Part shown: positions 1-64,000 of the stretch, one piece after another
Position numbering within the stretch: the stretch's first letter is position 1
Layout of the letters: the number at the start of each line of letters is the position of its first letter
NCBI GenBank assembly: GCA_020061355.1
Contig: JAGUYK010000040.1
Location: 1 to 64,000, forward strand
Direction of reading: 5' to 3'
DNA: 64,000 nucleotides
Origin: Ignavibacteriales bacterium
GTDB lineage: Bacteria; Bacteroidota; Ignavibacteria; Ignavibacteriales; Melioribacteraceae
The notes under the pieces: model-generated
Seen by the model: the letters and a program-made list of their open reading frames with translations, nothing else
The model's database searches: none
Told to the model about the DNA's origin: nothing
Translations under genes and position numbers: made by a program

Positions 1-258
1 CCGAAATAATTTATTCGGTTTTCGACACAGGTTGTTATAAAATAATATCCATCGTTTGAGTAATCGAAATCCTTATATCGGTTTCGTTTCCGGTTTGGTC
101 GGTTATTTACCATTTATTTCACAAAACATTCATTTAAAAATAATATTTATTTTGTGTGTAGGGAACAGTCTCTCACTTTAAGAAAATTTTATTTAATGCC
201 TTTAATAAAAAAGATCCATGGCAAAATTAAATAATTGGTAATGGTCTACAACCATTCT
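1..258. other. AT-rich stretch, no gene seen
   Basis: No convincing reading frame, RNA gene or repeat was recognised in this AT-rich stretch at the window edge. It lies downstream of the restriction-modification remnant that ends at 259 on the minus strand. Part of it may be further decayed sequence from that lost gene, but nothing recognisable remains. Confidence 0.4.
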
Positions 259-471
259 CTACGAAAAAAAAATATAAAAAATATCACACGCTTTTATGAA
301 GGGGGATTCGACAATCTTTATTTCTTCTTCCGTTAATCCGTACAACTCATACGCCAGCCGGTCTATAAATTCGCGGCGCGTTTGGGTCTCATTGTAATTG
401 CCGGATTTATACGACTCGTAGTTCCGCTCGAAGCGGTTAACAAGTTCGATAATCTGTTGCGGTGCGGGCAT
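259..471 (-). pseudogene. Type IIG (Eco57I-like) restriction-modification remnant, N- and C-terminus fused
   Basis: This 70-residue frame reads as the two ends of a much longer enzyme joined together. Residues 4-37 (QQIIELVNRFER ... RREFID) resemble the N-terminus of Eco57I-type restriction-methylase proteins, where the family normally continues FIDPFFKALGWD. Residues 36-53 (IDRLAYELYGLTEEEIKI) resemble the extreme C-terminus of the same family, normally found after the target-recognition domain. The switch falls at the shared Ile-Asp (residues 36-37, bases 361-366), consistent with an internal deletion through short homology that removed the nuclease, methylase and specificity domains. The last 14 residues look like random read-through. 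It is almost certainly non-functional. Family recognition is from memory of the conserved ends, with no search behind it. Confidence 0.7.
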
Positions 472-697
472 GTAATATCACATATATTTTGTTTGAGAAC
501 TAGATTGGAGATGCTAACCAGCTTGTTACTAACAATGATGTTAGTAAAGATCTAAAATAATAATCTGTACTTTTAATCATATTTGCGAATAAATCTAAGA
601 CAATGAACAGCAGTTGTCAAATGAAACACCTCAGCAAATAGCCGGACTATCATACTGAAATAAATTTATTTAATTACTTGCTTAGACAGTTTACCTT

Positions 698-713
698 ATC
701 GTATATTTACGAT
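698..713. promoter_or_regulatory. Perfect inverted repeat, candidate ArsR operator 1
   Basis: ATCGTA-TATT-TACGAT is a perfect 6-bp inverted repeat with a 4-bp spacer, centred about 28 bp before the ATG at 734. Its size, symmetry and position fit an ArsR/SmtB operator, so autorepression of the arsR-arsM pair is inferred. The arms differ from those of the second operator at 1957-1976. Confidence 0.5.
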
Positions 714-733
714 GAACGATTAAAGGCGTACAG

Positions 734-1051
734 ATGACAACTTCAAAAACAGAAGAATTTACACAGGAAGAAATCTGGCTTGCAGATGTTTCTAAAACTC
801 TTTCGCATCCCGCACGAATCAGAATACTAAAAATATTGAACGAAATGAATTCATGTATGGTCGGTACTATTGTCGATAAACTTCCGCTTGCACAAGCAAC
901 CGTATCACAGCATTTAAAAGAACTTAAACGCGTGGGACTAATTGAAGGAGAAATAGACGGACCTAAAATTTGTTACTGCATTAATAAGCAGACTTTACAA
1001 AAAGCAAAATCTGCATTGGATAAATTATTCACAAAAATCGGCTGTTGCTGA
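734..1051 (+). CDS. ArsR-family metalloregulator 1
   Basis: This is a 105-residue winged-helix repressor of the ArsR/SmtB family, expected to leave its operator when it binds As(III) or another soft metal. The DNA-recognition helix (AQATVSQHLKELKRVGLIEG) lies near residues 53-72. It lacks the classical CVC metal site on the alpha-3 helix. Its cysteines are at 41, 80, 82 and at the very C-terminus (Cys104-Cys105, sequence GCC), which suggests a different metal site, possibly C-terminal. The gene is 25 bp upstream of arsM and probably cotranscribed with it. A perfect inverted repeat sits 20 bp upstream of the start. The family is certain; arsenic as ligand is inferred from the neighbours. Confidence 0.9.
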   Translation: MTTSKTEEFTQEEIWLADVSKTLSHPARIRILKILNEMNSCMVGTIVDKLPLAQATVSQHLKELKRVGLIEGEIDGPKICYCINKQTLQKAKSALDKLFTKIGCC

Positions 1052-1076
1052 TAAAAAAATATAAACGGAGAATAAA

Positions 1077-1889
1077 ATGAAAAACAATAATGAAATGAAA
1101 CAAATCGTAAAAGATAAATATGCTGAAATAGCTAAAGCTTCTCTAAATACCGGCTGCTGCGATACATCTTCGTGTTGCGGTTCCAAAGACAATAGTATTG
1201 TCGGTTATACTGTAATGAAGGATGAATATGATCATCTTGATGGATATGTGGCAGAAGCAGATCTTGGATTGGGCTGCGGCTTGCCCACAGAATACGCCGG
1301 GATTAAAGAAGGCGATACTGTTGTTGATCTTGGGAGCGGCGCAGGTAATGATGTCTTTGTTGCACGTGCAATAGTTGGCGATAGTGGTAAAGTTATCGGT
1401 ATTGATATGACCGAAGAGATGATTGCTAAAGCCAATTCAAATAAACAAAAACTCGGTTACAAAAATGTCGATTTCAAACTCGGAGATATCGAGAATCTGC
1501 CGGTAGATAATTCAACTACTGATGTTGTTGTAAGCAACTGTGTATTAAACCTTGTGCCCGATAAGCAGAAAGCATTTGCAGAGATTTATAGAATTTTAAA
1601 ACCGGGCGGACATTTTTGCGTTTCAGATATTGTGATAAAAGGGGAATTACCGGCTAACCTGAAAAAATCTGCAGAGATGTATGCAGGCTGCGTTGCCGGT
1701 GCAATTCAGCAAGATCAATATCTTGGCATAATCAAAGATGCCGGATTCAAAGATATTGTAATCAATAAGACCAAAGCAATTGATCTGCCCGATGAATTGC
1801 TGGTAAATTACATTAGTCCTGAGGAAATTAGTTTATATAGAAAGAGCAATTCAGGAATCATTAGTATTACTGTATCGGCTGAAAAATAG
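1077..1889 (+). CDS. arsM: Arsenite S-adenosylmethionine methyltransferase
   Basis: This 270-residue cytoplasmic enzyme methylates trivalent arsenic using SAM, giving methylated and volatile arsenicals. The SAM-binding motif VVDLGSGAG is at 82-90. Cys67, Cys155 and Cys205 match the three conserved arsenite-binding cysteines of ArsM, including the usual 50-residue spacing between the last two. The N-terminus carries an extra cysteine-rich patch (Cys27, 28, 33, 34) seen in many bacterial ArsM proteins. An AGGAGA-like site (cggagaat) precedes the ATG. It follows arsR 1 closely and heads the detoxification genes. Confidence is high from motifs, size and context. Confidence 0.93.
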   Translation: MKNNNEMKQIVKDKYAEIAKASLNTGCCDTSSCCGSKDNSIVGYTVMKDEYDHLDGYVAEADLGLGCGLPTEYAGIKEGDTVVDLGSGAGNDVFVARAIVGDSGKVIGIDMTEEMIAKANSNKQKLGYKNVDFKLGDIENLPVDNSTTDVVVSNCVLNLVPDKQKAFAEIYRILKPGGHFCVSDIVIKGELPANLKKSAEMYAGCVAGAIQQDQYLGIIKDAGFKDIVINKTKAIDLPDELLVNYISPEEISLYRKSNSGIISITVSAEK

Positions 1890-1930
1890 TACCCGTATCC
1901 CGTTATACAAAAGTGTAAATCAAAAATAAA

Positions 1931-1976
1931 TTTTGAAGAGATAAATAATTTTCTATATTTCGTCCAACAACGAAAT
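1931..1976 (+). promoter_or_regulatory. Bacteroidota-type promoter overlapped by candidate ArsR operator 2
   Basis: TTG at 1933-1935, an 18-bp gap and TATATTTC at 1954-1961 approximate the -33/-7 promoter of Bacteroidota, with the last G of TAnnTTTG replaced by C. A perfect 7-bp inverted repeat, ATTTCGT-CCAACA-ACGAAAT (1957-1976), overlaps the -7 element and ends 14 bp before the start of the second arsR. A repressor bound there would block RNA polymerase directly. The repeat is seen in the sequence; its function is inferred. Confidence 0.55.
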
Positions 1977-1990
1977 GAATATTGTAAAAA

Positions 1991-2335
1991 ATGGAAAACA
2001 AAGTAAAATTTTTCAAAGCAATATCTGATCCGAATCGACTGAGGGTATTAAAGATGCTTCAGACAAAACCCCTTTGTGTCTGTGAAATTACAAACGTACT
2101 TAGACTTGCTGCATCAACTGTATCCCAGCATTTAAAAATTCTTAAGGAAGCCGGCTTCATTATTGAGGAGAAGGACGGCAAGTGGGTGAACTATCTTATT
2201 AATCCCCGTCCCGGGGATCCGAGAATATCCTCATTTTTAACTTCACTGGATTTCTGGATTGCCGAAGAAGCATTGATAATTTCCGATAAGAAAAAAGTAA
2301 TGGAATCGGATCGAAACATTATATGTGCTAAATAA
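1991..2335 (+). CDS. arsR: ArsR-family arsenic repressor 2 (CVC type)
   Basis: This 114-residue ArsR/SmtB winged-helix repressor carries the classical alpha-3 arsenite site LCVCE (Cys29-Val-Cys31), followed by the recognition helix region AASTVSQHLKILKEAGFI. Loss of DNA binding upon As(III) capture is the established mode for this type. It heads a run of same-strand genes (permease, ArsC, thioredoxin, YeeE/YedE, rhodanese, ACR3) and probably controls them from the operator overlapping its own promoter. No good Shine-Dalgarno sequence precedes the ATG. The two repressors differ in metal site and operator, so they may sense different arsenic species. Confidence 0.92.
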   Translation: MENKVKFFKAISDPNRLRVLKMLQTKPLCVCEITNVLRLAASTVSQHLKILKEAGFIIEEKDGKWVNYLINPRPGDPRISSFLTSLDFWIAEEALIISDKKKVMESDRNIICAK

Positions 2336-2378
2336 AATTTTTTAATTAACATTTCGGTAAATAACGAATTAGGTTAAT

Positions 2379-3680
2379 ATGAACTGGAAAGAACAATATA
2401 AATCATTCCTCTGGATTTTAGGATTTTTCCTCTTTGCTTATTTCATGCCGATTGAAACTGCGTCATTCAAATCTGCAATTTATGAAGCGTTTAATCTTGC
2501 AAAGTGGTACGCTCGTGAACATGTGCTCTTATGTTTAATCCCCGCATTTTTTATTGCCGGTGTAATTGCTGTATTTGTAAGTCAAGCAGCGGTTGTTAAA
2601 TATTTTGGTGCAAAAGCAAAAAAGTGGGTCGCATATTTAGTAGCATCAGTTTCGGGTACAATTCTCGCTGTTTGTTCGTGTACTGTACTTCCGCTCTTTT
2701 CAAGTATTCATAAACGGGGTGCAGGTTTAGGTCCTGCAATTGCGTTCTTATATTCCGGTCCTGCTATAAATATTTTAGCGATAATATTAACGGCAAGGAT
2801 TCTTGGATTTGAACTTGGAGTTGCACGTGTTATTGGAGCAGTTGCATTCAGTATTGTTATTGGTTTGATAATGTCTTTCATCTACCGCAAAGAAGAAAAA
2901 CAAAGAGAAGCAGCCCAGCTTGCTATGCCTGATGTTGAAGAGGAAAGACCGATGTGGCAAACCACACTTCACTTTTTTATTCTTGTTGCAATCCTGGTAT
3001 TCGTAAACTGGGGCAAGCCGGATTCAAGCGAAGGATTCTGGCATTTCATGTTTGTTAACAAGTGGTTCATCACCGGATTATTTGGTCTTGGCTTTGCACT
3101 TTCGATGACCTTCATCATAAAAGTTAGAAAGTTGTTTGTGCTGATTGGTACACTTGCCGTTATCGTTGCTTCATTCGTTTTCTATTCTAATCCAATAATT
3201 CCTTTCATCGTAGGAGTAATAGCAACAACTATTGCATTAACGTTTTCAGAAGGGGAACCAAATCAGTGGCTTGGCGAAACATGGGGATTTACAAAGCAGA
3301 TTATGCCGCTTCTTGGCGCAGGAGTTTTAGTTGCCGGATTTCTACTTGGTTCTCAGGAAAATCCGCAGGGAATTATTCCTAATGAATGGATTGCAAAATT
3401 AGTTGGCGGTAATTCCTTGTTTGCGAATTTCTTTGCATCAATAACCGGCGCTTTCATGTACTTCGCAACATTAACCGAAATACCGATTCTTCAAGGATTA
3501 ATAAACAGCGGAATGGGAAAAGGTCCTGCTCTTGCATTGCTCCTTGCTGGTCCGGCTCTGTCATTACCTAATATGCTTGTTATAAGAAGTGTCATTGGCA
3601 CACAGAAAACAGTTGTATTTGTTTCTCTTGTTGTTGTAATGGCTACATTAAGCGGACTTATTTACGGAATGATTTTTTAA
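2379..3680 (+). CDS. ArsP-like permease (putative organoarsenical or metal efflux)
   Basis: This 433-residue polytopic inner-membrane protein belongs to the permease family that includes ArsP. The hallmark CSCTVLPLFSSIHKRGAGLG, a Cys-x-Cys within a membrane segment near residue 110, is followed by the family pattern SGPAINILAIILT. The second half repeats the theme (TGAFMYFATLTEIPILQGLI, LAGPALSLPN). ArsP proteins export trivalent organoarsenicals such as methylarsenite, which would suit the product of the neighbouring ArsM. At 433 residues it is longer than the shortest ArsP proteins and may be of the related SO_0444 type that handles other soft metals. Substrate is inferred from context. Confidence 0.8.
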   Translation: MNWKEQYKSFLWILGFFLFAYFMPIETASFKSAIYEAFNLAKWYAREHVLLCLIPAFFIAGVIAVFVSQAAVVKYFGAKAKKWVAYLVASVSGTILAVCSCTVLPLFSSIHKRGAGLGPAIAFLYSGPAINILAIILTARILGFELGVARVIGAVAFSIVIGLIMSFIYRKEEKQREAAQLAMPDVEEERPMWQTTLHFFILVAILVFVNWGKPDSSEGFWHFMFVNKWFITGLFGLGFALSMTFIIKVRKLFVLIGTLAVIVASFVFYSNPIIPFIVGVIATTIALTFSEGEPNQWLGETWGFTKQIMPLLGAGVLVAGFLLGSQENPQGIIPNEWIAKLVGGNSLFANFFASITGAFMYFATLTEIPILQGLINSGMGKGPALALLLAGPALSLPNMLVIRSVIGTQKTVVFVSLVVVMATLSGLIYGMIF

Positions 3681-3700
3681 TAACAAAGAAAGGAAATTAA

Positions 3701-4123
3701 ATGAATAAAAGAATTTTAATTCTCTGCACCGGCAATAGCTGCCGCAGTCAGATGGCGGAAGGATTTATAAAATCATTTGATAAAAATCTTGAAGCCTTTT
3801 CTGCCGGAACAAAACCTTCTTCACAGGTTCACCCTAAAGCAATACAGGTAATGAAAGAAGTCGGGATTGATCTTAGCGGAAATTATCCGAAGCATTCCGA
3901 TCAGTTCATTAATGAATCCTTCGATTACGTGATTACAGTATGTGATAATGCAAAAGAAACTTGTCCGGTTTTTATCGGTAAAGTAGGCAAGCAGCTTCAC
4001 ATTGGATTTGAAGATCCGGCAGATGCAACCGGAACAGAAGAGGAAATTCTTGCGGTGTTCCGGAAAGTAAGGGATGAGATTAAAAGAGATTTTTTTGAGT
4101 TTTATACTAAAGAAATAAAATAG
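3701..4123 (+). CDS. arsC: Thioredoxin-coupled arsenate reductase
   Basis: This 140-residue protein has the low-molecular-weight phosphatase fold. The phosphate-binding loop CTGNSCR runs from nucleophile Cys9 to Arg15. Cys81 and Cys88 (sequence VCDNAKETCP) complete the redox triad known from the staphylococcal pI258 ArsC (Cys10, Cys82, Cys89). It reduces As(V) to As(III), and the Cys81-Cys88 disulfide formed is then reduced by thioredoxin. Two thioredoxin-like genes and a CcdA gene nearby could serve this step. The ATG is preceded by an AAAGAAAGGA ribosome-binding site. The assignment is secure. Confidence 0.95.
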   Translation: MNKRILILCTGNSCRSQMAEGFIKSFDKNLEAFSAGTKPSSQVHPKAIQVMKEVGIDLSGNYPKHSDQFINESFDYVITVCDNAKETCPVFIGKVGKQLHIGFEDPADATGTEEEILAVFRKVRDEIKRDFFEFYTKEIK

Positions 4124-4125
4124 AA

Positions 4126-4164
4126 CGCGGATTTAACGGATTGAGCGGATCATCGCAGATATAA
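4126..4164. repeat. Intergenic repeat of the GCGGATTTAACGGATTGAGCGG type
   Basis: The 3' flank of arsC contains repeated CGGAT words (gcggattt, acggattg, gcggatca) followed by cgcagata. From general familiarity, similar GCGGATT..ACGGATT blocks recur in intergenic DNA of many Bacteroidota and related genomes. Only one copy lies in this window, so its repeat nature is inferred. Confidence 0.35.
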
Positions 4165-4218
4165 ATTTTTAAGTTAGCTATTAGTCTTGATTGTAATAAA
4201 TAACATTGGAGAAATATC

Positions 4219-4467
4219 ATGATCGACATTAAAGTACTTGGACCCGGATGTGCAAACTGCATCAAATTAGAAAATCTTGTTAAAGAAGTTGTTACTGAGA
4301 ATAATCTTCCTGCAAATGTTGAAAAAATAACTGACAGGGAAAAATTTCTTGATTATGGTATCATGCTTACACCCGGATTGGTTGTAAACGGAAAAGTTCT
4401 TGCAAACGGAAAGATACCTACTAAATCGACACTTGAACACTGGCTTAAAGATTCTCTCTCAGTGTAA
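4219..4467 (+). CDS. Small thioredoxin-fold redox protein 1
   Basis: This 82-residue protein has the redox-active disulfide protein fold (thioredoxin_3 type), with active site CANC (Cys11-Cys14) in the context VLGPGCANCIKLENL and a downstream cis-proline region (MLTPGLVVNG). Such proteins are frequent partners of arsenic, permease and YeeE/YedE genes and probably carry thiol electrons or bind soft metal. A clear GGAG site precedes the ATG. The last codons and stop (ctctcagtgtaa) merge into a CTCTGTG-type intergenic repeat, so the C-terminus may have been supplied by repeat insertion. A close paralogue lies at 7215. Confidence 0.85.
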   Translation: MIDIKVLGPGCANCIKLENLVKEVVTENNLPANVEKITDREKFLDYGIMLTPGLVVNGKVLANGKIPTKSTLEHWLKDSLSV

Positions 4468-4490
4468 CTCTGTGACTACTCTGTGTAATT
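4457..4490. repeat. CTCTGTG-type short repeat
   Basis: CTCTGTG occurs at 4468-4474 and 4479-4485, next to ctctcagtg at 4457-4465. The same words recur at 7849-7938. The repeat straddles the stop codon of the upstream gene. Confidence 0.5.
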
Positions 4491-4535
4491 TTTGGGGTGT
4501 ATTAGAATGGAAGCTAATATAGGAGATAATCAATA

Positions 4536-5090
4536 ATGAACTTTGACAACTCAAAAGAATGGCACTGGTTTAAGGGAGGCATACTTGTCTCGCTTCTATC
4601 GGTTGCAACCTATTTTGTTTTTGCAGCAATTGCAGAACGTAATTACCCGTTCGGTATTACAGCCGGATTTGGATTTATTGCTGGTAAGTTTGGTTCGTTG
4701 TTTGAAGGATTGAACGAGAACCCGGTAATTAAAAGATTTAGCGAGAAACCCGATGCGTTTATTGAATTCTTCCTGCTGATCGGTTTAGTGATTGGCGGTT
4801 ATGCCGCATCAAAACTCTCAAACACGTTTTCACCAGAGACTATTCCGGTGGTTTGGGAAAAATATCACGGCAAAAGTTTAGTAAAAAGATATGCGTTTGT
4901 ACTTGTCGGCAGCATCCTTTTAGGATTTGGCGCTGCGCTTTCTGGAGGATGTACTACAGGAAATATCTTACAGGGCTGGGCACATCTTTCACTCGGAAGT
5001 ATTGTTGCCGGTGTATCGTTTTTTGCTGCAGGAATAATTACAGCAAGAATACTCTATCCTAAAACCGGAGGCGGCAATGACAATAATTAA
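4536..5090 (+). CDS. YeeE/YedE-family sulfur transporter half 1
   Basis: This 184-residue integral membrane protein has about four to five hydrophobic segments and the YeeE/YedE signature GAALSGGCTTGNILQG with its conserved membrane-embedded Cys. Characterised relatives (TsuA/YeeE) import thiosulfate-type sulfur through conserved cysteines. It overlaps the next gene by 14 bp, and that gene encodes the complementary half, so the two probably form one heteromeric transporter. With the rhodanese-like gene that follows, it suggests sulfur uptake linked to arsenic handling. The fold is clear; the transported species is unknown. Confidence 0.85.
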   Translation: MNFDNSKEWHWFKGGILVSLLSVATYFVFAAIAERNYPFGITAGFGFIAGKFGSLFEGLNENPVIKRFSEKPDAFIEFFLLIGLVIGGYAASKLSNTFSPETIPVVWEKYHGKSLVKRYAFVLVGSILLGFGAALSGGCTTGNILQGWAHLSLGSIVAGVSFFAAGIITARILYPKTGGGNDNN

Positions 5091-5619
5091 TATTTTGTTC
5101 GGTCTGGCGGTCGGCTTTCTCTTCGGATATATTTTAACACGGACAGGTATTACTAAATACCCTCGTGTGATGGGAATGCTTCTTCTTAAGGATTTTAAGA
5201 TTCTAAAATTTATGCTCACCGCAGTTACCTCATCAATGATCTTATTCTATTTGCTTGGTGATCTTGGACTCTTAAAAGTTGTACCTAAAAATCTTGATTG
5301 GGGCAAACTTGTTGGCGGATTAATATTCGGAACAGGCATGGGAATTCTTGGATACTGCCCCGGTACAATGGCAGCACGTATAGGCGAAGGAAAGAAAGAA
5401 GCAATCCTTGCATTGTTCGGAATGGCTCTCGGTATTTTTATTTACGCTTTAATGATAAAACCGGTCAAAGCTGCTTTCCTGTCAAGTGAAATAAATGGTG
5501 ACATATTTATTCAGCTTGGAGTAAACCGCTGGATAGTTATTATCCCGGCTGCTATTCTATTTTCGGCAATAATTTATTTTGTGAATAAAAAATTTAGTGA
5601 TGACAAAAAGAATTTCTAA
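5077..5619 (+). CDS. YeeE/YedE-family sulfur transporter half 2
   Basis: This is a 180-residue membrane protein with the second YeeE/YedE half-signature MGILGYCPGTMAARIGEG, whose Cys would line the transport path opposite the GGCTTG Cys of the preceding protein. The start codon lies inside the end of the upstream gene (14-bp overlap), indicating translational coupling and a fixed stoichiometry. In longer family members the two halves are a single chain; here they are split. The substrate is probably a sulfur compound, based on the family and on the adjacent rhodanese-like gene. Confidence 0.85.
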   Translation: MTIINILFGLAVGFLFGYILTRTGITKYPRVMGMLLLKDFKILKFMLTAVTSSMILFYLLGDLGLLKVVPKNLDWGKLVGGLIFGTGMGILGYCPGTMAARIGEGKKEAILALFGMALGIFIYALMIKPVKAAFLSSEINGDIFIQLGVNRWIVIIPAAILFSAIIYFVNKKFSDDKKNF

Positions 5620-5678
5620 TGTGTACAAGAATAGACTTACTGTTATTTCATTTTGATCAATAATCAGATGGCCTTAAA

Positions 5679-6077
5679 ATGTTTCTTAATAAAGGGAACA
5701 TACTAAACGGAATTATTCATTTTTCACCCAGAGAAGTACTTGAAGAATGTCTGCAAGGCGCAATACTTGTTGATCTAAGAAGGGAATTCGAGTATGCTTA
5801 TAAAAAGTTCGATGTTCCTCATGTGATTTATCAAAGACCGGACTATGTGAGAGAGCATTACAATGAACTTCCCAAAGACATTCCGATGATTTTTGCCGAC
5901 AATGCCGGACTTAGAAGCAGGGAAGCAGTGGAATTTTTAATTCAACAAGGGTTTACTAATGTTGCTAATCTTGCCGGCGGGATGTTCGAATGGGATAAGG
6001 ATAATTTACCAATATTGGTGAACATTAAGGAAAGACTTAGTGGTTCCTGTTTATGCGTTCTCCGTAAAACAAAATAA
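5679..6077 (+). CDS. Rhodanese-like protein lacking the catalytic Cys
   Basis: This 132-residue single-domain rhodanese fold shows VDLRREFEYA (residues 31-40), the active-loop region PMIFADNAGLRSREA and the C-terminal GGMFEWDKDNLPI. The loop position normally held by the sulfur-carrying Cys (pattern CxxGxRS) is Asp74, so classical sulfurtransferase chemistry is not expected. A Cys-Leu-Cys pair near the C-terminus (124 and 126, SGSCLC) could bind metal or carry sulfur instead. It lies between YeeE/YedE and ACR3 in the arsenic operon. A role in sulfur or arsenic binding is a guess from context. Confidence 0.75.
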   Translation: MFLNKGNILNGIIHFSPREVLEECLQGAILVDLRREFEYAYKKFDVPHVIYQRPDYVREHYNELPKDIPMIFADNAGLRSREAVEFLIQQGFTNVANLAGGMFEWDKDNLPILVNIKERLSGSCLCVLRKTK

Positions 6078-6107
6078 CTATTGTAATTATTAAACTGTGA
6101 GATCTTT

Positions 6108-7190
6108 ATGAGTATCATAACAAAAAAACTTTCTTTCTTAGATAGATATTTAACATTGTGGATTTTTCTTGCAATGTTCATTGGTGTTTTTTCCGGTTAC
6201 CTGTTCCCGGGCATTGTTGATTTCTGGAATTCATTTCAGAGCGGCACTACCAATATTCCCATTGCAGTAGGATTAATATTGATGATGTACCCTCCCCTCG
6301 CAAAAGTAAAGTATGAAGAACTTGGCGATGTGTTCAGGAATGTAAAAATTTTATCGCTCTCGCTTATTCAAAACTGGGTTATCGGACCGGTTCTTATGTT
6401 TGTTCTTGCTGTGGTGTTCCTTCCCGATTACCCCGAGTATATGGCAGGATTAATAATGATCGGTCTGGCTCGATGCATTGCAATGGTTATCGTCTGGAAT
6501 GAACTTGCTAAGGGCGATACGGAATATGCTGCTGGGCTCGTTGCATTCAACTCGATTTTTCAGGTCCTCTTCTTTTCAGTCTATGCTTATGTTTTTTTAA
6601 CGGTACTTCCATCGTGGCTCGGACTTCAAACTTTCGCGGTTGATATTACAATCGGGCAAATAGCCGAATCGGTTTTCATCTACCTTGGTATTCCTTTCTT
6701 AGCCGGAATGATAACACGATTTGTGCTGCTTAAACTGAAGAGTAAAGAGTGGTACGAAAAAAAATTCATCCCAAAGATTTCTCCAATTACTTTAATCGCA
6801 CTTTTATTCACGATTGTTGTTATGTTCTCACTCAAAGGGGAATATATAGTTAAGATCCCTCTCGATGTTGTGAGAATTGCCATACCGCTTCTTCTTTACT
6901 TTGTAATAATGTTTTTGGTTTCTTTTTATATGGGAAAGAAAATTGGTGCAGATTATTCCAAGACAGCCACACTTTCGTTCACGGCAGCAAGCAACAATTT
7001 TGAATTAGCTATCGCTGTTGCAATTGCGGTATTCGGAATTAACAGCGGTGAAGCGTTTGCAGCAGTTATAGGTCCGTTGGTGGAAGTGCCTGTTTTAATT
7101 GCACTTGTTAATGTTGCGTTGTTTTTTCAAAAGAAATATTTTGGGAAAGTTGAAGAAGGAACGGTTAAAGCACCTGACGTGTGTTTATAA
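6108..7190 (+). CDS. arsB: ACR3-type arsenite efflux permease
   Basis: This 360-residue inner-membrane exporter has about ten transmembrane segments and extrudes As(III) using the proton motive force. The ACR3 family is recognised from [17 protein letters not shown] near residue 57 and the essential Cys123 in the fourth segment ([19 protein letters not shown]). [20 protein letters not shown] in the second half is the other conserved block. It follows the rhodanese-like gene and precedes a thioredoxin-like gene by 24 bp. A decayed 3' end of a second, very similar ACR3 gene is present at 14860-14907. In Bacteroidota-type annotation the gene is called either arsB or acr3. Confidence 0.95.
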
Positions 7191-7214
7191 TTTATTTCAA
7201 GGAGAAAGAATAAA

Positions 7215-7454
7215 ATGATATCTGTAAAAATCCTTGGGACCGGATGTAAGAAGTGCTTAAATCTGGAATCAAAAGTCAGAGAAATAGTTACTCATAACGG
7301 AATTGATGCAGCAGTTGAAAAGGTTACGGATATAAATGAAATGATGGGTTACGGAATAATGATGACGCCCGGATTGGTAATCAATGAACAGGTAAAGAGT
7401 TTCGGGATAATCCCAAAAGATGATCAAATTCTAAACTGGCTAAAGGAAAACTAA
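7215..7454 (+). CDS. Small thioredoxin-fold redox protein 2
   Basis: This 79-residue paralogue of the protein at 4219 has active site CKKC (Cys11-Cys14) in VKILGTGCKKCLNL and the matching motif MMTPGLVINEQVK. A strong AAGGAGAAAG site precedes the ATG. One base separates its stop from the start of the next, exported thioredoxin gene. It probably exchanges electrons with ArsC or the following redox proteins. Family confidence is good; the partner is inferred. Confidence 0.85.
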   Translation: MISVKILGTGCKKCLNLESKVREIVTHNGIDAAVEKVTDINEMMGYGIMMTPGLVINEQVKSFGIIPKDDQILNWLKEN

Positions 7455-7455
7455 A

Positions 7456-7848
7456 ATGAAAAAATTATCATTGACAATTTGGTTGATTCTCGTTTTCACA
7501 ATGACATGCGGTGCGCAAAGCTCTAAAGAAAAAGTATCTACAAAAGAAAGTGCGAAACCAAAAGTTACTTTTATTGAACTCGGTTCCGTTAATTGCATCC
7601 CATGTAAAGCGATGCAGCCGGTTATGAAAGCGATCGAAGAAAAATACGGCGATCAGGTAAAGGTTGTGTTTTATGATGTCTGGACAAAAGAGCAAAGACA
7701 TTATGCCGACAAATATCGTATCAAATTAATTCCGACACAGGTTTTTCTTGATGAGAACGAAAAGGAATTCCACAGACACGAAGGATTTTATCCTGAAGCG
7801 GAGATTGATAAGATGTTGCAGTCAAAAGGACTGAAAACCAAAAAATAA
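7456..7848 (+). CDS. Exported thioredoxin-like protein
   Basis: This 130-residue protein has an N-terminal signal segment (residues 1-20, KKLSLTIWLILVFTM) followed by a thioredoxin domain with active site CIPC (Cys47-Cys50, GSVNCIPCKAMQPVM) and conserved cis-Pro region LIPTQVFLD. A Cys at 18 (FTMTCGAQ) could be a lipidation site, but the -3 to -1 residues are not a standard lipobox. It is probably periplasmic and receives electrons from the CcdA-like protein encoded next. Together they form a thiol-reducing relay next to the arsenic genes. Confidence 0.85.
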   Translation: MKKLSLTIWLILVFTMTCGAQSSKEKVSTKESAKPKVTFIELGSVNCIPCKAMQPVMKAIEEKYGDQVKVVFYDVWTKEQRHYADKYRIKLIPTQVFLDENEKEFHRHEGFYPEAEIDKMLQSKGLKTKK

Positions 7849-7940
7849 ACTCAGTGTTACTCAGTGAAATCTCTGTGATACTCTGTGTAACAAGAAATTT
7901 CACAGAGAGACACGGGGAAGACACAGAGTTCCACAGAGAA
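7849..7940. repeat. CTCTGTG/CACAGAG imperfect palindromic repeat
   Basis: CTCTGTG words at 7871-7877 and 7881-7887 are mirrored by CACAGAG words at 7901-7907, 7922-7928 and 7932-7938, so the transcript could form a long imperfect hairpin. The same words occur after the thioredoxin gene at 4467. This fills most of the gap before the ccdA-like gene. It looks like a dispersed palindromic element; copy number outside the window is unknown. Confidence 0.5.
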
Positions 7941-7953
7941 TAGGATTAATAAT

Positions 7954-8655
7954 ATGATTGAAAGTATTTTTACAGTTTTATATGAATCCATGACCGGGGC
8001 AGTCTGGGTTGCATTACTTGCGTCTTTTGGATGGGGGGTTTTATCCATTTTACTTTCACCATGTCATCTTTCAAGTATTCCGCTAATTGTTGGGTATATC
8101 AGTTCCCGGGGTAAAATTTCTTTCGGAAGGACTTTTAATATATCACTAATTTTTTCAGTGGGCATACTTATAACAATTGCAGCAATCGGAATTATTACTG
8201 CTTCTCTCGGCAGATTAATGGGTGATGTAGGCGTTTACGGAAATTATCTTGTAGCCGGAATTTTTTTTCTCGTCGGGTTATATCTACTGGATATAATAAA
8301 GATTGATTGGAACTTTGCCCGATTGCGTCAAACGAAATCTAAAGGATTAATAGCCGCCTTAATATTGGGCTTACTCTTCGGCATTGCACTCGGTCCATGT
8401 ACTTTTGCGTATATGGCACCGGTTCTTGGAATAGTTTTTCAAACGGCTCAAACAAATTATTTTCTTGCGGTATTTTTTTTACTCGCTTTCGGAATAGGAC
8501 ATTGTTCGGTTATAGTTGGCGCCGGTACAATGGCGGGGAAGGTTCAGAAGTACTTGAATTGGAGCGAGGATTCAAAAACGATTTTATGGATTAAAAGAGT
8601 TTGCGGGGTGCTTGTAATATTAGGCGGAGCTTATTTGATATTTAGCATTAACTAA
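7954..8655 (+). CDS. CcdA-type thiol electron transporter
   Basis: This 233-residue inner-membrane protein has about six transmembrane segments. The two conserved cysteines of the CcdA/DsbD-beta family are visible as LLSPCHLSSIPL (Cys37) and LGPCTFAYMAP (Cys149). Such proteins move electrons from cytoplasmic thioredoxin across the membrane to extracytoplasmic thioredoxins. The neighbouring exported thioredoxin is the obvious acceptor. The gene closes the arsenic island, although a role in cytochrome c maturation for the nearby split-Soret-type cytochrome is equally possible. Confidence 0.88.
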   Translation: MIESIFTVLYESMTGAVWVALLASFGWGVLSILLSPCHLSSIPLIVGYISSRGKISFGRTFNISLIFSVGILITIAAIGIITASLGRLMGDVGVYGNYLVAGIFFLVGLYLLDIIKIDWNFARLRQTKSKGLIAALILGLLFGIALGPCTFAYMAPVLGIVFQTAQTNYFLAVFFLLAFGIGHCSVIVGAGTMAGKVQKYLNWSEDSKTILWIKRVCGVLVILGGAYLIFSIN

Positions 8656-8749
8656 TAAGATATAGTAAAAGAATTTCTAATTCAGTTTTATTATATTTTA
8701 AAAGACATTCATAACTTTTGAATAATTTTAACAGCTTGGAGAAATAATA

Positions 8750-10933
8750 ATGGAAGTAAATGAGATTTTAAAAGACCGCAAACTTGTTAAAGAGTTTAGA
8801 TACGAAATATTTCCAATGGTTAAGGGATACTCAGATAAAACGATTTATATAAATCTCACGGATAATCAAATAAGAATTAAAGATGTTCCTTCAGAGATGA
8901 AAGAAAAATTTATTGGTGGTAAAGGTTATGGACTTAGATATCTCTGGGACGCAACAACTCCCGAAACAAAGTGGGATGATCCGGAAAATGAAATAATAAT
9001 CTCAGGCGGACCGGTCTGCGGAATCACACAATATTCCGGAACGGGAAAATCATTGGTAGTTACTATTTCACCGCAAACTGATTCAGTAATGGACAGCAAT
9101 GTTGGCGGCTGGTTCGGTCCCTTCTTAAAACTAAACGGTTTTGATGCGATTGAACTTCAGGGAAAAGCAGAACGTGATGTAATTATTATTCTTGACGGAC
9201 GGGATGGAACCGGGAAAATAAGAATTGAAGAAGCTCCCGCCGATCCGATAAACAGTCATCATTTGGCCGATACTTTAACAGAAATGTACAGCACGACCGA
9301 GCAGGATAAAATGAAAATCGCTGTTGTCTCGGCTGGTGCGGCGGCAGATCATTCTCTTATCGGAATGCTGAACTTTAGTTTTTATGACAAAAGGAAAAAA
9401 CGTTCGAGATTAAAACAGGCAGGGCGCGGCGGAATTGGAACTGTATTCCGCAACAAAAAAATTAAAGCGCTTGTAGCTCTTGTTGCAAAAGTAGAAAATG
9501 ATATGAACCATGTTGTTGATATGAAAGCAATAATTGAACGCGGGCAGCGCTTTAATAAAGAAATGAAAGAATTGGATGAATCCCAATGCGAAATGAGAAC
9601 AAAAGGTACGGCACATTTAGTTGAAGTGATGAACGATTACGATCTCCTTCCGGTGAACAACTTCAAATTCGGCAGTAACGAGGCAGTTGTTGGGAACATT
9701 GACGGCAACACATGGAAAAAACAATTTGAACAAGGCTCTTTTGACGGATGCTGGCTTGGATGTAATATGAGCTGCGCTAAAGGAGTTAACAATTATATTC
9801 TTCGCACCGGACCATTTAAAGGTGAAAACGTTATTGTTGACGGACCGGAATATGAAACCGCCGCGGGTATTGCCGCAAATTCCGGAATCTTCAGTACCGA
9901 TTACACAATCGAAGTGAATTTTTACTGCGATACCTATGGGGTCTGTACTATTACATGGGGAACCACTGTCGCATTTTTAATGGAATGTTACGAAAATGGA
10001 ATTCTGAATTTAGAAAGAACCGGGGGAATGAAATTAAACTTTGGCAACGCTGATAGTGCGATGGAACTGCTTCACCAACTAGGACGCGGCGAGGGATTTG
10101 GATTAACTGCCGGATTGGGTGTGCGCAGATTAAAAAAATTATTTACAGAGAATGGCTGGGGCAATCCTCAATTTTTACAAGACATAGGAATGGAAAACAA
10201 AGGGCTTGAGTATTCTCAATATATGTCAAAAGAATCTCTTGCTCAGCAGGGCGGATACGCTATGACAAATAAAGGTCCTCAGCATGATGAAGCCTGGTTA
10301 ATTTTTATGGATATGGTAAACAATCATATTCCTACATTCGAAGATAAAGCCGAAGCGCTTCATTACTTTCCACTCTTTAGAACCTGGTTTGGTCTTGCTG
10401 GTTTTTGTAAACTTCCCTGGAACGACGTTGAACCAAAGAACAATGCAGAAACCTCTGAACCGGCTAAAGTACCGGAACACGTTGATAACTATGTTACAAT
10501 TTATAAAGCTGTCACCGGTCGTCCTTTCGATAGCAAACGGCTGATCGAAGACTCTGAAAGGGTTTATAACTTCCAGAGGATGTTTAATCTTAGAAGAGGT
10601 TACGGAGTACGTAAATGGGATGCTCAGCCTTACAGAGCTGCCGGTCCTGTTACGGATGAAGAATATTTATCGCGCCAGGAAAGATATGATGCTCAACTAA
10701 AAGACATTATCGGAATTAATCCGGAAGGAATTACTATCAAAGAAAAAATGGCCGCACATAGGAAGTACCGTGAGAACAGATACGAACAATTACTCGATGC
10801 CGTTTACGAACGACGGGGGTGGGATAAGAACGGCGTTCCGAAAATTGAGTTGTTGAAAAAACTTGGAATGGATTTGCCCGAATTGATTGAACTTAGAACA
10901 AAGTATGAAAAAGGTGAATGGCATCTGAAATAG
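8750..10933 (+). CDS. Aldehyde:ferredoxin oxidoreductase family (tungsto/molybdopterin enzyme)
   Basis: This 727-residue enzyme belongs to the aldehyde ferredoxin oxidoreductase family, whose members carry a bis-pterin tungsten (or molybdenum) centre and a [4Fe-4S] cluster. The N-terminal domain has GGKGYGLRYLW (57-67). The conserved GPEYETAAG is at 365-373. The presumed cluster ligands are Cys334, Cys338 and Cys342 (CWLGCNMSC) and Cys553 (GFCKLPWND). The Cys-x3-Cys-x3-Cys spacing differs from the Cys-x2-Cys-x3-Cys of the archaeal aldehyde oxidoreductase, so the substrate may not be a simple aldehyde. No signal peptide is present, so it is cytoplasmic. It follows the arsenic island and precedes cytochrome and sigma-54 genes. 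Substrate unknown. Confidence 0.9.
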   Translation: MEVNEILKDRKLVKEFRYEIFPMVKGYSDKTIYINLTDNQIRIKDVPSEMKEKFIGGKGYGLRYLWDATTPETKWDDPENEIIISGGPVCGITQYSGTGKSLVVTISPQTDSVMDSNVGGWFGPFLKLNGFDAIELQGKAERDVIIILDGRDGTGKIRIEEAPADPINSHHLADTLTEMYSTTEQDKMKIAVVSAGAAADHSLIGMLNFSFYDKRKKRSRLKQAGRGGIGTVFRNKKIKALVALVAKVENDMNHVVDMKAIIERGQRFNKEMKELDESQCEMRTKGTAHLVEVMNDYDLLPVNNFKFGSNEAVVGNIDGNTWKKQFEQGSFDGCWLGCNMSCAKGVNNYILRTGPFKGENVIVDGPEYETAAGIAANSGIFSTDYTIEVNFYCDTYGVCTITWGTTVAFLMECYENGILNLERTGGMKLNFGNADSAMELLHQLGRGEGFGLTAGLGVRRLKKLFTENGWGNPQFLQDIGMENKGLEYSQYMSKESLAQQGGYAMTNKGPQHDEAWLIFMDMVNNHIPTFEDKAEALHYFPLFRTWFGLAGFCKLPWNDVEPKNNAETSEPAKVPEHVDNYVTIYKAVTGRPFDSKRLIEDSERVYNFQRMFNLRRGYGVRKWDAQPYRAAGPVTDEEYLSRQERYDAQLKDIIGINPEGITIKEKMAAHRKYRENRYEQLLDAVYERRGWDKNGVPKIELLKKLGMDLPELIELRTKYEKGEWHLK

Positions 10934-10967
10934 TATGCAAATCTAATTCCATATCGAATAAAGTAGG

Positions 10968-11458
10968 TGATCCAGAAAGAAAGATGCGCACGATTAACAG
11001 ATTATACCGTGGCAAAAACTACTGAAATACTTAACTCTAATTTTGCAAATTAATCTAAACCAACTTTTGTAACGAATCCTAACATTGCTCAGTGTCAAAC
11101 TTGTTATGGTGCAACTGTGTTTAATAATGTTAATACACAAATGGATTGTTTACAATGCCACGGATTTCCAAATAGTTCAATTACAAATATGGTCGCGGAC
11201 AGTACGAGTGTCCCGGTTGATATAAGCCTTTCACAGAATTATCCAAACCCGTTTAACCCAACAACAAATATTAAATATTCAATACCGAAGAGCTGCATTG
11301 TAAAAATTAATGTTTACGATGCGTTGGGTAAATTGGTCACAACCTTAATAAATGATAATAAATCGGCCTGAACTTATAAAGTAGAATTTAATGGTGGTAA
11401 CTTAACCACCGGAATTTTTTTCTATCAATTAAGCACACCGGAGTTCATTGCTACTAAA
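10968..11458 (+). pseudogene. Decayed 3' copy of the split-Soret-type cytochrome gene
   Basis: Read in one frame, this stretch matches residues from about 202 to the C-terminus of the protein encoded at 13571. Shared segments include ERCARLT, TEILN, FAN-KPTFVTNPNIAQC, FNNVNTQMDC-QCHGFP and DISLSQNYPNPFNPTT. It is broken by an in-frame TAA (where the intact copy has CAA Gln after FAN) and a TGA near 11369 (SA-stop-TYKVEFNGG). The first CxxCH is also degraded to QTCY. The sorting domain continues to FIATK and a TAA near 11458. The 5' two-thirds are missing. An 84-residue open frame at 11117-11371 is just the piece between the two stops. It lies right behind the oxidoreductase gene. Confidence 0.85.
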
Positions 11459-11519
11459 TAATTCCTCTTGATGAAGTAGTTAGCCGATTTCTACTTCATC
11501 ATCCTCCAGAGTTAGAGAG

Positions 11520-11537
11520 AGCCGCCTTCGGGCGGCT
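11520..11537 (+). terminator. Intrinsic terminator-like hairpin
   Basis: AGCCGCC-TTCG-GGCGGCT forms a 7-bp GC-rich stem with a stable TTCG loop, followed by an AT-rich tract. The same hairpin core follows the intact cytochrome gene at 14726, so it was duplicated together with that gene. Confidence 0.75.
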
Positions 11538-11640
11538 ATATTTAGACACCCGATGTCATATTATCTCCTGACTACAAATAATTATACTTCTTAAAATTAC
11601 TAACTATTAGTATTTTGCTTTCGAAATAATATTGTGAAAT

Positions 11641-12972
11641 ATGTCAGCAAATTCTTTCATTGATTTGCATAGTTTAAGAATATTAGACTCGCTTAATGAG
11701 GGAGTTTATATAATAGATAAAGAATTTAAGATTGTTTATGTGAACCATACAGCTTCTGAAATTACAGGTATTAAGCCCGCCGATATAATTGGTAAAGCCT
11801 GCAGAGCATTTTGTAAATCCGAGAGATGCCAGATCGGCTGTCCTATTACTGAAATACTACGTTCCGGTAAGAATATTGTAGATTTAGAATCAAGTTTGCA
11901 GAATTCTGAAGGCAAAATAATTTCTGTAAAATTAAATGCTTCCATTCTTAAAGATGAATCTGATGAACCAATCGGGGGGATTATTTCATTCAGAAGGGAT
12001 TCAAAAGTTAATTTTGAAGAATACATAAAGAGCAGCAATCACTTCTATGGTATTGTAGGCAAATCGAAAGTAATGAGAGAGCTTTTTAAGAATATAGAAG
12101 AAATATCAAGAAGCGAAGCAAATGTGTTAATAACTGGGGAAACGGGTGTAGGAAAAGAAATGGTAGCTAATGCAATAAAAGAAACAAGTAAGCGGAGAGG
12201 TAAAATATTTGTGAAAGTAAATTGTGCTGCTTTGCCAGATGCCCTATTAGCAAGTGAGTTATTTGGTCACATAAGAGGGGCATTTACTGATGCCGTTAAA
12301 GATCGTATCGGAAGATTTGAGTATGCGAATGGAGGAACCATATTCCTAGATGAAATTTCTGAAATTCCAATCAACATGCAATCAAGGCTTTTACGAATAA
12401 TACAGGAAGGCACATTTGAGAGATTGGGAGAAAGTGTCCCGAGGAAAGTTAATGTAAGAGTAATAGCTGCAACAAATAAAAACATTGAATCGGAAATTAA
12501 AGCTAAAAGATTTCGAGAGGATTTATTTTATAGATTAAACGTTATACCATTCCACATACCCCCACTTAGAGAAAGAAAAGACGATATTGTTTTTTTGGTA
12601 AATTATTTTATTAGAAAGTATGCTGGTAAATATGGTAAAACAATTGAAACGGCAGATTCTGAGATTATGGAAATATTTTTTAATTACGATTGGCCGGGAA
12701 ATGTAAGGGAACTTGAAAATGTAATTGAGTATTCTTTAGTTCGATCCAAAAGAGAAGATTATTTATGTGTCTGCAGTTTACCTCCAAATATCAGAGATAA
12801 TAGTAAATGCAATAAAATTCTGAGTCTTAAAGAAATTGAAATTGATGAAAAAACTGAAACCCTTTTAGCACTTTTACGCCAGAACAACTGGAATAAAACA
12901 AAGGTTGCCAAAATTCTTGGGATTAACAGAAGTACTATCCACCGTAAATTAAAAGCTCAAATGAAAAAATAA
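11641..12972 (+). CDS. Sigma-54-dependent activator 1 (PAS-AAA+-HTH)
   Basis: This 443-residue enhancer-binding protein has a PAS sensor (about 8-118), an AAA+ domain (about 137-375) with Walker A GETGVGKE at 166-173 and sensor region NVRVIAATNK, and a Fis-type helix-turn-helix (about 410-440, KVAKILGINRSTIHRKLK). The PAS domain carries Cys54, Cys58, Cys63 and Cys67, sharing a C-x8-C-x3-C core with the second activator, so redox or metal sensing is likely. The sigma-54 contact loop reads GAFTDA (214-219) rather than GAFTGA. Paired GTTGCA-N6-TGCA sites and a -24/-12 promoter lie directly downstream, so it probably activates the TPR-cytochrome operon. Confidence 0.9.
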   Translation: MSANSFIDLHSLRILDSLNEGVYIIDKEFKIVYVNHTASEITGIKPADIIGKACRAFCKSERCQIGCPITEILRSGKNIVDLESSLQNSEGKIISVKLNASILKDESDEPIGGIISFRRDSKVNFEEYIKSSNHFYGIVGKSKVMRELFKNIEEISRSEANVLITGETGVGKEMVANAIKETSKRRGKIFVKVNCAALPDALLASELFGHIRGAFTDAVKDRIGRFEYANGGTIFLDEISEIPINMQSRLLRIIQEGTFERLGESVPRKVNVRVIAATNKNIESEIKAKRFREDLFYRLNVIPFHIPPLRERKDDIVFLVNYFIRKYAGKYGKTIETADSEIMEIFFNYDWPGNVRELENVIEYSLVRSKREDYLCVCSLPPNIRDNSKCNKILSLKEIEIDEKTETLLALLRQNNWNKTKVAKILGINRSTIHRKLKAQMKK

Positions 12973-12987
12973 ACAATTCGTTTCAAT

Positions 12988-13057
12988 GTTGCATTTCGAT
13001 GCACCGTTCAGACTAGCCTAATTCTTTCGTTTATTAACCGTTGCATTTTGGTGCATC
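12988..13057 (+). promoter_or_regulatory. Two upstream activator sites for sigma-54 activator 1
   Basis: Two near-identical 18-bp palindromic sites occur. GTTGCA-TTTCGA-TGCACC is at 12988-13005 and GTTGCA-TTTTGG-TGCATC at 13040-13057. Their 52-bp offset is close to five helical turns, placing both on the same face of the DNA. They lie about 50-110 bp upstream of a -24/-12 promoter, which is the normal arrangement for enhancer-binding proteins. The activator encoded just upstream is the likely ligand. Confidence 0.75.
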
Positions 13058-13103
13058 TCTTATTTAGTAATCTTCTTTTTGAAAAGAATTCGCATTAAAA
13101 ATC

Positions 13104-13120
13104 AGGTCTGCTTTTTGCAT
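13104..13120 (+). promoter_or_regulatory. Sigma-54 (-24/-12) promoter of the TPR-cytochrome operon
   Basis: AGG at 13104-13106 and TTTTGCAT at 13113-13120 place the -24 GG and the -12 GC exactly 12 bp apart (13105 and 13117). This fits the sigma-54 consensus, apart from a T rather than C after the GG. Transcription would start near 13129-13131, at the first ATG of the following gene. Confidence 0.75.
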
Positions 13121-13130
13121 TGATAAATGC

Positions 13131-13568
13131 ATGAATGAAATGCTTGGTAATCAATACTTTATGGTAAGGCGTTATTGCGATGCTTTAGCTGAGTTTGAAG
13201 AAGTATACCGGAAAGATCCTTCCAATAAACCTATCAGAAGAAAACTTATCATCTGTTATATAAAAGCGAATAGAATAGACAGTGCGTTCGAGCTTTTTAC
13301 CAAACTCGTTGAGGAGGATTTGGAGTTTATAATTAAGACTGATCCGATTTTTGATGATTGTCCTTGTCCGGAGATTATTTACGAATTAGAAAATTCAATT
13401 GAAACAAATAATCAGGATGAGAAAAATCTTGCCCTGGGAATGCTCTGGCTCTTTTGTGACATAAAAAATTCAATAAAATACTTTTCTGAATTGCCTTCAG
13501 ACAGAATTATTGATAACATCTTGAAAAAACTACAAGAAACAAAAAATCACCTAAAACATGAGAGGTAA
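13131..13568 (+). CDS. TPR-like protein upstream of cytochrome
   Basis: This protein of up to 145 residues is rich in helices, with TPR-like repeats in the first half (YCDALAEFEEVYRKDPSNKPIRRKLIICYIKANRIDSAFELF). A DDCPCPE segment near the middle could bind metal or be structural. The first ATG coincides with the predicted sigma-54 start site, so either the message is leaderless or translation begins at Met4 (13140) or Met11 (13161). It ends 2 bp before the cytochrome gene and is surely cotranscribed with it. A regulatory or assembly role for the cytochrome is possible but unproven. Confidence 0.75.
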   Translation: MNEMLGNQYFMVRRYCDALAEFEEVYRKDPSNKPIRRKLIICYIKANRIDSAFELFTKLVEEDLEFIIKTDPIFDDCPCPEIIYELENSIETNNQDEKNLALGMLWLFCDIKNSIKYFSELPSDRIIDNILKKLQETKNHLKHER

Positions 13569-13570
13569 AA

Positions 13571-14698
13571 ATGGAAAGCAAGAAAATTGACAGAAAAGAT
13601 TTCTTGGTGAACACTTCAAAGTATGCAGTAGGAGCGGTTGCAGGAGTTGTTGGATTAAATGCATTAGCAGGTGGAAAAATATTAGCCAGCCCTAAATCCG
13701 CAGTCTGGCCAATGCCGTGGGTTGCCCTCGATCCGGAAGCAGTTCGACTTAAAGCGCATCATTTATATTGGGCTGACAAAGATTGCGCCGCCGGATGCTT
13801 TGGTGGATTTACAGAATTACTAACGGAGAAACTACCGGATCCCTGGGCAAATATTCCGATGGAAATAATGCTTTATGGACGAGGCGGCGGAAATGGATGG
13901 GGTACATTATGCGGCGCTGTTAATGGTGCTGCTGCAATTATAAGTTTAGTAGCTACAAAAGCAGATTCAGGAAAACTTATAAATGAAATCTGGGGCTGGT
14001 CTGCTTCTACCCCATTTCCAACCGATGCGGCAAATCAGGCGGCACTGGATGGAAAGTATCAGGATAAAAAATTCAACGGTACATTGCTACAAAATGTGGC
14101 CGGAAGCGTATTATGTCATGCTTCCGTCACACAATGGTGTGTTCATGCAAAGAAGAAAGTAACCGATACAGAAAGAAAAGAGAGATGTGCCCGTTTAACA
14201 GGTGATATAGCAGCACACACCGCGGAAATTCTGAATGCTCATTTTGCAAATCAATTTAAACCCACATATGTAACCAACCCGAATGTTGCACAATGTATGA
14301 CCTGTCATGGACCGGTAGTTTTTAATAATGTAAATTCTCAAATGGATTGTGTGCAATGCCATGGATTTCCGCATAGCTCTACAACTAATGTTGTTGCGGA
14401 CAATACGAGTGTTCCGGTTGATATAAGTCTTTCACAGAATTATCCAAATCCTTTTAATCCTTCTACTAAAATTCAGTTTGCAATTCCAAATAGTGAAAAG
14501 GTATCGGTAATTATTTACGACATACAGGGACAGGAAGTTAAATCTATTGTCGATCATGAAATTCTGAATCCGGGTAAATATACTGTTGAATGGAATAGTA
14601 CTGACAATTATGGACAAAAAGTTTCGAGCGGAATTTATTTTGCAAGATTAATAGCCGGAGGATATCAGCAGACAATTAAAATGAATCTACTGAAATAA
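13571..14698 (+). CDS. Split-Soret-type diheme cytochrome with C_GCAxxG_C_C domain and type IX sorting domain
   Basis: This 375-residue exported redox protein starts with a Tat-like leader (DRKDFL, with Arg-Lys in place of Arg-Arg, then a hydrophobic stretch to about 40). Next is a C_GCAxxG_C_C domain with Cys72, Cys76, Cys114, Cys182 and Cys190. Two heme c motifs follow, CMTCH at 242-246 and CVQCH at 260-264. From about residue 287 the protein is a type IX secretion sorting domain (SLSQNYPNPFNPSTK) ending in KMNLLK. The GCAxxG-plus-diheme order matches split-Soret cytochrome c of sulfate reducers; the sorting domain suggests cell-surface placement. Sigma-54 control is inferred from upstream sites. 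A decayed partial duplicate lies at 10968-11458. Confidence 0.85.
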   Translation: MESKKIDRKDFLVNTSKYAVGAVAGVVGLNALAGGKILASPKSAVWPMPWVALDPEAVRLKAHHLYWADKDCAAGCFGGFTELLTEKLPDPWANIPMEIMLYGRGGGNGWGTLCGAVNGAAAIISLVATKADSGKLINEIWGWSASTPFPTDAANQAALDGKYQDKKFNGTLLQNVAGSVLCHASVTQWCVHAKKKVTDTERKERCARLTGDIAAHTAEILNAHFANQFKPTYVTNPNVAQCMTCHGPVVFNNVNSQMDCVQCHGFPHSSTTNVVADNTSVPVDISLSQNYPNPFNPSTKIQFAIPNSEKVSVIIYDIQGQEVKSIVDHEILNPGKYTVEWNSTDNYGQKVSSGIYFARLIAGGYQQTIKMNLLK

Positions 14699-14725
14699 TT
14701 CTCTTCTTTATATTTATAATATAAT

Positions 14726-14741
14726 GCCGCCTTCGGGCGGC
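14726..14741 (+). terminator. Intrinsic terminator-like hairpin after cytochrome
   Basis: GCCGCC-TTCG-GGCGGC is a perfect 6-bp GC stem with a TTCG loop, followed by TTATTTAT, 28 bp after the cytochrome stop codon. It is a duplicate of the hairpin at 11520. Confidence 0.8.
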
Positions 14742-14859
14742 TTATTTATGATTATTAAGATAGCACAATTTGAAAAATTATCCCCAAGTTGTCGCAGAAT
14801 TTATTAGGTCATTAAAATAATTGACTGAAATAATCTTGAACATTAGTGCACGATAATTT

Positions 14860-14907
14860 TATAAAAAGTATTTCGGCAAAGTTGAAGAAGGAACGGTTAG
14901 AGTATAG
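14860..14907 (+). pseudogene. Remnant of the 3' end of a second ACR3 arsenite exporter gene
   Basis: Bases 14860-14907 read [15 protein letters not shown] followed by TAG. Twelve consecutive residues ([12 protein letters not shown]) are identical to the C-terminus of the intact ACR3 protein at 6108-7190, with near-identical nucleotides. A stop codon lies immediately upstream in this frame and nothing of the remaining transporter survives. It sits between the cytochrome terminator and the convergent sigma-54 activator 2. It shows that a second arsenic-type locus once existed here or was brought in by rearrangement. Confidence 0.8.
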
Positions 14908-14936
14908 GAGTTATGTCTGTAAGTCAAAAAACAACT

Positions 14937-16673
14937 TTAACCATACTTAATACTATATTTTTTCATTTTTCGCCAGAGAGTTGATGCATCAATTTTGAGT
15001 TCGTCCGCGGTTTGTCTTCTGTTGCCTTTATTTTTTTTAAGGATCGAAATTATAATTTCTTTTTCGGCTTCCTGTATATTGTTTGTGCTTATAGGCGGTT
15101 GCTCGCTTTTTTTATTCTCAATATTTGTCTTTAATCTTTTAGGTAAATCCTCAATCTGAATAGTATCCGTTCGGCAAAGTATAAAACAATGTTCAACCAC
15201 ATTTTCTAATTCCCTTATATTACCGGGCCAATTATATTCAATTAGAATATCGAAAGCGGAAGGAGAAAACTGTCTGATCTCTTTACCAAATCTATTATTG
15301 AAATGTTTTATGAAATGATTTGCTAATAGAGGCAGATCCTCTTTTCTATCCTTTAGTGCCGGTAGGTGAATGTTAATAACATTTATCCTATAGAAGAGAT
15401 CATCGCGAAAATTGCCTTTTAGTATTTCCTCATTCAAATTCTTATTTGTAGCTACAATAATACGTGCATCCATTTTTATTGATTTATTCCCTCCGACTCT
15501 TTCAAATACTCTCCTTTCAATGACTCTTAATAATTTTGTCTGAACAGCAATTGACAAATCGCCAATCTCATCTAGAAAAAGTGTGCCTCCCTGTGCAAGT
15601 TCAAACCGGCCGATTTTTGTTTTGATTGCACCGGTAAAAGCACCCATCTCATGTCCAAACAACTCGCTCTCAATCAGTGATTCCGAAAAGGCACTGCAAT
15701 TTACTGCTGCAAAAGGACCGGTGCGTTTAGCGCTATTAAGATGGATTGCCCTTGAAACAAGTTCTTTGCCGGTTCCGCTTTCGCCGGTTATTAATACAGT
15801 GCTATTTGTTTGGGAAACGCTTTCCAGGACGGTGATAATTTGATTCAACTCTTTACTTTTACCGATAATATTTTCATAACTGAATTTTTCTGATAAGTGT
15901 GATGACAAATTTTTTATTTCGGAAACATCTATAAACGTTTCAACCGCACCGGTCTTTTCGTTTTTGTTATTAATTAAAATGGCAGAGTTTACTCTAATGG
16001 GAATTCTCTTACCGCTTTTATTCATAATCTCTAATTCATTTCCGATCGTTGATTTTCCCTTGAGCATTGTTTGTTCCATATGGCATCCGTTCCGGCAGAG
16101 GGAAGATTGAAAAATATCCCAGCATTTTTTGCCAATGGCCTCGATTCCTTTATAACCAGTTATTTTTTCTGCCGATGTATTGAACGATGTTACATTCCAA
16201 TCGTGGTCTATAGTAAATGTACCTTCTATATTGCTGTTGAAGATAGCATCGAGCTTGTTTTTTTGATCAATCAATTCAAGTGTTCTTTCTTCAAGGTCCT
16301 CAGATAAGGAGAGCATTTCTTTAGTATCCCTGAATACAAAAACTACGCTCAGAACATCATTCTCTTTTGTGATGGGAGTAATTGAAGCAAGAACATTTTT
16401 TATGTTTCCTTTTTTATCCGTGATATTAATTGCAATGTTTGTAAAGACGCGGTTGTTTTCCAGCGACTCGGGAATATATTTCAAATCGTCTGTACAACCG
16501 CGAAATATAATAGAGCAGTCAATTCCTATAATACCGTCTTCATCATAACCTGTGATTCTCGACGCGGCTTCATTGAAAACAATAATTTTTAAGTCCTTTC
16601 CAATAACTGCGATTCCATCGGGTATTATAACTGCTTCTTTGTTCTTATCAATAATCTGCTGAACTTCTTTCAT
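14937..16673 (-). CDS. Sigma-54-dependent activator 2 (PAS-PAS-AAA+-HTH), divergent from the Mrp/ORP-like operon
   Basis: This 578-residue enhancer-binding protein has two PAS domains (about 15-118 and 138-250), a AAA+ domain (about 265-500) with Walker A GESGTGKE at 296-303 and a canonical GAFTGA loop at 343-348, and a C-terminal Fis-type helix-turn-helix (QTADELKIDASTLWRKMK). PAS1 carries Cys53 and Cys60; PAS2 carries Cys183, Cys192 and Cys196, the same C-x8-C-x3-C pattern as in activator 1. It is transcribed away from the Mrp operon. The gap between them holds four TTGCAA sites and a -24/-12 promoter, so it very probably activates that operon. The arrangement parallels the activator of the Desulfovibrio orange-protein operons. 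Confidence 0.9.
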   Translation of the reverse strand: MKEVQQIIDKNKEAVIIPDGIAVIGKDLKIIVFNEAASRITGYDEDGIIGIDCSIIFRGCTDDLKYIPESLENNRVFTNIAINITDKKGNIKNVLASITPITKENDVLSVVFVFRDTKEMLSLSEDLEERTLELIDQKNKLDAIFNSNIEGTFTIDHDWNVTSFNTSAEKITGYKGIEAIGKKCWDIFQSSLCRNGCHMEQTMLKGKSTIGNELEIMNKSGKRIPIRVNSAILINNKNEKTGAVETFIDVSEIKNLSSHLSEKFSYENIIGKSKELNQIITVLESVSQTNSTVLITGESGTGKELVSRAIHLNSAKRTGPFAAVNCSAFSESLIESELFGHEMGAFTGAIKTKIGRFELAQGGTLFLDEIGDLSIAVQTKLLRVIERRVFERVGGNKSIKMDARIIVATNKNLNEEILKGNFRDDLFYRINVINIHLPALKDRKEDLPLLANHFIKHFNNRFGKEIRQFSPSAFDILIEYNWPGNIRELENVVEHCFILCRTDTIQIEDLPKRLKTNIENKKSEQPPISTNNIQEAEKEIIISILKKNKGNRRQTADELKIDASTLWRKMKKYSIKYG

Positions 16674-16692
16674 ATTATACCTTTTTTAAGTA

Positions 16693-16758
16693 TTGCAAAG
16701 TTAGTAAAGTACATTGCAATTATGAAATATATTGCAAGAACACATTGCAACTGTGCAA
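16693..16758 (+). promoter_or_regulatory. Cluster of four TTGCAA activator sites
   Basis: The self-complementary hexamer TTGCAA occurs at 16693-16698, 16714-16719, 16732-16737 and 16745-16750. The last forms a larger perfect palindrome, TTGCA-ACTG-TGCAA (16745-16758). They lie 50-115 bp upstream of the -24/-12 element facing the Mrp gene. This is a typical enhancer position, presumably for the divergent activator. The half-site resembles that of the 12988-13057 sites but the spacing differs (N4 against N6). Confidence 0.75.
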
Positions 16759-16807
16759 CGGAGATGATATCACAGTCGCGAAAATTTAACAAAAATGCAT
16801 TTTTTAA

Positions 16808-16824
16808 TTGGCCCTATAATTGGA
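16808..16824 (+). promoter_or_regulatory. Sigma-54 (-24/-12) promoter of the Mrp/ORP-like operon
   Basis: TTGGCC at 16808-16813 and TTGGA at 16820-16824 give a GG-to-GG distance of 12 bp, matching sigma-54 spacing. The -24 half (TTGGC) is good. The -12 half has GG instead of GC, a single mismatch. The start site would be near 16834, leaving a short leader before the ATG at 16863. Confidence 0.65.
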
Positions 16825-16862
16825 TTACTATCAATTAAAATAATTACTGATAAGGAATATTA

Positions 16863-17693
16863 ATGGAAAATATTGATAAACAGAAGGCGATCGAAGATGA
16901 AACCAGAAGGATTAAAGAAAACGTCTCACGAATAAAGCATCGTATTGCAATCTTCAGTGGTAAAGGTGGAGTAGGAAAGACAACAGTCAGTGTTAACCTA
17001 GCTTATTCACTTCAGCTGGAAGGTCTAGAAACAGGTATTCTTGATGCCGACATAACCGGACCGAATGTTGCTAAAATGCTATCGATTGAAGGTGATTTAA
17101 TACTGCTGGATGAAAAAATTATCCCTTTTGAAAAGTATGGATTAAAGATCATTTCAATGGCAAATCTGCTTAAAAGCGGACAACCATTAATCTGGCGCGG
17201 ACCGATGCGTTCAAAAATAATTAATCAATTTCTTGCCGATGTTAAATGGATGGACCTCGATTTTTTAATTGCAGATCTTCCACCGGGTACAGGAGATGAG
17301 ATACTGACAATTGGACAGGAAATGAAACCGGACTACGCAATCATTGTAACCACACCGCAGGAAGTTTCTATTATTGATGCCGAACGGGCTATTAACATGG
17401 CAAAGCAATTACAAATTCCATCAATCGGTGTTGTTGAAAATATGGCCGGATTTGTTTGTCCTCATTGCAATGCGGTATTGGAAATTTTTGGTTCCGGCGG
17501 TGGAAAAAAAATGGCGGATGATTACGGCGTTCAGTTTTTAGGCTCTATACCAATTGATATTGATACCCGCATACTTAGCGATAAAGGGAAACTAATAGTA
17601 TTGGAAAAACCCGGATGCGAAGTAACAAACGCTTTTAAATCAATAGTTAAATTGATTGAAGAACACTACATAAACGAATTAAAAGAAAAATAA
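16863..17693 (+). CDS. Mrp/NBP35-family Fe-S carrier ATPase
   Basis: This 276-residue P-loop ATPase has the deviant Walker A GKGGVGKTT (33-41), DADITGPN (61-68), ADLPPGTGD (137-145) and the C-terminal CPHC (Cys199-Cys202). In Mrp/Nbp35 proteins that Cys pair holds a bridging cluster at the dimer interface. Such proteins assemble or carry metal-sulfur clusters. It is the first gene behind the sigma-54 promoter and is followed 14 bp later by the CGGC-domain gene. In Desulfovibrio a Mrp protein is part of the orange-protein complex, which fits the downstream NifX-like genes. Confidence 0.93.
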   Translation: MENIDKQKAIEDETRRIKENVSRIKHRIAIFSGKGGVGKTTVSVNLAYSLQLEGLETGILDADITGPNVAKMLSIEGDLILLDEKIIPFEKYGLKIISMANLLKSGQPLIWRGPMRSKIINQFLADVKWMDLDFLIADLPPGTGDEILTIGQEMKPDYAIIVTTPQEVSIIDAERAINMAKQLQIPSIGVVENMAGFVCPHCNAVLEIFGSGGGKKMADDYGVQFLGSIPIDIDTRILSDKGKLIVLEKPGCEVTNAFKSIVKLIEEHYINELKEK

Positions 17694-17707
17694 ATGGTAG
17701 AAATCTT

Positions 17708-18154
17708 ATGAACGATAAAATAAAAATCGGAATAATCATTTGTGATAGATACAAAAGCTGCGCCGGCGGAAAATGTTTCAGATCAATTAAGGAAAGAGCC
17801 GGTGCATTCGATATTTACAGGAATAAAGATGTTGAACTTGTTGGTTATACAACATGCGGCGGATGCCCGGGTGGTAACGTTGAATATGCCCCCGAAGAAA
17901 TGAAGAAAAACGGAGCAGAGGTTATTCACCTCGCAACCGGAATGGTGGTTGGTTATCCCCCGTGTCCTTATGTAGATCACTTTAAAAGATTTATTGAAGA
18001 TAAATATGGTTTGAAAGTTGTTATCGGCACGCATCCAATTCCCGAAAAATATTTTTTAACACATACAAACCTGGATACATGGAACACCAACGAATGGAAG
18101 GAATTCACAGTGCCAACTTTAAAGGAAAAAGAAGTGAGATTAGCTTATGATTAA
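17708..18154 (+). CDS. CGGC domain protein
   Basis: This 148-residue protein belongs to the CGGC domain family, named for its conserved Cys-Gly-Gly-Cys (here Cys50-Cys53, TTCGGCPGGN). Other conserved cysteines are Cys12, Cys18 and Cys23 (CDRYKSCAGGKC) and Cys86 (YPPCPY), with C-terminal GTHPIPEKYF. The cysteine content suggests metal-sulfur cluster or thiol chemistry; the function of the family is not established. It is encoded between the Mrp ATPase and a radical SAM protein in a tightly spaced operon. Confidence 0.88.
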   Translation: MNDKIKIGIIICDRYKSCAGGKCFRSIKERAGAFDIYRNKDVELVGYTTCGGCPGGNVEYAPEEMKKNGAEVIHLATGMVVGYPPCPYVDHFKRFIEDKYGLKVVIGTHPIPEKYFLTHTNLDTWNTNEWKEFTVPTLKEKEVRLAYD

Positions 18155-18175
18155 TAATATTATGGAAATTGATTA

Positions 18176-19114
18176 ATGCTTGTTTTTGGTCCAATACCGT
18201 CGCGAAGATTAGGAAGGAGTCTGGGGATAAATAATATTCCGCCAAAGGTATGCACATATTCTTGTATTTATTGTCAGGTTGGCTCAACTGATACTATGAC
18301 AATTGATAGGAAGGATTTTTATTCCACCGATCAAATTTATGATGAAGTATCAGAAAAGATTACAAGCATAAAAGGATCCGGAGAGAAAATTGATTATCTC
18401 ACTTTTGTGCCCGATGGAGAGCCGACCCTCGATATTAATCTCGGAAAAACAATTGAAAGACTAATGTCATTTGGAATAAAAATAGCGGTAATTACAAATG
18501 CATCTTTGATTTGGGATAAAGAAGTTCAAAACGATTTAAGGCAAGCTAATTGGGTTTCGGTTAAGCTTGATTCCGTTTACGAAGATATATGGAGAAAAAT
18601 CAATAGACCGCATGGTTCTCTCAATCTGCAGAAAATAATCCGGGGTATTGAGGAATTCGCATTTTCTTTTTGTGAGGAACTTGTAACGGAAACAATGGTT
18701 GTTAAAGGAGTAAATGACAGTATCGAATCACTCAGTAAAACAGCGCAGAAAATATGTGAAATTAATCCGCGTAAATCTTTTATCCTTATTCCATCACTTC
18801 CTCCGGCTGAAAAATCAGTTAAACCCCCATCGGAGGAAATATTAAATAGAGCCTTTCAAATTTACAGTAGCCTATTACCGGATGTTGAGCTTATTGTTTA
18901 TAGTGAGGGAACAGACTTCGGTTATTCTTCCGATGCTGAAAAAGAATTGTTGAGCATACTTGCAGTTCACCCTATGCGCAAAGATGCGGTGGATAATTTT
19001 TTGTCACGATCAAATTCGATTTGGGATTTGATTGATCATCTGGTTCTTATAAACAAATTGAAAGAAATAACATATTCGGGCACAACTTTTTTAATTAAAA
19101 ACATTACGAGGTGA
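18176..19114 (+). CDS. Radical SAM protein
   Basis: This 312-residue radical SAM enzyme has a Cys-x3-Cys-x2-Cys motif near residues 24-31 (CTYSCIYCQ) that binds the SAM-cleaving [4Fe-4S] cluster, preceded by the family hallmark FGPIPSRRLGRSLGIN. FVPDGEPTLD and VSVKLDS are also typical of this subgroup. The reaction is unknown; members are often near Mrp and NifX-like genes. The last third (from about 250) resembles a small winged-helix tail (LLSILAVHPMRKDAVDNFL). Its position between CGGC and CBM48 genes suggests a shared pathway. Confidence 0.9.
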   Translation: MLVFGPIPSRRLGRSLGINNIPPKVCTYSCIYCQVGSTDTMTIDRKDFYSTDQIYDEVSEKITSIKGSGEKIDYLTFVPDGEPTLDINLGKTIERLMSFGIKIAVITNASLIWDKEVQNDLRQANWVSVKLDSVYEDIWRKINRPHGSLNLQKIIRGIEEFAFSFCEELVTETMVVKGVNDSIESLSKTAQKICEINPRKSFILIPSLPPAEKSVKPPSEEILNRAFQIYSSLLPDVELIVYSEGTDFGYSSDAEKELLSILAVHPMRKDAVDNFLSRSNSIWDLIDHLVLINKLKEITYSGTTFLIKNITR

Positions 19115-19117
19115 GTC

Positions 19118-19429
19118 ATGGCTATTATAAAAAAATATTCAAATGACAAAAGCATCTGTCATGTTACATTTATTCTTCCAAAAGAAATTAGTGAAAATTT
19201 CGAACAAGTCAATTTAGTCGGCGATTTCAATAATTGGGACATTCATAAAGATAAATTCTCACATAAAAGTTCCGACGGTTCGTTTAACGCCGAATTTGAT
19301 TTGGATGCCGGTAAAGAATACCAATTCAGATATTTAGGCAACGGAGAAACTTGGCTCAATGAACCGGAAGCAGATAGACAAGTTTTAACTCCTTTTGGTG
19401 ATTCTGAAAATTCTGTTTTAGTAGTATGA
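19118..19429 (+). CDS. CBM48/isoamylase early-set domain protein
   Basis: This small 103-residue protein is essentially one glycogen-binding immunoglobulin-like domain (CBM48 / AMPK-beta type). Markers are VTFILP, VNLVGDFNNWD (near 31-41), the core EFDLDAGKEYQFRYLGNGETWLNEPEAD (described by its ends EFDLDAG and EPEAD) and FGDSENSVLVV. There is no signal peptide or catalytic domain. It starts 3 bp after the radical SAM gene. Why a carbohydrate-binding domain sits in a metal-cofactor operon is unclear; it may act as a protein-protein module. Confidence 0.85.
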   Translation: MAIIKKYSNDKSICHVTFILPKEISENFEQVNLVGDFNNWDIHKDKFSHKSSDGSFNAEFDLDAGKEYQFRYLGNGETWLNEPEADRQVLTPFGDSENSVLVV

Positions 19430-19506
19430 TAGGAATAAACAAAATATACCTTCTAAGGTATTCAACTAATTAAACAAAACGATATTCATAAAAATAGGAG
19501 GCATTT

Positions 19507-19761
19507 ATGCCAAACTTTGATAAAACTGGTCCGAAAGGACAAGGAGCAATGACCGGAAGAAAAAGAGGTCGTTGCAAAGATACTCAAGCAACACAAATTG
19601 AAAAAACTTCTGACCAAGCTGCAGAGAACAAGGAAGTAGTTTACGGACTCGGTCGTGGCGGAAAACCGCGCGGCGGTGGTGGATTAGGAAATCGTTCTGG
19701 TGGTGGCGGAAAAGGTAACGGTCAAGGCAGAGGTCGCGGAAGAGGATTCGGTGGAAAATAA
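19507..19761 (+). CDS. DUF5320 Gly/Arg-rich protein
   Basis: This 84-residue protein has the DUF5320 N-terminal motif MPNFDKTGPKGQGAMTGRKR and a long low-complexity Gly/Arg tail (RGGKPRGGGGLG ... GRGRGRGFGGK). The function is unknown, but the family regularly accompanies NifX-like and MinD/ferredoxin genes in anaerobes. A GGAGG site (taggaggc) precedes the ATG, one of the strongest in the window, suggesting abundant product. The tail might bind nucleic acid or a polyanionic metal-sulfide cluster; this is speculation. The next gene starts immediately after its stop. Confidence 0.85.
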   Translation: MPNFDKTGPKGQGAMTGRKRGRCKDTQATQIEKTSDQAAENKEVVYGLGRGGKPRGGGGLGNRSGGGGKGNGQGRGRGRGFGGK

Positions 19762-20208
19762 TTGCCAAACATAAAGAAGATAAAAATAGCCGTAGCAATC
19801 GATAAACCGGAAAGGTTATCACCTCTTTCCGAAGTCTTCGGCAGGAGTAATTTTTTTCTGATCTATGATTTATTGGAAGATTCGGAGGATGTTTTAACTA
19901 ATCCTTTCGCAAAAGAATTAGGTGGCGCGGGAATTCAGTCGGCGAGATATCTGATCGAAAACAACGTTGATGTTTTAATAGTTAAAAAGATCGGAACAAA
20001 TCCTTTCCGGTTTCTAACATCTGCAGATATAGAGGTTTATCAATGCCAAGGAACAAACGCAACCGAAGCAATACGGCTTTTCACAGAAGGTAAATTGAGT
20101 TTAATAGAAAACATGAGAGGAGATATTGTTTCCGGAAGAATGCGAAAAAGACAGGGCAGATATTTTACAGACATAAAATTTATCAACAGTAAAAAAGGAA
20201 AAATATGA
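19762..20208 (+). CDS. NifX/NifB-like dinitrogenase cofactor-domain protein 1
   Basis: This 148-residue protein has the dinitrogenase iron-molybdenum cofactor fold (KIAVAIDKPERLSPLSEVFGRSNFFLIYDL, marked by VFGRSNFF), followed by AKELGGAGIQSARYLIENNVDVLI and a basic C-terminal tail (RMRKRQGRY). It appears to use a TTG start directly after the previous stop (TAATTG) and ends in an ATGA overlap with the next gene. Proteins of this fold bind metal-sulfide cofactors; in Desulfovibrio the orange protein (ORP), which carries a Mo-Cu-sulfide cluster, is one. The cofactor here is unknown. Confidence 0.85.
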   Translation: MPNIKKIKIAVAIDKPERLSPLSEVFGRSNFFLIYDLLEDSEDVLTNPFAKELGGAGIQSARYLIENNVDVLIVKKIGTNPFRFLTSADIEVYQCQGTNATEAIRLFTEGKLSLIENMRGDIVSGRMRKRQGRYFTDIKFINSKKGKI

Positions 20209-20588
20209 ATCACAGATTAGCAATAGCAATTGAAGAAATCGGTACTGAAGAAAGAGTTGCTGAACATTTTGGAAGATGCTCAAAATTCTATGTGTGCGAA
20301 CTTGACGAACAAAAAAAAGTATTGAAAACAGAAACTTTTTTTAATCCGTTAGCCGGTGAGCACAGCGGCGCTTGTCAATTGCCGGGTTTTGTTAAACAGT
20401 TCAATGTAAACACAATAATTGCCGGTGGGATGGGACAAAAAGCAGTTTCAAATTTTCTTTCGTTTGAAATTGATGTAATTACTGCACCCGGACTTCTTTA
20501 TGAAGATGCTTTGAATCGTTTCATTCAAGGAAAGCTGCTCGGTTACGAAGCGTGCAAGCACGATCATGGTCACGGTCATAATTGTTAA
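20205..20588 (+). CDS. NifX/NifB-like dinitrogenase cofactor-domain protein 2
   Basis: This 127-residue protein has the same fold as its neighbour: AIAIEEIGTEERVAEHFGRCSKFYV at the start, HSGACQLPGFVKQFNVNTIIAGGMGQKAV in the middle, and a metal-binding tail KHDHGHGHNC rich in His and Cys. Cys42 (GRCSKFYVC region) and the tail give several soft-metal ligands. It overlaps the upstream gene by 4 bp (ATGA) and precedes a MinD/ferredoxin gene by 12 bp. It is the best candidate here for an orange-protein-like metal cluster carrier, based on fold and context. Confidence 0.87.
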   Translation: MNHRLAIAIEEIGTEERVAEHFGRCSKFYVCELDEQKKVLKTETFFNPLAGEHSGACQLPGFVKQFNVNTIIAGGMGQKAVSNFLSFEIDVITAPGLLYEDALNRFIQGKLLGYEACKHDHGHGHNC

Positions 20589-20600
20589 TAGAGGTTTGAC

Positions 20601-21452
20601 TTGATAATATCTATTGCATCGGGCAAAGGCGGAACTGGCAAAACCACCGTTGCGGCAAGTCTCGCTTCCGTTATTCCCGAAAGTGTTTATATCGACTGCG
20701 ACGTTGAAGAACCGAACGGGCATCTGCTTCTTAAACCAGAATTTATTTCGGAAGAGAGCGCTAAGAAACTTCTTCCTCAAATCGATCAGGAAAAATGTAC
20801 GTTCTGCGGTAAATGTGTTGAGGTTTGCGAATTCAACGCGTTGATAAATTTAAAATTTGAAATCGTCCTTTTCGATGAAATGTGTCACGGTTGCGGGGCT
20901 TGTATCTATTTTTGTCCTTCAAAGGTAATAACAGAAAGAGCGAAAGAAATTGGAGTTGTAAGAGTTGGAATTACAAGCGCTAAAATTTTTTTCGCGGACG
21001 GAGTATTAAACATCGGCGAAGTTGCCGCTACGCCGTTAATCAAGGAAGTGAAGAAAAATATTATTGAAGGAAAAATAAATATACTCGATTCTCCGCCCGG
21101 CACTTCATGCTGTATGGTGGAAACAGTAAAGGATTCCGATTTCTGCATACTTGTTACCGAATCAACTCCTTTCGGACTGAATGATCTCAAACTTGCTATC
21201 GATGTGTTAAAAACGATAGGTGTTTCATTTGGAGTTGTTATAAATAAATACGATCCGTCCTTCACAGAGATGGAAAATTATCTGAACGAAAACAGTATCG
21301 AAATTCTTCTTAAAATTCCTTTCGAAAGAAGGTATGCAGAATCGTATTCGGAAGGGATACTACCTTTAGATAAATATCCTGAGTTGAAAAATGCTTTTCG
21401 TGTGCTTCATAAACGGATTCTGGAAAAAGTGGAAATTGTAAATGCCGGATAA
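20601..21452 (+). CDS. MinD-family ATPase with inserted 2x[4Fe-4S] ferredoxin domain 1
   Basis: This 283-residue P-loop ATPase has deviant Walker A SGKGGTGKTT near residues 7-16 and an inserted ferredoxin domain. Its eight cysteines are at 66, 69, 72, 76 (CTFCGKCVEVC) and 95, 98, 101, 105 (CHGCGACIYFC). The ATPase fold resumes with DSPPGTSCC and VINKYD. It uses a TTG start and overlaps the next, paralogous gene by 11 bp. Paired ATPases of this type are a hallmark of the Desulfovibrio orange-protein complex operons. They probably couple ATP hydrolysis to electron or cluster transfer. Confidence 0.92.
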   Translation: MIISIASGKGGTGKTTVAASLASVIPESVYIDCDVEEPNGHLLLKPEFISEESAKKLLPQIDQEKCTFCGKCVEVCEFNALINLKFEIVLFDEMCHGCGACIYFCPSKVITERAKEIGVVRVGITSAKIFFADGVLNIGEVAATPLIKEVKKNIIEGKINILDSPPGTSCCMVETVKDSDFCILVTESTPFGLNDLKLAIDVLKTIGVSFGVVINKYDPSFTEMENYLNENSIEILLKIPFERRYAESYSEGILPLDKYPELKNAFRVLHKRILEKVEIVNAG

Positions 21453-22323
21453 ATCGTATAAACAAATTGTAATACTTAGCGGCAAAGGCGGAACCGGCAA
21501 AACAACGTTGTCCGCTGCGTTTGCGGGTTTGATAAAGAAAAAAGTAGTAATTGATTGTGATGTTGACGCGGCAAATCTTCATCTTGTTCTAAAACCGGAA
21601 ATAATTAATAGCTATGATTTCTCTGGTGGCAAAAAAGCAATTATCGACCCCGACAAATGTGTGGAGTGCGGAACGTGCGAGACTGTCTGCCGTTTTGATG
21701 CAATTAACAATTTTACGATAGATCAATTAAGCTGCGAAGGATGCGGATTCTGTTTTCGCGTTTGTTCTTCGGATGCGATCAAATTCGATCCCTCAAAATC
21801 AGGTTCATACTTTGAATGTGAACTGCCCGATGGATCAAAATTTTTCTACGCAAAACTTTTTTCGGGCGATGGGAATTCCGGCAAACTTGTTAGTGAAATA
21901 AAAAGAAAAGCCCTCGAAAATATTTCGTCGGATATTGAATGGGTCATTGTTGATGGACCCCCGGGAATAGGATGTCCGGTAAACGCAAGTGTTGCGGTAG
22001 CGGATTATGTAGTTATTGTTACGGAACCAACCGTATCCGGCATCCACGATCTAAAACGGTTAATCGAATTATTGAAAACATTTAAAATCAGATCCGGTAT
22101 TGTAATCAACAAATACGATTTGAACGAAACTATAGCAACACAAATATTTAACTATGCGGAAAACGAAAAGACTCCTATCATCGGATCAATCCCTTTCGAT
22201 CCGGAATTTATGAAAGCTCTTATCAATGGCGAAAATGTTTTGGAGGTTAATAAAAATATCCAGGAAGAAATTCTTACCATTTTGAGACAATTAGAATTAC
22301 AAGTAGAAATATCAGTTAATTAA
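21442..22323 (+). CDS. MinD-family ATPase with inserted 2x[4Fe-4S] ferredoxin domain 2
   Basis: This 293-residue paralogue of the preceding protein has Walker A SGKGGTGKTT (13-22). Cysteines are at 73, 76, 79, 83 (CVECGTCETVC) and 98, 101, 104, 108 (CEGCGFCFRVC), with DGPPGIGCPV and TEPTVSGIHD in the ATPase core. The 11-bp overlap with the upstream gene indicates coupled translation, so a heterodimer is likely. It is followed by a third NifX-like gene. Role by analogy: reductive assembly or transfer of a metal-sulfur cofactor. Confidence 0.92.
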   Translation: MPDKSYKQIVILSGKGGTGKTTLSAAFAGLIKKKVVIDCDVDAANLHLVLKPEIINSYDFSGGKKAIIDPDKCVECGTCETVCRFDAINNFTIDQLSCEGCGFCFRVCSSDAIKFDPSKSGSYFECELPDGSKFFYAKLFSGDGNSGKLVSEIKRKALENISSDIEWVIVDGPPGIGCPVNASVAVADYVVIVTEPTVSGIHDLKRLIELLKTFKIRSGIVINKYDLNETIATQIFNYAENEKTPIIGSIPFDPEFMKALINGENVLEVNKNIQEEILTILRQLELQVEISVN

Positions 22324-22337
22324 TAAAAAGGTATAAT

Positions 22338-22658
22338 ATGAAAATTGCAGTGACATCAACCGGCGGATCGATGGATGCGCTTGTAAGTGAACAGTTCGGA
22401 CGTTGCCAATATTTTTTAATTGTTGATCCCGAAACCATGAAGTTCGAGGCTGTCTCGAATCTTGGAGAACAAATGCAAAACGGTGCAGGTCCTAAAGCCG
22501 CAGAGTTAATAATTAATAAGGGCGCTGAGATATTACTTACAGGTCGCGTCGGCGATAAAGCAGAAGAAGCCCTCAAGAAAAGCGGAATAAAAATAGTTGA
22601 CGGTTACAAAGGCACGATAAAAGTTAAAGATGCAGTTAACAGTTATTTGTCAAAATAA
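22338..22658 (+). CDS. NifX/NifB-like dinitrogenase cofactor-domain protein 3
   Basis: This is a minimal, 106-residue version of the dinitrogenase cofactor fold: KIAVTSTGGSMDALVSEQFG at the start, GRCQYFLIVD with a conserved Cys, NGAGPKAAELIINKGAEILLTGRVG in the middle and VKDAVNSYLSK at the end. This is the form most often called NifB/NifX family or orange protein. A GTATAATATG start is spaced 14 bp after the ATPase. Three such proteins in one operon suggest separate steps such as scaffold, carrier and storage. Confidence 0.9.
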   Translation: MKIAVTSTGGSMDALVSEQFGRCQYFLIVDPETMKFEAVSNLGEQMQNGAGPKAAELIINKGAEILLTGRVGDKAEEALKKSGIKIVDGYKGTIKVKDAVNSYLSK

Positions 22659-22672
22659 AAAGGAGTTGAAAA

Positions 22673-23218
22673 TTGTACGTTCCAACAAAAATATTTTTTA
22701 CTAAAGGTGTGGGAAGACACAAGGATTATTTAAGCTCATTTGAAGCTGCTTTGAGAAACGCCGGAATTGAAAAGTGCAATCTTGTTACAGTTAGTAGTAT
22801 TTATCCCCCGGGATGTAAACGGATAGTGAAACAAGATGGATTAAGAGAAATCAGTGCCGGTCAAATTACATTTGCAGTAATGGCCCGTAATGCCACCAAT
22901 GAACCTAACCGCTTAATAGCATCATCAATTGGTGTTGCAATTCCTGCCGATGGTCACCAATACGGATACCTTTCGGAATATCATCCGTTTGGTGTAAAAG
23001 AGAAAATAGCCGGCGATTACGCGGAAGATTTAGCCGCTCAAATGTTAGCTACTACACTGGGTGTTGAATTCGATACCGAGGCTGACTGGAATGAACGCGA
23101 GCAAGTATTTAAAATGTCGGGTAAAATTGTTAAAACATTTAACGTTACCCAAACTGCCGAAGGAGATAAGAAAGGGTTATGGACAACGGTATTAACGGCA
23201 GCGATTCTTTTACCATAG
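22673..23218 (+). CDS. Pyruvoyl-dependent arginine decarboxylase
   Basis: This 181-residue proenzyme of the PvlArgDC family decarboxylates arginine to agmatine. The self-cleavage site is visible as [11 protein letters not shown], with cleavage expected between Ser41 and Ser42 to form the pyruvoyl group. Other family blocks are [20 protein letters not shown] and [10 protein letters not shown]. It starts with TTG behind a good AAGGAG site, 14 bp after the third NifX-like gene. It is probably read from the same transcript, although polyamine synthesis has no obvious link to metal cofactors. The assignment is secure. Confidence 0.92.
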
Positions 23219-23272
23219 TAAATTGAAAGAAAGAATAGTTGTAAAAAAGTACTAAAACAAGAAAAAGTAGAA

Positions 23273-23995
23273 ATGAATCCAAATGTTCGATTGACCGTTC
23301 TGTTCGATAATAATCCTATGCTGGAAGAATTACAAACAGGATGGGGATTTGCCTGTTTGATTGAGACAGGAAGAAACAAAATTCTATTTGATACCGGTGA
23401 TAACGGAAAGATTCTTTTAGATAATATGAAAAAACTTAATATTGATCCGGGTAGTATTGACACTCTCTTTTTATCCCACTTCCATCATGATCATACCGGT
23501 GGACTTAAAGATTTTCTCCGGATGAATTCGAAAGTGAAAATTTATTTCCCGCAATCATTTCCGGCCGAAATAATTGACTCAATAGAAAATTCCGGGGCAC
23601 TACCATTTCCTATTACAGATTTTTCTGAAATTTTACCGGATATATTCACTACGGGTGAATTAAAATGTGAAATACCTGAACAATCGCTTATTATTCGTAC
23701 GCGTGAAGGAATTATTATCATTTCAGGTTGTGCACACCCGGGGATCGTGAATATCTTGGAAAAAGTGAAAAGTCATTTTCAAGGTGATACAATTTATCTT
23801 GCGATTGGAGGATCTCATTTACACCGGTTAAACGATGACCAAATAAACGACGTCATTCAAAGAATATATGATATGGATCTATTGAATATTGCACCGACAC
23901 ATTGCACTGGTACCTTAGCCCGTAAAATGTTTAAAGAAGTTTTTGATATAAATTATATTGAGGTTGGGGTCGGTAAAGAAATAAAAATTAAATAA
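23273..23995 (+). CDS. Metallo-beta-lactamase-fold hydrolase
   Basis: This 240-residue MBL-fold protein has the metal motif SHFHHDH (His69, His71, Asp73, His74), ILFDTGDNG upstream and SGCAHPGIVNI and PTHCTGT downstream. The pattern is that of the subgroup annotated as 7,8-dihydropterin-6-methyl-4-(beta-D-ribofuranosyl)-aminobenzene-5'-phosphate synthase, although that activity is established only in methanogens. The natural substrate here is unknown. It follows the arginine decarboxylase by 54 bp and is probably in the same transcription unit. Confidence 0.85.
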   Translation: MNPNVRLTVLFDNNPMLEELQTGWGFACLIETGRNKILFDTGDNGKILLDNMKKLNIDPGSIDTLFLSHFHHDHTGGLKDFLRMNSKVKIYFPQSFPAEIIDSIENSGALPFPITDFSEILPDIFTTGELKCEIPEQSLIIRTREGIIIISGCAHPGIVNILEKVKSHFQGDTIYLAIGGSHLHRLNDDQINDVIQRIYDMDLLNIAPTHCTGTLARKMFKEVFDINYIEVGVGKEIKIK

Positions 23996-24063
23996 TTTAG
24001 ATTCCTTTTCCAGCCGGAGGCATCAAATAAGGCAATTATTGGAAATTACCTGAACGGAATAAT

Positions 24064-24903
24064 ATGGAAATTTTCTTAAATGTATTAAAAGAATCAATAA
24101 AGGTAACTCTATTTGTTTTAGCGATGATGGTTGCTGTTGACTTTATTAATGTCAAAACAAAAGGCAGGTTGGAATCGATATTACAAACCGGTAATAGGTG
24201 GAAACAGTATATTGTCGCTTCCTTACTTGGTGCGGCACCCGGGTGTCTCGGGTCTTTTGCCGGAGTTTCTTTATATATGCACGGTATGATAAGTTTCGGT
24301 GCGCTTACCGGTCTGATGCTCGCAACTGCCGGCGACGAGCAGTTTATAATGCTTGCAATGTTTCCTAATACTGCGTTGTTAATGTTTGGTATACTTTTTT
24401 TACTTGGAATTGTAACCGGATTTTTAACCGATTTCATTGTAAAGAAATTCAATATAAAAACATGTACTGATTGTGAATTCAAACAATATCACCCGGGGCA
24501 GGAGGGATACCGACACTATCTAAGAGATCACATCTGGAAACACATTGTCAAAGGGCATTTGATTAGAATATTTGCCTGGACTTTTGGTGCATTAGTTTTC
24601 GTTGAATATACAATGAACTATATAGATTTTGAAAGTGTTACATCGGAATACACATTATTATTATTAGTTACCGGTGCGCTAATAGGTATTATACCGGAAT
24701 CCGGTCCGCACTTGATCTTCGTAATGTTGTTTGCAAAAGGATTGATTCCCTTTTCGGTTTTGTTTACAAGTTCGGTTGTTCAAGACGGGCACGGAATGCT
24801 GCCCATGCTTTCTTATTCGGTAAAAGATTCAATACGTATAAAAATGTTTAATCTAGGCTTTGGGCTGACGATAGGTTTAATTATTTATCTCATAGGTTAT
24901 TGA
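24064..24903 (+). CDS. Putative 10-TM heavy-metal exporter (ArsP_2 family)
   Basis: This 279-residue polytopic membrane protein matches the family annotated as putative arsenic or manganese exporter (ArsP_2). Markers are ASLLGAAPGCLGSFAGVSLY and GLMLATAGDEQFIMLAMFP in the first half. A cytoplasmic loop holds the metal-binding elements CTDCEFKQYHPGQE and H-rich LRDHIWKHIVKGH. The mirrored GALIGIIPESGPHLIFVMLF and SSVVQDGHGMLPML are in the second half. The inverted repeat of two halves is typical of this fold. Its stop overlaps the start of the next gene (TGATG). Substrate is unknown; context allows arsenic, molybdenum, tungsten or another metal. Confidence 0.8.
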   Translation: MEIFLNVLKESIKVTLFVLAMMVAVDFINVKTKGRLESILQTGNRWKQYIVASLLGAAPGCLGSFAGVSLYMHGMISFGALTGLMLATAGDEQFIMLAMFPNTALLMFGILFLLGIVTGFLTDFIVKKFNIKTCTDCEFKQYHPGQEGYRHYLRDHIWKHIVKGHLIRIFAWTFGALVFVEYTMNYIDFESVTSEYTLLLLVTGALIGIIPESGPHLIFVMLFAKGLIPFSVLFTSSVVQDGHGMLPMLSYSVKDSIRIKMFNLGFGLTIGLIIYLIGY

Positions 24904-25499
24904 TGATTGATTTGAACTCCATTCCTAAATCAGAAAATGATCAGCTTCTTAATAAATGGGGCTATGATATGCTGGAAGAGTATTCTCGATTTATTTCATC
25001 AGCAGATTTCAGTCCTGATAATTTGATACTTGATATTGCTACAGGAACCGGAAGAGCTGTATCGATATTATCCCGAATGGGGTATAATGTTATTACCGGA
25101 GATTCCAGTTTTGAAATTAAGCACGAAAGTGAAAAAAGAATAACTGAAGAACATATCAGTAAGGTAAGGTTTATTAAATTGAACCTGGAAAAAATCCCTT
25201 TTTCCGATAAGTCAATTGGAAATATAGTTTGCTTAAATACAATTCACGAACTTGAAAATCCAATTACATGTTTAAATGAAATTGTTAGAGTTTATTCGGG
25301 GAAAGGAAAATTTGTAATTGCAGATTTTAATGACAAGGGTTATGATGTTATGGATAAGCTTCATACTAAACGGTATGGTAAACTTCACAGACGTGGTAAC
25401 ATCTCACAAAAACAGTTGCGGAATTTCATACATGAATATTATTGTCACATTACAGAAATTAATACAAAGTTAAATACCGGATATATTATAACGGACTAA
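24903..25499 (+). CDS. Class I SAM-dependent methyltransferase
   Basis: This protein of about 198 residues has a Rossmann-type SAM-binding motif LILDIATGTGRAVSIL near residue 42, followed by the acidic motif and VCLNTIHELENP (motif IV position). The ATG at 24903 overlaps the upstream stop as TGATG; a TTG three bases earlier is open too but less likely. Substrate is unknown. Translational coupling to the putative metal exporter suggests a metalloid or small-molecule substrate, but nothing in the sequence shows this. Confidence 0.8.
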   Translation: MIDLNSIPKSENDQLLNKWGYDMLEEYSRFISSADFSPDNLILDIATGTGRAVSILSRMGYNVITGDSSFEIKHESEKRITEEHISKVRFIKLNLEKIPFSDKSIGNIVCLNTIHELENPITCLNEIVRVYSGKGKFVIADFNDKGYDVMDKLHTKRYGKLHRRGNISQKQLRNFIHEYYCHITEINTKLNTGYIITD

Positions 25500-25509
25500 G
25501 AATAGTAAA

Positions 25510-27882
25510 ATGAATAAAAGAATATTTCTAATTCTCTTACTTTTAACAACTAATTCCCTGATCGCTCAGAATCCGACTTTAAAAGGTAGAATAATTGACG
25601 CGAAATTTGATTCGGCCGTACAGGGAGCAACAATTTTTATCTCCTACCGTTTTATGACCTATGCAAACCTTGATGGCTATTATTCTATTAAAAATCTCCC
25701 GGAAGGTAAATATCAGATAAAAATATCGCGACTTGGTTACAAACCGATTTCCGATTCAATTATAATTAACTCTCAAGTGATAACAAAAGATTTTATTTTA
25801 GATCCTTCGCCCATTGAACTTGATGAAGTAATTGTAAGTACGGATAGAACAGATAAGTTCTTACGTAATTCACAATACTCCGAACTGCTGCTCGGTAAAG
25901 AGGCAATTCAAAATAAACCCTTTCAATCATTATCGGATATTTTAAAGGATGAGCCCGGAGTATCACTTTTACGCGATGGAATATGGGGGACCGAAGTGAG
26001 CATACGCGGTTTGAACCGTGAAAATATTGTTACTCTTATTGATGGGAATAGAATAGCGACTTCCACAGATATTGCAGCGAGGTTGTCTTTATTTAACTTG
26101 AATGACATTGAACGTATTGAAGTAATTAAAGGCGCGTCATCTTCCGTTTATGGATCAGGAGCTACCGGAGGGATAGTAAATATTATAACCAAATCCCCTT
26201 TGTTGTACGATAAATTTACCATAGGCGGAAATATTTCAGCTGGCTTTGGCTCTGTTAATAATTTATCCGCATTCTCGGCATCACTTTTTAGCGGAAGTAC
26301 TTTCTGGTCGTCTAAATTTTCCGGTTCTTATAGGAAAGCTAAAAATATTCAAACTCCTGCCGGTGAATTGAAAAACAGTCAGTTTGAAGATTATAGTTTT
26401 TCAGGAGCATTGAACTTATATCCATTTGATAATCAAACACTTAAATTAGACTACCAGTTATTCAAAGCGAATGATGTTGGAATTCCCGGCGCCTCAATTT
26501 TCCCGAACAATGCCGATGTACGTTATCCCGACGAGAAAAGAGAACTCTTCTCTACCGGATACGAAATACAAAATATTTCGAAAATTTTTTATAAACTTTC
26601 CGTAAAATATTCATATCAATTAATTGGGCGTAACGTTGAGAATATTCCGCATACAGTTCAGAATATTCCGGCAACCGGAATCACTCCGGCAAGACGCGTG
26701 AGCGTGCTAAAAATTACACCTGGAGCCAGTCATAAAAACAATAATTTACAACTTCATGGTAATTTTCTATTAGCTGATAATAATAACCTTATCCTGGGTA
26801 TCGATTACTGGGATCGAAGTTACACCGGCAGTCGCGAAAAATATCAACTGATTGAAGTGTTAAATACAGAAGGAACTGTTATAAATAGAACAAATAAGAT
26901 AATAGGGGAAAAACCATTGCCCGATTCCAAGTATAAAAGCTTTGGAATCTTTGCGCAGAATGATGCAGAATTACTTAAAGATAAATTATTGCTATCGGTG
27001 GGGTTGCGCTTTGATGGAATTAGTATTTCAGGCGAAACAACTTTTAATCCGATTTATGAGATTGTAAATGGGGTTACGAATTATTCACCACCCGGACAAA
27101 CAGTGATATGGAAGGAAATAGATGAAAATGAAAATTCGTATAGCGGGAACATCGGGTTTAAGTATTCGGTGAACTCGAATCTGGATTTTACTTTAGGTGC
27201 CGGGTTATCATTCCGTTCACCTTCGCTCGAAGAAAGATTCCAATATATTGATCAGGGAAGTTTCGTTCGTATTGGTGATCCCGACTTAAAGCCCGAAAGT
27301 GGAAAATCCATTGATCTTGGTATTCGATATTATTCGTCTCATTTAAAAATAATCTCAAGTGTTTTTTTCAATTACTTTAATGATCTCGTTTCGGAAATAC
27401 CGGGAATATTCGAAGAAAGAAATGCTTATGTTAAAACAAATATAGGTGAAGCCCGTTTATATGGATTTGATTTCCGTGCTGATTATAATTTTTATGATGA
27501 TTATATTTTTTATGTAACAGGTTCATACGTTAAGGGAGATGATTTAATGATGGGGGGGCACCTACCAGAGATTCCCCCATTGAATGGAAATATCGGGATA
27601 AGATTCGGATTATTTGAAAAATTAAATGCCGTTATCTCCTCAACAATTTTTACCGCACAGAAAAATATTTCCATGGGGGAATTAAATACTCCGGGTTACA
27701 TGCTTTTCAATTTTTCCATAAGCACCGATGTTATTAAACTCTCAAGTTTTAGGTTACGGTTTTATACCGGAATAGAAAATCTCTTTAATAAAGAATACAG
27801 GAATCATTTATCAACGACGAGAGGAAATATTACCACTGAACCGGGCAGGAATTTCTTTCTTAAATTAATTTCAGATTTTTAA
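25510..27882 (+). CDS. TonB-dependent outer-membrane receptor
   Basis: This 790-residue outer-membrane receptor has a signal peptide (1-19, ending LIAQ) and a carboxypeptidase-regulatory-like beta-sandwich (about 22-100, LKGRIIDAKFDSAVQGATI). The plug domain follows (about 118-230, marked by IEVIKGASSSVYGSGATGGIVNII) and then a beta-barrel ending in aromatic KLISDF. It is a FecA/CirA-like receptor without a SusD partner, so a siderophore, metal complex or cofactor is more likely than a polysaccharide. It follows the methyltransferase by 10 bp. This ties it to the putative metal exporter and possibly to the whole sigma-54 operon. Confidence 0.92.
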   Translation: MNKRIFLILLLLTTNSLIAQNPTLKGRIIDAKFDSAVQGATIFISYRFMTYANLDGYYSIKNLPEGKYQIKISRLGYKPISDSIIINSQVITKDFILDPSPIELDEVIVSTDRTDKFLRNSQYSELLLGKEAIQNKPFQSLSDILKDEPGVSLLRDGIWGTEVSIRGLNRENIVTLIDGNRIATSTDIAARLSLFNLNDIERIEVIKGASSSVYGSGATGGIVNIITKSPLLYDKFTIGGNISAGFGSVNNLSAFSASLFSGSTFWSSKFSGSYRKAKNIQTPAGELKNSQFEDYSFSGALNLYPFDNQTLKLDYQLFKANDVGIPGASIFPNNADVRYPDEKRELFSTGYEIQNISKIFYKLSVKYSYQLIGRNVENIPHTVQNIPATGITPARRVSVLKITPGASHKNNNLQLHGNFLLADNNNLILGIDYWDRSYTGSREKYQLIEVLNTEGTVINRTNKIIGEKPLPDSKYKSFGIFAQNDAELLKDKLLLSVGLRFDGISISGETTFNPIYEIVNGVTNYSPPGQTVIWKEIDENENSYSGNIGFKYSVNSNLDFTLGAGLSFRSPSLEERFQYIDQGSFVRIGDPDLKPESGKSIDLGIRYYSSHLKIISSVFFNYFNDLVSEIPGIFEERNAYVKTNIGEARLYGFDFRADYNFYDDYIFYVTGSYVKGDDLMMGGHLPEIPPLNGNIGIRFGLFEKLNAVISSTIFTAQKNISMGELNTPGYMLFNFSISTDVIKLSSFRLRFYTGIENLFNKEYRNHLSTTRGNITTEPGRNFFLKLISDF

Positions 27883-27919
27883 GTAATTTTGATCTTAATT
27901 ATTCACGACTCCGGTTAAC

Positions 27920-28798
27920 ATGACCTGGTTCCTGATTGCGTTACTATCATCTTTTCTTTCGGCATTTGCTGCAATTACGCAGAAGAAAGTTTTATTTAAC
28001 CGGAGTCCGCTCGAATTTTCTTATCTTCTTTCAATTGTAAATCTTCTCTTTTCAATTCCTTTTTTTCTTTTCATTGATTATGGGACAATCAATTCTTTTA
28101 ACCTGACAATCCTTTTTATAAAATCTTTAATTGGTGTCGGTGCATTTTTATGTGTTATGACAGCTTTAAAAAATTTACAAATCAGTAATGCGCTCCCTTT
28201 GCTTGCTCTGACCCCGGGATTTGTAGCAGTGTTTGCATTTATTTTCCTCGGAGAGGCGTTGAAACTGGAAGAGGTAATCGGACTAATATCATTAATAGCC
28301 GGCACCTATATACTCGAGAGCAAAAATCTAAAAGAAATACTTTTCCCTTTAAATGTCTTTTTCAAATCTAAGTATCATCAGTACATTCTAATGGCGTTAT
28401 TGTTATTTACCGCATCTTCTGTAATGGACAAAATATTACTCATAAAATTAAACCTCACTCCGGTTTCATTGACTGCATTTCAGCATTTGTTCTTTGCTTT
28501 CTTTTTTGCAATTATCTTTTTTGGGGTAAGGGGGACAAAAGAAAAAGGGTTGTCAATCATTAATAAAAAAGATTTGGGCTGGATCGCTTTGATTTCGGTG
28601 CTGACAATCGGTTACCGGTTTACTCAGGTTATAGCTATTAGTCTTGCCTCGGTAGCTTTAACACTTGCAGTAAAGCGAACTTCTGTATTATGGGCAACAA
28701 TCATTGGCGGAAAGATATTTAAAGATTCGAACATGCTGAAAAAAATAATAGCTGTTTTATTCATTCTCCTTGGTGCCATTCTGATTCTAAGAGATTAA
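27920..28798 (+). CDS. EamA/DMT-family permease
   Basis: This 292-residue inner-membrane transporter of the drug/metabolite superfamily has about ten transmembrane helices in two EamA repeats. The first ends with the hallmark FIFLGEALKLEEVIGLISLIAGTYIL; the second ends with VLFILLGAILILRD. It is 37 bp downstream of the TonB receptor and the last gene of the plus-strand run. Its stop overlaps that of the convergent methyltransferase gene by 3-4 bp. Substrate unknown. Confidence 0.85.
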   Translation: MTWFLIALLSSFLSAFAAITQKKVLFNRSPLEFSYLLSIVNLLFSIPFFLFIDYGTINSFNLTILFIKSLIGVGAFLCVMTALKNLQISNALPLLALTPGFVAVFAFIFLGEALKLEEVIGLISLIAGTYILESKNLKEILFPLNVFFKSKYHQYILMALLLFTASSVMDKILLIKLNLTPVSLTAFQHLFFAFFFAIIFFGVRGTKEKGLSIINKKDLGWIALISVLTIGYRFTQVIAISLASVALTLAVKRTSVLWATIIGGKIFKDSNMLKKIIAVLFILLGAILILRD

Positions 28799-29424
28799 AA
28801 GGTTTGTTTGGATAATATAACGATATGACTTGTCGACGGTATATTTTTAATTTCGCTTATAATTTTCAAACCGCTTTGTTGAGCAAGTCTATAAATCCCA
28901 CCGTTTGAAATATATGTCTTAAAATTTCTGTAATGATCTTTGCCCGCAATAAATTCTACAATTTCGTTCAGCCCGCTCCAGAATCCTTTAGGGCGGGGAG
29001 CTAAATAATCTATGATGATAATTTTATCTGCGGCCTTGGAGAGGAGTTTTAGGATTTCAACACGCAAACTAATATCAACTTCATGGATTACATACGATAA
29101 AACAGCGTAATCATATTTCCTATTCTTTCCGGATAAGAACTTAGTAACATCAGCATGATGAAATGTTATATTAGGAAAAGCATCAGCCGACAATTTCTTA
29201 TTAGCCAGATTCACATTTTTTATTGATAGATCAATCCCGTCAACTTTGCTGCACTTATCTGCAATTTGGAAAGCAAGCCGTCCCGTTCCGCAACCCGCAT
29301 CAAGCAGAGTTGAATTTGGTTCGATAAGACTTTTCAACTGTGCAAAAGATTTATCCTGATTAGGCGCTATCAGCTTATCATAGAATAAGCCGTCGTACCA
29401 GTGATTCTTGTTTTCTTTTTTCAT
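28795..29424 (-). CDS. Class I SAM-dependent methyltransferase
   Basis: This 209-residue methyltransferase has motif I LLDAGCGTGRLAFQIA near residues 40-55, DGIDLS (motif II) and YAVLSYVIHEVD (motif IV). It is a single gene, convergent with the EamA permease and divergent from release factor 3. No substrate can be inferred from context. The start ATG begins MKKENKNHWYDGLFYDKLI, typical for this group of small-molecule or quinone-type methyltransferases. Confidence 0.82.
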   Translation of the reverse strand: MKKENKNHWYDGLFYDKLIAPNQDKSFAQLKSLIEPNSTLLDAGCGTGRLAFQIADKCSKVDGIDLSIKNVNLANKKLSADAFPNITFHHADVTKFLSGKNRKYDYAVLSYVIHEVDISLRVEILKLLSKAADKIIIIDYLAPRPKGFWSGLNEIVEFIAGKDHYRNFKTYISNGGIYRLAQQSGLKIISEIKNIPSTSHIVILSKQTF

Positions 29425-29728
29425 AGTGTGTTTTATTTCGCATTGACAATAAGATGAATAAATCCTCAGTTGGATTCCTGGCTTATTCGATTAATTTGAA
29501 TTTAGTAATTTATTATATACTAAATGTGCACAATTAAAATCAAAAAGCCGATCTGTTTCTTTTGAGGAGCATTATTTTCTTATATTTGCACATGCATTTT
29601 AGATCGAAATATAACTCCAGTCCAATTTAGAATAAAAAGGGTTCGCTGAAATCCTTTTTCTCTGTTTATTCCGATAGTTCTGCCGCCCAAATAGATTAAT
29701 CAATTTTAATGATAGGAAAAGTGAAAAA
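29425..29728. promoter_or_regulatory. Intergenic region with a possible promoter for release factor 3
   Basis: This 304-bp gap separates divergent genes. A Bacteroidota-like element is visible: TTG at 29562-29564 and TATATTTG at 29581-29588. The 16-bp spacing is shorter than the usual 19-21. A start near 29595 would give a leader of about 130 nt. No small gene or structured RNA was recognised. Confidence 0.35.
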
Positions 29729-31339
29729 ATGTCGCACATTTTAGAAATAGATAAACGCAAAACGTTTGCAATTATAAGTCACCCGGATGCCGGAAAAACG
29801 ACCTTAACGGAAAAGCTCCTCCTTTTCAGTGGTGCAATCCAGATTGCAGGTGCTGTAAAATCTAACAAGATTAAGAAAACTGCCGCTTCGGATTTTTTAG
29901 AAATCGAAAAGCAGCGGGGAATTTCGGTCGCAACATCTGTATTGTCATTTAATTATAAGGATTACAAAATCAATCTTCTGGATACACCCGGTCATAAGGA
30001 TTTTGCAGAGGATACATATAGAACTTTGACTGCCGTTGACAGTGTAATTTTAGTTGTTGATTGTGTTAAGGGAGTTGAAGAACAGACCGAAAAATTGATG
30101 CAGGTATGCCGGATGAGAAATACTCCGGTAATAATATTTATAAATAAAATGGACAGAGAAGGTAAAGATCCGGTGGAGTTATTGGATGAATTGGAGTCTA
30201 AACTATCAATTAGAGTAAGACCTTTAACTTATCCTCTTGGTATGGGCATGCAGTTTAGAGGTGTCTACAATATTTATAAAAATTCTTTTGCATTCTATAA
30301 ACCGAATAAGATCAGGGTAGAGGAAGATGTAACCATCTTTGAAAGTTTATCTGATCCCGGCTTAGATGAAGCATTCGGTTCGGATGCGAAGAAACTAAGG
30401 CACGATGTTGAATTGATCGATGGTATTTATGAAAGTTTTACATCAGATGAATATTTAAGCGGCAGACTTGCACCGGTATTTTTCGGTAGCGCAATAAATA
30501 ATTTTGGCATTAAAGAGTTGCTTGATACTTTTATTGACATTGCTCCTTCGCCGATGGAAAGGGAAGTAACAAACGGAATAGTTAAACCTGTTGATAAAAA
30601 TTTCAGCGGATTTGTTTTTAAGATTCATTCTAACCTCGATCCAAAGCACAGGGATCGGATTGCGTTTTTAAGGGTCTGTTCCGGCAAGTTTGAGAGAAAT
30701 AAATTTTATCATCATGTTAGGTTAAACAGGCAGCTTAAGTTTGCAAACCCAGCTTCTTTTATGGCACAAAGTAAATCTCTTCTCGAAGAAGCTTTCCCCG
30801 GCGATGTAATCGGCTTATATGATTCGGGTATATTTAATATTGGTGATACATTAACCGAGGGGGAATCATTTATGTTCAAGGGAATTCCACGCTTTTCCCC
30901 CGAAGTTTTCAGGATTGTGCGCAATACCGATCCGTTCAAATCAAAACAGATGGAAAAAGGGATTCAATATTTAACCGATGAAGGACTCGCACAATTATTC
31001 ACACAGAATATGGGTAACAAAAAAGTTGTAGGTGTTGTCGGTGAGCTTCAATTTGACGTATTAAAGTACAGGCTGCTGCATGAATACGGAGCAAGTGTAG
31101 AATTCACTTCGATGGCTTCTTACAAAGCTTTCTGGCTGAAATACAATGATAAGAACGACATTGATGAAATGCTGCGAATCCGTTCCAACTCACTTTATTA
31201 CGATAAGAATGATAATCTTGTTTTTATTGCTGAATCTGAATATTCATTAAGAATGGCAATTGAAAAGAATCCAAAGGTTAAATTTCTTTCAGCAATTGAG
31301 CACAACGATCAGACTCTTGAACTGGAAAATGTTGCATAA
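29729..31339 (+). CDS. prfC: Peptide chain release factor 3
   Basis: This 536-residue translational GTPase recycles RF1/RF2 from the ribosome after termination. The G1 motif SHPDAGKTT is at 17-25, switch I is [10 protein letters not shown]3 is DTPGHKDF and G4 is NKMDRE. The length matches RF3 (about 525-540), and the FEIDKQRGIS-type switch and C-terminal RF3 domain ([13 protein letters not shown]-like [19 protein letters not shown]) separate it from EF-G. It is preceded by AGGAAAAG and stands alone. The assignment is secure. Confidence 0.95.
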
Positions 31340-31433
31340 ATTATCTTTGAATAGATTTATTGTATGCAATAAATAAATAGAAAAGTATTTATAAGACAGT
31401 AACTGAACGGATCATTTAAGCTTTGTAGGAAAT

Positions 31434-32513
31434 ATGAAACTACTCAAAACTATATTAAGTGGAATATTAGAAAAATTTTTGAGTTTAGAAGAGATTGACG
31501 ATTATGAAATCGGTAGACCGAAGAGTATACTTATTGTAAGACAGCATAACCAGATGGGTGATCTGTTAGCTTCCACACCAATATTAAGAGCCATCAAAGA
31601 AAAATTTCCGGATACTGATTTAACAGCTATCGTTAGTCCTCAAAACTATAAAGCTTACGAGAACAATCCGTATTTAGATAATCTTTTTATTTTTGATAAA
31701 CATCATTTATTTAAGAGAAAATATTTTTTAAGTCTTAGAAGGGTTTTGAAAAGGAAATATGATTTGGCAATTGTTCCCGTAGTTACTTCAATTTCGCTTA
31801 CTAGTAATTTATTGGCTCGTCTATCCAATTCCAGAATACGAATCGGAGTAAAATCATTAAACGGAAAATCAAACCCAAACTCTTACTTTTTTGACAGACT
31901 TGTTGAACTCGACTGGAGAGAAAAAGAAAACACACACATATCATTGCGAAATCTGGCAATTTTAGAACCATTCGGAATTACAGCCCAAAATTTTCAAACC
32001 ATAATTTTTTCTAACGATACTGATGCAAGAATAGCTAAGGAGTTTCTTGATTCTATTCCCGGAAATAGTGGAAGTCCGGTAATCGGTTTACACGTAGGTG
32101 CCGGGAAAATTCAAAACAGGTGGGGCGAATATAAATTTGCAGAATTGATAGAACGGTTGATGAAGATTCATCATGCTAAAATATATTTATCACGCGGCAG
32201 CCGGGATGATGATAGTATTATAGAAACTATTATCAGCAAGACAAATGCCGATCTAAAAGTTTTTACAAAGCCGGGCATGGCTCTATTAAAAGAAGTTATA
32301 AGTCAGTCAAATTTATTTATTACCAATGATACGGGTCCAATGCATGCCGCTGCTGCAACCGATACTGCAACAATTTCACTTTTTGGACCGACGAATCCTT
32401 ACGTCTGGGCCCCACTGGGTCATAAAAAAGTTTTTATTTCGAAAGGTGAAAATATCCAGAATATTTCAGTTGATGATGTTTATTATTCTGCAGAACAACT
32501 TTTGCAGAAATAG
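31434..32513 (+). CDS. Glycosyltransferase family 9 (heptosyltransferase-like)
   Basis: This 359-residue cytoplasmic glycosyltransferase is of the ADP-heptose:LPS type. The N-terminal ILIVRQHNQMGDLLASTPIL (about 32-51), the central VIGLHVGAGKIQNRWGEYKF and the nucleotide-binding TNDTGPMHAAAATDTATISLFG (start TNDTGPMHAAAA) are the family's conserved blocks. It probably adds a sugar to lipopolysaccharide core or another surface glycan. It lies alone between release factor 3 and the SulP transporter, with no sugar-synthesis genes nearby. Confidence 0.9.
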   Translation: MKLLKTILSGILEKFLSLEEIDDYEIGRPKSILIVRQHNQMGDLLASTPILRAIKEKFPDTDLTAIVSPQNYKAYENNPYLDNLFIFDKHHLFKRKYFLSLRRVLKRKYDLAIVPVVTSISLTSNLLARLSNSRIRIGVKSLNGKSNPNSYFFDRLVELDWREKENTHISLRNLAILEPFGITAQNFQTIIFSNDTDARIAKEFLDSIPGNSGSPVIGLHVGAGKIQNRWGEYKFAELIERLMKIHHAKIYLSRGSRDDDSIIETIISKTNADLKVFTKPGMALLKEVISQSNLFITNDTGPMHAAAATDTATISLFGPTNPYVWAPLGHKKVFISKGENIQNISVDDVYYSAEQLLQK

Positions 32514-32570
32514 ATTTATTTAATACTAAATTCCTTTTTAGCAATAATCCTTAAATGACCCCGACTTAAT

Positions 32571-32601
32571 TTGAATTAATTAATTTCAGTCAGTGCATTT
32601 G
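32571..32601 (+). promoter_or_regulatory. Possible Bacteroidota-type promoter before the SulP gene
   Basis: TTG at 32571-32573, a 20-bp spacer and TGCATTTG at 32594-32601 match the -33/-7 pattern with one mismatch (TG for TA). A start near 32608 would leave a short leader before the ATG at 32645. Confidence 0.4.
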
Positions 32602-32644
32602 TATATGAATGCTATTAATTTTATTCCGACAAATAAAATAAACT

Positions 32645-34351
32645 ATGCTTAAGCCGAAATTATTTACAACACTCAAAGATTATAATAAACAGCAGTTTAT
32701 CTCGGATCTTACCGCCGGAGTAATTGTGGGAATTGTTGCGCTTCCATTAGCTATTGCATTTGGAATTGCAAGCGGTGTAACACCTGAAAAGGGAATTATC
32801 ACAGCTATTATAGCCGGTTTCATAGTTTCTACATTCGGAGGAAGCCGCGTACAGATAGGTGGACCGACGGGTGCATTCATTGTAATTGTATATGGAATAG
32901 TTCAGCAATATGGAATGACCGGACTTATGATAGCCACTACAATGGCGGGTGTAATTCTTGTAATAATGGGTTTTGCACGTTTCGGCTCGATTATAAAATT
33001 TATTCCTTACCCCGTTATCGTTGGATTCACAAGCGGGATTGCGGTATTAATCTTCTCTACACAAATAAAAGATCTCTTTGGTTTTTCAATCAAGAAAGTT
33101 CCATCCGAGTTTTATGAGCAGTGGATAATATATTCAGAAAGTTTAAATTCATTCAATTACTCCGCTTTTGGGATAGCAATTCTCTCATTGCTCATAATGA
33201 TATACTGGTCAAAGATTACGCATAGAATTCCCGGCTCACTTGTTGCCATAATTGTGTCTACACTTCTCGTTTATTTTTTTCAGTTGCCCGTAGAAACAAT
33301 TGGAAGCCGCTTCGGTGCAATTCCATCTGAAATTCCAGAACCTCATTTATATAACATTGACCTCGCGATAATTAAAAATTTAATAGCCCCGGCTACTACA
33401 ATAGCACTTCTTGCCGCAATAGAATCTTTACTCTCTGCAGTTGTTGCAGATGGTATGATTGGCGGTAAACATAGAAGTAATATGGAGTTGATTGCACAGG
33501 GATTGGCAAATATTGTCTCTCCAATCTTTGGCGGAATACCTGCAACCGGTGCAATCGCGCGTACTGCCACAAACATTAGAAATGGTGGAAGAACCCCTGT
33601 CGCAGGAATTGTTCATGCCCTTACTCTTTTATTGATCATGTTGTTTTTCGGTAAACTAGCGGTGCTTATTCCGATGGCAACATTGGGTGCTATCCTTGTT
33701 ATCGTCGCCTATAATATGAGCGAATGGCGTTCGTTTAAAAGTCTTCTGAAAAGTCCACGCAGTGATGTAGTTGTACTGCTTACAACTTTCTTTTTGACAA
33801 TTGTTTTTGATCTAACAATCGCAATTCAAATCGGAATGGTTTTAGCAGTAATACTTTTTATGCGTAGAATGGCTATGGTTACAAACGTAGGAGTAATTAC
33901 TAGAGAGCTTACGGATGAAGAGGAATCATACGATCCAAACTCAATAAGTAAACGGGAAGTTCCTGAGAATGTCGAAGTGTTTGAAGTCAACGGACCATTT
34001 TTCTTTGGAGCAGCATCAACATTTAAAGACGCAATGCGTGTAATTGAAGAACCCCCTAAGGTAAGAATTATCCGTATGCGTAATGTTCCGGCAATTGATG
34101 CTACCGGTCTTCATACTCTTGAAGAGTTTTATAAGGATTCTAAAAAGCAGGGCACTATTATAGTCTTATCCGGCGTTCATACACAGCCGTTATATGCAAT
34201 GACTCAGTCTGGGCTGCTTGATCTTTTCGGTGAAGAAAATGTATTTGGAAATATTGATGACGCACTTGATAGGGCCAGAGAAATTCTCGGATTACCAAAG
34301 AAGGGAAGACCTACTGAATTTGTACCTTCTGTGAAAAGGGAAATAAAATAA
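32645..34351 (+). CDS. SulP-family anion transporter with STAS domain
   Basis: This 568-residue inner-membrane anion transporter has the SulP core (residues about 10-410, with [20 protein letters not shown] near 21-40 and [20 protein letters not shown] near 300) and a cytoplasmic STAS domain (about 445-550, [19 protein letters not shown]). SulP proteins carry sulfate, bicarbonate or dicarboxylates; the substrate cannot be read from the sequence. A perfect hairpin follows the gene. No carbonic anhydrase or sulfate-assimilation gene is adjacent. Confidence 0.93.
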
Positions 34352-34357
34352 TCTTTT

Positions 34358-34375
34358 GGGATTAATCCTAATCCC
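34358..34375 (+). terminator. Hairpin after the SulP gene
   Basis: GGGATTA-ATCC-TAATCCC is a perfect 7-bp stem with a 4-nt loop, 7 bp after the stop codon. It is followed by TTAAATG rather than a clean T-run, so termination is likely but not certain. Confidence 0.55.
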
Positions 34376-34540
34376 TTAAATGAGTGTCAAAATCCTAAAA
34401 TTCCAAGCACTTTTGGGGTTATATCTGCATAGAATGCTTCAGTGCAACCATTATTTCACATTAAATGTTATTTAATAAATGCAGGAATTTATATTTTAAT
34501 AAGCCAAAATTTGAAAAATTAATCTGGATTAATCTTTATC

Positions 34541-35611
34541 ATGAAAAACAAAAAAAGAATTATAACAATTGTATCGGTAATTGGAATAATTGCCATTCTT
34601 ATTCTTTTAAAAGTTGACTTCTCCGGTAGTGAAGAAAAACTAAATGCCGGTCCGCAGGGCGGTGCAAGAAGACAGGTTTCTGTTGATGGAATGATAATTC
34701 AACCTCAAAGACTTCAAAACAAAATTTTTACAAATGGTACTACATTAAGCAACGAAGAAGTGCAATTAAGAAGTGAAACATCAGGTAAAATTACGGAGAT
34801 ATTGTTTGAAGAGGGAAAACGGGTTAAAAAAGGGGATCTGCTTGTTAAAATAAATGATGCAGAGCTCCAGGCAACTTTAAGAAAAAATCTTTCCAGAGAA
34901 AGTCTTGCAAAGGATAAAGAAGCCAGATTTAAACAGCTTTTAGAAAAGAGCATGACAAGTCAGCAGGAATATGATGTCACATTAAGTGAACTCAACTCTG
35001 TTATTGCCGATGTTGAATTTACACGTGCGCAAATCGAAAAGACCGAAGTCCGTGCTCCTTTCGACGGGATAATCGGATTACGATCTGTAAGTGTTGGAAG
35101 TTTCATTTCGTCACAGACGCCTATCGCTAATCTCCAGAGTATCAATCCGATAAAAGTTGATTTTTCTGTACCGCAAAAATATTCTGGAATATTAAAAGAA
35201 GGAAAGACAATAAATGTAAAACTTCCTTCATTAACCCGGACATTTGTGGGCAAAGTATATGCAGTGGAACCGAAAGTCGAAGAGAATACAAGAACCATTA
35301 AAGCGCGTGCTACAGTGGCAAACGAAAGAAACGAATTAACACCGGGAGCTTATGTTGAAATAGAAATTATTTTAGAAGAATTAAATACAGCATTCCTTGT
35401 TCCGTCCTTCGCAATTGTTCCCGATATAGAAGGCGAAAAAGTTTATATGTACAAAAATGGCAGGGCTTTCCTTCAATCTGTAACAACCGGAATTCGTACG
35501 GAAAAAGATGTTCAGATAATCTCGGGAATTGAAAGGGGTGATACAGTAATCGTATCTGGAATAATTCAGTTAAGACCGAATATTCCTGTAAAGTTGAATG
35601 CAGCTAATTAA
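34541..35611 (+). CDS. RND efflux periplasmic adaptor (MFP) subunit
   Basis: This 356-residue membrane-fusion protein has an N-terminal membrane anchor (about 6-25, IITIVSVIGIIAILILL) and a lipoyl/biotinyl-like domain (SGKITEILFEEGKRVKKGD and TEVRAPFDGIIGLRSVSVGS) split by an alpha-helical hairpin. A beta-barrel domain follows (IKVDFSVPQKYSGIL). It links the inner-membrane pump encoded 60 bp downstream to an outer-membrane channel. No TolC-type gene is present in the window, so the channel must be encoded elsewhere. The exported compound is unknown. Confidence 0.93.
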   Translation: MKNKKRIITIVSVIGIIAILILLKVDFSGSEEKLNAGPQGGARRQVSVDGMIIQPQRLQNKIFTNGTTLSNEEVQLRSETSGKITEILFEEGKRVKKGDLLVKINDAELQATLRKNLSRESLAKDKEARFKQLLEKSMTSQQEYDVTLSELNSVIADVEFTRAQIEKTEVRAPFDGIIGLRSVSVGSFISSQTPIANLQSINPIKVDFSVPQKYSGILKEGKTINVKLPSLTRTFVGKVYAVEPKVEENTRTIKARATVANERNELTPGAYVEIEIILEELNTAFLVPSFAIVPDIEGEKVYMYKNGRAFLQSVTTGIRTEKDVQIISGIERGDTVIVSGIIQLRPNIPVKLNAAN

Positions 35612-35671
35612 AATCAAATAATCGGTATTTTAAGATCAATCAAAACTTGTCAATAAAGCAAAGCATATAAT

Positions 35672-38600
35672 ATGAGTTTATCATCAATCAGTATTCGTCG
35701 TCCTGTACTTGCAACGGTAATGTCAATTACAATAGTGTTATTCGGAATTATTGGATATACATACCTTGGTGTTCGTGAGTATCCAAGTATTGACCCTCCC
35801 ATTATTTCTGTCTCAACAAGTTATGTTGGCGCCAATGCCGATGTAATTGAATCGCAAATAACTGAACCGCTTGAAGAACAGATAAATGGAATTGCCGGAA
35901 TTAGGTCTTTAACATCGGTTAGCAGAGACGGTAGAAGTTCAATCTCAGCAGAGTTTGATGTTACAATAGATATTGAAGCAGCGGCAAATGATGTGCGGGA
36001 TAGAGTATCCCGCGCCCAAAGAAGCTTACCTGCTGACGTTGATCCCCCCACAGTATCCAAAGCCGATGCCGATGCTTTCCCAATATTGTTTTTGAGTGTT
36101 AAGAGCGATAAAAGAAACCTTCTTGAGCTTTCGGATATTGCACAAAACGCATTTAAGGAAAGACTTCAGACAATCCCGGGTGTTAGTCTTGTAAATATTT
36201 GGGGTGAGCGTAGATTCTCGATGCGTTTATGGATGGATCCTGCAAAACTTGGTGCGTACAAAATAACACCTCTTGATATCCGTAATGCGTTAGCAAGGGA
36301 AAATATTGAATTACCCTCTGGAAGAATTGAAGGCAGCAATACGGAGCTAACCGTTAGAACCTTGGGAAGATTATCAACAGTAGATGAATTTAATAATCTA
36401 ATAATAAGAGAATCCGATAAAGTAATTGTACGATTTAGAGATGTAGGTTACGCAGAACTCTATCCCGAAAATGACAGGTCAATTCTTCGTCGTGATGGAA
36501 TACCAATGGTTGGCGTTGTTATAGTTCCTCAACCGGGAGCTAACCACATTCAGATTGCAGATGAATTTTATAAACGTGTCGAACAGATAAAGAAGGACTT
36601 GCCCGAAGATCTTAGTCTGGCAATCGGTTTTGATGTTACAAAATATATCCGAAATTCAATTTCTGAAGTTCAGGAAACGATACTTTTAGCATTTGCTCTT
36701 GTAATATTAATTATCTTTTTCTTTTTACGTGATTGGCGGACTACTATAATTCCAATAATTGCAATTCCTGTTTCGCTTATCGGTACTTTCTTCATTATGT
36801 ACTTAGCTAATTTTACAATTAACGTACTAACACTACTCGGTATAGTCCTTGCAATTGGAATAGTTGTGGACGATGCAATAGTTGTTCTTGAAAACATTTA
36901 TAAGAAGGTTGAAAACGGAATGCATCCGGTTGAAGCCGGTATTAAAGGTACTTCTGAGATTTTCTTTGCTGTAATTTCAACCACAGTTGCACTTGCTTCT
37001 GTATTTCTACCGATAATGTTTTTGCAGGGAATAACAGGAAGATTATTTGTTGAGTTTGGTGTTGTTATTGCCGGATCGGTTATTATCTCTTCATTTGTTG
37101 CGTTAACCTTAACACCGATGTTAAGTTCTAGAATTTTAAGGCAAAGAGAAAAACATAGCCGCTTCTATTATAAGACCGAACCGTTTTTTATATGGCTTGA
37201 AAAATCCTATAGAAATACACTTGATTCGTTCATGCGAAAAAGATGGCTCGCATTTGTAATTATGTCTGCTTCGGTCTTAATGATCTATTTCATCGGTTCA
37301 AATCTCGAATCTGAGCTGGCACCTATCGAGGATAGAGGGGAAATTAGGATTCAGTCATCTATGCCCGAAGGAACTTCTTACGAAATGATGGACAACTATA
37401 TAATGAATTTGACGAGGGTCGTTCAGGATGCCGTGCCGGAATCTGAAGCTGTAATTTCTGTTACAGCCGGCGGCGGCGGCGGCGGTTCTTCGAATAGCGG
37501 GTTTGTTAGAGTTGTATTGAAGGAGAGAGATCAAAGAATTCGATCTCAACAGGACGTCGCCAATCAGCTTACAGCAATTGCAGCTAAATATAATGATGCA
37601 CGGTCATTTGTTGTTCAGAGCCAATCGATTTCAACAAGACGGGGCGGTTTACCGGTACAATACGTGATTCAAGCACCTGATATTGAAAGGCTTAGAGAAG
37701 TTATCCCTAAATTCTTAGAAGCAGCTCAGGACGATCCTACATTCGCAAATGTTGATATCAATCTCAAATTCAATAAACCGGAAATACTTGTTGAGATTAA
37801 CAGAACCAAAGCACGTGAGTTAGGTGTTTCAGCACTCGATATTGCTCAAACTTTACAGCTTGCATATAGCGGTCAGCGCTTCGGTTTTTATGTAATGAAC
37901 GGAAAACAATATTCAGTTATCGGTCAGGTGTTTAGAGAAAATAGAAATAAACCTCTCGATCTTGCTTCACTATACGTTCGAAATAACCGCGGTGAATTGA
38001 TACAGCTTGATAATCTAATTACAATGAAAGAAAGGAGCAGTCCGCCACAGCTTTATCGTTTTAATCGTTATGCAAGTGCGACGGTGTCTGCAAGTCTTGC
38101 CCCCGGTAAAACTATCGGAAACGGAATTGACGCGATGGATAAAATTGCAAAAAAAGTTCTGGATGAAAAATTTTCAACTGCACTTGAAGGGGCATCCAAG
38201 GACTTTGTTGAGAGTTCATCAAGCTTGCTCTTCACCTTCATGCTTGCACTGGTATTGATTTATTTAACTCTATCAGCGCAGTTCGAAAGTTTCCGTGATC
38301 CGTTTATTATAATGTTTACTGTACCGCTTGCAATCGCAGGCGCTGTTTTATCATTATGGTATTTCGGGCAGACTTTGAACATCTTCAGCCAGATAGGACA
38401 GGTAATGTTAATCGGGCTTGTAACCAAAAACGGAATTTTAATTGTTGAATTTGCAAATCAGAAAAAAGCTCAGGGACTAAGCGTAATTGATGCGGTTAAG
38501 GAAGCAGCTCGTTTAAGATTGCGTCCAATTCTAATGACCAGTCTTTCCACCGTTTTAGGCACTCTCCCTATTGCACTTGCACTCGGTGCCGGCTCGGAAA

Positions 38601-38785
38601 GCCGTATCTCTATGGGTATTGCAGTTATTGGGGGATTAATATTTTCCACAGTATTAACGTTGCTGGTGATACCGGCAATCTATTCTTACTTCTCGGAAAA
38701 AACAAAAACTGTTTCTAATGTAGCAATTGGTGAACAGGAGAAAGAAATGCTTCATATTGAAGAAATGGCTGAAGCTGTTAAGTAG
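35672..38785 (+). CDS. RND efflux pump, AcrB-like (HAE1) inner-membrane subunit
   Basis: This 1037-residue proton-driven pump has the typical twelve-helix RND layout: N-terminal helix at 10-30, periplasmic loops about 40-335 and 560-865, and helix bundles at about 335-545 and 865-1020. Conserved signatures include IGIVVDDAIVVLENIYK (functional Asp pair in TM4) and LTLSAQFESFRDPFIIM. A Gly-rich stretch (AGGGGGGSSNSG) sits in the second loop. Length and motifs match AcrB/MexB-type multidrug pumps rather than metal pumps. It forms an operon with the adaptor and ends at a strong terminator. Confidence 0.94.
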   Translation: MSLSSISIRRPVLATVMSITIVLFGIIGYTYLGVREYPSIDPPIISVSTSYVGANADVIESQITEPLEEQINGIAGIRSLTSVSRDGRSSISAEFDVTIDIEAAANDVRDRVSRAQRSLPADVDPPTVSKADADAFPILFLSVKSDKRNLLELSDIAQNAFKERLQTIPGVSLVNIWGERRFSMRLWMDPAKLGAYKITPLDIRNALARENIELPSGRIEGSNTELTVRTLGRLSTVDEFNNLIIRESDKVIVRFRDVGYAELYPENDRSILRRDGIPMVGVVIVPQPGANHIQIADEFYKRVEQIKKDLPEDLSLAIGFDVTKYIRNSISEVQETILLAFALVILIIFFFLRDWRTTIIPIIAIPVSLIGTFFIMYLANFTINVLTLLGIVLAIGIVVDDAIVVLENIYKKVENGMHPVEAGIKGTSEIFFAVISTTVALASVFLPIMFLQGITGRLFVEFGVVIAGSVIISSFVALTLTPMLSSRILRQREKHSRFYYKTEPFFIWLEKSYRNTLDSFMRKRWLAFVIMSASVLMIYFIGSNLESELAPIEDRGEIRIQSSMPEGTSYEMMDNYIMNLTRVVQDAVPESEAVISVTAGGGGGGSSNSGFVRVVLKERDQRIRSQQDVANQLTAIAAKYNDARSFVVQSQSISTRRGGLPVQYVIQAPDIERLREVIPKFLEAAQDDPTFANVDINLKFNKPEILVEINRTKARELGVSALDIAQTLQLAYSGQRFGFYVMNGKQYSVIGQVFRENRNKPLDLASLYVRNNRGELIQLDNLITMKERSSPPQLYRFNRYASATVSASLAPGKTIGNGIDAMDKIAKKVLDEKFSTALEGASKDFVESSSSLLFTFMLALVLIYLTLSAQFESFRDPFIIMFTVPLAIAGAVLSLWYFGQTLNIFSQIGQVMLIGLVTKNGILIVEFANQKKAQGLSVIDAVKEAARLRLRPILMTSLSTVLGTLPIALALGAGSESRISMGIAVIGGLIFSTVLTLLVIPAIYSYFSEKTKTVSNVAIGEQEKEMLHIEEMAEAVK

Positions 38786-38808
38786 AATTTTTTGGTTAAA
38801 TCAATCTT

Positions 38809-38831
38809 AAGGACGGTTTTGTGCCGTCCTT
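38809..38831 (+). terminator. Intrinsic terminator after the RND operon
   Basis: AAGGACGG-TTTTGTG-CCGTCCTT forms an 8-bp stem followed by a T-rich tail (ttttattt). This is a classical rho-independent terminator 24 bp after the pump gene. Confidence 0.85.
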
Positions 38832-38908
38832 TTTTATTTTAAATGAAATACAACTCTTTGCAAAAATCCTGATGTCGACCTATCTTGCACTCTAAAAAAA
38901 GGTATCCT

Positions 38909-40198
38909 ATGACAGAAGCCACTCCGAAAACCAGCATTTTCAAATCCTTTTCAAAAAATTACTGGACCGTTATTGTGATGGAATTCTTCGAACGCGGTTC
39001 ATACTACGGAATGATGAGCATCCTTTCTGTTTACATGACTGACCAGCTAAATTTTTCCAAAGAGAGCGTAGGAGTAATTAAAAGCACAATTCAACCGCTT
39101 CTCTATATTCTTCCAATTTTATCCGGTGCAATTGGCGATCGGTTTGGTTACAGGAAGACATTAACTTTTGCATTTCTCTTTTTAGGACTTGGGTATTTTC
39201 TTACAAGTCAAACAACAGAGTATGCAATGGTCTTTGCAAGTTTGGTAATTATGGCATTTGGAGCCGGTGCTTTTAAGCCGATGATCTCCGGTACAATTGC
39301 ACGCGAGACAACTGAAAAGAACAGTACCCTCGGATTCGGGATTTTTTACTGGTCAATTAACTTAGGCGCATTTTTATTCCCTCTGATTTTAGTCCCTTAC
39401 ATTAAGAATGCTTTTGGATGGCAATATGTAATGATGGCTTCTGCAATTTGTACTACAGCCATGCTCATTCCAACATATTTGATTTACAAAGAACCCAAGA
39501 AACCGGAAAGTACCAAAAACCTTGCAGAAGTTTTAAAGGGAATGGTGTTAGTATTAACCGATTTCAGATTTATCGGTTTGATTGTAATTTATTCAGGGTT
39601 CTGGATTTTATATTTCCAGATGTTCGATTCCGTTTTATGGTATGTTCAGAAGTATGTTGATGCTTCATCTCTCGATAGTGCAGTCAATGGTTTGTTTGCA
39701 GTTTTCGGAATTAATCTTAACTGGAAATTTGATGTTGAGCACGTGACGGTTATTAATGCCGGGACAATAATTCTTTTGCAAATAATAGTTTCTAATATTG
39801 TGAAAAACAAAAAGGCATTACCGACAATGATTACCGGAATTACAATGGGAACGATTGGAATGGCTGTACTTGCAATATCAACAAACATCTGGGTTTTTAT
39901 GCTGGGGATAATGGTCTTTTCAATTGGTGAAATGACGGCACATCCTAAATTTATAAGTTATGTCGGTTTAATTGCCCCCGAAGATAAAAAAGCACTATAC
40001 CTTGGTTATTCATTTTTGTATGGAGTGCTGGGAAGCGGAATAGGAGGAATTCTGGGAGCTAATCTTTATGTCCATTTTGTTGACAATCTCAATCAGCCGA
40101 GTTTATTGTGGATAATTTTCAGCATGATTGGCGTTGTTACGATTATTGGACTTTTATTATACAATAAGTATCTCGCACCTAAATCGAAAAATGTCTAA
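38909..40198 (+). CDS. POT/PTR-like major facilitator transporter
   Basis: This 429-residue, twelve-helix MFS protein has the POT-family opening EFFERGSYYGMMSILSVYM (near 22-40) and the loop motif GAIGDRFGYRKTL. Proton-coupled oligopeptide transporters carry di- and tripeptides, but bacterial relatives of this sort can have other substrates. The ATG at 38909 has an AAAAAAAGG site 7 bp upstream; an upstream in-frame TTG (38885) has none and was not chosen. It is 23 bp from the following outer-membrane protein gene and could form a peptide-uptake pair with it only speculatively. Confidence 0.85.
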   Translation: MTEATPKTSIFKSFSKNYWTVIVMEFFERGSYYGMMSILSVYMTDQLNFSKESVGVIKSTIQPLLYILPILSGAIGDRFGYRKTLTFAFLFLGLGYFLTSQTTEYAMVFASLVIMAFGAGAFKPMISGTIARETTEKNSTLGFGIFYWSINLGAFLFPLILVPYIKNAFGWQYVMMASAICTTAMLIPTYLIYKEPKKPESTKNLAEVLKGMVLVLTDFRFIGLIVIYSGFWILYFQMFDSVLWYVQKYVDASSLDSAVNGLFAVFGINLNWKFDVEHVTVINAGTIILLQIIVSNIVKNKKALPTMITGITMGTIGMAVLAISTNIWVFMLGIMVFSIGEMTAHPKFISYVGLIAPEDKKALYLGYSFLYGVLGSGIGGILGANLYVHFVDNLNQPSLLWIIFSMIGVVTIIGLLLYNKYLAPKSKNV

Positions 40199-40221
40199 TT
40201 AAGGTTAATAAATTATCTAAC

Positions 40222-41916
40222 ATGATAAGAATGAAAACATTTTTAATCGGTATTGCGTTCCTCGTTTCACTTTTCACGTTTTCAGTTGTCAACGCCCAGC
40301 ATGATAATGTTCCGCTTGATCACGATGTTTATATGTTTTTGAAGGAGATGAAGGTTAAAGGAATTTTGAATAACATACATGATGATAATCCGGTTATGTC
40401 GAGAATAGAGATAAGCAAACATCTCCGATTGATTGATCAGCTTAATGAAAGGCTTAGTCTGACGGAAAAGAAATTTTTGAAAAAGTATCAGGGTGAATTT
40501 TACGACAAGGAAGCCGATAGCTCCAATACATTCCAGTTTTTTGGAAGGAACTCCGGCTTCTCAACCGATTATTCCGATTTGTTTTCAAATAAGATTAAAC
40601 ACATGTACAGTTACCGGGATGAAAGTGCCAGCTATTATCTTGAAATTCTCGGTAGAGCTTTATATGGTCAAATGTTCGACCCCGATGTTAATAACTCCTC
40701 TTTGTTCGATATCGGTTTCCGTTTCAGAGGAACAGTATTCGAAAAGATCGGTTATAGTTTAACAGCACAAAAAGGGGGAATAGGTGGTTCGCAAAATCTT
40801 GCACCTATTTTTGATCCACGTTTGAATTACAATTTCAAATATTATGAGAGATTTGAGAACATTGGTAATTATGATTTTACTGAAGGTTACTTAAGATATT
40901 ACACAGAGCCGGCTGAAAATATGAATCTCGCAATTCAAATCGGCAGAGAAAAATTAAAATTAGGATATGGTTACGGAAGCAAGCTTGTTCTATCTGGTGA
41001 TCATCCCGTTCTCGATTTTATTAAAATGGATTTCAATTACGGAATTTTCAGCTTTACTTCGTTGCATGCATCAACTATCGGTGAGTTTCATTCCGATAGG
41101 GAACAGAACTACACAAAGTATATTGCGTATAACCATTTCAAACTTTCCTTCGATAATCTTTTCGATTTTGGTTTTGGAGAAACAATTATTTACAGCGGAA
41201 GGGGAATAGATCTCGGCTACTTAAATCCCTTTGTATTTTACAAATATGTTGAAATGTCGCTTCAGGATAGAGACAACGGTGTTGTCTTTCTCGATTTGCA
41301 AACCAACTTTATTAAAAACCTGGAATTGCAGGCAACCTTTTTCCTGGATGAAAATATACTCTCGCACCTTGACGAGTTAAAACTTTTTTCTAATAAAACC
41401 GCTTACCAGGTCGGTTTATTCTGGTATTCACCTTTTGCGATTAATGACTTATCGCTCGTGCTGGAATATACAAGGATACGTCCATATACATATTCCCATG
41501 TGAACATTAAAAACTCCTATACATCACATAGTCAAAATCTCGGACACAGAATTGGACCTAACACTGATGAAGTTCATGCAAGCGCATCCTATAATATTAA
41601 CGAAATGATGCGGTTAAACCTGCAGTTTCAGCATGTACGTTCCGGCGAGAATATTTACGACGGCCAGGGTATTCTAATTTTTAATGCCGGCGGGGATTTT
41701 ATGGTAGGTCATCGTGAATTAATTGATTCAAAGTATATTAATTTTCTCGATGGGGAACGGATTAATCAGAATATTATTACATTCAATTTTAAGATCGAAC
41801 CGGTTCGGGAATTGTGGTTCGATATTGTTTATAAATATATCGCTGAAAGAAATGTAACTAATAATAGTTCTGGTACTACTAGTTTTGCCTACCTTAGAAT
41901 GCTTTTTAATTTTTAG
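40222..41916 (+). CDS. Wzi-like outer-membrane beta-barrel protein
   Basis: This 564-residue outer-membrane protein has a signal peptide (1-25, ending VVNAQ), a helical N-terminal segment with paired repeats (VYMFLKEMKVKGILNNI, MSRIEISKHLRLIDQL) and a long beta-barrel rich in alternating aromatic residues, ending AYLRMLFNF with a C-terminal Phe. The N-terminal pattern resembles the capsule assembly protein Wzi family as annotated in Bacteroidota. A role in anchoring surface polysaccharide is plausible but no capsule genes are adjacent. Confidence 0.7.
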   Translation: MIRMKTFLIGIAFLVSLFTFSVVNAQHDNVPLDHDVYMFLKEMKVKGILNNIHDDNPVMSRIEISKHLRLIDQLNERLSLTEKKFLKKYQGEFYDKEADSSNTFQFFGRNSGFSTDYSDLFSNKIKHMYSYRDESASYYLEILGRALYGQMFDPDVNNSSLFDIGFRFRGTVFEKIGYSLTAQKGGIGGSQNLAPIFDPRLNYNFKYYERFENIGNYDFTEGYLRYYTEPAENMNLAIQIGREKLKLGYGYGSKLVLSGDHPVLDFIKMDFNYGIFSFTSLHASTIGEFHSDREQNYTKYIAYNHFKLSFDNLFDFGFGETIIYSGRGIDLGYLNPFVFYKYVEMSLQDRDNGVVFLDLQTNFIKNLELQATFFLDENILSHLDELKLFSNKTAYQVGLFWYSPFAINDLSLVLEYTRIRPYTYSHVNIKNSYTSHSQNLGHRIGPNTDEVHASASYNINEMMRLNLQFQHVRSGENIYDGQGILIFNAGGDFMVGHRELIDSKYINFLDGERINQNIITFNFKIEPVRELWFDIVYKYIAERNVTNNSSGTTSFAYLRMLFNF

Positions 41917-42012
41917 TTAACGGATATCTTATAACTTAACCAGGTATATCACGATAGAATTACTCTGCGAACTTTCGAAAATCTTTACGCGGAAATCTTT
42001 TTAAAATCTGCT

Positions 42013-43371
42013 TCAACGAAGTAAAACCATTTTTTTAGTTTGTGAAAAATTTCCGGCGATCATTTTGTAAAAATAGACACCACTGGAAAATTGAGAATTC
42101 AGAATTGAGAATTTATAATTATATCGCCCAGCAGGTTTGAATTCATTGACTAAGGTTTTAATTTCTTTTCCAATTGCATCATATATTTTAAGTATTATAA
42201 AACTGCCAATTGCCAGCTGATAACTGATTACTGTTTCGGGATTAAAAGGATTAGGATAGTTTTGCTCCAGATTAAACACTGCGGGAATTCTATCTTCCTC
42301 CACACCGGTTGTTTGAATTCCCCAGACCGATACTGCATATTTTCCGCTTCCGGAAACTAATTTTCTATCATCATTACTAAAGTTTACTGATAGTGCCTCA
42401 ACTTGTGGAGAAATGCTTGTCCATAATAGTTCTCCACTATTTGAATTCCAGATTTTAATAGTCTTATCGTTGCTTCCGGTAACAATTTTATTTCCGTCGT
42501 TGCTGTACTTTGCTTCCCATATAATCCCGGCATGATGACCGGTCCAAATAATAGAACCATCTGTTGAATTCCATGTTTTTAGTGCGCCGTCTGAACTTGC
42601 TGAAACAATTATACTTCCATCGGGACTAAAGCAAATCGAATTAACATCACCTGAATGATTGCCTGTCCAGAGTGGAGTTGCCGTATGCACGCTTGCAACA
42701 ATAAATGTATTATCCTTGCTGCCAGATACTAATTTTGTACCATCCGGACTAAATGCTAAATCTGTTACACTCCCCTGGTGTTGATAACTCCAATTTACTC
42801 TCCCAGTTAATCCATTTAGTATGTAAACCATACCGTTTGATAATCCGGCTGCAACAGTTGTTGCATCATTACTGATACTGATGGCAATAACATCGTTTCC
42901 TAAGTCACTCGACATCCAATAAAACCCCCCGGTTTCGGCATCCCACATTTTTACGGTGTTATCATAACTTCCAGAAATCACTTTGCTTCCATCAACACTG
43001 AAACGAACCGACTTAACTGAGTTTGTATGATAACCTTGCCAGATTGTTGAGCCATTCTCGGAATTCCACATGATTACGGCCATATCGTCTCCACAGGATA
43101 CCACTTTGCTTCCATCGGGACTGTAAAGGGCGTGGTTTGCAATCGCAACATGTGTACCAAACCATTCGATTAATCCTGTTTCGGAATTCCAGACTCTAAC
43201 CTGCCAGTCGTTAGATACTGAAACTACTCTGCTTCCGTCATGATTAAAAGATGCAGAATAAACCTGGTCGCCCACATGATTTTTTGTCCAGACCAGATTC
43301 CAGATTTCCTGTGCATTGAGCCAATTCGATTGAAGAATTAGGAAACAAATCAGATTTATATAAAACTTCAT
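42013..43371 (-). CDS. Secreted WD40 beta-propeller protein with type IX sorting domain 1
   Basis: This 452-residue protein has a signal peptide (1-20, ending LNAQ), then seven or eight WD40-type repeats (about 25-355), each with a motif like VSGSYDNTVKMWDAETG or FSPDGSKLVSGSKDNT. The C-terminal type IX sorting domain (about 372-452) includes LEQNYPNPFNPETVI and ends KKMVLLR. It would be secreted through the type IX system and attached to the surface, with the propeller as a binding platform. It is 21 bp downstream of a paralogue. Parts of the sorting domain are encoded by short tandem-like repeats (tcagaattgagaa). Confidence 0.88.
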   Translation of the reverse strand: MKFYINLICFLILQSNWLNAQEIWNLVWTKNHVGDQVYSASFNHDGSRVVSVSNDWQVRVWNSETGLIEWFGTHVAIANHALYSPDGSKVVSCGDDMAVIMWNSENGSTIWQGYHTNSVKSVRFSVDGSKVISGSYDNTVKMWDAETGGFYWMSSDLGNDVIAISISNDATTVAAGLSNGMVYILNGLTGRVNWSYQHQGSVTDLAFSPDGTKLVSGSKDNTFIVASVHTATPLWTGNHSGDVNSICFSPDGSIIVSASSDGALKTWNSTDGSIIWTGHHAGIIWEAKYSNDGNKIVTGSNDKTIKIWNSNSGELLWTSISPQVEALSVNFSNDDRKLVSGSGKYAVSVWGIQTTGVEEDRIPAVFNLEQNYPNPFNPETVISYQLAIGSFIILKIYDAIGKEIKTLVNEFKPAGRYNYKFSILNSQFSSGVYFYKMIAGNFSQTKKMVLLR

Positions 43372-43392
43372 ACTATATTTTTCTTTCGGGTT

Positions 43393-44763
43393 TTATTTTA
43401 ACAGCACCATCTTTCTAGATTGATTTAATTCACCCACTGTTAATGTATATATATAAATACCGCTCGAAAGAGGCAAGTCATTACTTGATAACTTTACTGA
43501 ATATTTCCCCGGCATTTTATATTCATTAATCAATGATATTAATTCTCGACCAAGCAGGTCATAAACCTTAAGAATTACATGTTGAGAATTGGGAATTGAA
43601 AATTTAATAGTTGTTTCCGGATTAAACGGGTTGGGATAATTCTGCAACAGCGTAAATTCTGTCGGTAGAGTTTTTTGCTCGTTAATATTTGTGGGAACCT
43701 TTGTCCAGTACTTAATCGAATTGCTTTGATGATTAGCATTAATAATTTTGTTTCCGTCCGGACTAAAAATAATCCTACTCACTGTTTGACCGGCTTGACC
43801 AGCCGGGCTTGTCCAAATTAGATTTCCATTAGAAGTATTCCATACTCTAATTAAACTTTCCGTGGAACCGCTGCCGGTTGCAATTCGGTTTCCATCCGGA
43901 CTAAACGCAAGAGAAACAACTTCGTCATTATGATTTCCTATCCAAACTTGTTGTCCTGTAACGGCATTCCACAACTTTACATTTCGATCGCTTCCGATAG
44001 AGGCTATTACTGAACCGTCGGGACTATATTTGGCGGCATTAACAATGCCCGTATGAACCATTGATTGAATTGGGACACCGGTAGTTGCATTCCGGATTCT
44101 AACGTTTCCGCTCCAATCCGCGGAAACAATTTTCGACCAGTCATTATTAAAATAGACCGTGGAAATATTAGATGCCGTTGATGCAATCATCACCTGTAAT
44201 TGTGTTGTTATATTCCATACCTTTATAAAGCGGTCTGAACCCGAAACGGCAAAATTACCGTTGCCGCTTATTGAAAGAAAATTTGCACCGGTATTAAAAT
44301 TGGAATCATGTATTCCACTCCATACAACATTACCATTAGTTGCGTTAAGACACTTAACAAGATTATCCTCATCTGCAATCATTACCCCTGTATCAAACGA
44401 GCAAAAGAGTGCTGCTATAACGACATCAACATCGGTCATAATCCACAGTTGAGCACCGGTTTCTGCATTTAACATTTTAACTGTTTTATCCGAACTTGCT
44501 GCAACAACACGGGTTCCATCCGAACTGACATCAATCCAGTTTACTCTACCATCAAAAGGGCTTGTCCATAATAAACTTCCATTGGATGTATTCCATGCTT
44601 TTACTGTTTTATCATCTCCGCCCGAAAATACTTTTGCGCCATTAGAACTGATTGCAATGGTTCTTACATAACCAGAATGATTTCCAGTCCAGAAAAGAGT
44701 ATAGTTTTCCTGTGCCCTAATAGAACAAAGGAGAGCTAAAACGAAAATGGTTATTTTTTTCAT
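43393..44763 (-). CDS. Secreted WD40 beta-propeller protein with type IX sorting domain 2
   Basis: This 456-residue paralogue of the neighbouring protein has a signal peptide (1-17), WD40-like repeats (about 20-360, FSPDGNRIATGSGSTESLI and VFSGGDDKTVKAWNTSNG) and a type IX sorting domain (about 375-456, LLQNYPNPFNPETTI, ending RKMVLLK). Its repeats contain the recurrent W-x-G-x-H (WTGNHSG, WIGNHND), also seen in the paralogue, which points to tandem gene duplication. It lies 50 bp downstream of the 1748-residue propeller gene, and all three may be cotranscribed. Confidence 0.88.
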   Translation of the reverse strand: MKKITIFVLALLCSIRAQENYTLFWTGNHSGYVRTIAISSNGAKVFSGGDDKTVKAWNTSNGSLLWTSPFDGRVNWIDVSSDGTRVVAASSDKTVKMLNAETGAQLWIMTDVDVVIAALFCSFDTGVMIADEDNLVKCLNATNGNVVWSGIHDSNFNTGANFLSISGNGNFAVSGSDRFIKVWNITTQLQVMIASTASNISTVYFNNDWSKIVSADWSGNVRIRNATTGVPIQSMVHTGIVNAAKYSPDGSVIASIGSDRNVKLWNAVTGQQVWIGNHNDEVVSLAFSPDGNRIATGSGSTESLIRVWNTSNGNLIWTSPAGQAGQTVSRIIFSPDGNKIINANHQSNSIKYWTKVPTNINEQKTLPTEFTLLQNYPNPFNPETTIKFSIPNSQHVILKVYDLLGRELISLINEYKMPGKYSVKLSSNDLPLSSGIYIYTLTVGELNQSRKMVLLK

Positions 44764-44813
44764 TATATGCCTCGTTTAATAAGTAGTATGAAAATAATAT
44801 TGTTAATACAGAT

Positions 44814-47800
44814 TTATTTCAGGTAGAGTAGTTTAATCATACTATGGACTCTGTTTGTTTTTAATTCGCTAATATAAACTCCGCTCGGGATACCTTCCGG
44901 ATTCCAGTTAATTTTATATCTGCCCGGTGAGTACTCTTTGTCAATAATAATATCTATCTCTTTTCCCAGTATATTATAGATGGTTAGCGAAATGAATGAT
45001 TGCTCCGCAATATTGAAAGATATTTCTGTTCCGGAATTAAAAGGATTGGGATAGTTTTGGAATAGCTCTGTGCTGGTCGGAATTGTCTCATCCTTAACAT
45101 CAACGGTCATAGAATTAAATTTCCAGACATCACTAAACTCACCCCATCCTGCAATGTTATGCGCTTTTACTTTCCACCAGTAAGATTTATTAGCTTCCGC
45201 CTGAAATGTTTTATGTGTCGTTGAAATGTTCTGTTCAACTATAGGATTGTTCATATCGATATTGTCAGCTATCTCAAGCCAGTACTTATCAACCAGCGGG
45301 TTTGCAGTGTTCCAGCTTAAGGATACATTATTGTTATTCATTGTTGAATTGTTTTCAGGGGTTAACAGAATTACTTTGTCGGGCAAGGCAACAATGGTTG
45401 TAAAATTGAAAGTAACTGACCAGGGTCCATTTCCGAACTGATTGATTCCGCGGATATGCCAGTAATAAATCTGATTATTTAACAATGATGTTACATTTTT
45501 TGAGGTGCCCGTTAATGCAGCATCGTCAATTATTAAGTTAGAGAAATTCTCTGTTGTGCTTAGTTGTAATTGATAAGCTGTTATGTTTGAAATCGGATTC
45601 CATGAAAGATCTAACGTAGTTGCACAATTAGTTTCTCCGTTTGCCGGGGCTAATAATGTAATTATAGAAGGAGCAATTCCAATAGTGAATTTATAGATAT
45701 TACTAAACTCGCCCCAACCGGCTATGTTATGAGCTTTTACTTTCCACCAGTATGATTTATTAGTTTCCGCCTGAAATATTTTCTGTGTTGTTGAAATGTT
45801 TTGGTCAATAATAGGATTATTCATGTTTATGTTATCAGCTATTTCAAGCCAGTACTTATCTGCTTGCGGATTTGCAATGTTCCATTGTAAAGTGACGTTT
45901 TGAGAGCTGAGTACTTCATTATTGTCCGGGGAAAGTAATGTAACCTTTTCAGGAAGAGCAACTATTGTAGTAAAACTCCAGACCTCCGACCAGCCGCTTG
46001 TTCCTCCGGCATTAGAAGCATTAACTCTCCAGTAATATAATGTATTGTTTAATAATCCCGTTAAATTATATGTACTTGTTGTTAATCCTGTTTGATTAAC
46101 TAAGGTCGATGCAAAGCTAGGATCAGTAGAGACCTGAAGTTGGTATGATGTTGCGGTTATTACACTGTTCCAAGTCAACGAAATATTTAGCAATACACTT
46201 GTTGAACCGTTTGCCGGCGATGATAATGTTGGTGCGGTTGGCGGCGCCACTGTTCCTTGCCCCTGAATTGAAAAAGTATATGGGTTTTCATCTAAATCGT
46301 TATTCGGGATAGAAACGGTTGCTGTTTTTATTCCGATACTTGAGGGATCGAATTTTATCTGGAAAGTTGTATTACCACCCGCGGCAATTGTTGAAGAGGG
46401 ACTAGTGGCAACCGTGAAGTCGGAAGAATTTGTCCCGGTAATTTGAACTAATGGATTTCCTGAAAGAATTAGATTTGTATTTCCCAGGTTCTCGATAGTA
46501 AAAGTTCTTGTTATAGTTTCACCATCAACCAACGCATTACCAAAATCTGTATGATCAACTGTGTTAGGTGTGGAATCACCGTTAAGAATATTTTGAGAGT
46601 TTCCCTTCAGATTTATTTCCGGTGCAACTATTTGTGCGGGCGAAAATGTCGGATCGAAATCTTGCTGAGTATTATTAGTCAATCTTGTTTTCCCGCTTCC
46701 ATCAGAGTTCATAACAAAAATTTCCATTGTGCTTCCGGAAGTTGTTCCCATATAAACTATTTTATCTCCTTCATATGAATACATAGGAGAATCTTCGTCA
46801 TCAATACTGCTATTTGTTAAATTAGTAACAGCAGAAGTTTGAGGTGTCTGGTTAATCGAAAATTTTGCTATATCGGATTTGCCCCCGGCTACCGGTGCAT
46901 ATTTACAAATAACAAATTGACCGTCGGGCGAAATACGCGGCAGCTCATCAAAATCAGTTGCGTTTGTTAGCTGTGTTACAGTTCCACCTGTAACAGGGAC
47001 TTTATAAACAGCACCTTGCTGATTATCTGTATCTATTCGTACAAAAACCAGCCATTGCCCATCGGGCGTAAAGAATGGTGAATCACCAACAAGCGGATTG
47101 CCCGATAAATCATTTATGTATTGTTTATTTGATCCGTCTGCATTCATTATGCAGAGAATATTTCCTGTTCCAATCTTATTTCTGAAAAATGCAATCTTCT
47201 CACCGTCCCACGAAAATTTTGGACCCGTACAATTTTCTGAAACATCTTCCGAAAGATTACGCACATTAGTTCCATCACTGTTCATTACATAAGTGTCAAT
47301 AATTAGATTTGGCGGAGAACCGCTATTACGCGTGAAAGCAATATATTTACCATCGTAACGGAAATGAGGATTCATATCCTTATGTTCACTTTCAAGTAAT
47401 TTGGTTTGATTGCTTCCATCCCTGTCCATTATCCAGAGGTCCCAGTCGCTGGTGCTTTGCTGACGGCAGAATGCGATCTTATTATAAACAGAAGTTGATG
47501 AGGCTGTACCGGTACCTTGAATTGTGAAAGTATAAGGATTCTCATCTGAATCGTTATTAGGAATACTTACAGTTGCACTTCTTGTACCTTTAGCTGAAGG
47601 ATCGAAACTTATTTGAAACGTTGTTGACCCGCCGGTTGCTATTGTTGATGAAGGATTAGTTATTAATGAAAAATCGGAAGCATCAGTACCGGTAATTTGA
47701 ACAAGAGGATTTCCACTTAATGATAAATTTTGCGTCCCTTTGTTCTCAATTGTATATGTTCTTGTTACTGTACCGCCATCAACAAGAGCACTTCCGTAAT

Positions 47801-50060
47801 CTGTATGATCTGATAAGCTGGGTGTAATGTCTCCGTTCGCAATATCAACATCATTTCCTTTAAGGTTAATTTCCGGTGCCGAACTGGATTGTTCAGGTGA
47901 AAAAGAAGGATCCCAATCGGCAACATTATTATTTGTAATCCGGGTATTTCCGGTTCCATCAGTATTCATTATATATATTTCTGAAGTTTCTGGTGCTAAC
48001 TGTCCTGTGTAGTAAACAATTTTATCTCCTTCCCATGAATAGTTTGCTGTTCCAGCGGGCATGGTAGGTTGATTGGTCATGTTAATTATATCCTGATTAT
48101 TAGCCGGATTATGATCATGAGGCATCCGGTATAAATCCCACTCAGTGTATCCGCGTTTGAAAAGAATATATTGTCCGTCGGTTGAATAAACAGGAGTTTC
48201 ATCCAGATTACTTCCGTCAGTTAAATCGACCACAGTTCCATCACTGATTTTTACTTTACAGATTTTTGCTTTAGGATTCGGATTCTCTGCAACTTGTCTC
48301 TGAAATACAAGCCACTGACCGTCTGGTGAGAATGCAGGTGAGCTGTCATCACCGGAAGTTGCAAGAACAGCTGTGTGTCCGGTTCCGTCCGAATTCATCG
48401 TCCATAGATCTCCATTACCAACACTTGCAGTAACATCGAATGCAATTTTAGTCCCATCCCATGAAAAATGAGGTCCGACACATGGTTGTGTCAATGCTGA
48501 AATATCAGTTAGATTCGTTTCGTTGCTTCCATCCGAATCCATAACATAAATATCGCTTTGCATAGGTTGCTGACTTGTAATTCTTGCAAAGACAATTTTA
48601 GTCCCCTGTGGATTGAAATGTGGATTTGTATCGCGATAAGAATTGTTAACGAGTCTTTGTTCATTCGTTCCATCTCGGTCGATTAACCAGATATCCCAAT
48701 CAGTTTGTGTCTCTGATCTTGTGAGTGCAATCTTATTGTAAACCGCCTGTCCGGGCACGGTACCTTTTCCCTGGATTGCAAACGTATAAGGATTTTCATC
48801 GGAATCATTGTTAGAAATATTAACTGTTGCGTTTTTTGTTCCAGTGCTTGCCGGATCCAATGTAATTTGAAAAGTAGTTGAACTGTTAGCTTCAATTGTT
48901 GTGGAAGGATTTGATGTTACTAAAAAATCGAAAGCATTGGTTCCTGATATCTGAACAATAGGATTACCGCTCAATATCAAATTTTGATTCCCTTTATTCT
49001 CTATTGTAAATGTTCTTGTTACAAAACCACCATCAACCAGGATGCTACCAAAGTCTGTATTATCAGAAGTACTTGGTGTTGTATCTCCGTTTGCAATATC
49101 AACACTGTTCCCCTTAATATTAATTTCCGGTCCGGTAGTTTGTGTGAAAGGTGAGAACGTCGGATTGAAATCTGCAACACTGTTATTTGTAAGCTGTGTT
49201 TTACTAGTGCCGTCACTGTTCATTATCCAGATTTCAGCAGTATTCATTCCTGAAGTAGATTGAATCCAAGCAATTTTAGTCCCATCGTAGGAATAGGTTG
49301 GTGCATCATCAACAACTGAATTGTCAGTCAAATTTTCTGTTGTCATGTTATCAAAACGGAGGCGATAAATTTCTGCGTTTGTTGCTCCACGTTTAAAGAG
49401 AAGATAATTTCCATCAGGGGAGTAGACAGGCATTTCGTCGAGGTTATTCCCATCGGTTAATTCTGTAATTGTTCCGTCGGAAATTTTATACCGGCAGATT
49501 TTTGTTTTCTGATTTGAAATTGAACCGATATATCGCTGAAAAACTATATACAATCCATCGGGAGAAAAACTGGGCCATTCATCATTATTGCTTCCTGTTA
49601 TTAGTGCGGTTTTGTTTGTCCCATCGGAGTTCATCATATAGATATCTTTGTTATCAATTCCGGCTGTAATACAATAGACAATCCTCGTTCCGTTCCATGA
49701 CCATTTGGGTCTTGTGGCTTCGCTTTGAGTGTCGGATGTAAGGTTCGTTAGGTTCGTTCCGTCCGGATCAATTGTATAGATATCCTGCACTGGTGGTGTG
49801 CCCTGTGTAAAACGGCTGAAAACTATTTTATTGCCGTCATACTTGAAATGCGGATCTGCATCGTTTGAAGTTGAGTTATGAATTCTTGTTTGATTGCCAC
49901 CATCCAGGTCCATTATCCAGAGATCCCAGTCGTTTTGACTTTCCTGTCTGTTGAATGCAATTTTACTATAGACCGGAGATAAAACCGAATTTGATTGTGG
50001 AAAAAGTTGATTACAAATGGTAAGTAAGAAAACGATCGAAATAATGATCCTCGTTCTCAT
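44814..50060 (-). CDS. Giant secreted TolB-like propeller / choice-of-anchor D / FnIII protein with type IX sorting domain
   Basis: This 1748-residue secreted protein has a signal peptide (1-21). It then has three tandem copies of a module of about 420 residues. Each copy has a TolB-type PD40 propeller (motifs WDLWIMDLDGGNQT, FSPDGLYIVFQR, MNSDGTSKTQLTNN) followed by a choice-of-anchor D domain (PEINLKGN..DIANGD..P, then TFTIENKGNQNLILSGNP). After the third copy come four fibronectin III-like domains (about 1285-1660), the second and fourth nearly identical. The type IX sorting domain (LFQNYPNPFNSGTEI, ending KLLYLK) closes the chain. It is probably a surface adhesin or scaffold. No catalytic motif was seen. 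The repeats have a DNA period of about 1.25 kb. Confidence 0.9.
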   Translation of the reverse strand: MRTRIIISIVFLLTICNQLFPQSNSVLSPVYSKIAFNRQESQNDWDLWIMDLDGGNQTRIHNSTSNDADPHFKYDGNKIVFSRFTQGTPPVQDIYTIDPDGTNLTNLTSDTQSEATRPKWSWNGTRIVYCITAGIDNKDIYMMNSDGTNKTALITGSNNDEWPSFSPDGLYIVFQRYIGSISNQKTKICRYKISDGTITELTDGNNLDEMPVYSPDGNYLLFKRGATNAEIYRLRFDNMTTENLTDNSVVDDAPTYSYDGTKIAWIQSTSGMNTAEIWIMNSDGTSKTQLTNNSVADFNPTFSPFTQTTGPEINIKGNSVDIANGDTTPSTSDNTDFGSILVDGGFVTRTFTIENKGNQNLILSGNPIVQISGTNAFDFLVTSNPSTTIEANSSTTFQITLDPASTGTKNATVNISNNDSDENPYTFAIQGKGTVPGQAVYNKIALTRSETQTDWDIWLIDRDGTNEQRLVNNSYRDTNPHFNPQGTKIVFARITSQQPMQSDIYVMDSDGSNETNLTDISALTQPCVGPHFSWDGTKIAFDVTASVGNGDLWTMNSDGTGHTAVLATSGDDSSPAFSPDGQWLVFQRQVAENPNPKAKICKVKISDGTVVDLTDGSNLDETPVYSTDGQYILFKRGYTEWDLYRMPHDHNPANNQDIINMTNQPTMPAGTANYSWEGDKIVYYTGQLAPETSEIYIMNTDGTGNTRITNNNVADWDPSFSPEQSSSAPEINLKGNDVDIANGDITPSLSDHTDYGSALVDGGTVTRTYTIENKGTQNLSLSGNPLVQITGTDASDFSLITNPSSTIATGGSTTFQISFDPSAKGTRSATVSIPNNDSDENPYTFTIQGTGTASSTSVYNKIAFCRQQSTSDWDLWIMDRDGSNQTKLLESEHKDMNPHFRYDGKYIAFTRNSGSPPNLIIDTYVMNSDGTNVRNLSEDVSENCTGPKFSWDGEKIAFFRNKIGTGNILCIMNADGSNKQYINDLSGNPLVGDSPFFTPDGQWLVFVRIDTDNQQGAVYKVPVTGGTVTQLTNATDFDELPRISPDGQFVICKYAPVAGGKSDIAKFSINQTPQTSAVTNLTNSSIDDEDSPMYSYEGDKIVYMGTTSGSTMEIFVMNSDGSGKTRLTNNTQQDFDPTFSPAQIVAPEINLKGNSQNILNGDSTPNTVDHTDFGNALVDGETITRTFTIENLGNTNLILSGNPLVQITGTNSSDFTVATSPSSTIAAGGNTTFQIKFDPSSIGIKTATVSIPNNDLDENPYTFSIQGQGTVAPPTAPTLSSPANGSTSVLLNISLTWNSVITATSYQLQVSTDPSFASTLVNQTGLTTSTYNLTGLLNNTLYYWRVNASNAGGTSGWSEVWSFTTIVALPEKVTLLSPDNNEVLSSQNVTLQWNIANPQADKYWLEIADNINMNNPIIDQNISTTQKIFQAETNKSYWWKVKAHNIAGWGEFSNIYKFTIGIAPSIITLLAPANGETNCATTLDLSWNPISNITAYQLQLSTTENFSNLIIDDAALTGTSKNVTSLLNNQIYYWHIRGINQFGNGPWSVTFNFTTIVALPDKVILLTPENNSTMNNNNVSLSWNTANPLVDKYWLEIADNIDMNNPIVEQNISTTHKTFQAEANKSYWWKVKAHNIAGWGEFSDVWKFNSMTVDVKDETIPTSTELFQNYPNPFNSGTEISFNIAEQSFISLTIYNILGKEIDIIIDKEYSPGRYKINWNPEGIPSGVYISELKTNRVHSMIKLLYLK

Positions 50061-50397
50061 AATAATTTCCCGCTAAGTGTTTTTGTTAGATGAGAGTAAA
50101 ATGGAAGGTGCATTTTAAAAATAAAATAGTCCACAACAGTTTGCCCTCTAAAAATAAGTGTAAAGGAAAAATCTATTAACTATTGTTATGGACTTTTTTA
50201 ACTGTAAAACTTTAATGGGACTATGAACCGCATATAACTTATCGAATTGTTTAATGTAGTGCAATAATAGAAATCAAATAAAATTCAAGATTTTATATAC
50301 AATCTCAATTTTGATGCTGAAAAAATCAAATTAATATTAGTTTTTTAATTGAAATTATAATTTTGCCGTCTTACAATTTTCAAATAAATTTGCATCC
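50061..50397. other. Divergent intergenic region
   Basis: This 337-bp AT-rich gap separates the minus-strand giant propeller gene from the plus-strand HAD gene. The only clear element is the promoter at 50363-50392. No small gene or structured RNA was recognised in the rest, and no clear promoter for the propeller gene was found. Confidence 0.5.
50363..50392 (+). promoter_or_regulatory. Bacteroidota-type -33/-7 promoter next to the HAD start codon
   Basis: TTG at 50363-50365, a 19-bp spacer and TAAATTTG at 50385-50392 match the Bacteroidota consensus TTG-N19-TAnnTTTG exactly. The ATG of the HAD gene begins at 50398, only 5 bp after the -7 element, so the transcript is predicted to be leaderless or almost so. 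Confidence 0.7.
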
Positions 50398-51030
50398 ATG
50401 ATTGAAAAATATAAACACATAATATGGGACTGGAACGGAACAATTCTTAATGACGTAGAGCTTTGTTTGGATTTAATTAACTGGCTTTTATATTCCCGTG
50501 AGCTGCCGACAGTCGATATCAGCAAGTACCGTGAAGTATTTACCATTCCCGTAAAAAATTATTATGAAAAACTTGGCTTTGATTTTCAAAAAGAGTCTTT
50601 TGAAAAGCTTGGAAGAATCTGGATGGATGAATATGAACGGAGGAAATTTGAATGTAATCTTTTTGATGGAGTGGATAACCTGCTTAGTAAAATCAATAAA
50701 TTCGGAATAGGGCAATCAATTCTTTCAGCTTATTCGCAGCATACTCTTGACGAACTTGTTGAACATTATGGACTGAGAAATTATTTTATGCATGTTGTAG
50801 GACTTGACAACATATATGCGGCAAGCAAGCTTCACCTTGGTAAAGAGTTGATGAATCGGCTTGGTAATGGAAGAGGGGAGACTCTTCTGATTGGGGATAC
50901 CGTCCATGATTTCGAAGTAGCTACCGAAATTGGTGCTGATTGTGTTTTAATTGCCAACGGACATCAAAGCAAAGACGTCTTGCTTGAATGCGGAGTATTG
51001 GTTTGTGATTCTATAACTGAACTTTTGTAA
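50398..51030 (+). CDS. HAD-superfamily hydrolase (phosphoglycolate phosphatase-like)
   Basis: This 210-residue HAD phosphatase has motif I DWNGT (Asp11 nucleophile; Asn13 where many HADs have Asp), a helical cap of the phosphoglycolate phosphatase type, motif II SAYSQ and motif IV GDTVHDFEVA. The DWNGT variant is common in a bacterial subgroup of these enzymes. The start is well fixed because motif I must lie near the N-terminus, and it is immediately downstream of a perfect promoter, implying leaderless translation. The substrate is unknown. Confidence 0.88.
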   Translation: MIEKYKHIIWDWNGTILNDVELCLDLINWLLYSRELPTVDISKYREVFTIPVKNYYEKLGFDFQKESFEKLGRIWMDEYERRKFECNLFDGVDNLLSKINKFGIGQSILSAYSQHTLDELVEHYGLRNYFMHVVGLDNIYAASKLHLGKELMNRLGNGRGETLLIGDTVHDFEVATEIGADCVLIANGHQSKDVLLECGVLVCDSITELL

Positions 51031-51144
51031 CCTTCCATTCACAATTCATAAAAATATTTTTTCTTACAAAATTATGGTGTCTATTCATTTCTCTATTTCA
51101 TAATTTCAACCCGGATATATTGTTAATTTCCTTAAGAGGTTCAT

Positions 51145-53724
51145 ATGTTCAAGCGGTTAATCACATTACTTCTTTTAATATCATCGTTCACATTTTCTCA
51201 ACAGATGAAATCACCGGAAGAGTTTTTAGGATTTAAAGTCGGTACCGATTATAAAATTGCCGACTACGAAACGATTCAAAAGTATTTCAAACATCTTGCT
51301 GAATTTTCAAAACAAATTGTATATGAAGAGATAGGGAAGACTTCGCTTAAACGCGATATGTTTATGGCAATAATTAGTACTGAAGAGAACATCAAAAATC
51401 TTGAAAAGTACCGTGAGGTTGTTAAGAGGCTTTCTGATCCAAGAAAGATAACCGATGCCGAAGCCGAATTGATGGCTAAAGAAGGGAAGACAGTTGTACT
51501 AGTTACATGTAATATTCATTCAACAGAAATCGCTTCAGCGCAAATGTCGATGGAGTTAGCTTATAATCTTATTACTGGGAATGCTTCTAAAGAAGTGATC
51601 GCCTCACTCAATAATGTAATATTCATTTTGATGCCGTCAATAAATCCGGATGGTACAACTATGGTAGTTGACTGGTATAACAAAACATTAAACACTGAAT
51701 ATGATGGAGCACAAATGCCATGGCTTTACCATGTTTATTCGGGTCATGATAATAATCGTGACTGGTTTATGTTCAATCTTCAAGAGACAAAAAATGTTGT
51801 GAAGGTTGCATTCCACGATTGGATGCCGCAGATATGGCTTGATGAACATCAGATGGGAAGCGGCGGTGCCCGTTTGTTCGTTGTACCTTACAAAGATCCG
51901 ATCAATCCTAATGTGCATCCATTGATCTGGAGATGGCAGGGTTTAATCGGCAGCTATACTGCTCTCGACCTTGAAAAACAAGGTTATAATGGAATTATCA
52001 GTCAGGCATTATTTGAAGGATGGTGGGAAGGTCCGGCAAGCGACTGCGGAATGTGGCACAACCAGATTTCTCTCCTTTCCGAAATGGCAAGTGTTAATGT
52101 TGCAAGTCCCATTTTTATTGATCAATCTGAAGTACGGGCGACGACTGAAATTACAACCTACGACATCAGAACAAATTATCCGAATCCGTGGCGTGGCGGA
52201 TGGTGGCGGCTGCGCGACATAGTTAATTATGAATTAGCTCTTACAGAATCTTTGATCAAAATCTCTTCGGATTTTAAAGAAGAAATTTTATTGAATTATT
52301 ACCGGATGGGAAAAGAAGCGGTTGAAAAAGGTAGAACCGAAAAACCTTTCGCTTATGTTATTCCAAGGGATCAAAACGACCCGGTTACTACGGCAAAAAT
52401 GATAGAGATTCTTCAGCTTGGTGCTGTCGAAGTTAATTTTTCCGAGAAGCAATTTGTTGTTGATAATATGATCTATCCGGCAAATAGTTATGTAATTTAT
52501 CTTGCACAACCGAATGGAAGATATGTAAAAGATTTAATGGAGGAACAGAGTTATCCAGATCTGCGTAAATCCCGAACCGAATCACCAATTACACCTTATG
52601 ATGTTGCCGGCTGGACTCTTACTTATTTAATGGGAGTTAAATCTTACCAGATTGATAAGCCATTTGAGCTTGATTCAAAAATAATCAATGAACCGAAGTA
52701 CCCGGTTGGAGTTGTGAGTGATCAACAGGGAAAATATTTTATTGCGAAATCCGGTTTGAATGTAAACTCAACTTTAATTAACCGCCTTCATAAAGAAGGG
52801 ATTCCGGTTTACTGGAATTCAGAAATACTTAATCTGAATGGTAAAAAATACAATCAAGGTTCGGTGATTGTTGAAGTAAGCAGTAAGTCGAAAGAACTTG
52901 TAAAGAAAGCCGCCGAAGATCTGAATATTAAATTTGATGTTGCTGACCAGATAGAAAAAGAAAAAATAAAAGAGATTAAAAAGATTACTGTTGGATTGTA
53001 CCAGCCATGGACAGCAAATATGGATGAGGGCTGGACACGTTTGCTTCTTGAAAATTATGAATTCAATTTTGTTACAATTCACAACAAAGATTTTAAGGAT
53101 AAAAAACTCAAACAGAAATTTGATGTAATTATACTACCGGATATGAGTGGAGACATTATTAAAACAGGAAAGCCTACCGGGGATGCTGCAAGATTTTATA
53201 GACCCAAACCGCCCGAATATGATAGCGGATTGGGAAGGGTAGGATTGGAAAATCTAAAAAACTTTGTCGAGAAAGACGGAGGTTATCTAATAACACTCGG
53301 ACAGGCATGCAATTTTGCTATTGAAGATTTAGGTCTGCGTGTCAATAATACTTTAAAGAATATAAAGAGAGAAGAATTCTTCTGCCCTGGTTCCTTAGTT
53401 AAGGTCAATATTGATAATACCCATTCGATAGGATATGGGATGGAAGAAGAAAGTTTAGCTTACATAAGCAGTAATATTGCATTTGCAACTTCAACACCGT
53501 TTGGGAAATATGACCGGAGTATTGTTGCACGTTTTCCCGATAAGAATTTGTTGAAATCCGGTTTTCTTTTAGGAGAAGATTATTTATTCAAACGGGCTGC
53601 TATTGTTGATGTTACTCAGAAGAAAGGTCACGTAATTTTAATGGGATTCAAAGTTCAGAACAGGCATTGGACTTTCGGTATGTTTAAGTTACTCTTCAAT
53701 GCAATTCATTCAGCAGGATTATAA
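51145..53724 (+). CDS. Secreted M14-family zinc carboxypeptidase-like protein
   Basis: This 859-residue exported peptidase has a signal peptide (1-18, ending FTFSQ) and an M14 domain (about 40-370). The zinc ligands are visible as His125 and Glu128 (NIHSTEIAS) and His235 (LDEHQMGSG). The large C-terminal part (about 400-859) contains a glutamine amidotransferase-like fold fragment (VIILPDMSGDII, GGYLITLGQACNFAIEDLG), as seen in other large M14 proteins of Bacteroidota. There is no type IX sorting domain, so it is probably periplasmic. It is separated from the HAD gene by 114 bp. Confidence 0.88.
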   Translation: MFKRLITLLLLISSFTFSQQMKSPEEFLGFKVGTDYKIADYETIQKYFKHLAEFSKQIVYEEIGKTSLKRDMFMAIISTEENIKNLEKYREVVKRLSDPRKITDAEAELMAKEGKTVVLVTCNIHSTEIASAQMSMELAYNLITGNASKEVIASLNNVIFILMPSINPDGTTMVVDWYNKTLNTEYDGAQMPWLYHVYSGHDNNRDWFMFNLQETKNVVKVAFHDWMPQIWLDEHQMGSGGARLFVVPYKDPINPNVHPLIWRWQGLIGSYTALDLEKQGYNGIISQALFEGWWEGPASDCGMWHNQISLLSEMASVNVASPIFIDQSEVRATTEITTYDIRTNYPNPWRGGWWRLRDIVNYELALTESLIKISSDFKEEILLNYYRMGKEAVEKGRTEKPFAYVIPRDQNDPVTTAKMIEILQLGAVEVNFSEKQFVVDNMIYPANSYVIYLAQPNGRYVKDLMEEQSYPDLRKSRTESPITPYDVAGWTLTYLMGVKSYQIDKPFELDSKIINEPKYPVGVVSDQQGKYFIAKSGLNVNSTLINRLHKEGIPVYWNSEILNLNGKKYNQGSVIVEVSSKSKELVKKAAEDLNIKFDVADQIEKEKIKEIKKITVGLYQPWTANMDEGWTRLLLENYEFNFVTIHNKDFKDKKLKQKFDVIILPDMSGDIIKTGKPTGDAARFYRPKPPEYDSGLGRVGLENLKNFVEKDGGYLITLGQACNFAIEDLGLRVNNTLKNIKREEFFCPGSLVKVNIDNTHSIGYGMEEESLAYISSNIAFATSTPFGKYDRSIVARFPDKNLLKSGFLLGEDYLFKRAAIVDVTQKKGHVILMGFKVQNRHWTFGMFKLLFNAIHSAGL

Positions 53725-53736
53725 TACATCTTTATA

Positions 53737-53760
53737 AGGGGATGAAATATTCATTCCCTA
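53737..53760. terminator. Bidirectional hairpin between convergent genes
   Basis: GGGGATGAA-ATA-TTCATTCCC is an imperfect stem (one bulge) flanked by A/T runs on both sides. It lies between the converging M14 and M23 peptidase genes, so it probably ends both transcripts. Confidence 0.55.
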
Positions 53761-54573
53761 CATTTTTATATTCAATAAACTCATCGGGTCAATACGGTTT
53801 TTATACCATTGGACACCCCAATGTAAATGAGGCGCTGTTGATCTTCCGGTGGAACCGATTTCACCAATCTTCTGACCCTTTTTAACAACATCCCCTGTTT
53901 TTACTGTCAATTTGCTCATATGAAGATAGATGCTCGTTAAATTCTGACCATGATCAAGAAGAACAAAATTACCATTGTAATAAAAATCTTCTTCCGCAAT
54001 AATAACTACACCATCTGAAGCAGCGTAAACAGGAGTTCCCTCGCTTGCAGCAATGTCAATTCCATTATGCGGATTACCGGCAACCCCATTTAAGATTCTC
54101 TGGCTACCGAACACACTTGAAATTCTTCCTTCGCTTGGTTTTATAAATCCGGAAATAAAAAGAGCTGAATCAATTTTACCAACTTCAGAACGTGCTTCCT
54201 TCATTTTTTCCCTTTCCAGTTCAATCCTTTCAAGTTCTTCCTGTGGAGGAGTAACGTATTTGCTTGCAATCTTTAATCTTTGAATCTGGTATTTTCTTTT
54301 TGGCAGTTTTATTTTTTTTATCTCTTCTTTTCCATCGTTATAAATCACCTTCAAATTGTGTGTCCCTGTAGCATCACGATCGAACCCGAAAACAAATGTC
54401 CCGTTATTATCAACTGTAAGCCTGATGTCGTTTAGAAATATTGATTTGGCATTGTCTGCAATTCCAACCAGAACATTACCCGGTTCCGCCTTTCCGATTA
54501 TTTTTAAGCTTTGTCCATTAGTTGTAACAACAAAAAGCCAGAAAAAATTTATTGTGAGAATAGTTTTTATCAT
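53758..54573 (-). CDS. M23-family peptidoglycan endopeptidase (LytM type)
   Basis: This 271-residue exported protein has a signal peptide (1-20), an N-terminal beta-domain (about 22-100), a short coiled coil (about 108-135, QEELERIELEREKMKEARSE) and a C-terminal M23 domain. The zinc ligands are His169 and Asp173 (HNGID) and His251 of HLHWG (249-253), with His218 and His249 as catalytic residues. The complete set suggests an active D,D-endopeptidase acting on peptidoglycan. It is a single gene, convergent with the M14 peptidase and 45 bp downstream of the TPR/barrel gene. Confidence 0.92.
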   Translation of the reverse strand: MIKTILTINFFWLFVVTTNGQSLKIIGKAEPGNVLVGIADNAKSIFLNDIRLTVDNNGTFVFGFDRDATGTHNLKVIYNDGKEEIKKIKLPKRKYQIQRLKIASKYVTPPQEELERIELEREKMKEARSEVGKIDSALFISGFIKPSEGRISSVFGSQRILNGVAGNPHNGIDIAASEGTPVYAASDGVVIIAEEDFYYNGNFVLLDHGQNLTSIYLHMSKLTVKTGDVVKKGQKIGEIGSTGRSTAPHLHWGVQWYKNRIDPMSLLNIKM

Positions 54574-54618
54574 TCTAATATTTTTCCAGAATTAAGAAAA
54601 GAATTTTTTAATATCATA

Positions 54619-57519
54619 TTAATAGAAAGTCCAGTAAATAGAAAAAACGGCGGAGAAACTTCGGTAACTGGATTCTTCTCGCGAAGTACTTGAAGCACTT
54701 ATTTGACCAGAGAGTAAGAGATTGTTTGACATCTGGTGTTTAACATCAAGATAAGCACCAAGAACTAATATTTTGGTGTGAAGTGTAATTCCAATTTTAC
54801 CGCCAAGTGTTACACTAAGATCTTTCCTTCGCTCAAGCTCATTATCAATCCAGATACAGTGGGATTCGAAATTATTGGGAGAGTAGTACAAACTGGATTT
54901 AAATTTATAATTAGTGTAATTGTATTCATATCCAATGGCTAAATCTTTGTAAAAATACTTACCGAGCCGCAAGTTTAAATCATTCCCTTCATTGTTATTG
55001 CCAACAATTACGTATTGAAAGTAGCCGGAGACTTTCACTCCGTTCCTGTGTCTGTAAGAGCCGTCAAGACGGAAAAGTTTTGCTTCATCCCGGTTATCAA
55101 TTAAATATGGTGAATAAAGGATTAGAACCGCATCGGATGCCTGGTATGTTAAGGATAGGGAAATTGTATCTTTTCTTTCAAAACGAATGAATGCATCTTT
55201 CTCATCCCTGAAAATGTTTCCGCGTGCACTGCTTTGACCCAATCCAAATCCCATAATTAAATCACGGGCCAGATTAAGTGTTCCATGCACTTTAAATGTA
55301 TTGAAACTGATATTACCCGAATAATTATAAGTACTAATAATATCCGGATCCAGAATATTTTCCGTGGCTTTCAATCTTGTTCGTATAAATGAAACCCCTA
55401 AGGTAAAATAATTAGTTATTCCTGCATTAAGCCTTGAACCGGCGGTAAATAGATTGAAGCCGGCATTATCCGAAAAAAATTGAGCTGTTGGCGCAGCGGC
55501 AAGAAAACTTGGCAAGTTTTCAAAAATTGCTCTTAGACCTGTTACCGGCAGAAAACCTTTTCTTAGTTCTACTAATCTTACCTGTGTTGAATCAAGTTCC
55601 CAGTCGTCAAGAAGCATATTATAGATTGCTCTTGCCGAATCATGGATTGCAGCTCTTGCATAGGAATCGCCTAAGTATAATTGAGCTTCAAAATCGGTTG
55701 AGTCTTCTTTCGCCAGGGCTTTGAATTCTCTTATTGATGCTAAAGTGTCTTCTATTGCATAGTAAACTTTAGCTCGCTGCATAGCAGCATCATAATTATA
55801 TCCCTGTGCAAGAACTTCGTTGTAAGTACCTATTGCCTGTTCGTATTCTTTTGCGCAGAATAAAACATCTCCATATTCTTTAAGAATTAGCACATTTGGT
55901 TCAGCTTTTGCAAGATAATCTTCGTAGTAAAGAAGCGCATCAGGGCAATCTTCATCTAAAACCCGCCTTCGTCCATCTTCAAGAATGGCATATAGTTTTT
56001 CTTCCTCAGCCCTTAGTCGCTGCCAATCAATATCAGATTGAAGTTTTATTACATCGTCATTTATGGGATCAATTTCCTTAGCCTTATCTGCGTAACTCTG
56101 GGCACCCACATAATCTCTTTCCAGTAATTTTAGAGAACTTATTGAAATTAATGCAGAGAGATCGTTTGGTCGTTTTCTTAAAACATTTTCTAAGTATTGG
56201 CGTGCAAGACTGGTGTCCCGGTTAATCCAGACTGAAACCTGAGCGCGAAAGAGTTGATAATCCAGATTGTTTGGAAAATCTACAATAAGACTATCACTAA
56301 TTGCAATTGATTTATCGAACTCACGATTCCAAGCTGCCATTTTAGAATAACGAGCTCGCAATTGCTCATCACGTTCTTCGGGGAAACTTTCAAAATATTT
56401 ATCCAGAACCACCATTGCGCTATCGTATTCTTGAAGATATTCGTAATATTCAGCGACTAATCTAACCGCAGCCTTATCAGTGGGATTTATTTGAAGAGTA
56501 ACCTTTGCACTATCTAATCTTTCACGATAGGTTTTGGCTCTGAACTCTGTAACATAGGTCCATTTTTCCTGATATCGCAGGTCTTCAGCTTTAGTAATTC
56601 CAATAATTTGAAGCTGCTGGTAAGCCTCTTCGATTCTATCGTTTGCGATCAGTTCTTCTACTAATTTTAGCCTTGTTTCAATATCTGCGGGGTTTCGTCT
56701 TAGTAATCTGTAATATCGATCAATCGGAAATTCTCGTTCGAATGCACGCGGACTTTGCTGCTGTACGTATGCCTGATTGGTGACAAGGTCGAGTCCATCC
56801 ATTGCTTCTTTGAAGAAGGGCTTTATACTCAGAGCTGTTTCAAATGCTTTCTTCGCAATTGCATACTTACTTAACCACATTGTAAAATATCCATACCGGC
56901 TCCATAAGCGCCAGTCGTCCGGATACCGTTCTACATATTTTTTTAGAATTCTTTCTCCCTTTACAATGCTTCCGGTATGAGAAAGAATTTCTGTGTAGCG
57001 GATAATTTCATCAGGAACAGCATTATCATCGCGGGCAAGATACTCATCGTACCATAATTCGGCTTTCTCCCAGATCTCCATCCACATGTATGACTTACCA
57101 ATTTCCAGATAGTTGAATGGATTGCTCGGGTTGATAGCGATCTCTCTTAAATGTCCTTCAATTCTTTTTTCGAGAATTGGATACCATATTGAAATCAAGC
57201 GGGCAAGGTTCTGTTCATACTCGGATCGTTTTCTTGCATCTCTTGTTTCAAGCGCAATTGCTCTTCTAAAATCCAAACGTCCATTAAAATACTGCTGACG
57301 ATTTTCAAAACAGATACCTCTTAAATTATATCCTTCGGGATTTTGCGGATTTGCAGAAATGTATTTATTCAACTGATCGATAGCGTCACCGTATCTGCCG
57401 GATTCCATATGAGAAAGAGCGGTTTTCTTTAAGGTCTCGGGATCAATTCTCTGAGCTTGAGCCCATAGAGAAGCAGCGGCTAATAAGAGAAGAATTAATG
57501 TAGTAAGCCTTCGGTTCAT
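54619..57519 (-). CDS. TPR protein with C-terminal YaiO-like outer-membrane barrel
   Basis: This 966-residue outer-membrane protein has a signal peptide (1-22), a long array of TPR repeats (about 27-640, for example MESGRYGDAIDQLNKYISAN and KEYEQAIGTYNEVLAQGYNY) and a C-terminal beta-barrel (about 700-966, ending FSIYWTFY). TPR-plus-barrel proteins of the YaiO or PgaA/PelB kind guide exopolysaccharide across the outer membrane. It lies downstream of the MBOAT acyltransferase on the same strand, so a role in export of an acylated surface polymer is reasonable. The barrel family is less certain than the TPR part. Confidence 0.8.
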   Translation of the reverse strand: MNRRLTTLILLLLAAASLWAQAQRIDPETLKKTALSHMESGRYGDAIDQLNKYISANPQNPEGYNLRGICFENRQQYFNGRLDFRRAIALETRDARKRSEYEQNLARLISIWYPILEKRIEGHLREIAINPSNPFNYLEIGKSYMWMEIWEKAELWYDEYLARDDNAVPDEIIRYTEILSHTGSIVKGERILKKYVERYPDDWRLWSRYGYFTMWLSKYAIAKKAFETALSIKPFFKEAMDGLDLVTNQAYVQQQSPRAFEREFPIDRYYRLLRRNPADIETRLKLVEELIANDRIEEAYQQLQIIGITKAEDLRYQEKWTYVTEFRAKTYRERLDSAKVTLQINPTDKAAVRLVAEYYEYLQEYDSAMVVLDKYFESFPEERDEQLRARYSKMAAWNREFDKSIAISDSLIVDFPNNLDYQLFRAQVSVWINRDTSLARQYLENVLRKRPNDLSALISISSLKLLERDYVGAQSYADKAKEIDPINDDVIKLQSDIDWQRLRAEEEKLYAILEDGRRRVLDEDCPDALLYYEDYLAKAEPNVLILKEYGDVLFCAKEYEQAIGTYNEVLAQGYNYDAAMQRAKVYYAIEDTLASIREFKALAKEDSTDFEAQLYLGDSYARAAIHDSARAIYNMLLDDWELDSTQVRLVELRKGFLPVTGLRAIFENLPSFLAAAPTAQFFSDNAGFNLFTAGSRLNAGITNYFTLGVSFIRTRLKATENILDPDIISTYNYSGNISFNTFKVHGTLNLARDLIMGFGLGQSSARGNIFRDEKDAFIRFERKDTISLSLTYQASDAVLILYSPYLIDNRDEAKLFRLDGSYRHRNGVKVSGYFQYVIVGNNNEGNDLNLRLGKYFYKDLAIGYEYNYTNYKFKSSLYYSPNNFESHCIWIDNELERRKDLSVTLGGKIGITLHTKILVLGAYLDVKHQMSNNLLLSGQISASSTSREESSYRSFSAVFSIYWTFY

Positions 57520-57667
57520 TAAAAGTTTCGTTTTTCCCTATTATCAAAACAAAGTTATTAAAATTCGCCCAAATATTATACTTAAAAGTGTGCCACATAA
57601 ATAATATAAAAAACGCACTAATGCGAAGGTTTTTGACTTAATGCTGTCTCAAAAATAAAATTGTGAC

Positions 57668-59161
57668 TTAGAATTGGAAATAAATAAAGGGCTGAATATC
57701 TGCCGATTTGAATTGTGCTGCAATCCAGATAACGATTACAAGCAGAATCACTTTACCAATAAACGGTAAAGCTGTAACAATTTTTATTGCCCACTTTTCT
57801 AATTTGTCGGGCAGGAAGTGGAAAAGATAGCCAATCAGAAGCAGACCGAAAATTATAGGCATCTTATCAATGAATTGTAAGAATACCTCGCCATGGAAAA
57901 AATTGAAGATCTGGTCGAGCATATCAACAAAAGCCTGTAAATGAGGAGTCTTGAATATCATAAAAGTTATTGCCAGCAGATGAAATGTTACAAAGACCTG
58001 AATGAACTTATGAAGTTTAGTGTTATGGATTTTCAGAGCTTTCCAGAATTTAGTTCTTGGCTTTTGAGTTAACATTGAGAATGACATCATAAAACCATGT
58101 AAAGCTCCCCAGAGTATAAAATTCCATGCGGCGCCATGCCATAATCCGCAGAGAAGAAATGTTATAAACACAGAGATCATGTTTGTAAGAAACCGTAAAT
58201 GTCTTAGTTTCATCTGAATCGGTTTGAAGAGATAATCCCTTAGCCATCTTGAAAGTGATATATGCCATCTTCGCCAGAATTCTGCAATGCTTGTGGCTTT
58301 ATAGGGGTAATTGAAGTTATCCATCAATTTGAAACCGAAGAGTAGTGAGACTCCAATTGCAAGATCTGTATAACCGGAGAAGTCGCAGTAGATCTGAAGA
58401 ACATAACCATAGATTGCAAGAAGATTTTCCACTCCCGTAAATCTCAAAGGGAAATCAAAGATTCGATCAATAAAATTGATGCTTATATAATCGGCAATTA
58501 CTACTTTCTTAAATAAACCGAGACAGATTAGAAATATTGCGCGTCCAAGATCTTCTTTAGAAACGAATGGTTCTTTCTCTATTTGTGGTAAAAAGTCCGA
58601 AGCGCGGTCAATAGGTCCGGCAAGAGTATTTGGGAAAAATGATACATAAAGAACAAAATTGCGAAGACTGTTCGTTGGCTTTAATGTGTTGAAATAGACA
58701 TCAAACACATAATTCAGGGATTTGAAAGTGTAGAATGAAATTCCAATTGGTAAAAAGATGTCGAGCGGACTGAAATCTTTTTGAACAATATCGCTGAAAA
58801 CCTGCAGAATGAAATTGGTGTATTTGAAATAAGCGAGGATGCTTAGATTAATGATTACAGCTAAAACCAAATGGAGACGTTTAACAGAAAAATTTTCAGT
58901 AGCGGCAATCCATTTTGCAAAGAGAAAATTTACAATTGCCGATACCAGAAGAATGGAAGCATAATAACCGGCAGATTTATAATAGAAGTAAAAAGAAAAC
59001 AGGATCAGAAACCCGATGCGTAATGATTTCTGCTTTAACAAGAAATTGAAGATAAGAAGAAAGAAGAAAAAGATGATTAAAAATAATCCGGTAGTAAAGA
59101 TTAACGGATCATTTGGGCTAAATGATAATACTTCTGTAATTTTCTGAAGATCAATATTCAA
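57668..59161 (-). CDS. MBOAT membrane O-acyltransferase (AlgI/DltB-like)
   Basis: This 497-residue polytopic inner-membrane acyltransferase has the conserved AGPIDRASDFLP (181-192), EFWRRWHISLSRWLRDYLF (with His300) and CGLWHGAAWNF (338-348, invariant His342). AlgI and DltB proteins move acyl groups across the membrane onto polymers outside. Here the operon also encodes an acyl-AMP ligase, an acyl carrier protein and two SGNH hydrolases. The acyl donor is therefore probably acyl-ACP, in a scheme parallel to DltA-DltC-DltB-DltD. The target polymer is unknown. Confidence 0.92.
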   Translation of the reverse strand: MNIDLQKITEVLSFSPNDPLIFTTGLFLIIFFFFLLIFNFLLKQKSLRIGFLILFSFYFYYKSAGYYASILLVSAIVNFLFAKWIAATENFSVKRLHLVLAVIINLSILAYFKYTNFILQVFSDIVQKDFSPLDIFLPIGISFYTFKSLNYVFDVYFNTLKPTNSLRNFVLYVSFFPNTLAGPIDRASDFLPQIEKEPFVSKEDLGRAIFLICLGLFKKVVIADYISINFIDRIFDFPLRFTGVENLLAIYGYVLQIYCDFSGYTDLAIGVSLLFGFKLMDNFNYPYKATSIAEFWRRWHISLSRWLRDYLFKPIQMKLRHLRFLTNMISVFITFLLCGLWHGAAWNFILWGALHGFMMSFSMLTQKPRTKFWKALKIHNTKLHKFIQVFVTFHLLAITFMIFKTPHLQAFVDMLDQIFNFFHGEVFLQFIDKMPIIFGLLLIGYLFHFLPDKLEKWAIKIVTALPFIGKVILLVIVIWIAAQFKSADIQPFIYFQF

Positions 59162-59267
59162 TATTTAGATCACAAATTATTAGTTAATAGAAGTATAACC
59201 CGCCTAATCTGACAGGTGTTAATGATTTTTTATAGCAAATTAAAAAAAATCATTATGGTTTCATAAA

Positions 59268-59501
59268 CTATGCATTCAGTTTAGAATCAAGCATCTTTTG
59301 TAAATCGCCAACGCATTTTAGGCGAAGAAGCTCATAGCTTTTGAATTTCACATTAAATTTTTCTTCAACCGCTAGTATTATATTAATGTGATTAAGTGAA
59401 TCCCATCCGGGTACTTCCGGTGCTGTGGTCTCGTCTTTAAGATCAAAGTCGTCGAGATTAAGCTGCTTTAGAATTACTTCTTTTAGTTCTTTTGATATCA
59501 T
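59268..59501 (-). CDS. Acyl carrier protein
   Basis: This 77-residue carrier protein has the phosphopantetheine site GWDSLNHI (Ser35) and the typical EEKFNVKFKSYELLRLKCVGDL helix region. Its start overlaps the stop of the acyl-AMP ligase gene by one base (TAATG), so the two are translationally coupled. It is much more likely a dedicated carrier for the ligase than the housekeeping fatty-acid ACP, which would be next to fab genes. Confidence 0.92.
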   Translation of the reverse strand: MISKELKEVILKQLNLDDFDLKDETTAPEVPGWDSLNHINIILAVEEKFNVKFKSYELLRLKCVGDLQKMLDSKLNA

Positions 59502-61234
59502 TATCTGCTCCAGACTTGTTGATCGATTAAGCCTACTAATCTTTCTTTATTTGCTTTTCTACTAGGTTTACCGGATGAACTTTTAATAAGCCAGCGAGGT
59601 GGAACAAGGTAAACCTTATGAATGATAATGTCTATACTCATACCGGCTTTAAGCATTGCCATCCTCACTTTATTCTTTTCTTCATCGGTTGTTGTATTTG
59701 TTTCTGCTACAACAGTAACGAACTCCGTACCCATGTTTGCATCTTCTTCGCCAAAAGCAATTGTTCTGCCGGGTATTAATCCTTCAACACCGTTCATTAC
59801 GTCTTCTATATCTTCTGGATAAATATTTTTTCCGGCAACTATTATTATATCTTTTTTTCTGCCGATAATATAATACTCGCCCTCCCACCTGAATCCATAA
59901 TCTCCGCTGTAGTACCATCCGTTTTCAAATACTTCGGCAGTTTTTTCTGGGTAGTTTCTATAACCGTCGAACATTGAAACGGAAGTTATTGCCACTTCGC
60001 CTACAAGACCGTCAGAAATCTCCTGTCGGTTCTCGTCAACAATTTTCATCTGGCATCCGCCAATTGGTCGACCTGAGGAGACACAAACACGAATAACTGA
60101 ATTGCTGTCAGCAAATTTCATAAAGCCGCGTGAAAGCTCATTTCTATCAACAACAACCTCCGGTATTTTTATTCCGGGAGTTGTTAAAGTTGCGCATAGT
60201 GTTACTTCTGCAGCACCGTATAAACAACCAAGTGCAAGTGGATTTAAACCGTATTTCTGATATCTCTCCAGAAATTTTTCGTGACTGTCATGTCTGATTG
60301 GTTCACCAGCATTAACAGTCATTTTTAAGCTTGAAAGATCAACTCCTTCCAATTCTTCCTCATTCACTTTATCAGCTAAAACATTATATGCAAAGTTTGG
60401 TGCAAATGTAATCGTCGCCTTCTCTTTAGAAGTTACTTCCGGTAGAAGAACAGGTGCAAGGACCCATTCAAAAGGATCGATTTGAACTAATGGAACTCCA
60501 TAGGCAAGCGGGACATGAAATGCTGCGATTAATCCGAAATCATGGTAGAGAGGAAGCCAGCTTATCATTTTATCCTTTTCAGTAAGCTTCAGTGCGTTGC
60601 CAATATTCTTAACATGATTGATAATTGCTCGGTGTGATAGTACTACAGGTTTCTGCAATCCGGTCGTACCGGAAGAGTGTTGTAGTAAAACCGGATCGGC
60701 TTCTTTAACCTGGGAAGCAATTTCTTCAATTTCATTATCCAGAGCTGATTCAATATTATCGTTTAAATCCCATTCGAGCGGAAAGAAAACGGCTTTAATA
60801 GTACTTCCCGGTTTTTCAATTAATGGTTTGATGAGTGGCTCAAGTTCCCGCTCAGTTAAAATATAATCGAGACCTGATCTCTGAGCCATTCCTTCAACTC
60901 CCTGGCGAAATTTATCCGGATGTAGTCTTGGATTAGGATAAGCTAATACTGCAGGAAGAGCAGCAGTTCTGGAGATACCGAGATAGAGCGGGTAGAATTT
61001 TGGATTATGTCTTATTACAGTTGCACAAATCTCTCCGGGCTTAATTCCTAATTTTCTTAACTTACCAGAGAATTTTTTAGATGTATCAATTAGATTTTTA
61101 AAAGTCCAGCGAAACGGTTCCTCTCTGGCTACCCAGTGAATAATCGCTTCACGCTCAGGGTATTTCTCCGAGTTTAATTTCCATCGTTTCCAGAGAGTTG
61201 GTGCTTCTTCAATTTTGAAGTTTAAGTCGCTCAT
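59501..61234 (-). CDS. Fatty acyl-AMP ligase (FAAL-type adenylating enzyme)
   Basis: This 577-residue adenylate-forming enzyme has LLQHSSGTTGLQKP (183-196, ATP-binding P-loop), SWLPLYHDFGLI (225-236), NAGEPIRHDSHEKF, CLYGAAEVTL and the C-terminal YIIGRKKDIIIVAGKNIYPED. WLPLYHD and the NAGEPIR block are typical of fatty acyl-AMP ligases, which load acyl groups onto carrier proteins rather than CoA. The coupled acyl carrier gene supports that reading. It would activate the acyl group transferred by the downstream MBOAT protein. A plain acyl-CoA synthetase is the main alternative. Confidence 0.88.
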   Translation of the reverse strand: MSDLNFKIEEAPTLWKRWKLNSEKYPEREAIIHWVAREEPFRWTFKNLIDTSKKFSGKLRKLGIKPGEICATVIRHNPKFYPLYLGISRTAALPAVLAYPNPRLHPDKFRQGVEGMAQRSGLDYILTERELEPLIKPLIEKPGSTIKAVFFPLEWDLNDNIESALDNEIEEIASQVKEADPVLLQHSSGTTGLQKPVVLSHRAIINHVKNIGNALKLTEKDKMISWLPLYHDFGLIAAFHVPLAYGVPLVQIDPFEWVLAPVLLPEVTSKEKATITFAPNFAYNVLADKVNEEELEGVDLSSLKMTVNAGEPIRHDSHEKFLERYQKYGLNPLALGCLYGAAEVTLCATLTTPGIKIPEVVVDRNELSRGFMKFADSNSVIRVCVSSGRPIGGCQMKIVDENRQEISDGLVGEVAITSVSMFDGYRNYPEKTAEVFENGWYYSGDYGFRWEGEYYIIGRKKDIIIVAGKNIYPEDIEDVMNGVEGLIPGRTIAFGEEDANMGTEFVTVVAETNTTTDEEKNKVRMAMLKAGMSIDIIIHKVYLVPPRWLIKSSSGKPSRKANKERLVGLIDQQVWSR

Positions 61235-61265
61235 TTAACATCCGTAAAAAATTTAATTACAGTTC

Positions 61266-62666
61266 TTATTTGTATTCGCTCATTAATGATTCTACAAACA
61301 GCTGTGCAATTTTTGCAGCACCCTGGTCATTGAAATGGATATAATCTTTAAAAGCCAGTGGGGGATTTGCATTAACCCATTTAGGCATTGAGTTCTCACC
61401 CCCCATTGCATCAAACATACTCCAGAGAGCAACATCTGCCTGTCGTGCAATATTCTTTTGTGTTTCCAATAATTTAAATATTGTGGGATCAGTAATAAAA
61501 TTATTTCCTTTTCTGGTTGATCGATCATGAACACTGATCATAACAATACTGGTTTTTGGAAATGCCTGCTTAATCTGATTAATAACCTTTTGCATTTCGC
61601 GTTCATACCATGAATAATCTGTTCCAGCTTTTCCGGAAATATTCAAGCCGAATTCAAGTAAAATAAGTTTGTAATCGAGATATTTTGCAAAGTCCTTAAA
61701 TGTTGAGGGTGATATCTGTCCAATATCAACTCCCGAGTTTCCTCTCAGCGGAAGATTGTCAATGTATAATCCAGTTTCATTCTCTAACGTTACGCCGTAG
61801 AAGTATGCCTGGTCGGCAAGTGGAAATTCAATTCTAATTGATTTTGCTTTGGATTGTGGTTTTAAGATTAACTCTTGAATTCCGTTTCCTGTTTTTAAAG
61901 AAGCCGATTGCTTCGCTCCGCCATCAAACGAAAAGTTGATTTGAGAGTTCTTTGCATTCGAATAATATAGTTTTACTACGCTGAAATCTTTTAACGATCT
62001 TCGCGCTCTGGTAGTTTCATACTGAATCCATGAATTTCCCTTAGGTACAGCTACCTCTCCGCTGATTCCAAAAGGAAGACTTTTGGGATTATTCGTATAG
62101 ACTGCAGCACTTTCCCAGTTATCGGAGAATGTATGCTTTGTGGTCATTCTAAAAGTAATATCCTGAGAAATGATGCTAAGCCAGCCGACTCCATTACCGC
62201 CAAATCTTTTCTGAAGGTCGTCGCGAATATTAGAAGTAATTAAATCTCCTTCAATTGCTGAGTCACCGTAATGAGCTATCCGGACAGTTTTTGTTTTTGA
62301 ATTTTTCAGTGCATCAAAAAAATAAGAAAGCTGTTTGGTGTTTCCGAATAATTGAGTTTTTACACCCTGAAAAGGAGGAAGATTGCTATTATTCTCTCCT
62401 GAAATAAAATTCATCATTGCGGCAATTGTATTTGAAAAACCGAACTCTGCAAATGTTATACTTGGTCTGTTTAATTGACGGTTGAATGAATTGTCATTTA
62501 TAGACTCGCTGTTCTCGTCGGATTTAATATCTGAGAATATATCAACCGGCATTATACTAAGTCCTGCAATTTCAAATTCGGGTTTGAAAAATGAGATTGC
62601 ATAAAGACTAATTATTACCAATGACAAAAGCATTAAAGATTGTCGTATTTTATTTTCAGAGTTCAT
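61266..62666 (-). CDS. Membrane-anchored SGNH hydrolase/acyltransferase partner
   Basis: This 466-residue protein has an N-terminal membrane anchor (about 9-27) and a C-terminal SGNH domain. Block I is AHYGDSAIEG (Ser136 in GDS), an Asn-containing block is EFGLNISG, and the catalytic Asp-His pair is DYIHF (Asp441, His444). An insert of about 170 residues between block I and the rest (about 165-310) looks like a carbohydrate-binding beta-sandwich (FSFDGGAKQSASL, LPLRGNSG). The layout recalls the AlgX/DltD-type partners of MBOAT proteins, which deliver acyl groups outside the membrane. Confidence 0.85.
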   Translation of the reverse strand: MNSENKIRQSLMLLSLVIISLYAISFFKPEFEIAGLSIMPVDIFSDIKSDENSESINDNSFNRQLNRPSITFAEFGFSNTIAAMMNFISGENNSNLPPFQGVKTQLFGNTKQLSYFFDALKNSKTKTVRIAHYGDSAIEGDLITSNIRDDLQKRFGGNGVGWLSIISQDITFRMTTKHTFSDNWESAAVYTNNPKSLPFGISGEVAVPKGNSWIQYETTRARRSLKDFSVVKLYYSNAKNSQINFSFDGGAKQSASLKTGNGIQELILKPQSKAKSIRIEFPLADQAYFYGVTLENETGLYIDNLPLRGNSGVDIGQISPSTFKDFAKYLDYKLILLEFGLNISGKAGTDYSWYEREMQKVINQIKQAFPKTSIVMISVHDRSTRKGNNFITDPTIFKLLETQKNIARQADVALWSMFDAMGGENSMPKWVNANPPLAFKDYIHFNDQGAAKIAQLFVESLMSEYK

Positions 62667-62697
62667 TTTGGACCTTTTATTGAATTAACTGTAAAAA

Positions 62698-63408
62698 TTA
62701 TAAATTATATTTTTTCAGAACGATTTCAACTTCCTTTACCCAGATGCTGTAGCCGGCTGAATTTAAGTGAACACCATCCCAGGTTAATTCCGGTCGCAGG
62801 AAATTGTCTTTTGTTGACATCTTTGAATTAAGGTCAATATAATCGATATTATTTCTTTTTGCATAATCTGATAAAAGTTTGTTCAGCTTATCAACTTCCT
62901 TATTTCTTCCGGCGTTAGTTTCGGGAGTGCCTCCCCAGTTTTTACCCCATTCTTTCCCTGCATAAATTGTCGATTGAATTACCGGAATAATATTTTTTGC
63001 TTTCAGCAAGCTGATTACCCTTAAAAAATCAGTGTAAATTTCATCAACCGGCGTCCAGTTATAAACATCGTTCAATCCGCCAAGTATAAAAACAATTTTC
63101 GGTTTGAGCTGGATTGTGGAATTTATTCTTGCATAATACCCCCGAAGAACATCACTTGGAATTCCTCTTCCAACAACATTTGGCCTTCCTAACAACTCAT
63201 TCCAGCTCGCACCCGCAGTTAATGAGTTACCAAACATAATTATGTCCGCTTGGGTCGTCTTATATAAATTAAATAAATCGTTCTGTAAGCTATAAGCGGG
63301 ATTGGTTTTATATCTTAAAGTGTCTTTTGCTTGTTGTGCTGAGGAGTTATTGCTCATCGCAAACAAAAGAATTAGTACTAATAATTGATAATACAAGTTT
63401 CTTACCAT
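62698..63408 (-). CDS. Exported SGNH/GDSL hydrolase
   Basis: This 236-residue secreted hydrolase has a signal peptide (1-24, ending NSSAQ). Block I reads MFGNSLTAGASW, with Asn61 where the usual motif has Asp (GDS to GNS) before Ser62. GLNDVYN contains the block III Asn113, and WDGVHLN the catalytic Asp211 and His214. The family covers platelet-activating-factor acetylhydrolase-like and polysaccharide esterases. First gene of the acylation operon, it may transfer or remove acyl groups on the same polymer. Confidence 0.85.
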   Translation of the reverse strand: MVRNLYYQLLVLILLFAMSNNSSAQQAKDTLRYKTNPAYSLQNDLFNLYKTTQADIIMFGNSLTAGASWNELLGRPNVVGRGIPSDVLRGYYARINSTIQLKPKIVFILGGLNDVYNWTPVDEIYTDFLRVISLLKAKNIIPVIQSTIYAGKEWGKNWGGTPETNAGRNKEVDKLNKLLSDYAKRNNIDYIDLNSKMSTKDNFLRPELTWDGVHLNSAGYSIWVKEVEIVLKKYNL

Positions 63409-63438
63409 GAGATAAATTCTTTCTTTTTTAAAATTTTT

Positions 63439-63454
63439 ATGCGATTAGTCGCAT
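63439..63454. promoter_or_regulatory. Inverted repeat upstream of the acylation operon
   Basis: ATGCGA-TTAG-TCGCAT is a perfect 6-bp inverted repeat, 31-46 bp upstream of the SGNH start. On the minus strand it follows a promoter-like TTG-N18-TTATTTTG, so it could be an operator or a 5'-leader hairpin. No other element was seen in the 183-bp gap. Confidence 0.4.
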
Positions 63455-63591
63455 GCAAAATAAGTTTATTCATTAAAAAATCAAAAGGGATAATAGTTTC
63501 AAAATTGAAGTGAGGGGAAACACACTTTTAATGTAAACCTCATTTAAGAGAGGATATTATCATATATGGAAGGATATCCGAAATAAAAAGA

Positions 63592-64000
63592 TTAAGAATT
63601 TTCCAATTTCTTTTGGTATTCGGCAATACGGAATTTAAGGTTCTTTTCCATTGCAATAAGTTCCGAAATTTTAGCGGTATATTCTTCTTTCTGGGCATCA
63701 ACATTTGCAGTTTCCAGCTTCAGATCCCGCAGTTCATTACGCAGTCTTAATACATTATTACGAAGGTCGTCCAGCTCTTTCTGGTTTTCAATAATTTCCT
63801 GTACTATTCTTTGTTTGTTCTCTTCCAAGTTAGAATAATTTTCACTTCCCTGAGCAAATACGGCGCGGAACTCCTTTTCAATAATTTCTTTTTTACTCTC
63901 AAGATTTTCGGTATCTGAGCGGAGTTGTTGAAAATAAATTTTTTGTTTATTGATTTTATCCTTAAGGGTAGATAGATCTTCGCTCAATTCGCTTTGCTGT
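63592..64000 (-). CDS. Coiled-coil protein, N-terminus beyond the window
   Basis: At least 135 residues remain open to the window edge, so the gene is truncated here. The visible part is one long heptad-rich coiled coil (KINKQKIYFQQLRSDTENLE, ELDDLRNNVLRLRNELRDLK), ending KFRIAEYQKKLENS. No catalytic motif is visible. A TTG inside the window (63987) could start translation, but the frame continues upstream without a stop (QQSE), so a longer protein is more likely. Function unknown; cell-envelope, division or secretion coiled-coil proteins are possibilities. Confidence 0.75.
   Translation of the reverse strand, partial: QQSELSEDLSTLKDKINKQKIYFQQLRSDTENLESKKEIIEKEFRAVFAQGSENYSNLEENKQRIVQEIIENQKELDDLRNNVLRLRNELRDLKLETANVDAQKEEYTAKISELIAMEKNLKFRIAEYQKKLENS

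Follow-up and report, generated by a model that had tools for sequence, protein, structure and literature searches.

The operon divergent from a sigma-54 activator in our 64,000-nt window (the whole stretch of DNA that was analysed) encodes, judged by its sequence, an orange-protein (ORP)-type system of many phyla, with a core of Mrp, three NifX/ORP-type proteins, a MinD pair and the activator itself. This anaerobic system, common but poorly studied, probably handles metal-sulfur clusters. The core is of a known kind, and what is new is this lineage's version of it with extra partners. Our best explanation of the whole, in which we have moderate confidence, is an ORP-type operon for metal-sulfur cluster handling that would combine a NifH-like MinD pair with a palindrome-controlled activator.

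Excerpts of PMC6345978 and PMC3897727 describe the ORP system from Desulfovibrio, with its function unsettled. We mapped our genes to the D. vulgaris system through family models, the ORP structure 2wfb and published descriptions, not D. vulgaris sequences; by description, the two have in common the MinD/ferredoxin pair (Orp3/Orp4), ORP (Orp8, corresponding to NifX3) and an adjacent sigma-54 activator. The likeness to Desulfovibrio ORP operons proposed in the original prediction was upheld by the presence of the MinD pair and of a divergently oriented activator, and by two sequence matches, of NifX3 to 2wfb (3.6e-18) and of NifX2 to the latter half of MrpORP. The arrangement differs in that D. 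vulgaris has two divergent operons served by one activator, whereas our window has one rightward operon, with only the activator reading leftward. Our locus also lacks a recognised Orp5, contains one further NifX-type gene (19762) and adds genes for CGGC, radical SAM, CBM48, DUF5320, ArgDC, MBL-fold and ArsP_2 proteins.

All genes named in the original prediction were intact open reading frames with profile support at the positions it gave (ORF list and family profiles, 64,000-nt window), and the tight packing that it described was borne out by intergenic distances of -11 to +77 bp from Mrp through ArgDC. It had missed a Gly-rich DUF5320 protein (19507-19761, plus strand; PF17253, 3.3e-7). The co-directional run extends past 23218, its genes spaced by -4 to +68 bp, through genes for an MBL-fold hydrolase (starting at 23273), ArsP_2 (24064), a methyltransferase (24900), a TonB receptor (25510) and an EamA permease (27920). 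All operon genes described below lie on the plus strand.

The first gene encodes an Mrp/NBP35 P-loop ATPase (16863-17693; PF10609, 3.2e-92) of 276 aa, which belongs with the Fe-S carriers of this family (ApbC, Cfd1/Nbp35), has their CXXC motif (CPHC) and is without the C-terminal Di-Nase domain. The MrpORP model scored 306 bits on it, under the 450 cut-off, so that a single fused MrpORP was not found; the Di-Nase-like part is encoded separately at 20205. This NifX-like protein 2 (NifX2, 20205-20588; PF02579) resembles the Di-Nase half of MrpORP, hitting the model in its latter part (positions 268-365, 58.8 bits), and its alignment shows an HFGRC motif and a C-terminal Cys/His tail. Its best PDB match was 1o13 (2.1e-12), and ORP was absent from its PDB matches at 0.01. 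D. vulgaris Orp9 unites the Mrp and Di-Nase parts that are split here between Mrp and NifX2. Exactly three PF02579 matches were found in the genome (19762, 20205 and 22338; 1.9e-19 to 2.4e-17). NifX1 (19762-20208) best matched 1eo1 (MTH1175, 1.1e-17), and NifX3 (22338-22658) is an ORP (Orp8)-like Nitro_FeMo-Co protein with D. gigas ORP (2wfb) as its top PDB match. No candidate for the [2Fe-2S] protein Orp5 was recognised among the window genes scanned with family profiles.

The MinD pair, MinD1 (20601-21452) and MinD2 (21442-22323), was characterized with profiles, alignments and HHalign, and for MinD2 also with Foldseek. Both are P-loop ATPases with an inserted 2x[4Fe-4S] ferredoxin, whose eight cysteines were invariant in 8 MinD1 and 9 MinD2 rows, and both have a cysteine in switch II (Cys170 in MinD1, Cys178 in MinD2) that was kept in 69/70 and 76/77 rows, respectively, with the remaining row a gap in each case. 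Mrp differs at this position, having Asp in 27/28 rows. The pair resembles NifH in its deviant Walker A motif and in its switch II, where HHalign placed DSPPGTSC and DGPPGIGC onto the NifH segment DVLGDVVC; the aligned NifH cysteine is a cluster ligand. Foldseek with the MinD2 model listed MinD first, with HypB ATPase and NifH lower. Unlike NifH, the pair has the inserted ferredoxins and two distinct subunits, and against the two cluster cysteines per subunit of NifH it has one: beyond the insert, only C170 (8 MinD1 rows) and C178 (9 MinD2 rows) were invariant, and no second cluster-ligand cysteine was found in either subunit. We infer a MinD1-MinD2 heterodimer from the adjacency of the two genes.

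The core was surveyed in 80 loci picked by MinD2 from many bacterial and archaeal groups, which are often short, and in 58 genomes, our own (G000) included. MinD1 occurred in 78 of the 80 loci, in 75 of them immediately upstream and no more than 1 kb away, and a NifX protein of any type was present in 71. Other neighbours were Mrp (28/80), DUF134 (25/80) and a NifU-type scaffold (13/80), and the MBL-fold hydrolase (23273-23995) recurred in 18/80. As a control, 24 of 32 other window proteins matched none of the 80 loci. The MinD pair was found in 9/58 genomes.

The activator EBP2 (14937-16673, minus strand; Sigma54_activat, 6.1e-69) adjoins the operon divergently, as expected of a cognate regulator of an ORP-type operon. 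It carries a GAFTGA motif and two PAS domains, with the cysteines C184-x8-C193-x3-C197, each conserved in 16 of 19 activators in the alignment, and its orthologues occur in 9/58 genomes (own included) at 61-100% identity. The divergent gap (16674-16862) holds nine TTGCA/TGCAA half sites and an exact palindrome TTGCA-N4-TGCAA (16745-16758), with a one-mismatch copy 31 bp away at 16714, and the palindrome is a candidate operator. The palindrome recurs beside the activator's orthologues in relatives: ten gaps contained seven exact copies against a shuffled mean of 0.0005 (for a motif chosen after the gaps had been seen), half sites numbered 28.5 versus 4.0 per kb, and the palindrome was exact in 6/9 genomes. 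The palindrome also arises by chance, at 30 places in one relative (G042), and the 80 core loci held three exact copies, none inside an activator's gap. A sigma-54 GG-N10-GC element was not found in the window gap, where only a GG-N10-GG look-alike was seen by eye, and the element occurred in just 4 of the 10 activator gaps. Three genomes (G021, G056 and G027) have the activator without a linked MinD pair, and the activator may therefore have another primary target; in a further genome (G015) the locus ends at the contig end.

Next to Mrp lie the CGGC-domain protein (17708-18154; PF08821, 3.1e-31), a radical SAM protein with the motif CTYSCIYC (18176-19114; PF04055, 8.1e-15) and a solo CBM48/isoamylase-N domain protein (19118-19429; PF02922, 1.2e-5, 25.9 bits against a cut-off of 22.4). 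In the CGGC protein, Cys12, Cys18, Cys50, Cys86 and His109 were invariant, and Cys23 and Cys53 nearly so, across 14 aligned sequences; its AF2 model had a pLDDT of 94.7. An unlikely alternative is that the cluster came together recently and that CGGC, radical SAM, CBM48 and ArgDC are carried along as hitchhikers, contributing nothing to what the core does. This would be consistent with the scattered CBM48 genes and with three genomes (G016, G031 and G052) in which CGGC adjoins a different radical SAM protein (31-37% identity) and no MinD gene was found in the stretches around it. Against it, homologues of CGGC occurred in 7/80 core loci and of radical SAM in about 16-17/80, compared with none for most control proteins, and the second ArgDC copies adjoin system genes in all four genomes that have them, with downstream genes as the sole neighbours of this kind in one genome. 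We regard CGGC and radical SAM as probable accessory partners of the core, with which they recur in other phyla. For CBM48 alone we favour the hitchhiker interpretation: stand-alone CBM48 gave 28 matches in the 58 genomes, two of them in core loci, and none in the 80 core loci, and the protein is probably incidental. The co-occurrence analysis that the original prediction had suggested, run here on the 80 loci, thus tied radical SAM and CGGC to the core and not CBM48 (0/80) or AOR (1/80). Its extension of the operon by four further protein types is real, but these do not have equal standing, with radical SAM at 16/80, CGGC at 7/80, ArgDC a second paralogue and CBM48 incidental; the scattering in relatives that it had named as counting against it was seen for CBM48 and in part for CGGC.

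PvlArgDC, the pyruvoyl-dependent arginine decarboxylase (22673-23218; PF01862, 1.3e-60), is one of two in the genome. It is a full-length family match that keeps the VSSI motif (alignment of 11 sequences), which we take to be the cleavage site. Two copies were present in 4/58 genomes; in G000, G042 and G056 one of them lies beside EBP2 and NifX-type genes, and in G023 the second copy sits with 4HBT, TonB and EamA genes at a contig end (C30). The operon copy of G042 did not join the clade formed by the other three. Compared with the usual enzyme, ours is a second, operon-borne paralogue that adjoins NifX/ORP genes and, in relatives, the sigma-54 activator, and this gene neighbourhood indicates that it is tied to the ORP-type locus.

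A further possibility, which we regard as improbable, is that the operon belongs to an arsenic/metalloid detoxification island. The 5' end of the window carries genes for an arsenite methyltransferase (346 bits, cut-off 263) and ACR3 (466 bits, cut-off 283), adjoined by ArsC-like, ArsP_1 and YeeE-type genes, and the ArsP_2 exporter-like protein of the run (24064-24903; NF037962, 130 bits, cut-off 100) also follows NifX3 in G045 and G042 (L054 and L055) and was near the core in 3/80 loci. However, ArsP_2 was missing from the other 77, loci that are often short, and when eight of the nine upstream genes at 1077-8655 (all but the rhodanese gene) were compared with the 80 core loci, only the methyltransferase, of a common family, matched (5/80). 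The SAM methyltransferase of the run itself (24900-25499; profile matches) had homologues in 6/80 core loci, and also in L055 and L058. The TonB receptor and EamA permease (25510-28798; profile matches) also occur together in two other genomes: G042 has them after ArsP_2 and the methyltransferase, and G023 (C30) next to its second ArgDC copy. Their presence in 0/80 core loci makes them outer, lineage-specific genes at best.

There is a still smaller chance that the MinD pair is a positioning or cell-division complex with the metal proteins as its redox sensor, given that MinD is its nearest fold and that excerpts of PMC6345978 and PMC3897727 assign D. vulgaris ORP proteins a putative role in cell division or septum positioning. 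Its recurrent neighbours are instead metal and Fe-S genes (Mrp, the NifU-type scaffold and NifX). The two 2x[4Fe-4S] inserts and the switch-II cysteine are also not known from division MinD.

AOR (8750-10933) is 4 kb away on the far side of the activator and does not belong to the operon: a two-way terminator-like stem (14726-14741), the gene of a further activator (11641) and one for a split-Soret cytochrome intervene. The suggestion, which goes back to the Mo/W link in the original prediction, that the operon delivers a Mo/W cofactor to AOR, to which the Mo-Cu sulfide cluster of ORP-type proteins (as cited in an excerpt of PMC6345978) would lend some appeal, is very improbable, as AOR occurs in 4/58 genomes and shares only G000 with the MinD pair, and adjoins 1/80 core loci (L086). 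The stretches compared around AOR in its three other genomes, one of them extending just 385 bases on one side, showed neither core genes nor the neighbours of the window AOR, with only weak TonB matches.

In the metal-sulfur interpretation that we prefer, the activator would sense redox or cluster status via its PAS cysteine triad and activate the operon by way of TTGCA-N4-TGCAA. The MinD pair would work as a NifH-like heterodimer, to which the inserted ferredoxins would deliver electrons, and the two switch-II cysteines would keep or hand on a metal-sulfur unit where the subunits meet, during ATP turnover. Mrp and NifX2, jointly a split MrpORP, would provide Fe-S clusters; an excerpt of PMC6345978 reports Fe-S transfer from MrpORP to Orp3/Orp4. 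NifX3/ORP and NifX1 would receive, store or carry the product, and ArsP_2 may export surplus metal(loid).

Our 80 sampled loci place the ORP-type core well beyond Desulfovibrio, in many bacterial and archaeal groups. The conserved cysteines make a NifH-like mechanism directly testable with one point mutation per subunit, the candidate operator predicts regulon members, and the ArgDC paralogue at the locus may link amine production to metal-sulfur handling. A bolder proposal, which we consider a long shot, is that MinD1-MinD2 is an anaerobe-wide NifH-like heterodimer, in which one switch-II cysteine each would assemble or gate the interface metal-sulfur unit, and that in this order it is wired via a TTGCA-N4-TGCAA regulon to a dedicated ArgDC whose product is needed for the same process. 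If so, that product (agmatine or another amine) might, for instance, bind an anionic thiometallate store as a ligand or balance its charge as a counter-ion.

The operon is real: each gene named in the original prediction is an intact ORF in its predicted place to which a family could be assigned, and all genes from Mrp (16863) to EamA (28798) are co-directional, the gaps between them ranging from -11 to +77 bp. The limits first proposed held for their genes but overlooked a DUF5320 gene (19507-19761) and ended the unit too early. Terminator-like matches in 14600-29800 were not in excess (13 vs. a shuffled mean of 11.8); the best is a two-way stem at 14726-14741, which separates the operon side from the split-Soret/AOR side. 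The latter holds a split-Soret cytochrome c-like protein (13571-14698; 161 bits, cut-off 400) that, in an unusual fusion, carries a T9SS sorting domain at its C-terminus, as well as a fragment of like C-terminal kind (11117-11371, by eye). Between AOR and the split-Soret gene lies a second activator of the PAS/sigma-54 type (11641-12972), which carries a PAS Cys motif and has the variant GAFTDA.

The operon is a variant of a known system of the orange protein (ORP) type. The top PDB sequence match of NifX3 (22338) was D. gigas ORP (2wfb, 3.6e-18), while NifX2 (20205), whose top PDB match was 1o13 and not ORP, aligned to MrpORP model positions 268-365 (of 365; 58.8 bits). In the alignment, NifX2 shows HFGRC and a C-terminal Cys/His tail, which resemble the Di-Nase domain motifs CXHFGHCE and CDH given in PMC6345978. 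Since NifX2 matches the second part of MrpORP and Mrp is without the Di-Nase-type domain, we regard the two as a split MrpORP. Judged by sequence, MinD1 and MinD2 may be read as Orp3/Orp4 and NifX3 as Orp8, and the activator (14937-16673, minus strand) reads as the counterpart of DVU2106; the ORP facts behind these comparisons are from PMC6345978, PMC3897727 and PMC4641369 (a table row).

Scanning the MinD2 alignment against the genomes of 84,980 species gave at least 593 stretches, 343 of which were confirmed, and the best 80 of these 343 loci were kept. Their titles include, among others, Bacteroidales, Desulfobacteraceae, Omnitrophota, Chloroflexota, Phycisphaerales, Bacillota, Spirochaetales, and Methanosarcinaceae; the nearest titled locus (L076, 'Ignavibacteria bacterium') was at 56% identity. 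Because the loci are short (3.3-20.9 kb, 11 below 6 kb), neighbour counts are lower bounds. Among the best 80, genes were found in at least the number of loci in brackets: MinD1 (78), any NifX (71; NifX3-type 53, other NifX-type 59), Mrp (28), DUF134 (25), MBL (18), radical SAM (16; a second type 2, either 18), DUF89 (14), NifU-type (13), DUF5320 (12), activator (12, possibly including other sigma-54 activators), CGGC (7), methyltransferase (6), ArgDC (3), ArsP_2 (3), and AOR (1). CBM48 was found in none of these 80 short loci. As a control, 32 other window proteins (including AOR, split-Soret, TonB, EamA and the second activator) were compared with the low-complexity filter on, unlike in the main count; 24/32 matched none of the 80 loci and 5/32 matched one, the remaining three being the second activator (12 loci) and two methyltransferases (5 and 2 loci). 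Further recurrent neighbours in these 80 loci (L076-L155) were a pyridine nucleotide-disulfide reductase (at least 11), a Zn_ribbon_8 match (at least 8), presumably an FmdB-type zinc ribbon, and Fur-like (at least 7) and TrmO-like (at least 5) genes, the last two named by eye.

Among 58 genomes, which included that of the window (G000) and which we take to be Ignavibacteria-type, the system is patchy and its periphery variable. Some MinD2 match at E 0.001 occurred in 42/58 genomes, but a full-length MinD2 (41-100% identity) with MinD1 beside it in only 9/58, the other matches being short pieces. The activator was present at 61-100% identity in 9/58 genomes, accompanied by NifX2 (7/9, one a fragment), radical SAM (6/9), DUF5320 (5/9), the MinD pair (5/9), Mrp (5/9, one partial), CGGC (4/9), DUF89 (3/9), ArgDC (3/9, plus one on another contig), and CBM48 (2/9). 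A contig end after CGGC cuts the G015 locus; G021 has its MinD pair on another contig and of a different type (48%), G056 has the activator, DUF89, NifX2 and ArgDC without MinD, and core genes were absent from the 14 kb fetched around the G027 activator. Distant activators (50-51%) directly precede a NifX-type gene in two genomes (G048, G023); in G006 one gene intervenes. CGGC was detected in 9/58 genomes, and outside such loci in five (G011, G016, G030, G031, G052). In two relatives, Mrp and CGGC are separated by a gene for a cytochrome of the octaheme tetrathionate-reductase family (L014, 8532-9899, 607 bits, cut-off 375; L013, 7598-8959).

A palindrome, TTGCA-N4-TGCAA, recurs beside the activators. 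The window has a single exact copy, located in the activator gap (16674..16862), and the ten gaps of the nine genomes together have 7 exact sites (6/9 genomes) against a composition-shuffled mean of 0.0005, a figure that overstates significance because the motif was picked by eye from these same gaps. Half-site density in the gaps was about sevenfold that of the surrounding loci. G042 has the palindrome in two gaps (before DUF89-ArgDC and before DUF5320), G015 and G021 have near-matches, and the G027 gap has neither. GG-N10-GC sigma-54 elements were found in 4/10 gaps (G015, G021, G007, and G027, the last with strands pooled). The PAS Cys triad is present in 16/19 aligned activators, the three without it being the distant ones, and a sensing role is plausible. 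Distant homologues of the activator in L197, L198 and L199 occur together with a NifX-type gene and with genes that by eye are formate-tetrahydrofolate-ligase-like; in L197 a ferredoxin-like gene is preceded by two copies of TTGCA-N4-TGCAA, spaced 30 bp.

The pyruvoyl-dependent arginine decarboxylase (PvlArgDC; 22673-23218, plus strand) is linked to the operon. It occurs in 52/58 genomes, with two copies in four (G000, G023, G042, G056), and in G000, G042 and G056 one copy is within the activator-linked locus. The G023 copy is ~250 bp from a contig end, with neighbours (4HBT-TonB-EamA) like the window's downstream genes, from which we infer a tie to the operon. In an alignment of 11 sequences (six further loci without sequence left out), operon copies of G000, G023 and G056 share 84-88% mutual identity and 71-80% with five other copies; they form a clade (0.991), with the G042 operon copy outside. 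Among the best 80 of 343 loci, ArgDC also accompanies the core in L097 and L099 (Phycisphaerales, Sedimentisphaerales) and occurs where the L076 contig ends; these 3 compare with 0.28 expected in 1.10 Mb from 56 copies/219 Mb in the 58 genomes. The estimate is rough, and L076 is a near relative.

In alignments of the best 80 loci plus the window (proteins < 200 aa left out), the switch-II residue is Cys at the MinD1 Cys170 position in 69/70 rows and the MinD2 Cys178 position in 76/77, the other row being a gap in each, and Mrp has Asp at the equivalent position in 27/28. DSPPGTSC and DGPPGIGC align with NifH DVLGDVVC (HHalign, six NifH-family proteins, three genomes), whose Cys we take to be a ligand of the bridging [4Fe-4S] cluster. 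The MinD2 model (pLDDT 90.9) was nearest to MinD, followed by FleN, ATPase-type HypB, Cfd1, and NifH. It is possible that MinD1 and MinD2 form a heterodimer with a cluster at the interface.

The previously suggested Mo/W link through AOR (8750-10933) was not borne out, with AOR in 4/58 genomes and, among the nine MinD-pair genomes, only in G000. The first 8.7 kb of the window is an arsenic/sulfur island, where 1077-8655 encodes an arsenite methyltransferase, ArsP_1 permease, ArsC-like phosphatase, rhodanese, ACR3, thioredoxin, a CcdA-like protein, and two half-size YeeE-type transporters. ArsP_2, within the unit, was the sole exporter of the arsenic-island kind found with the core elsewhere (relatives and best 80 loci).

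On balance, we lean slightly towards an operon encoding a machine that handles clusters: the MinD pair would be the ATP-driven step, fed by ferredoxin, and the NifX/ORP proteins would be carriers. Our confidence is slightly lowered because the scan found no GG-N10-GC sigma-54 element in the window activator gap. CGGC and radical SAM would have roles that, like the reason for the presence of ArgDC, we infer. The bold parts of this reading, a NifH-like interface Cys and ArgDC in the regulon, are testable.
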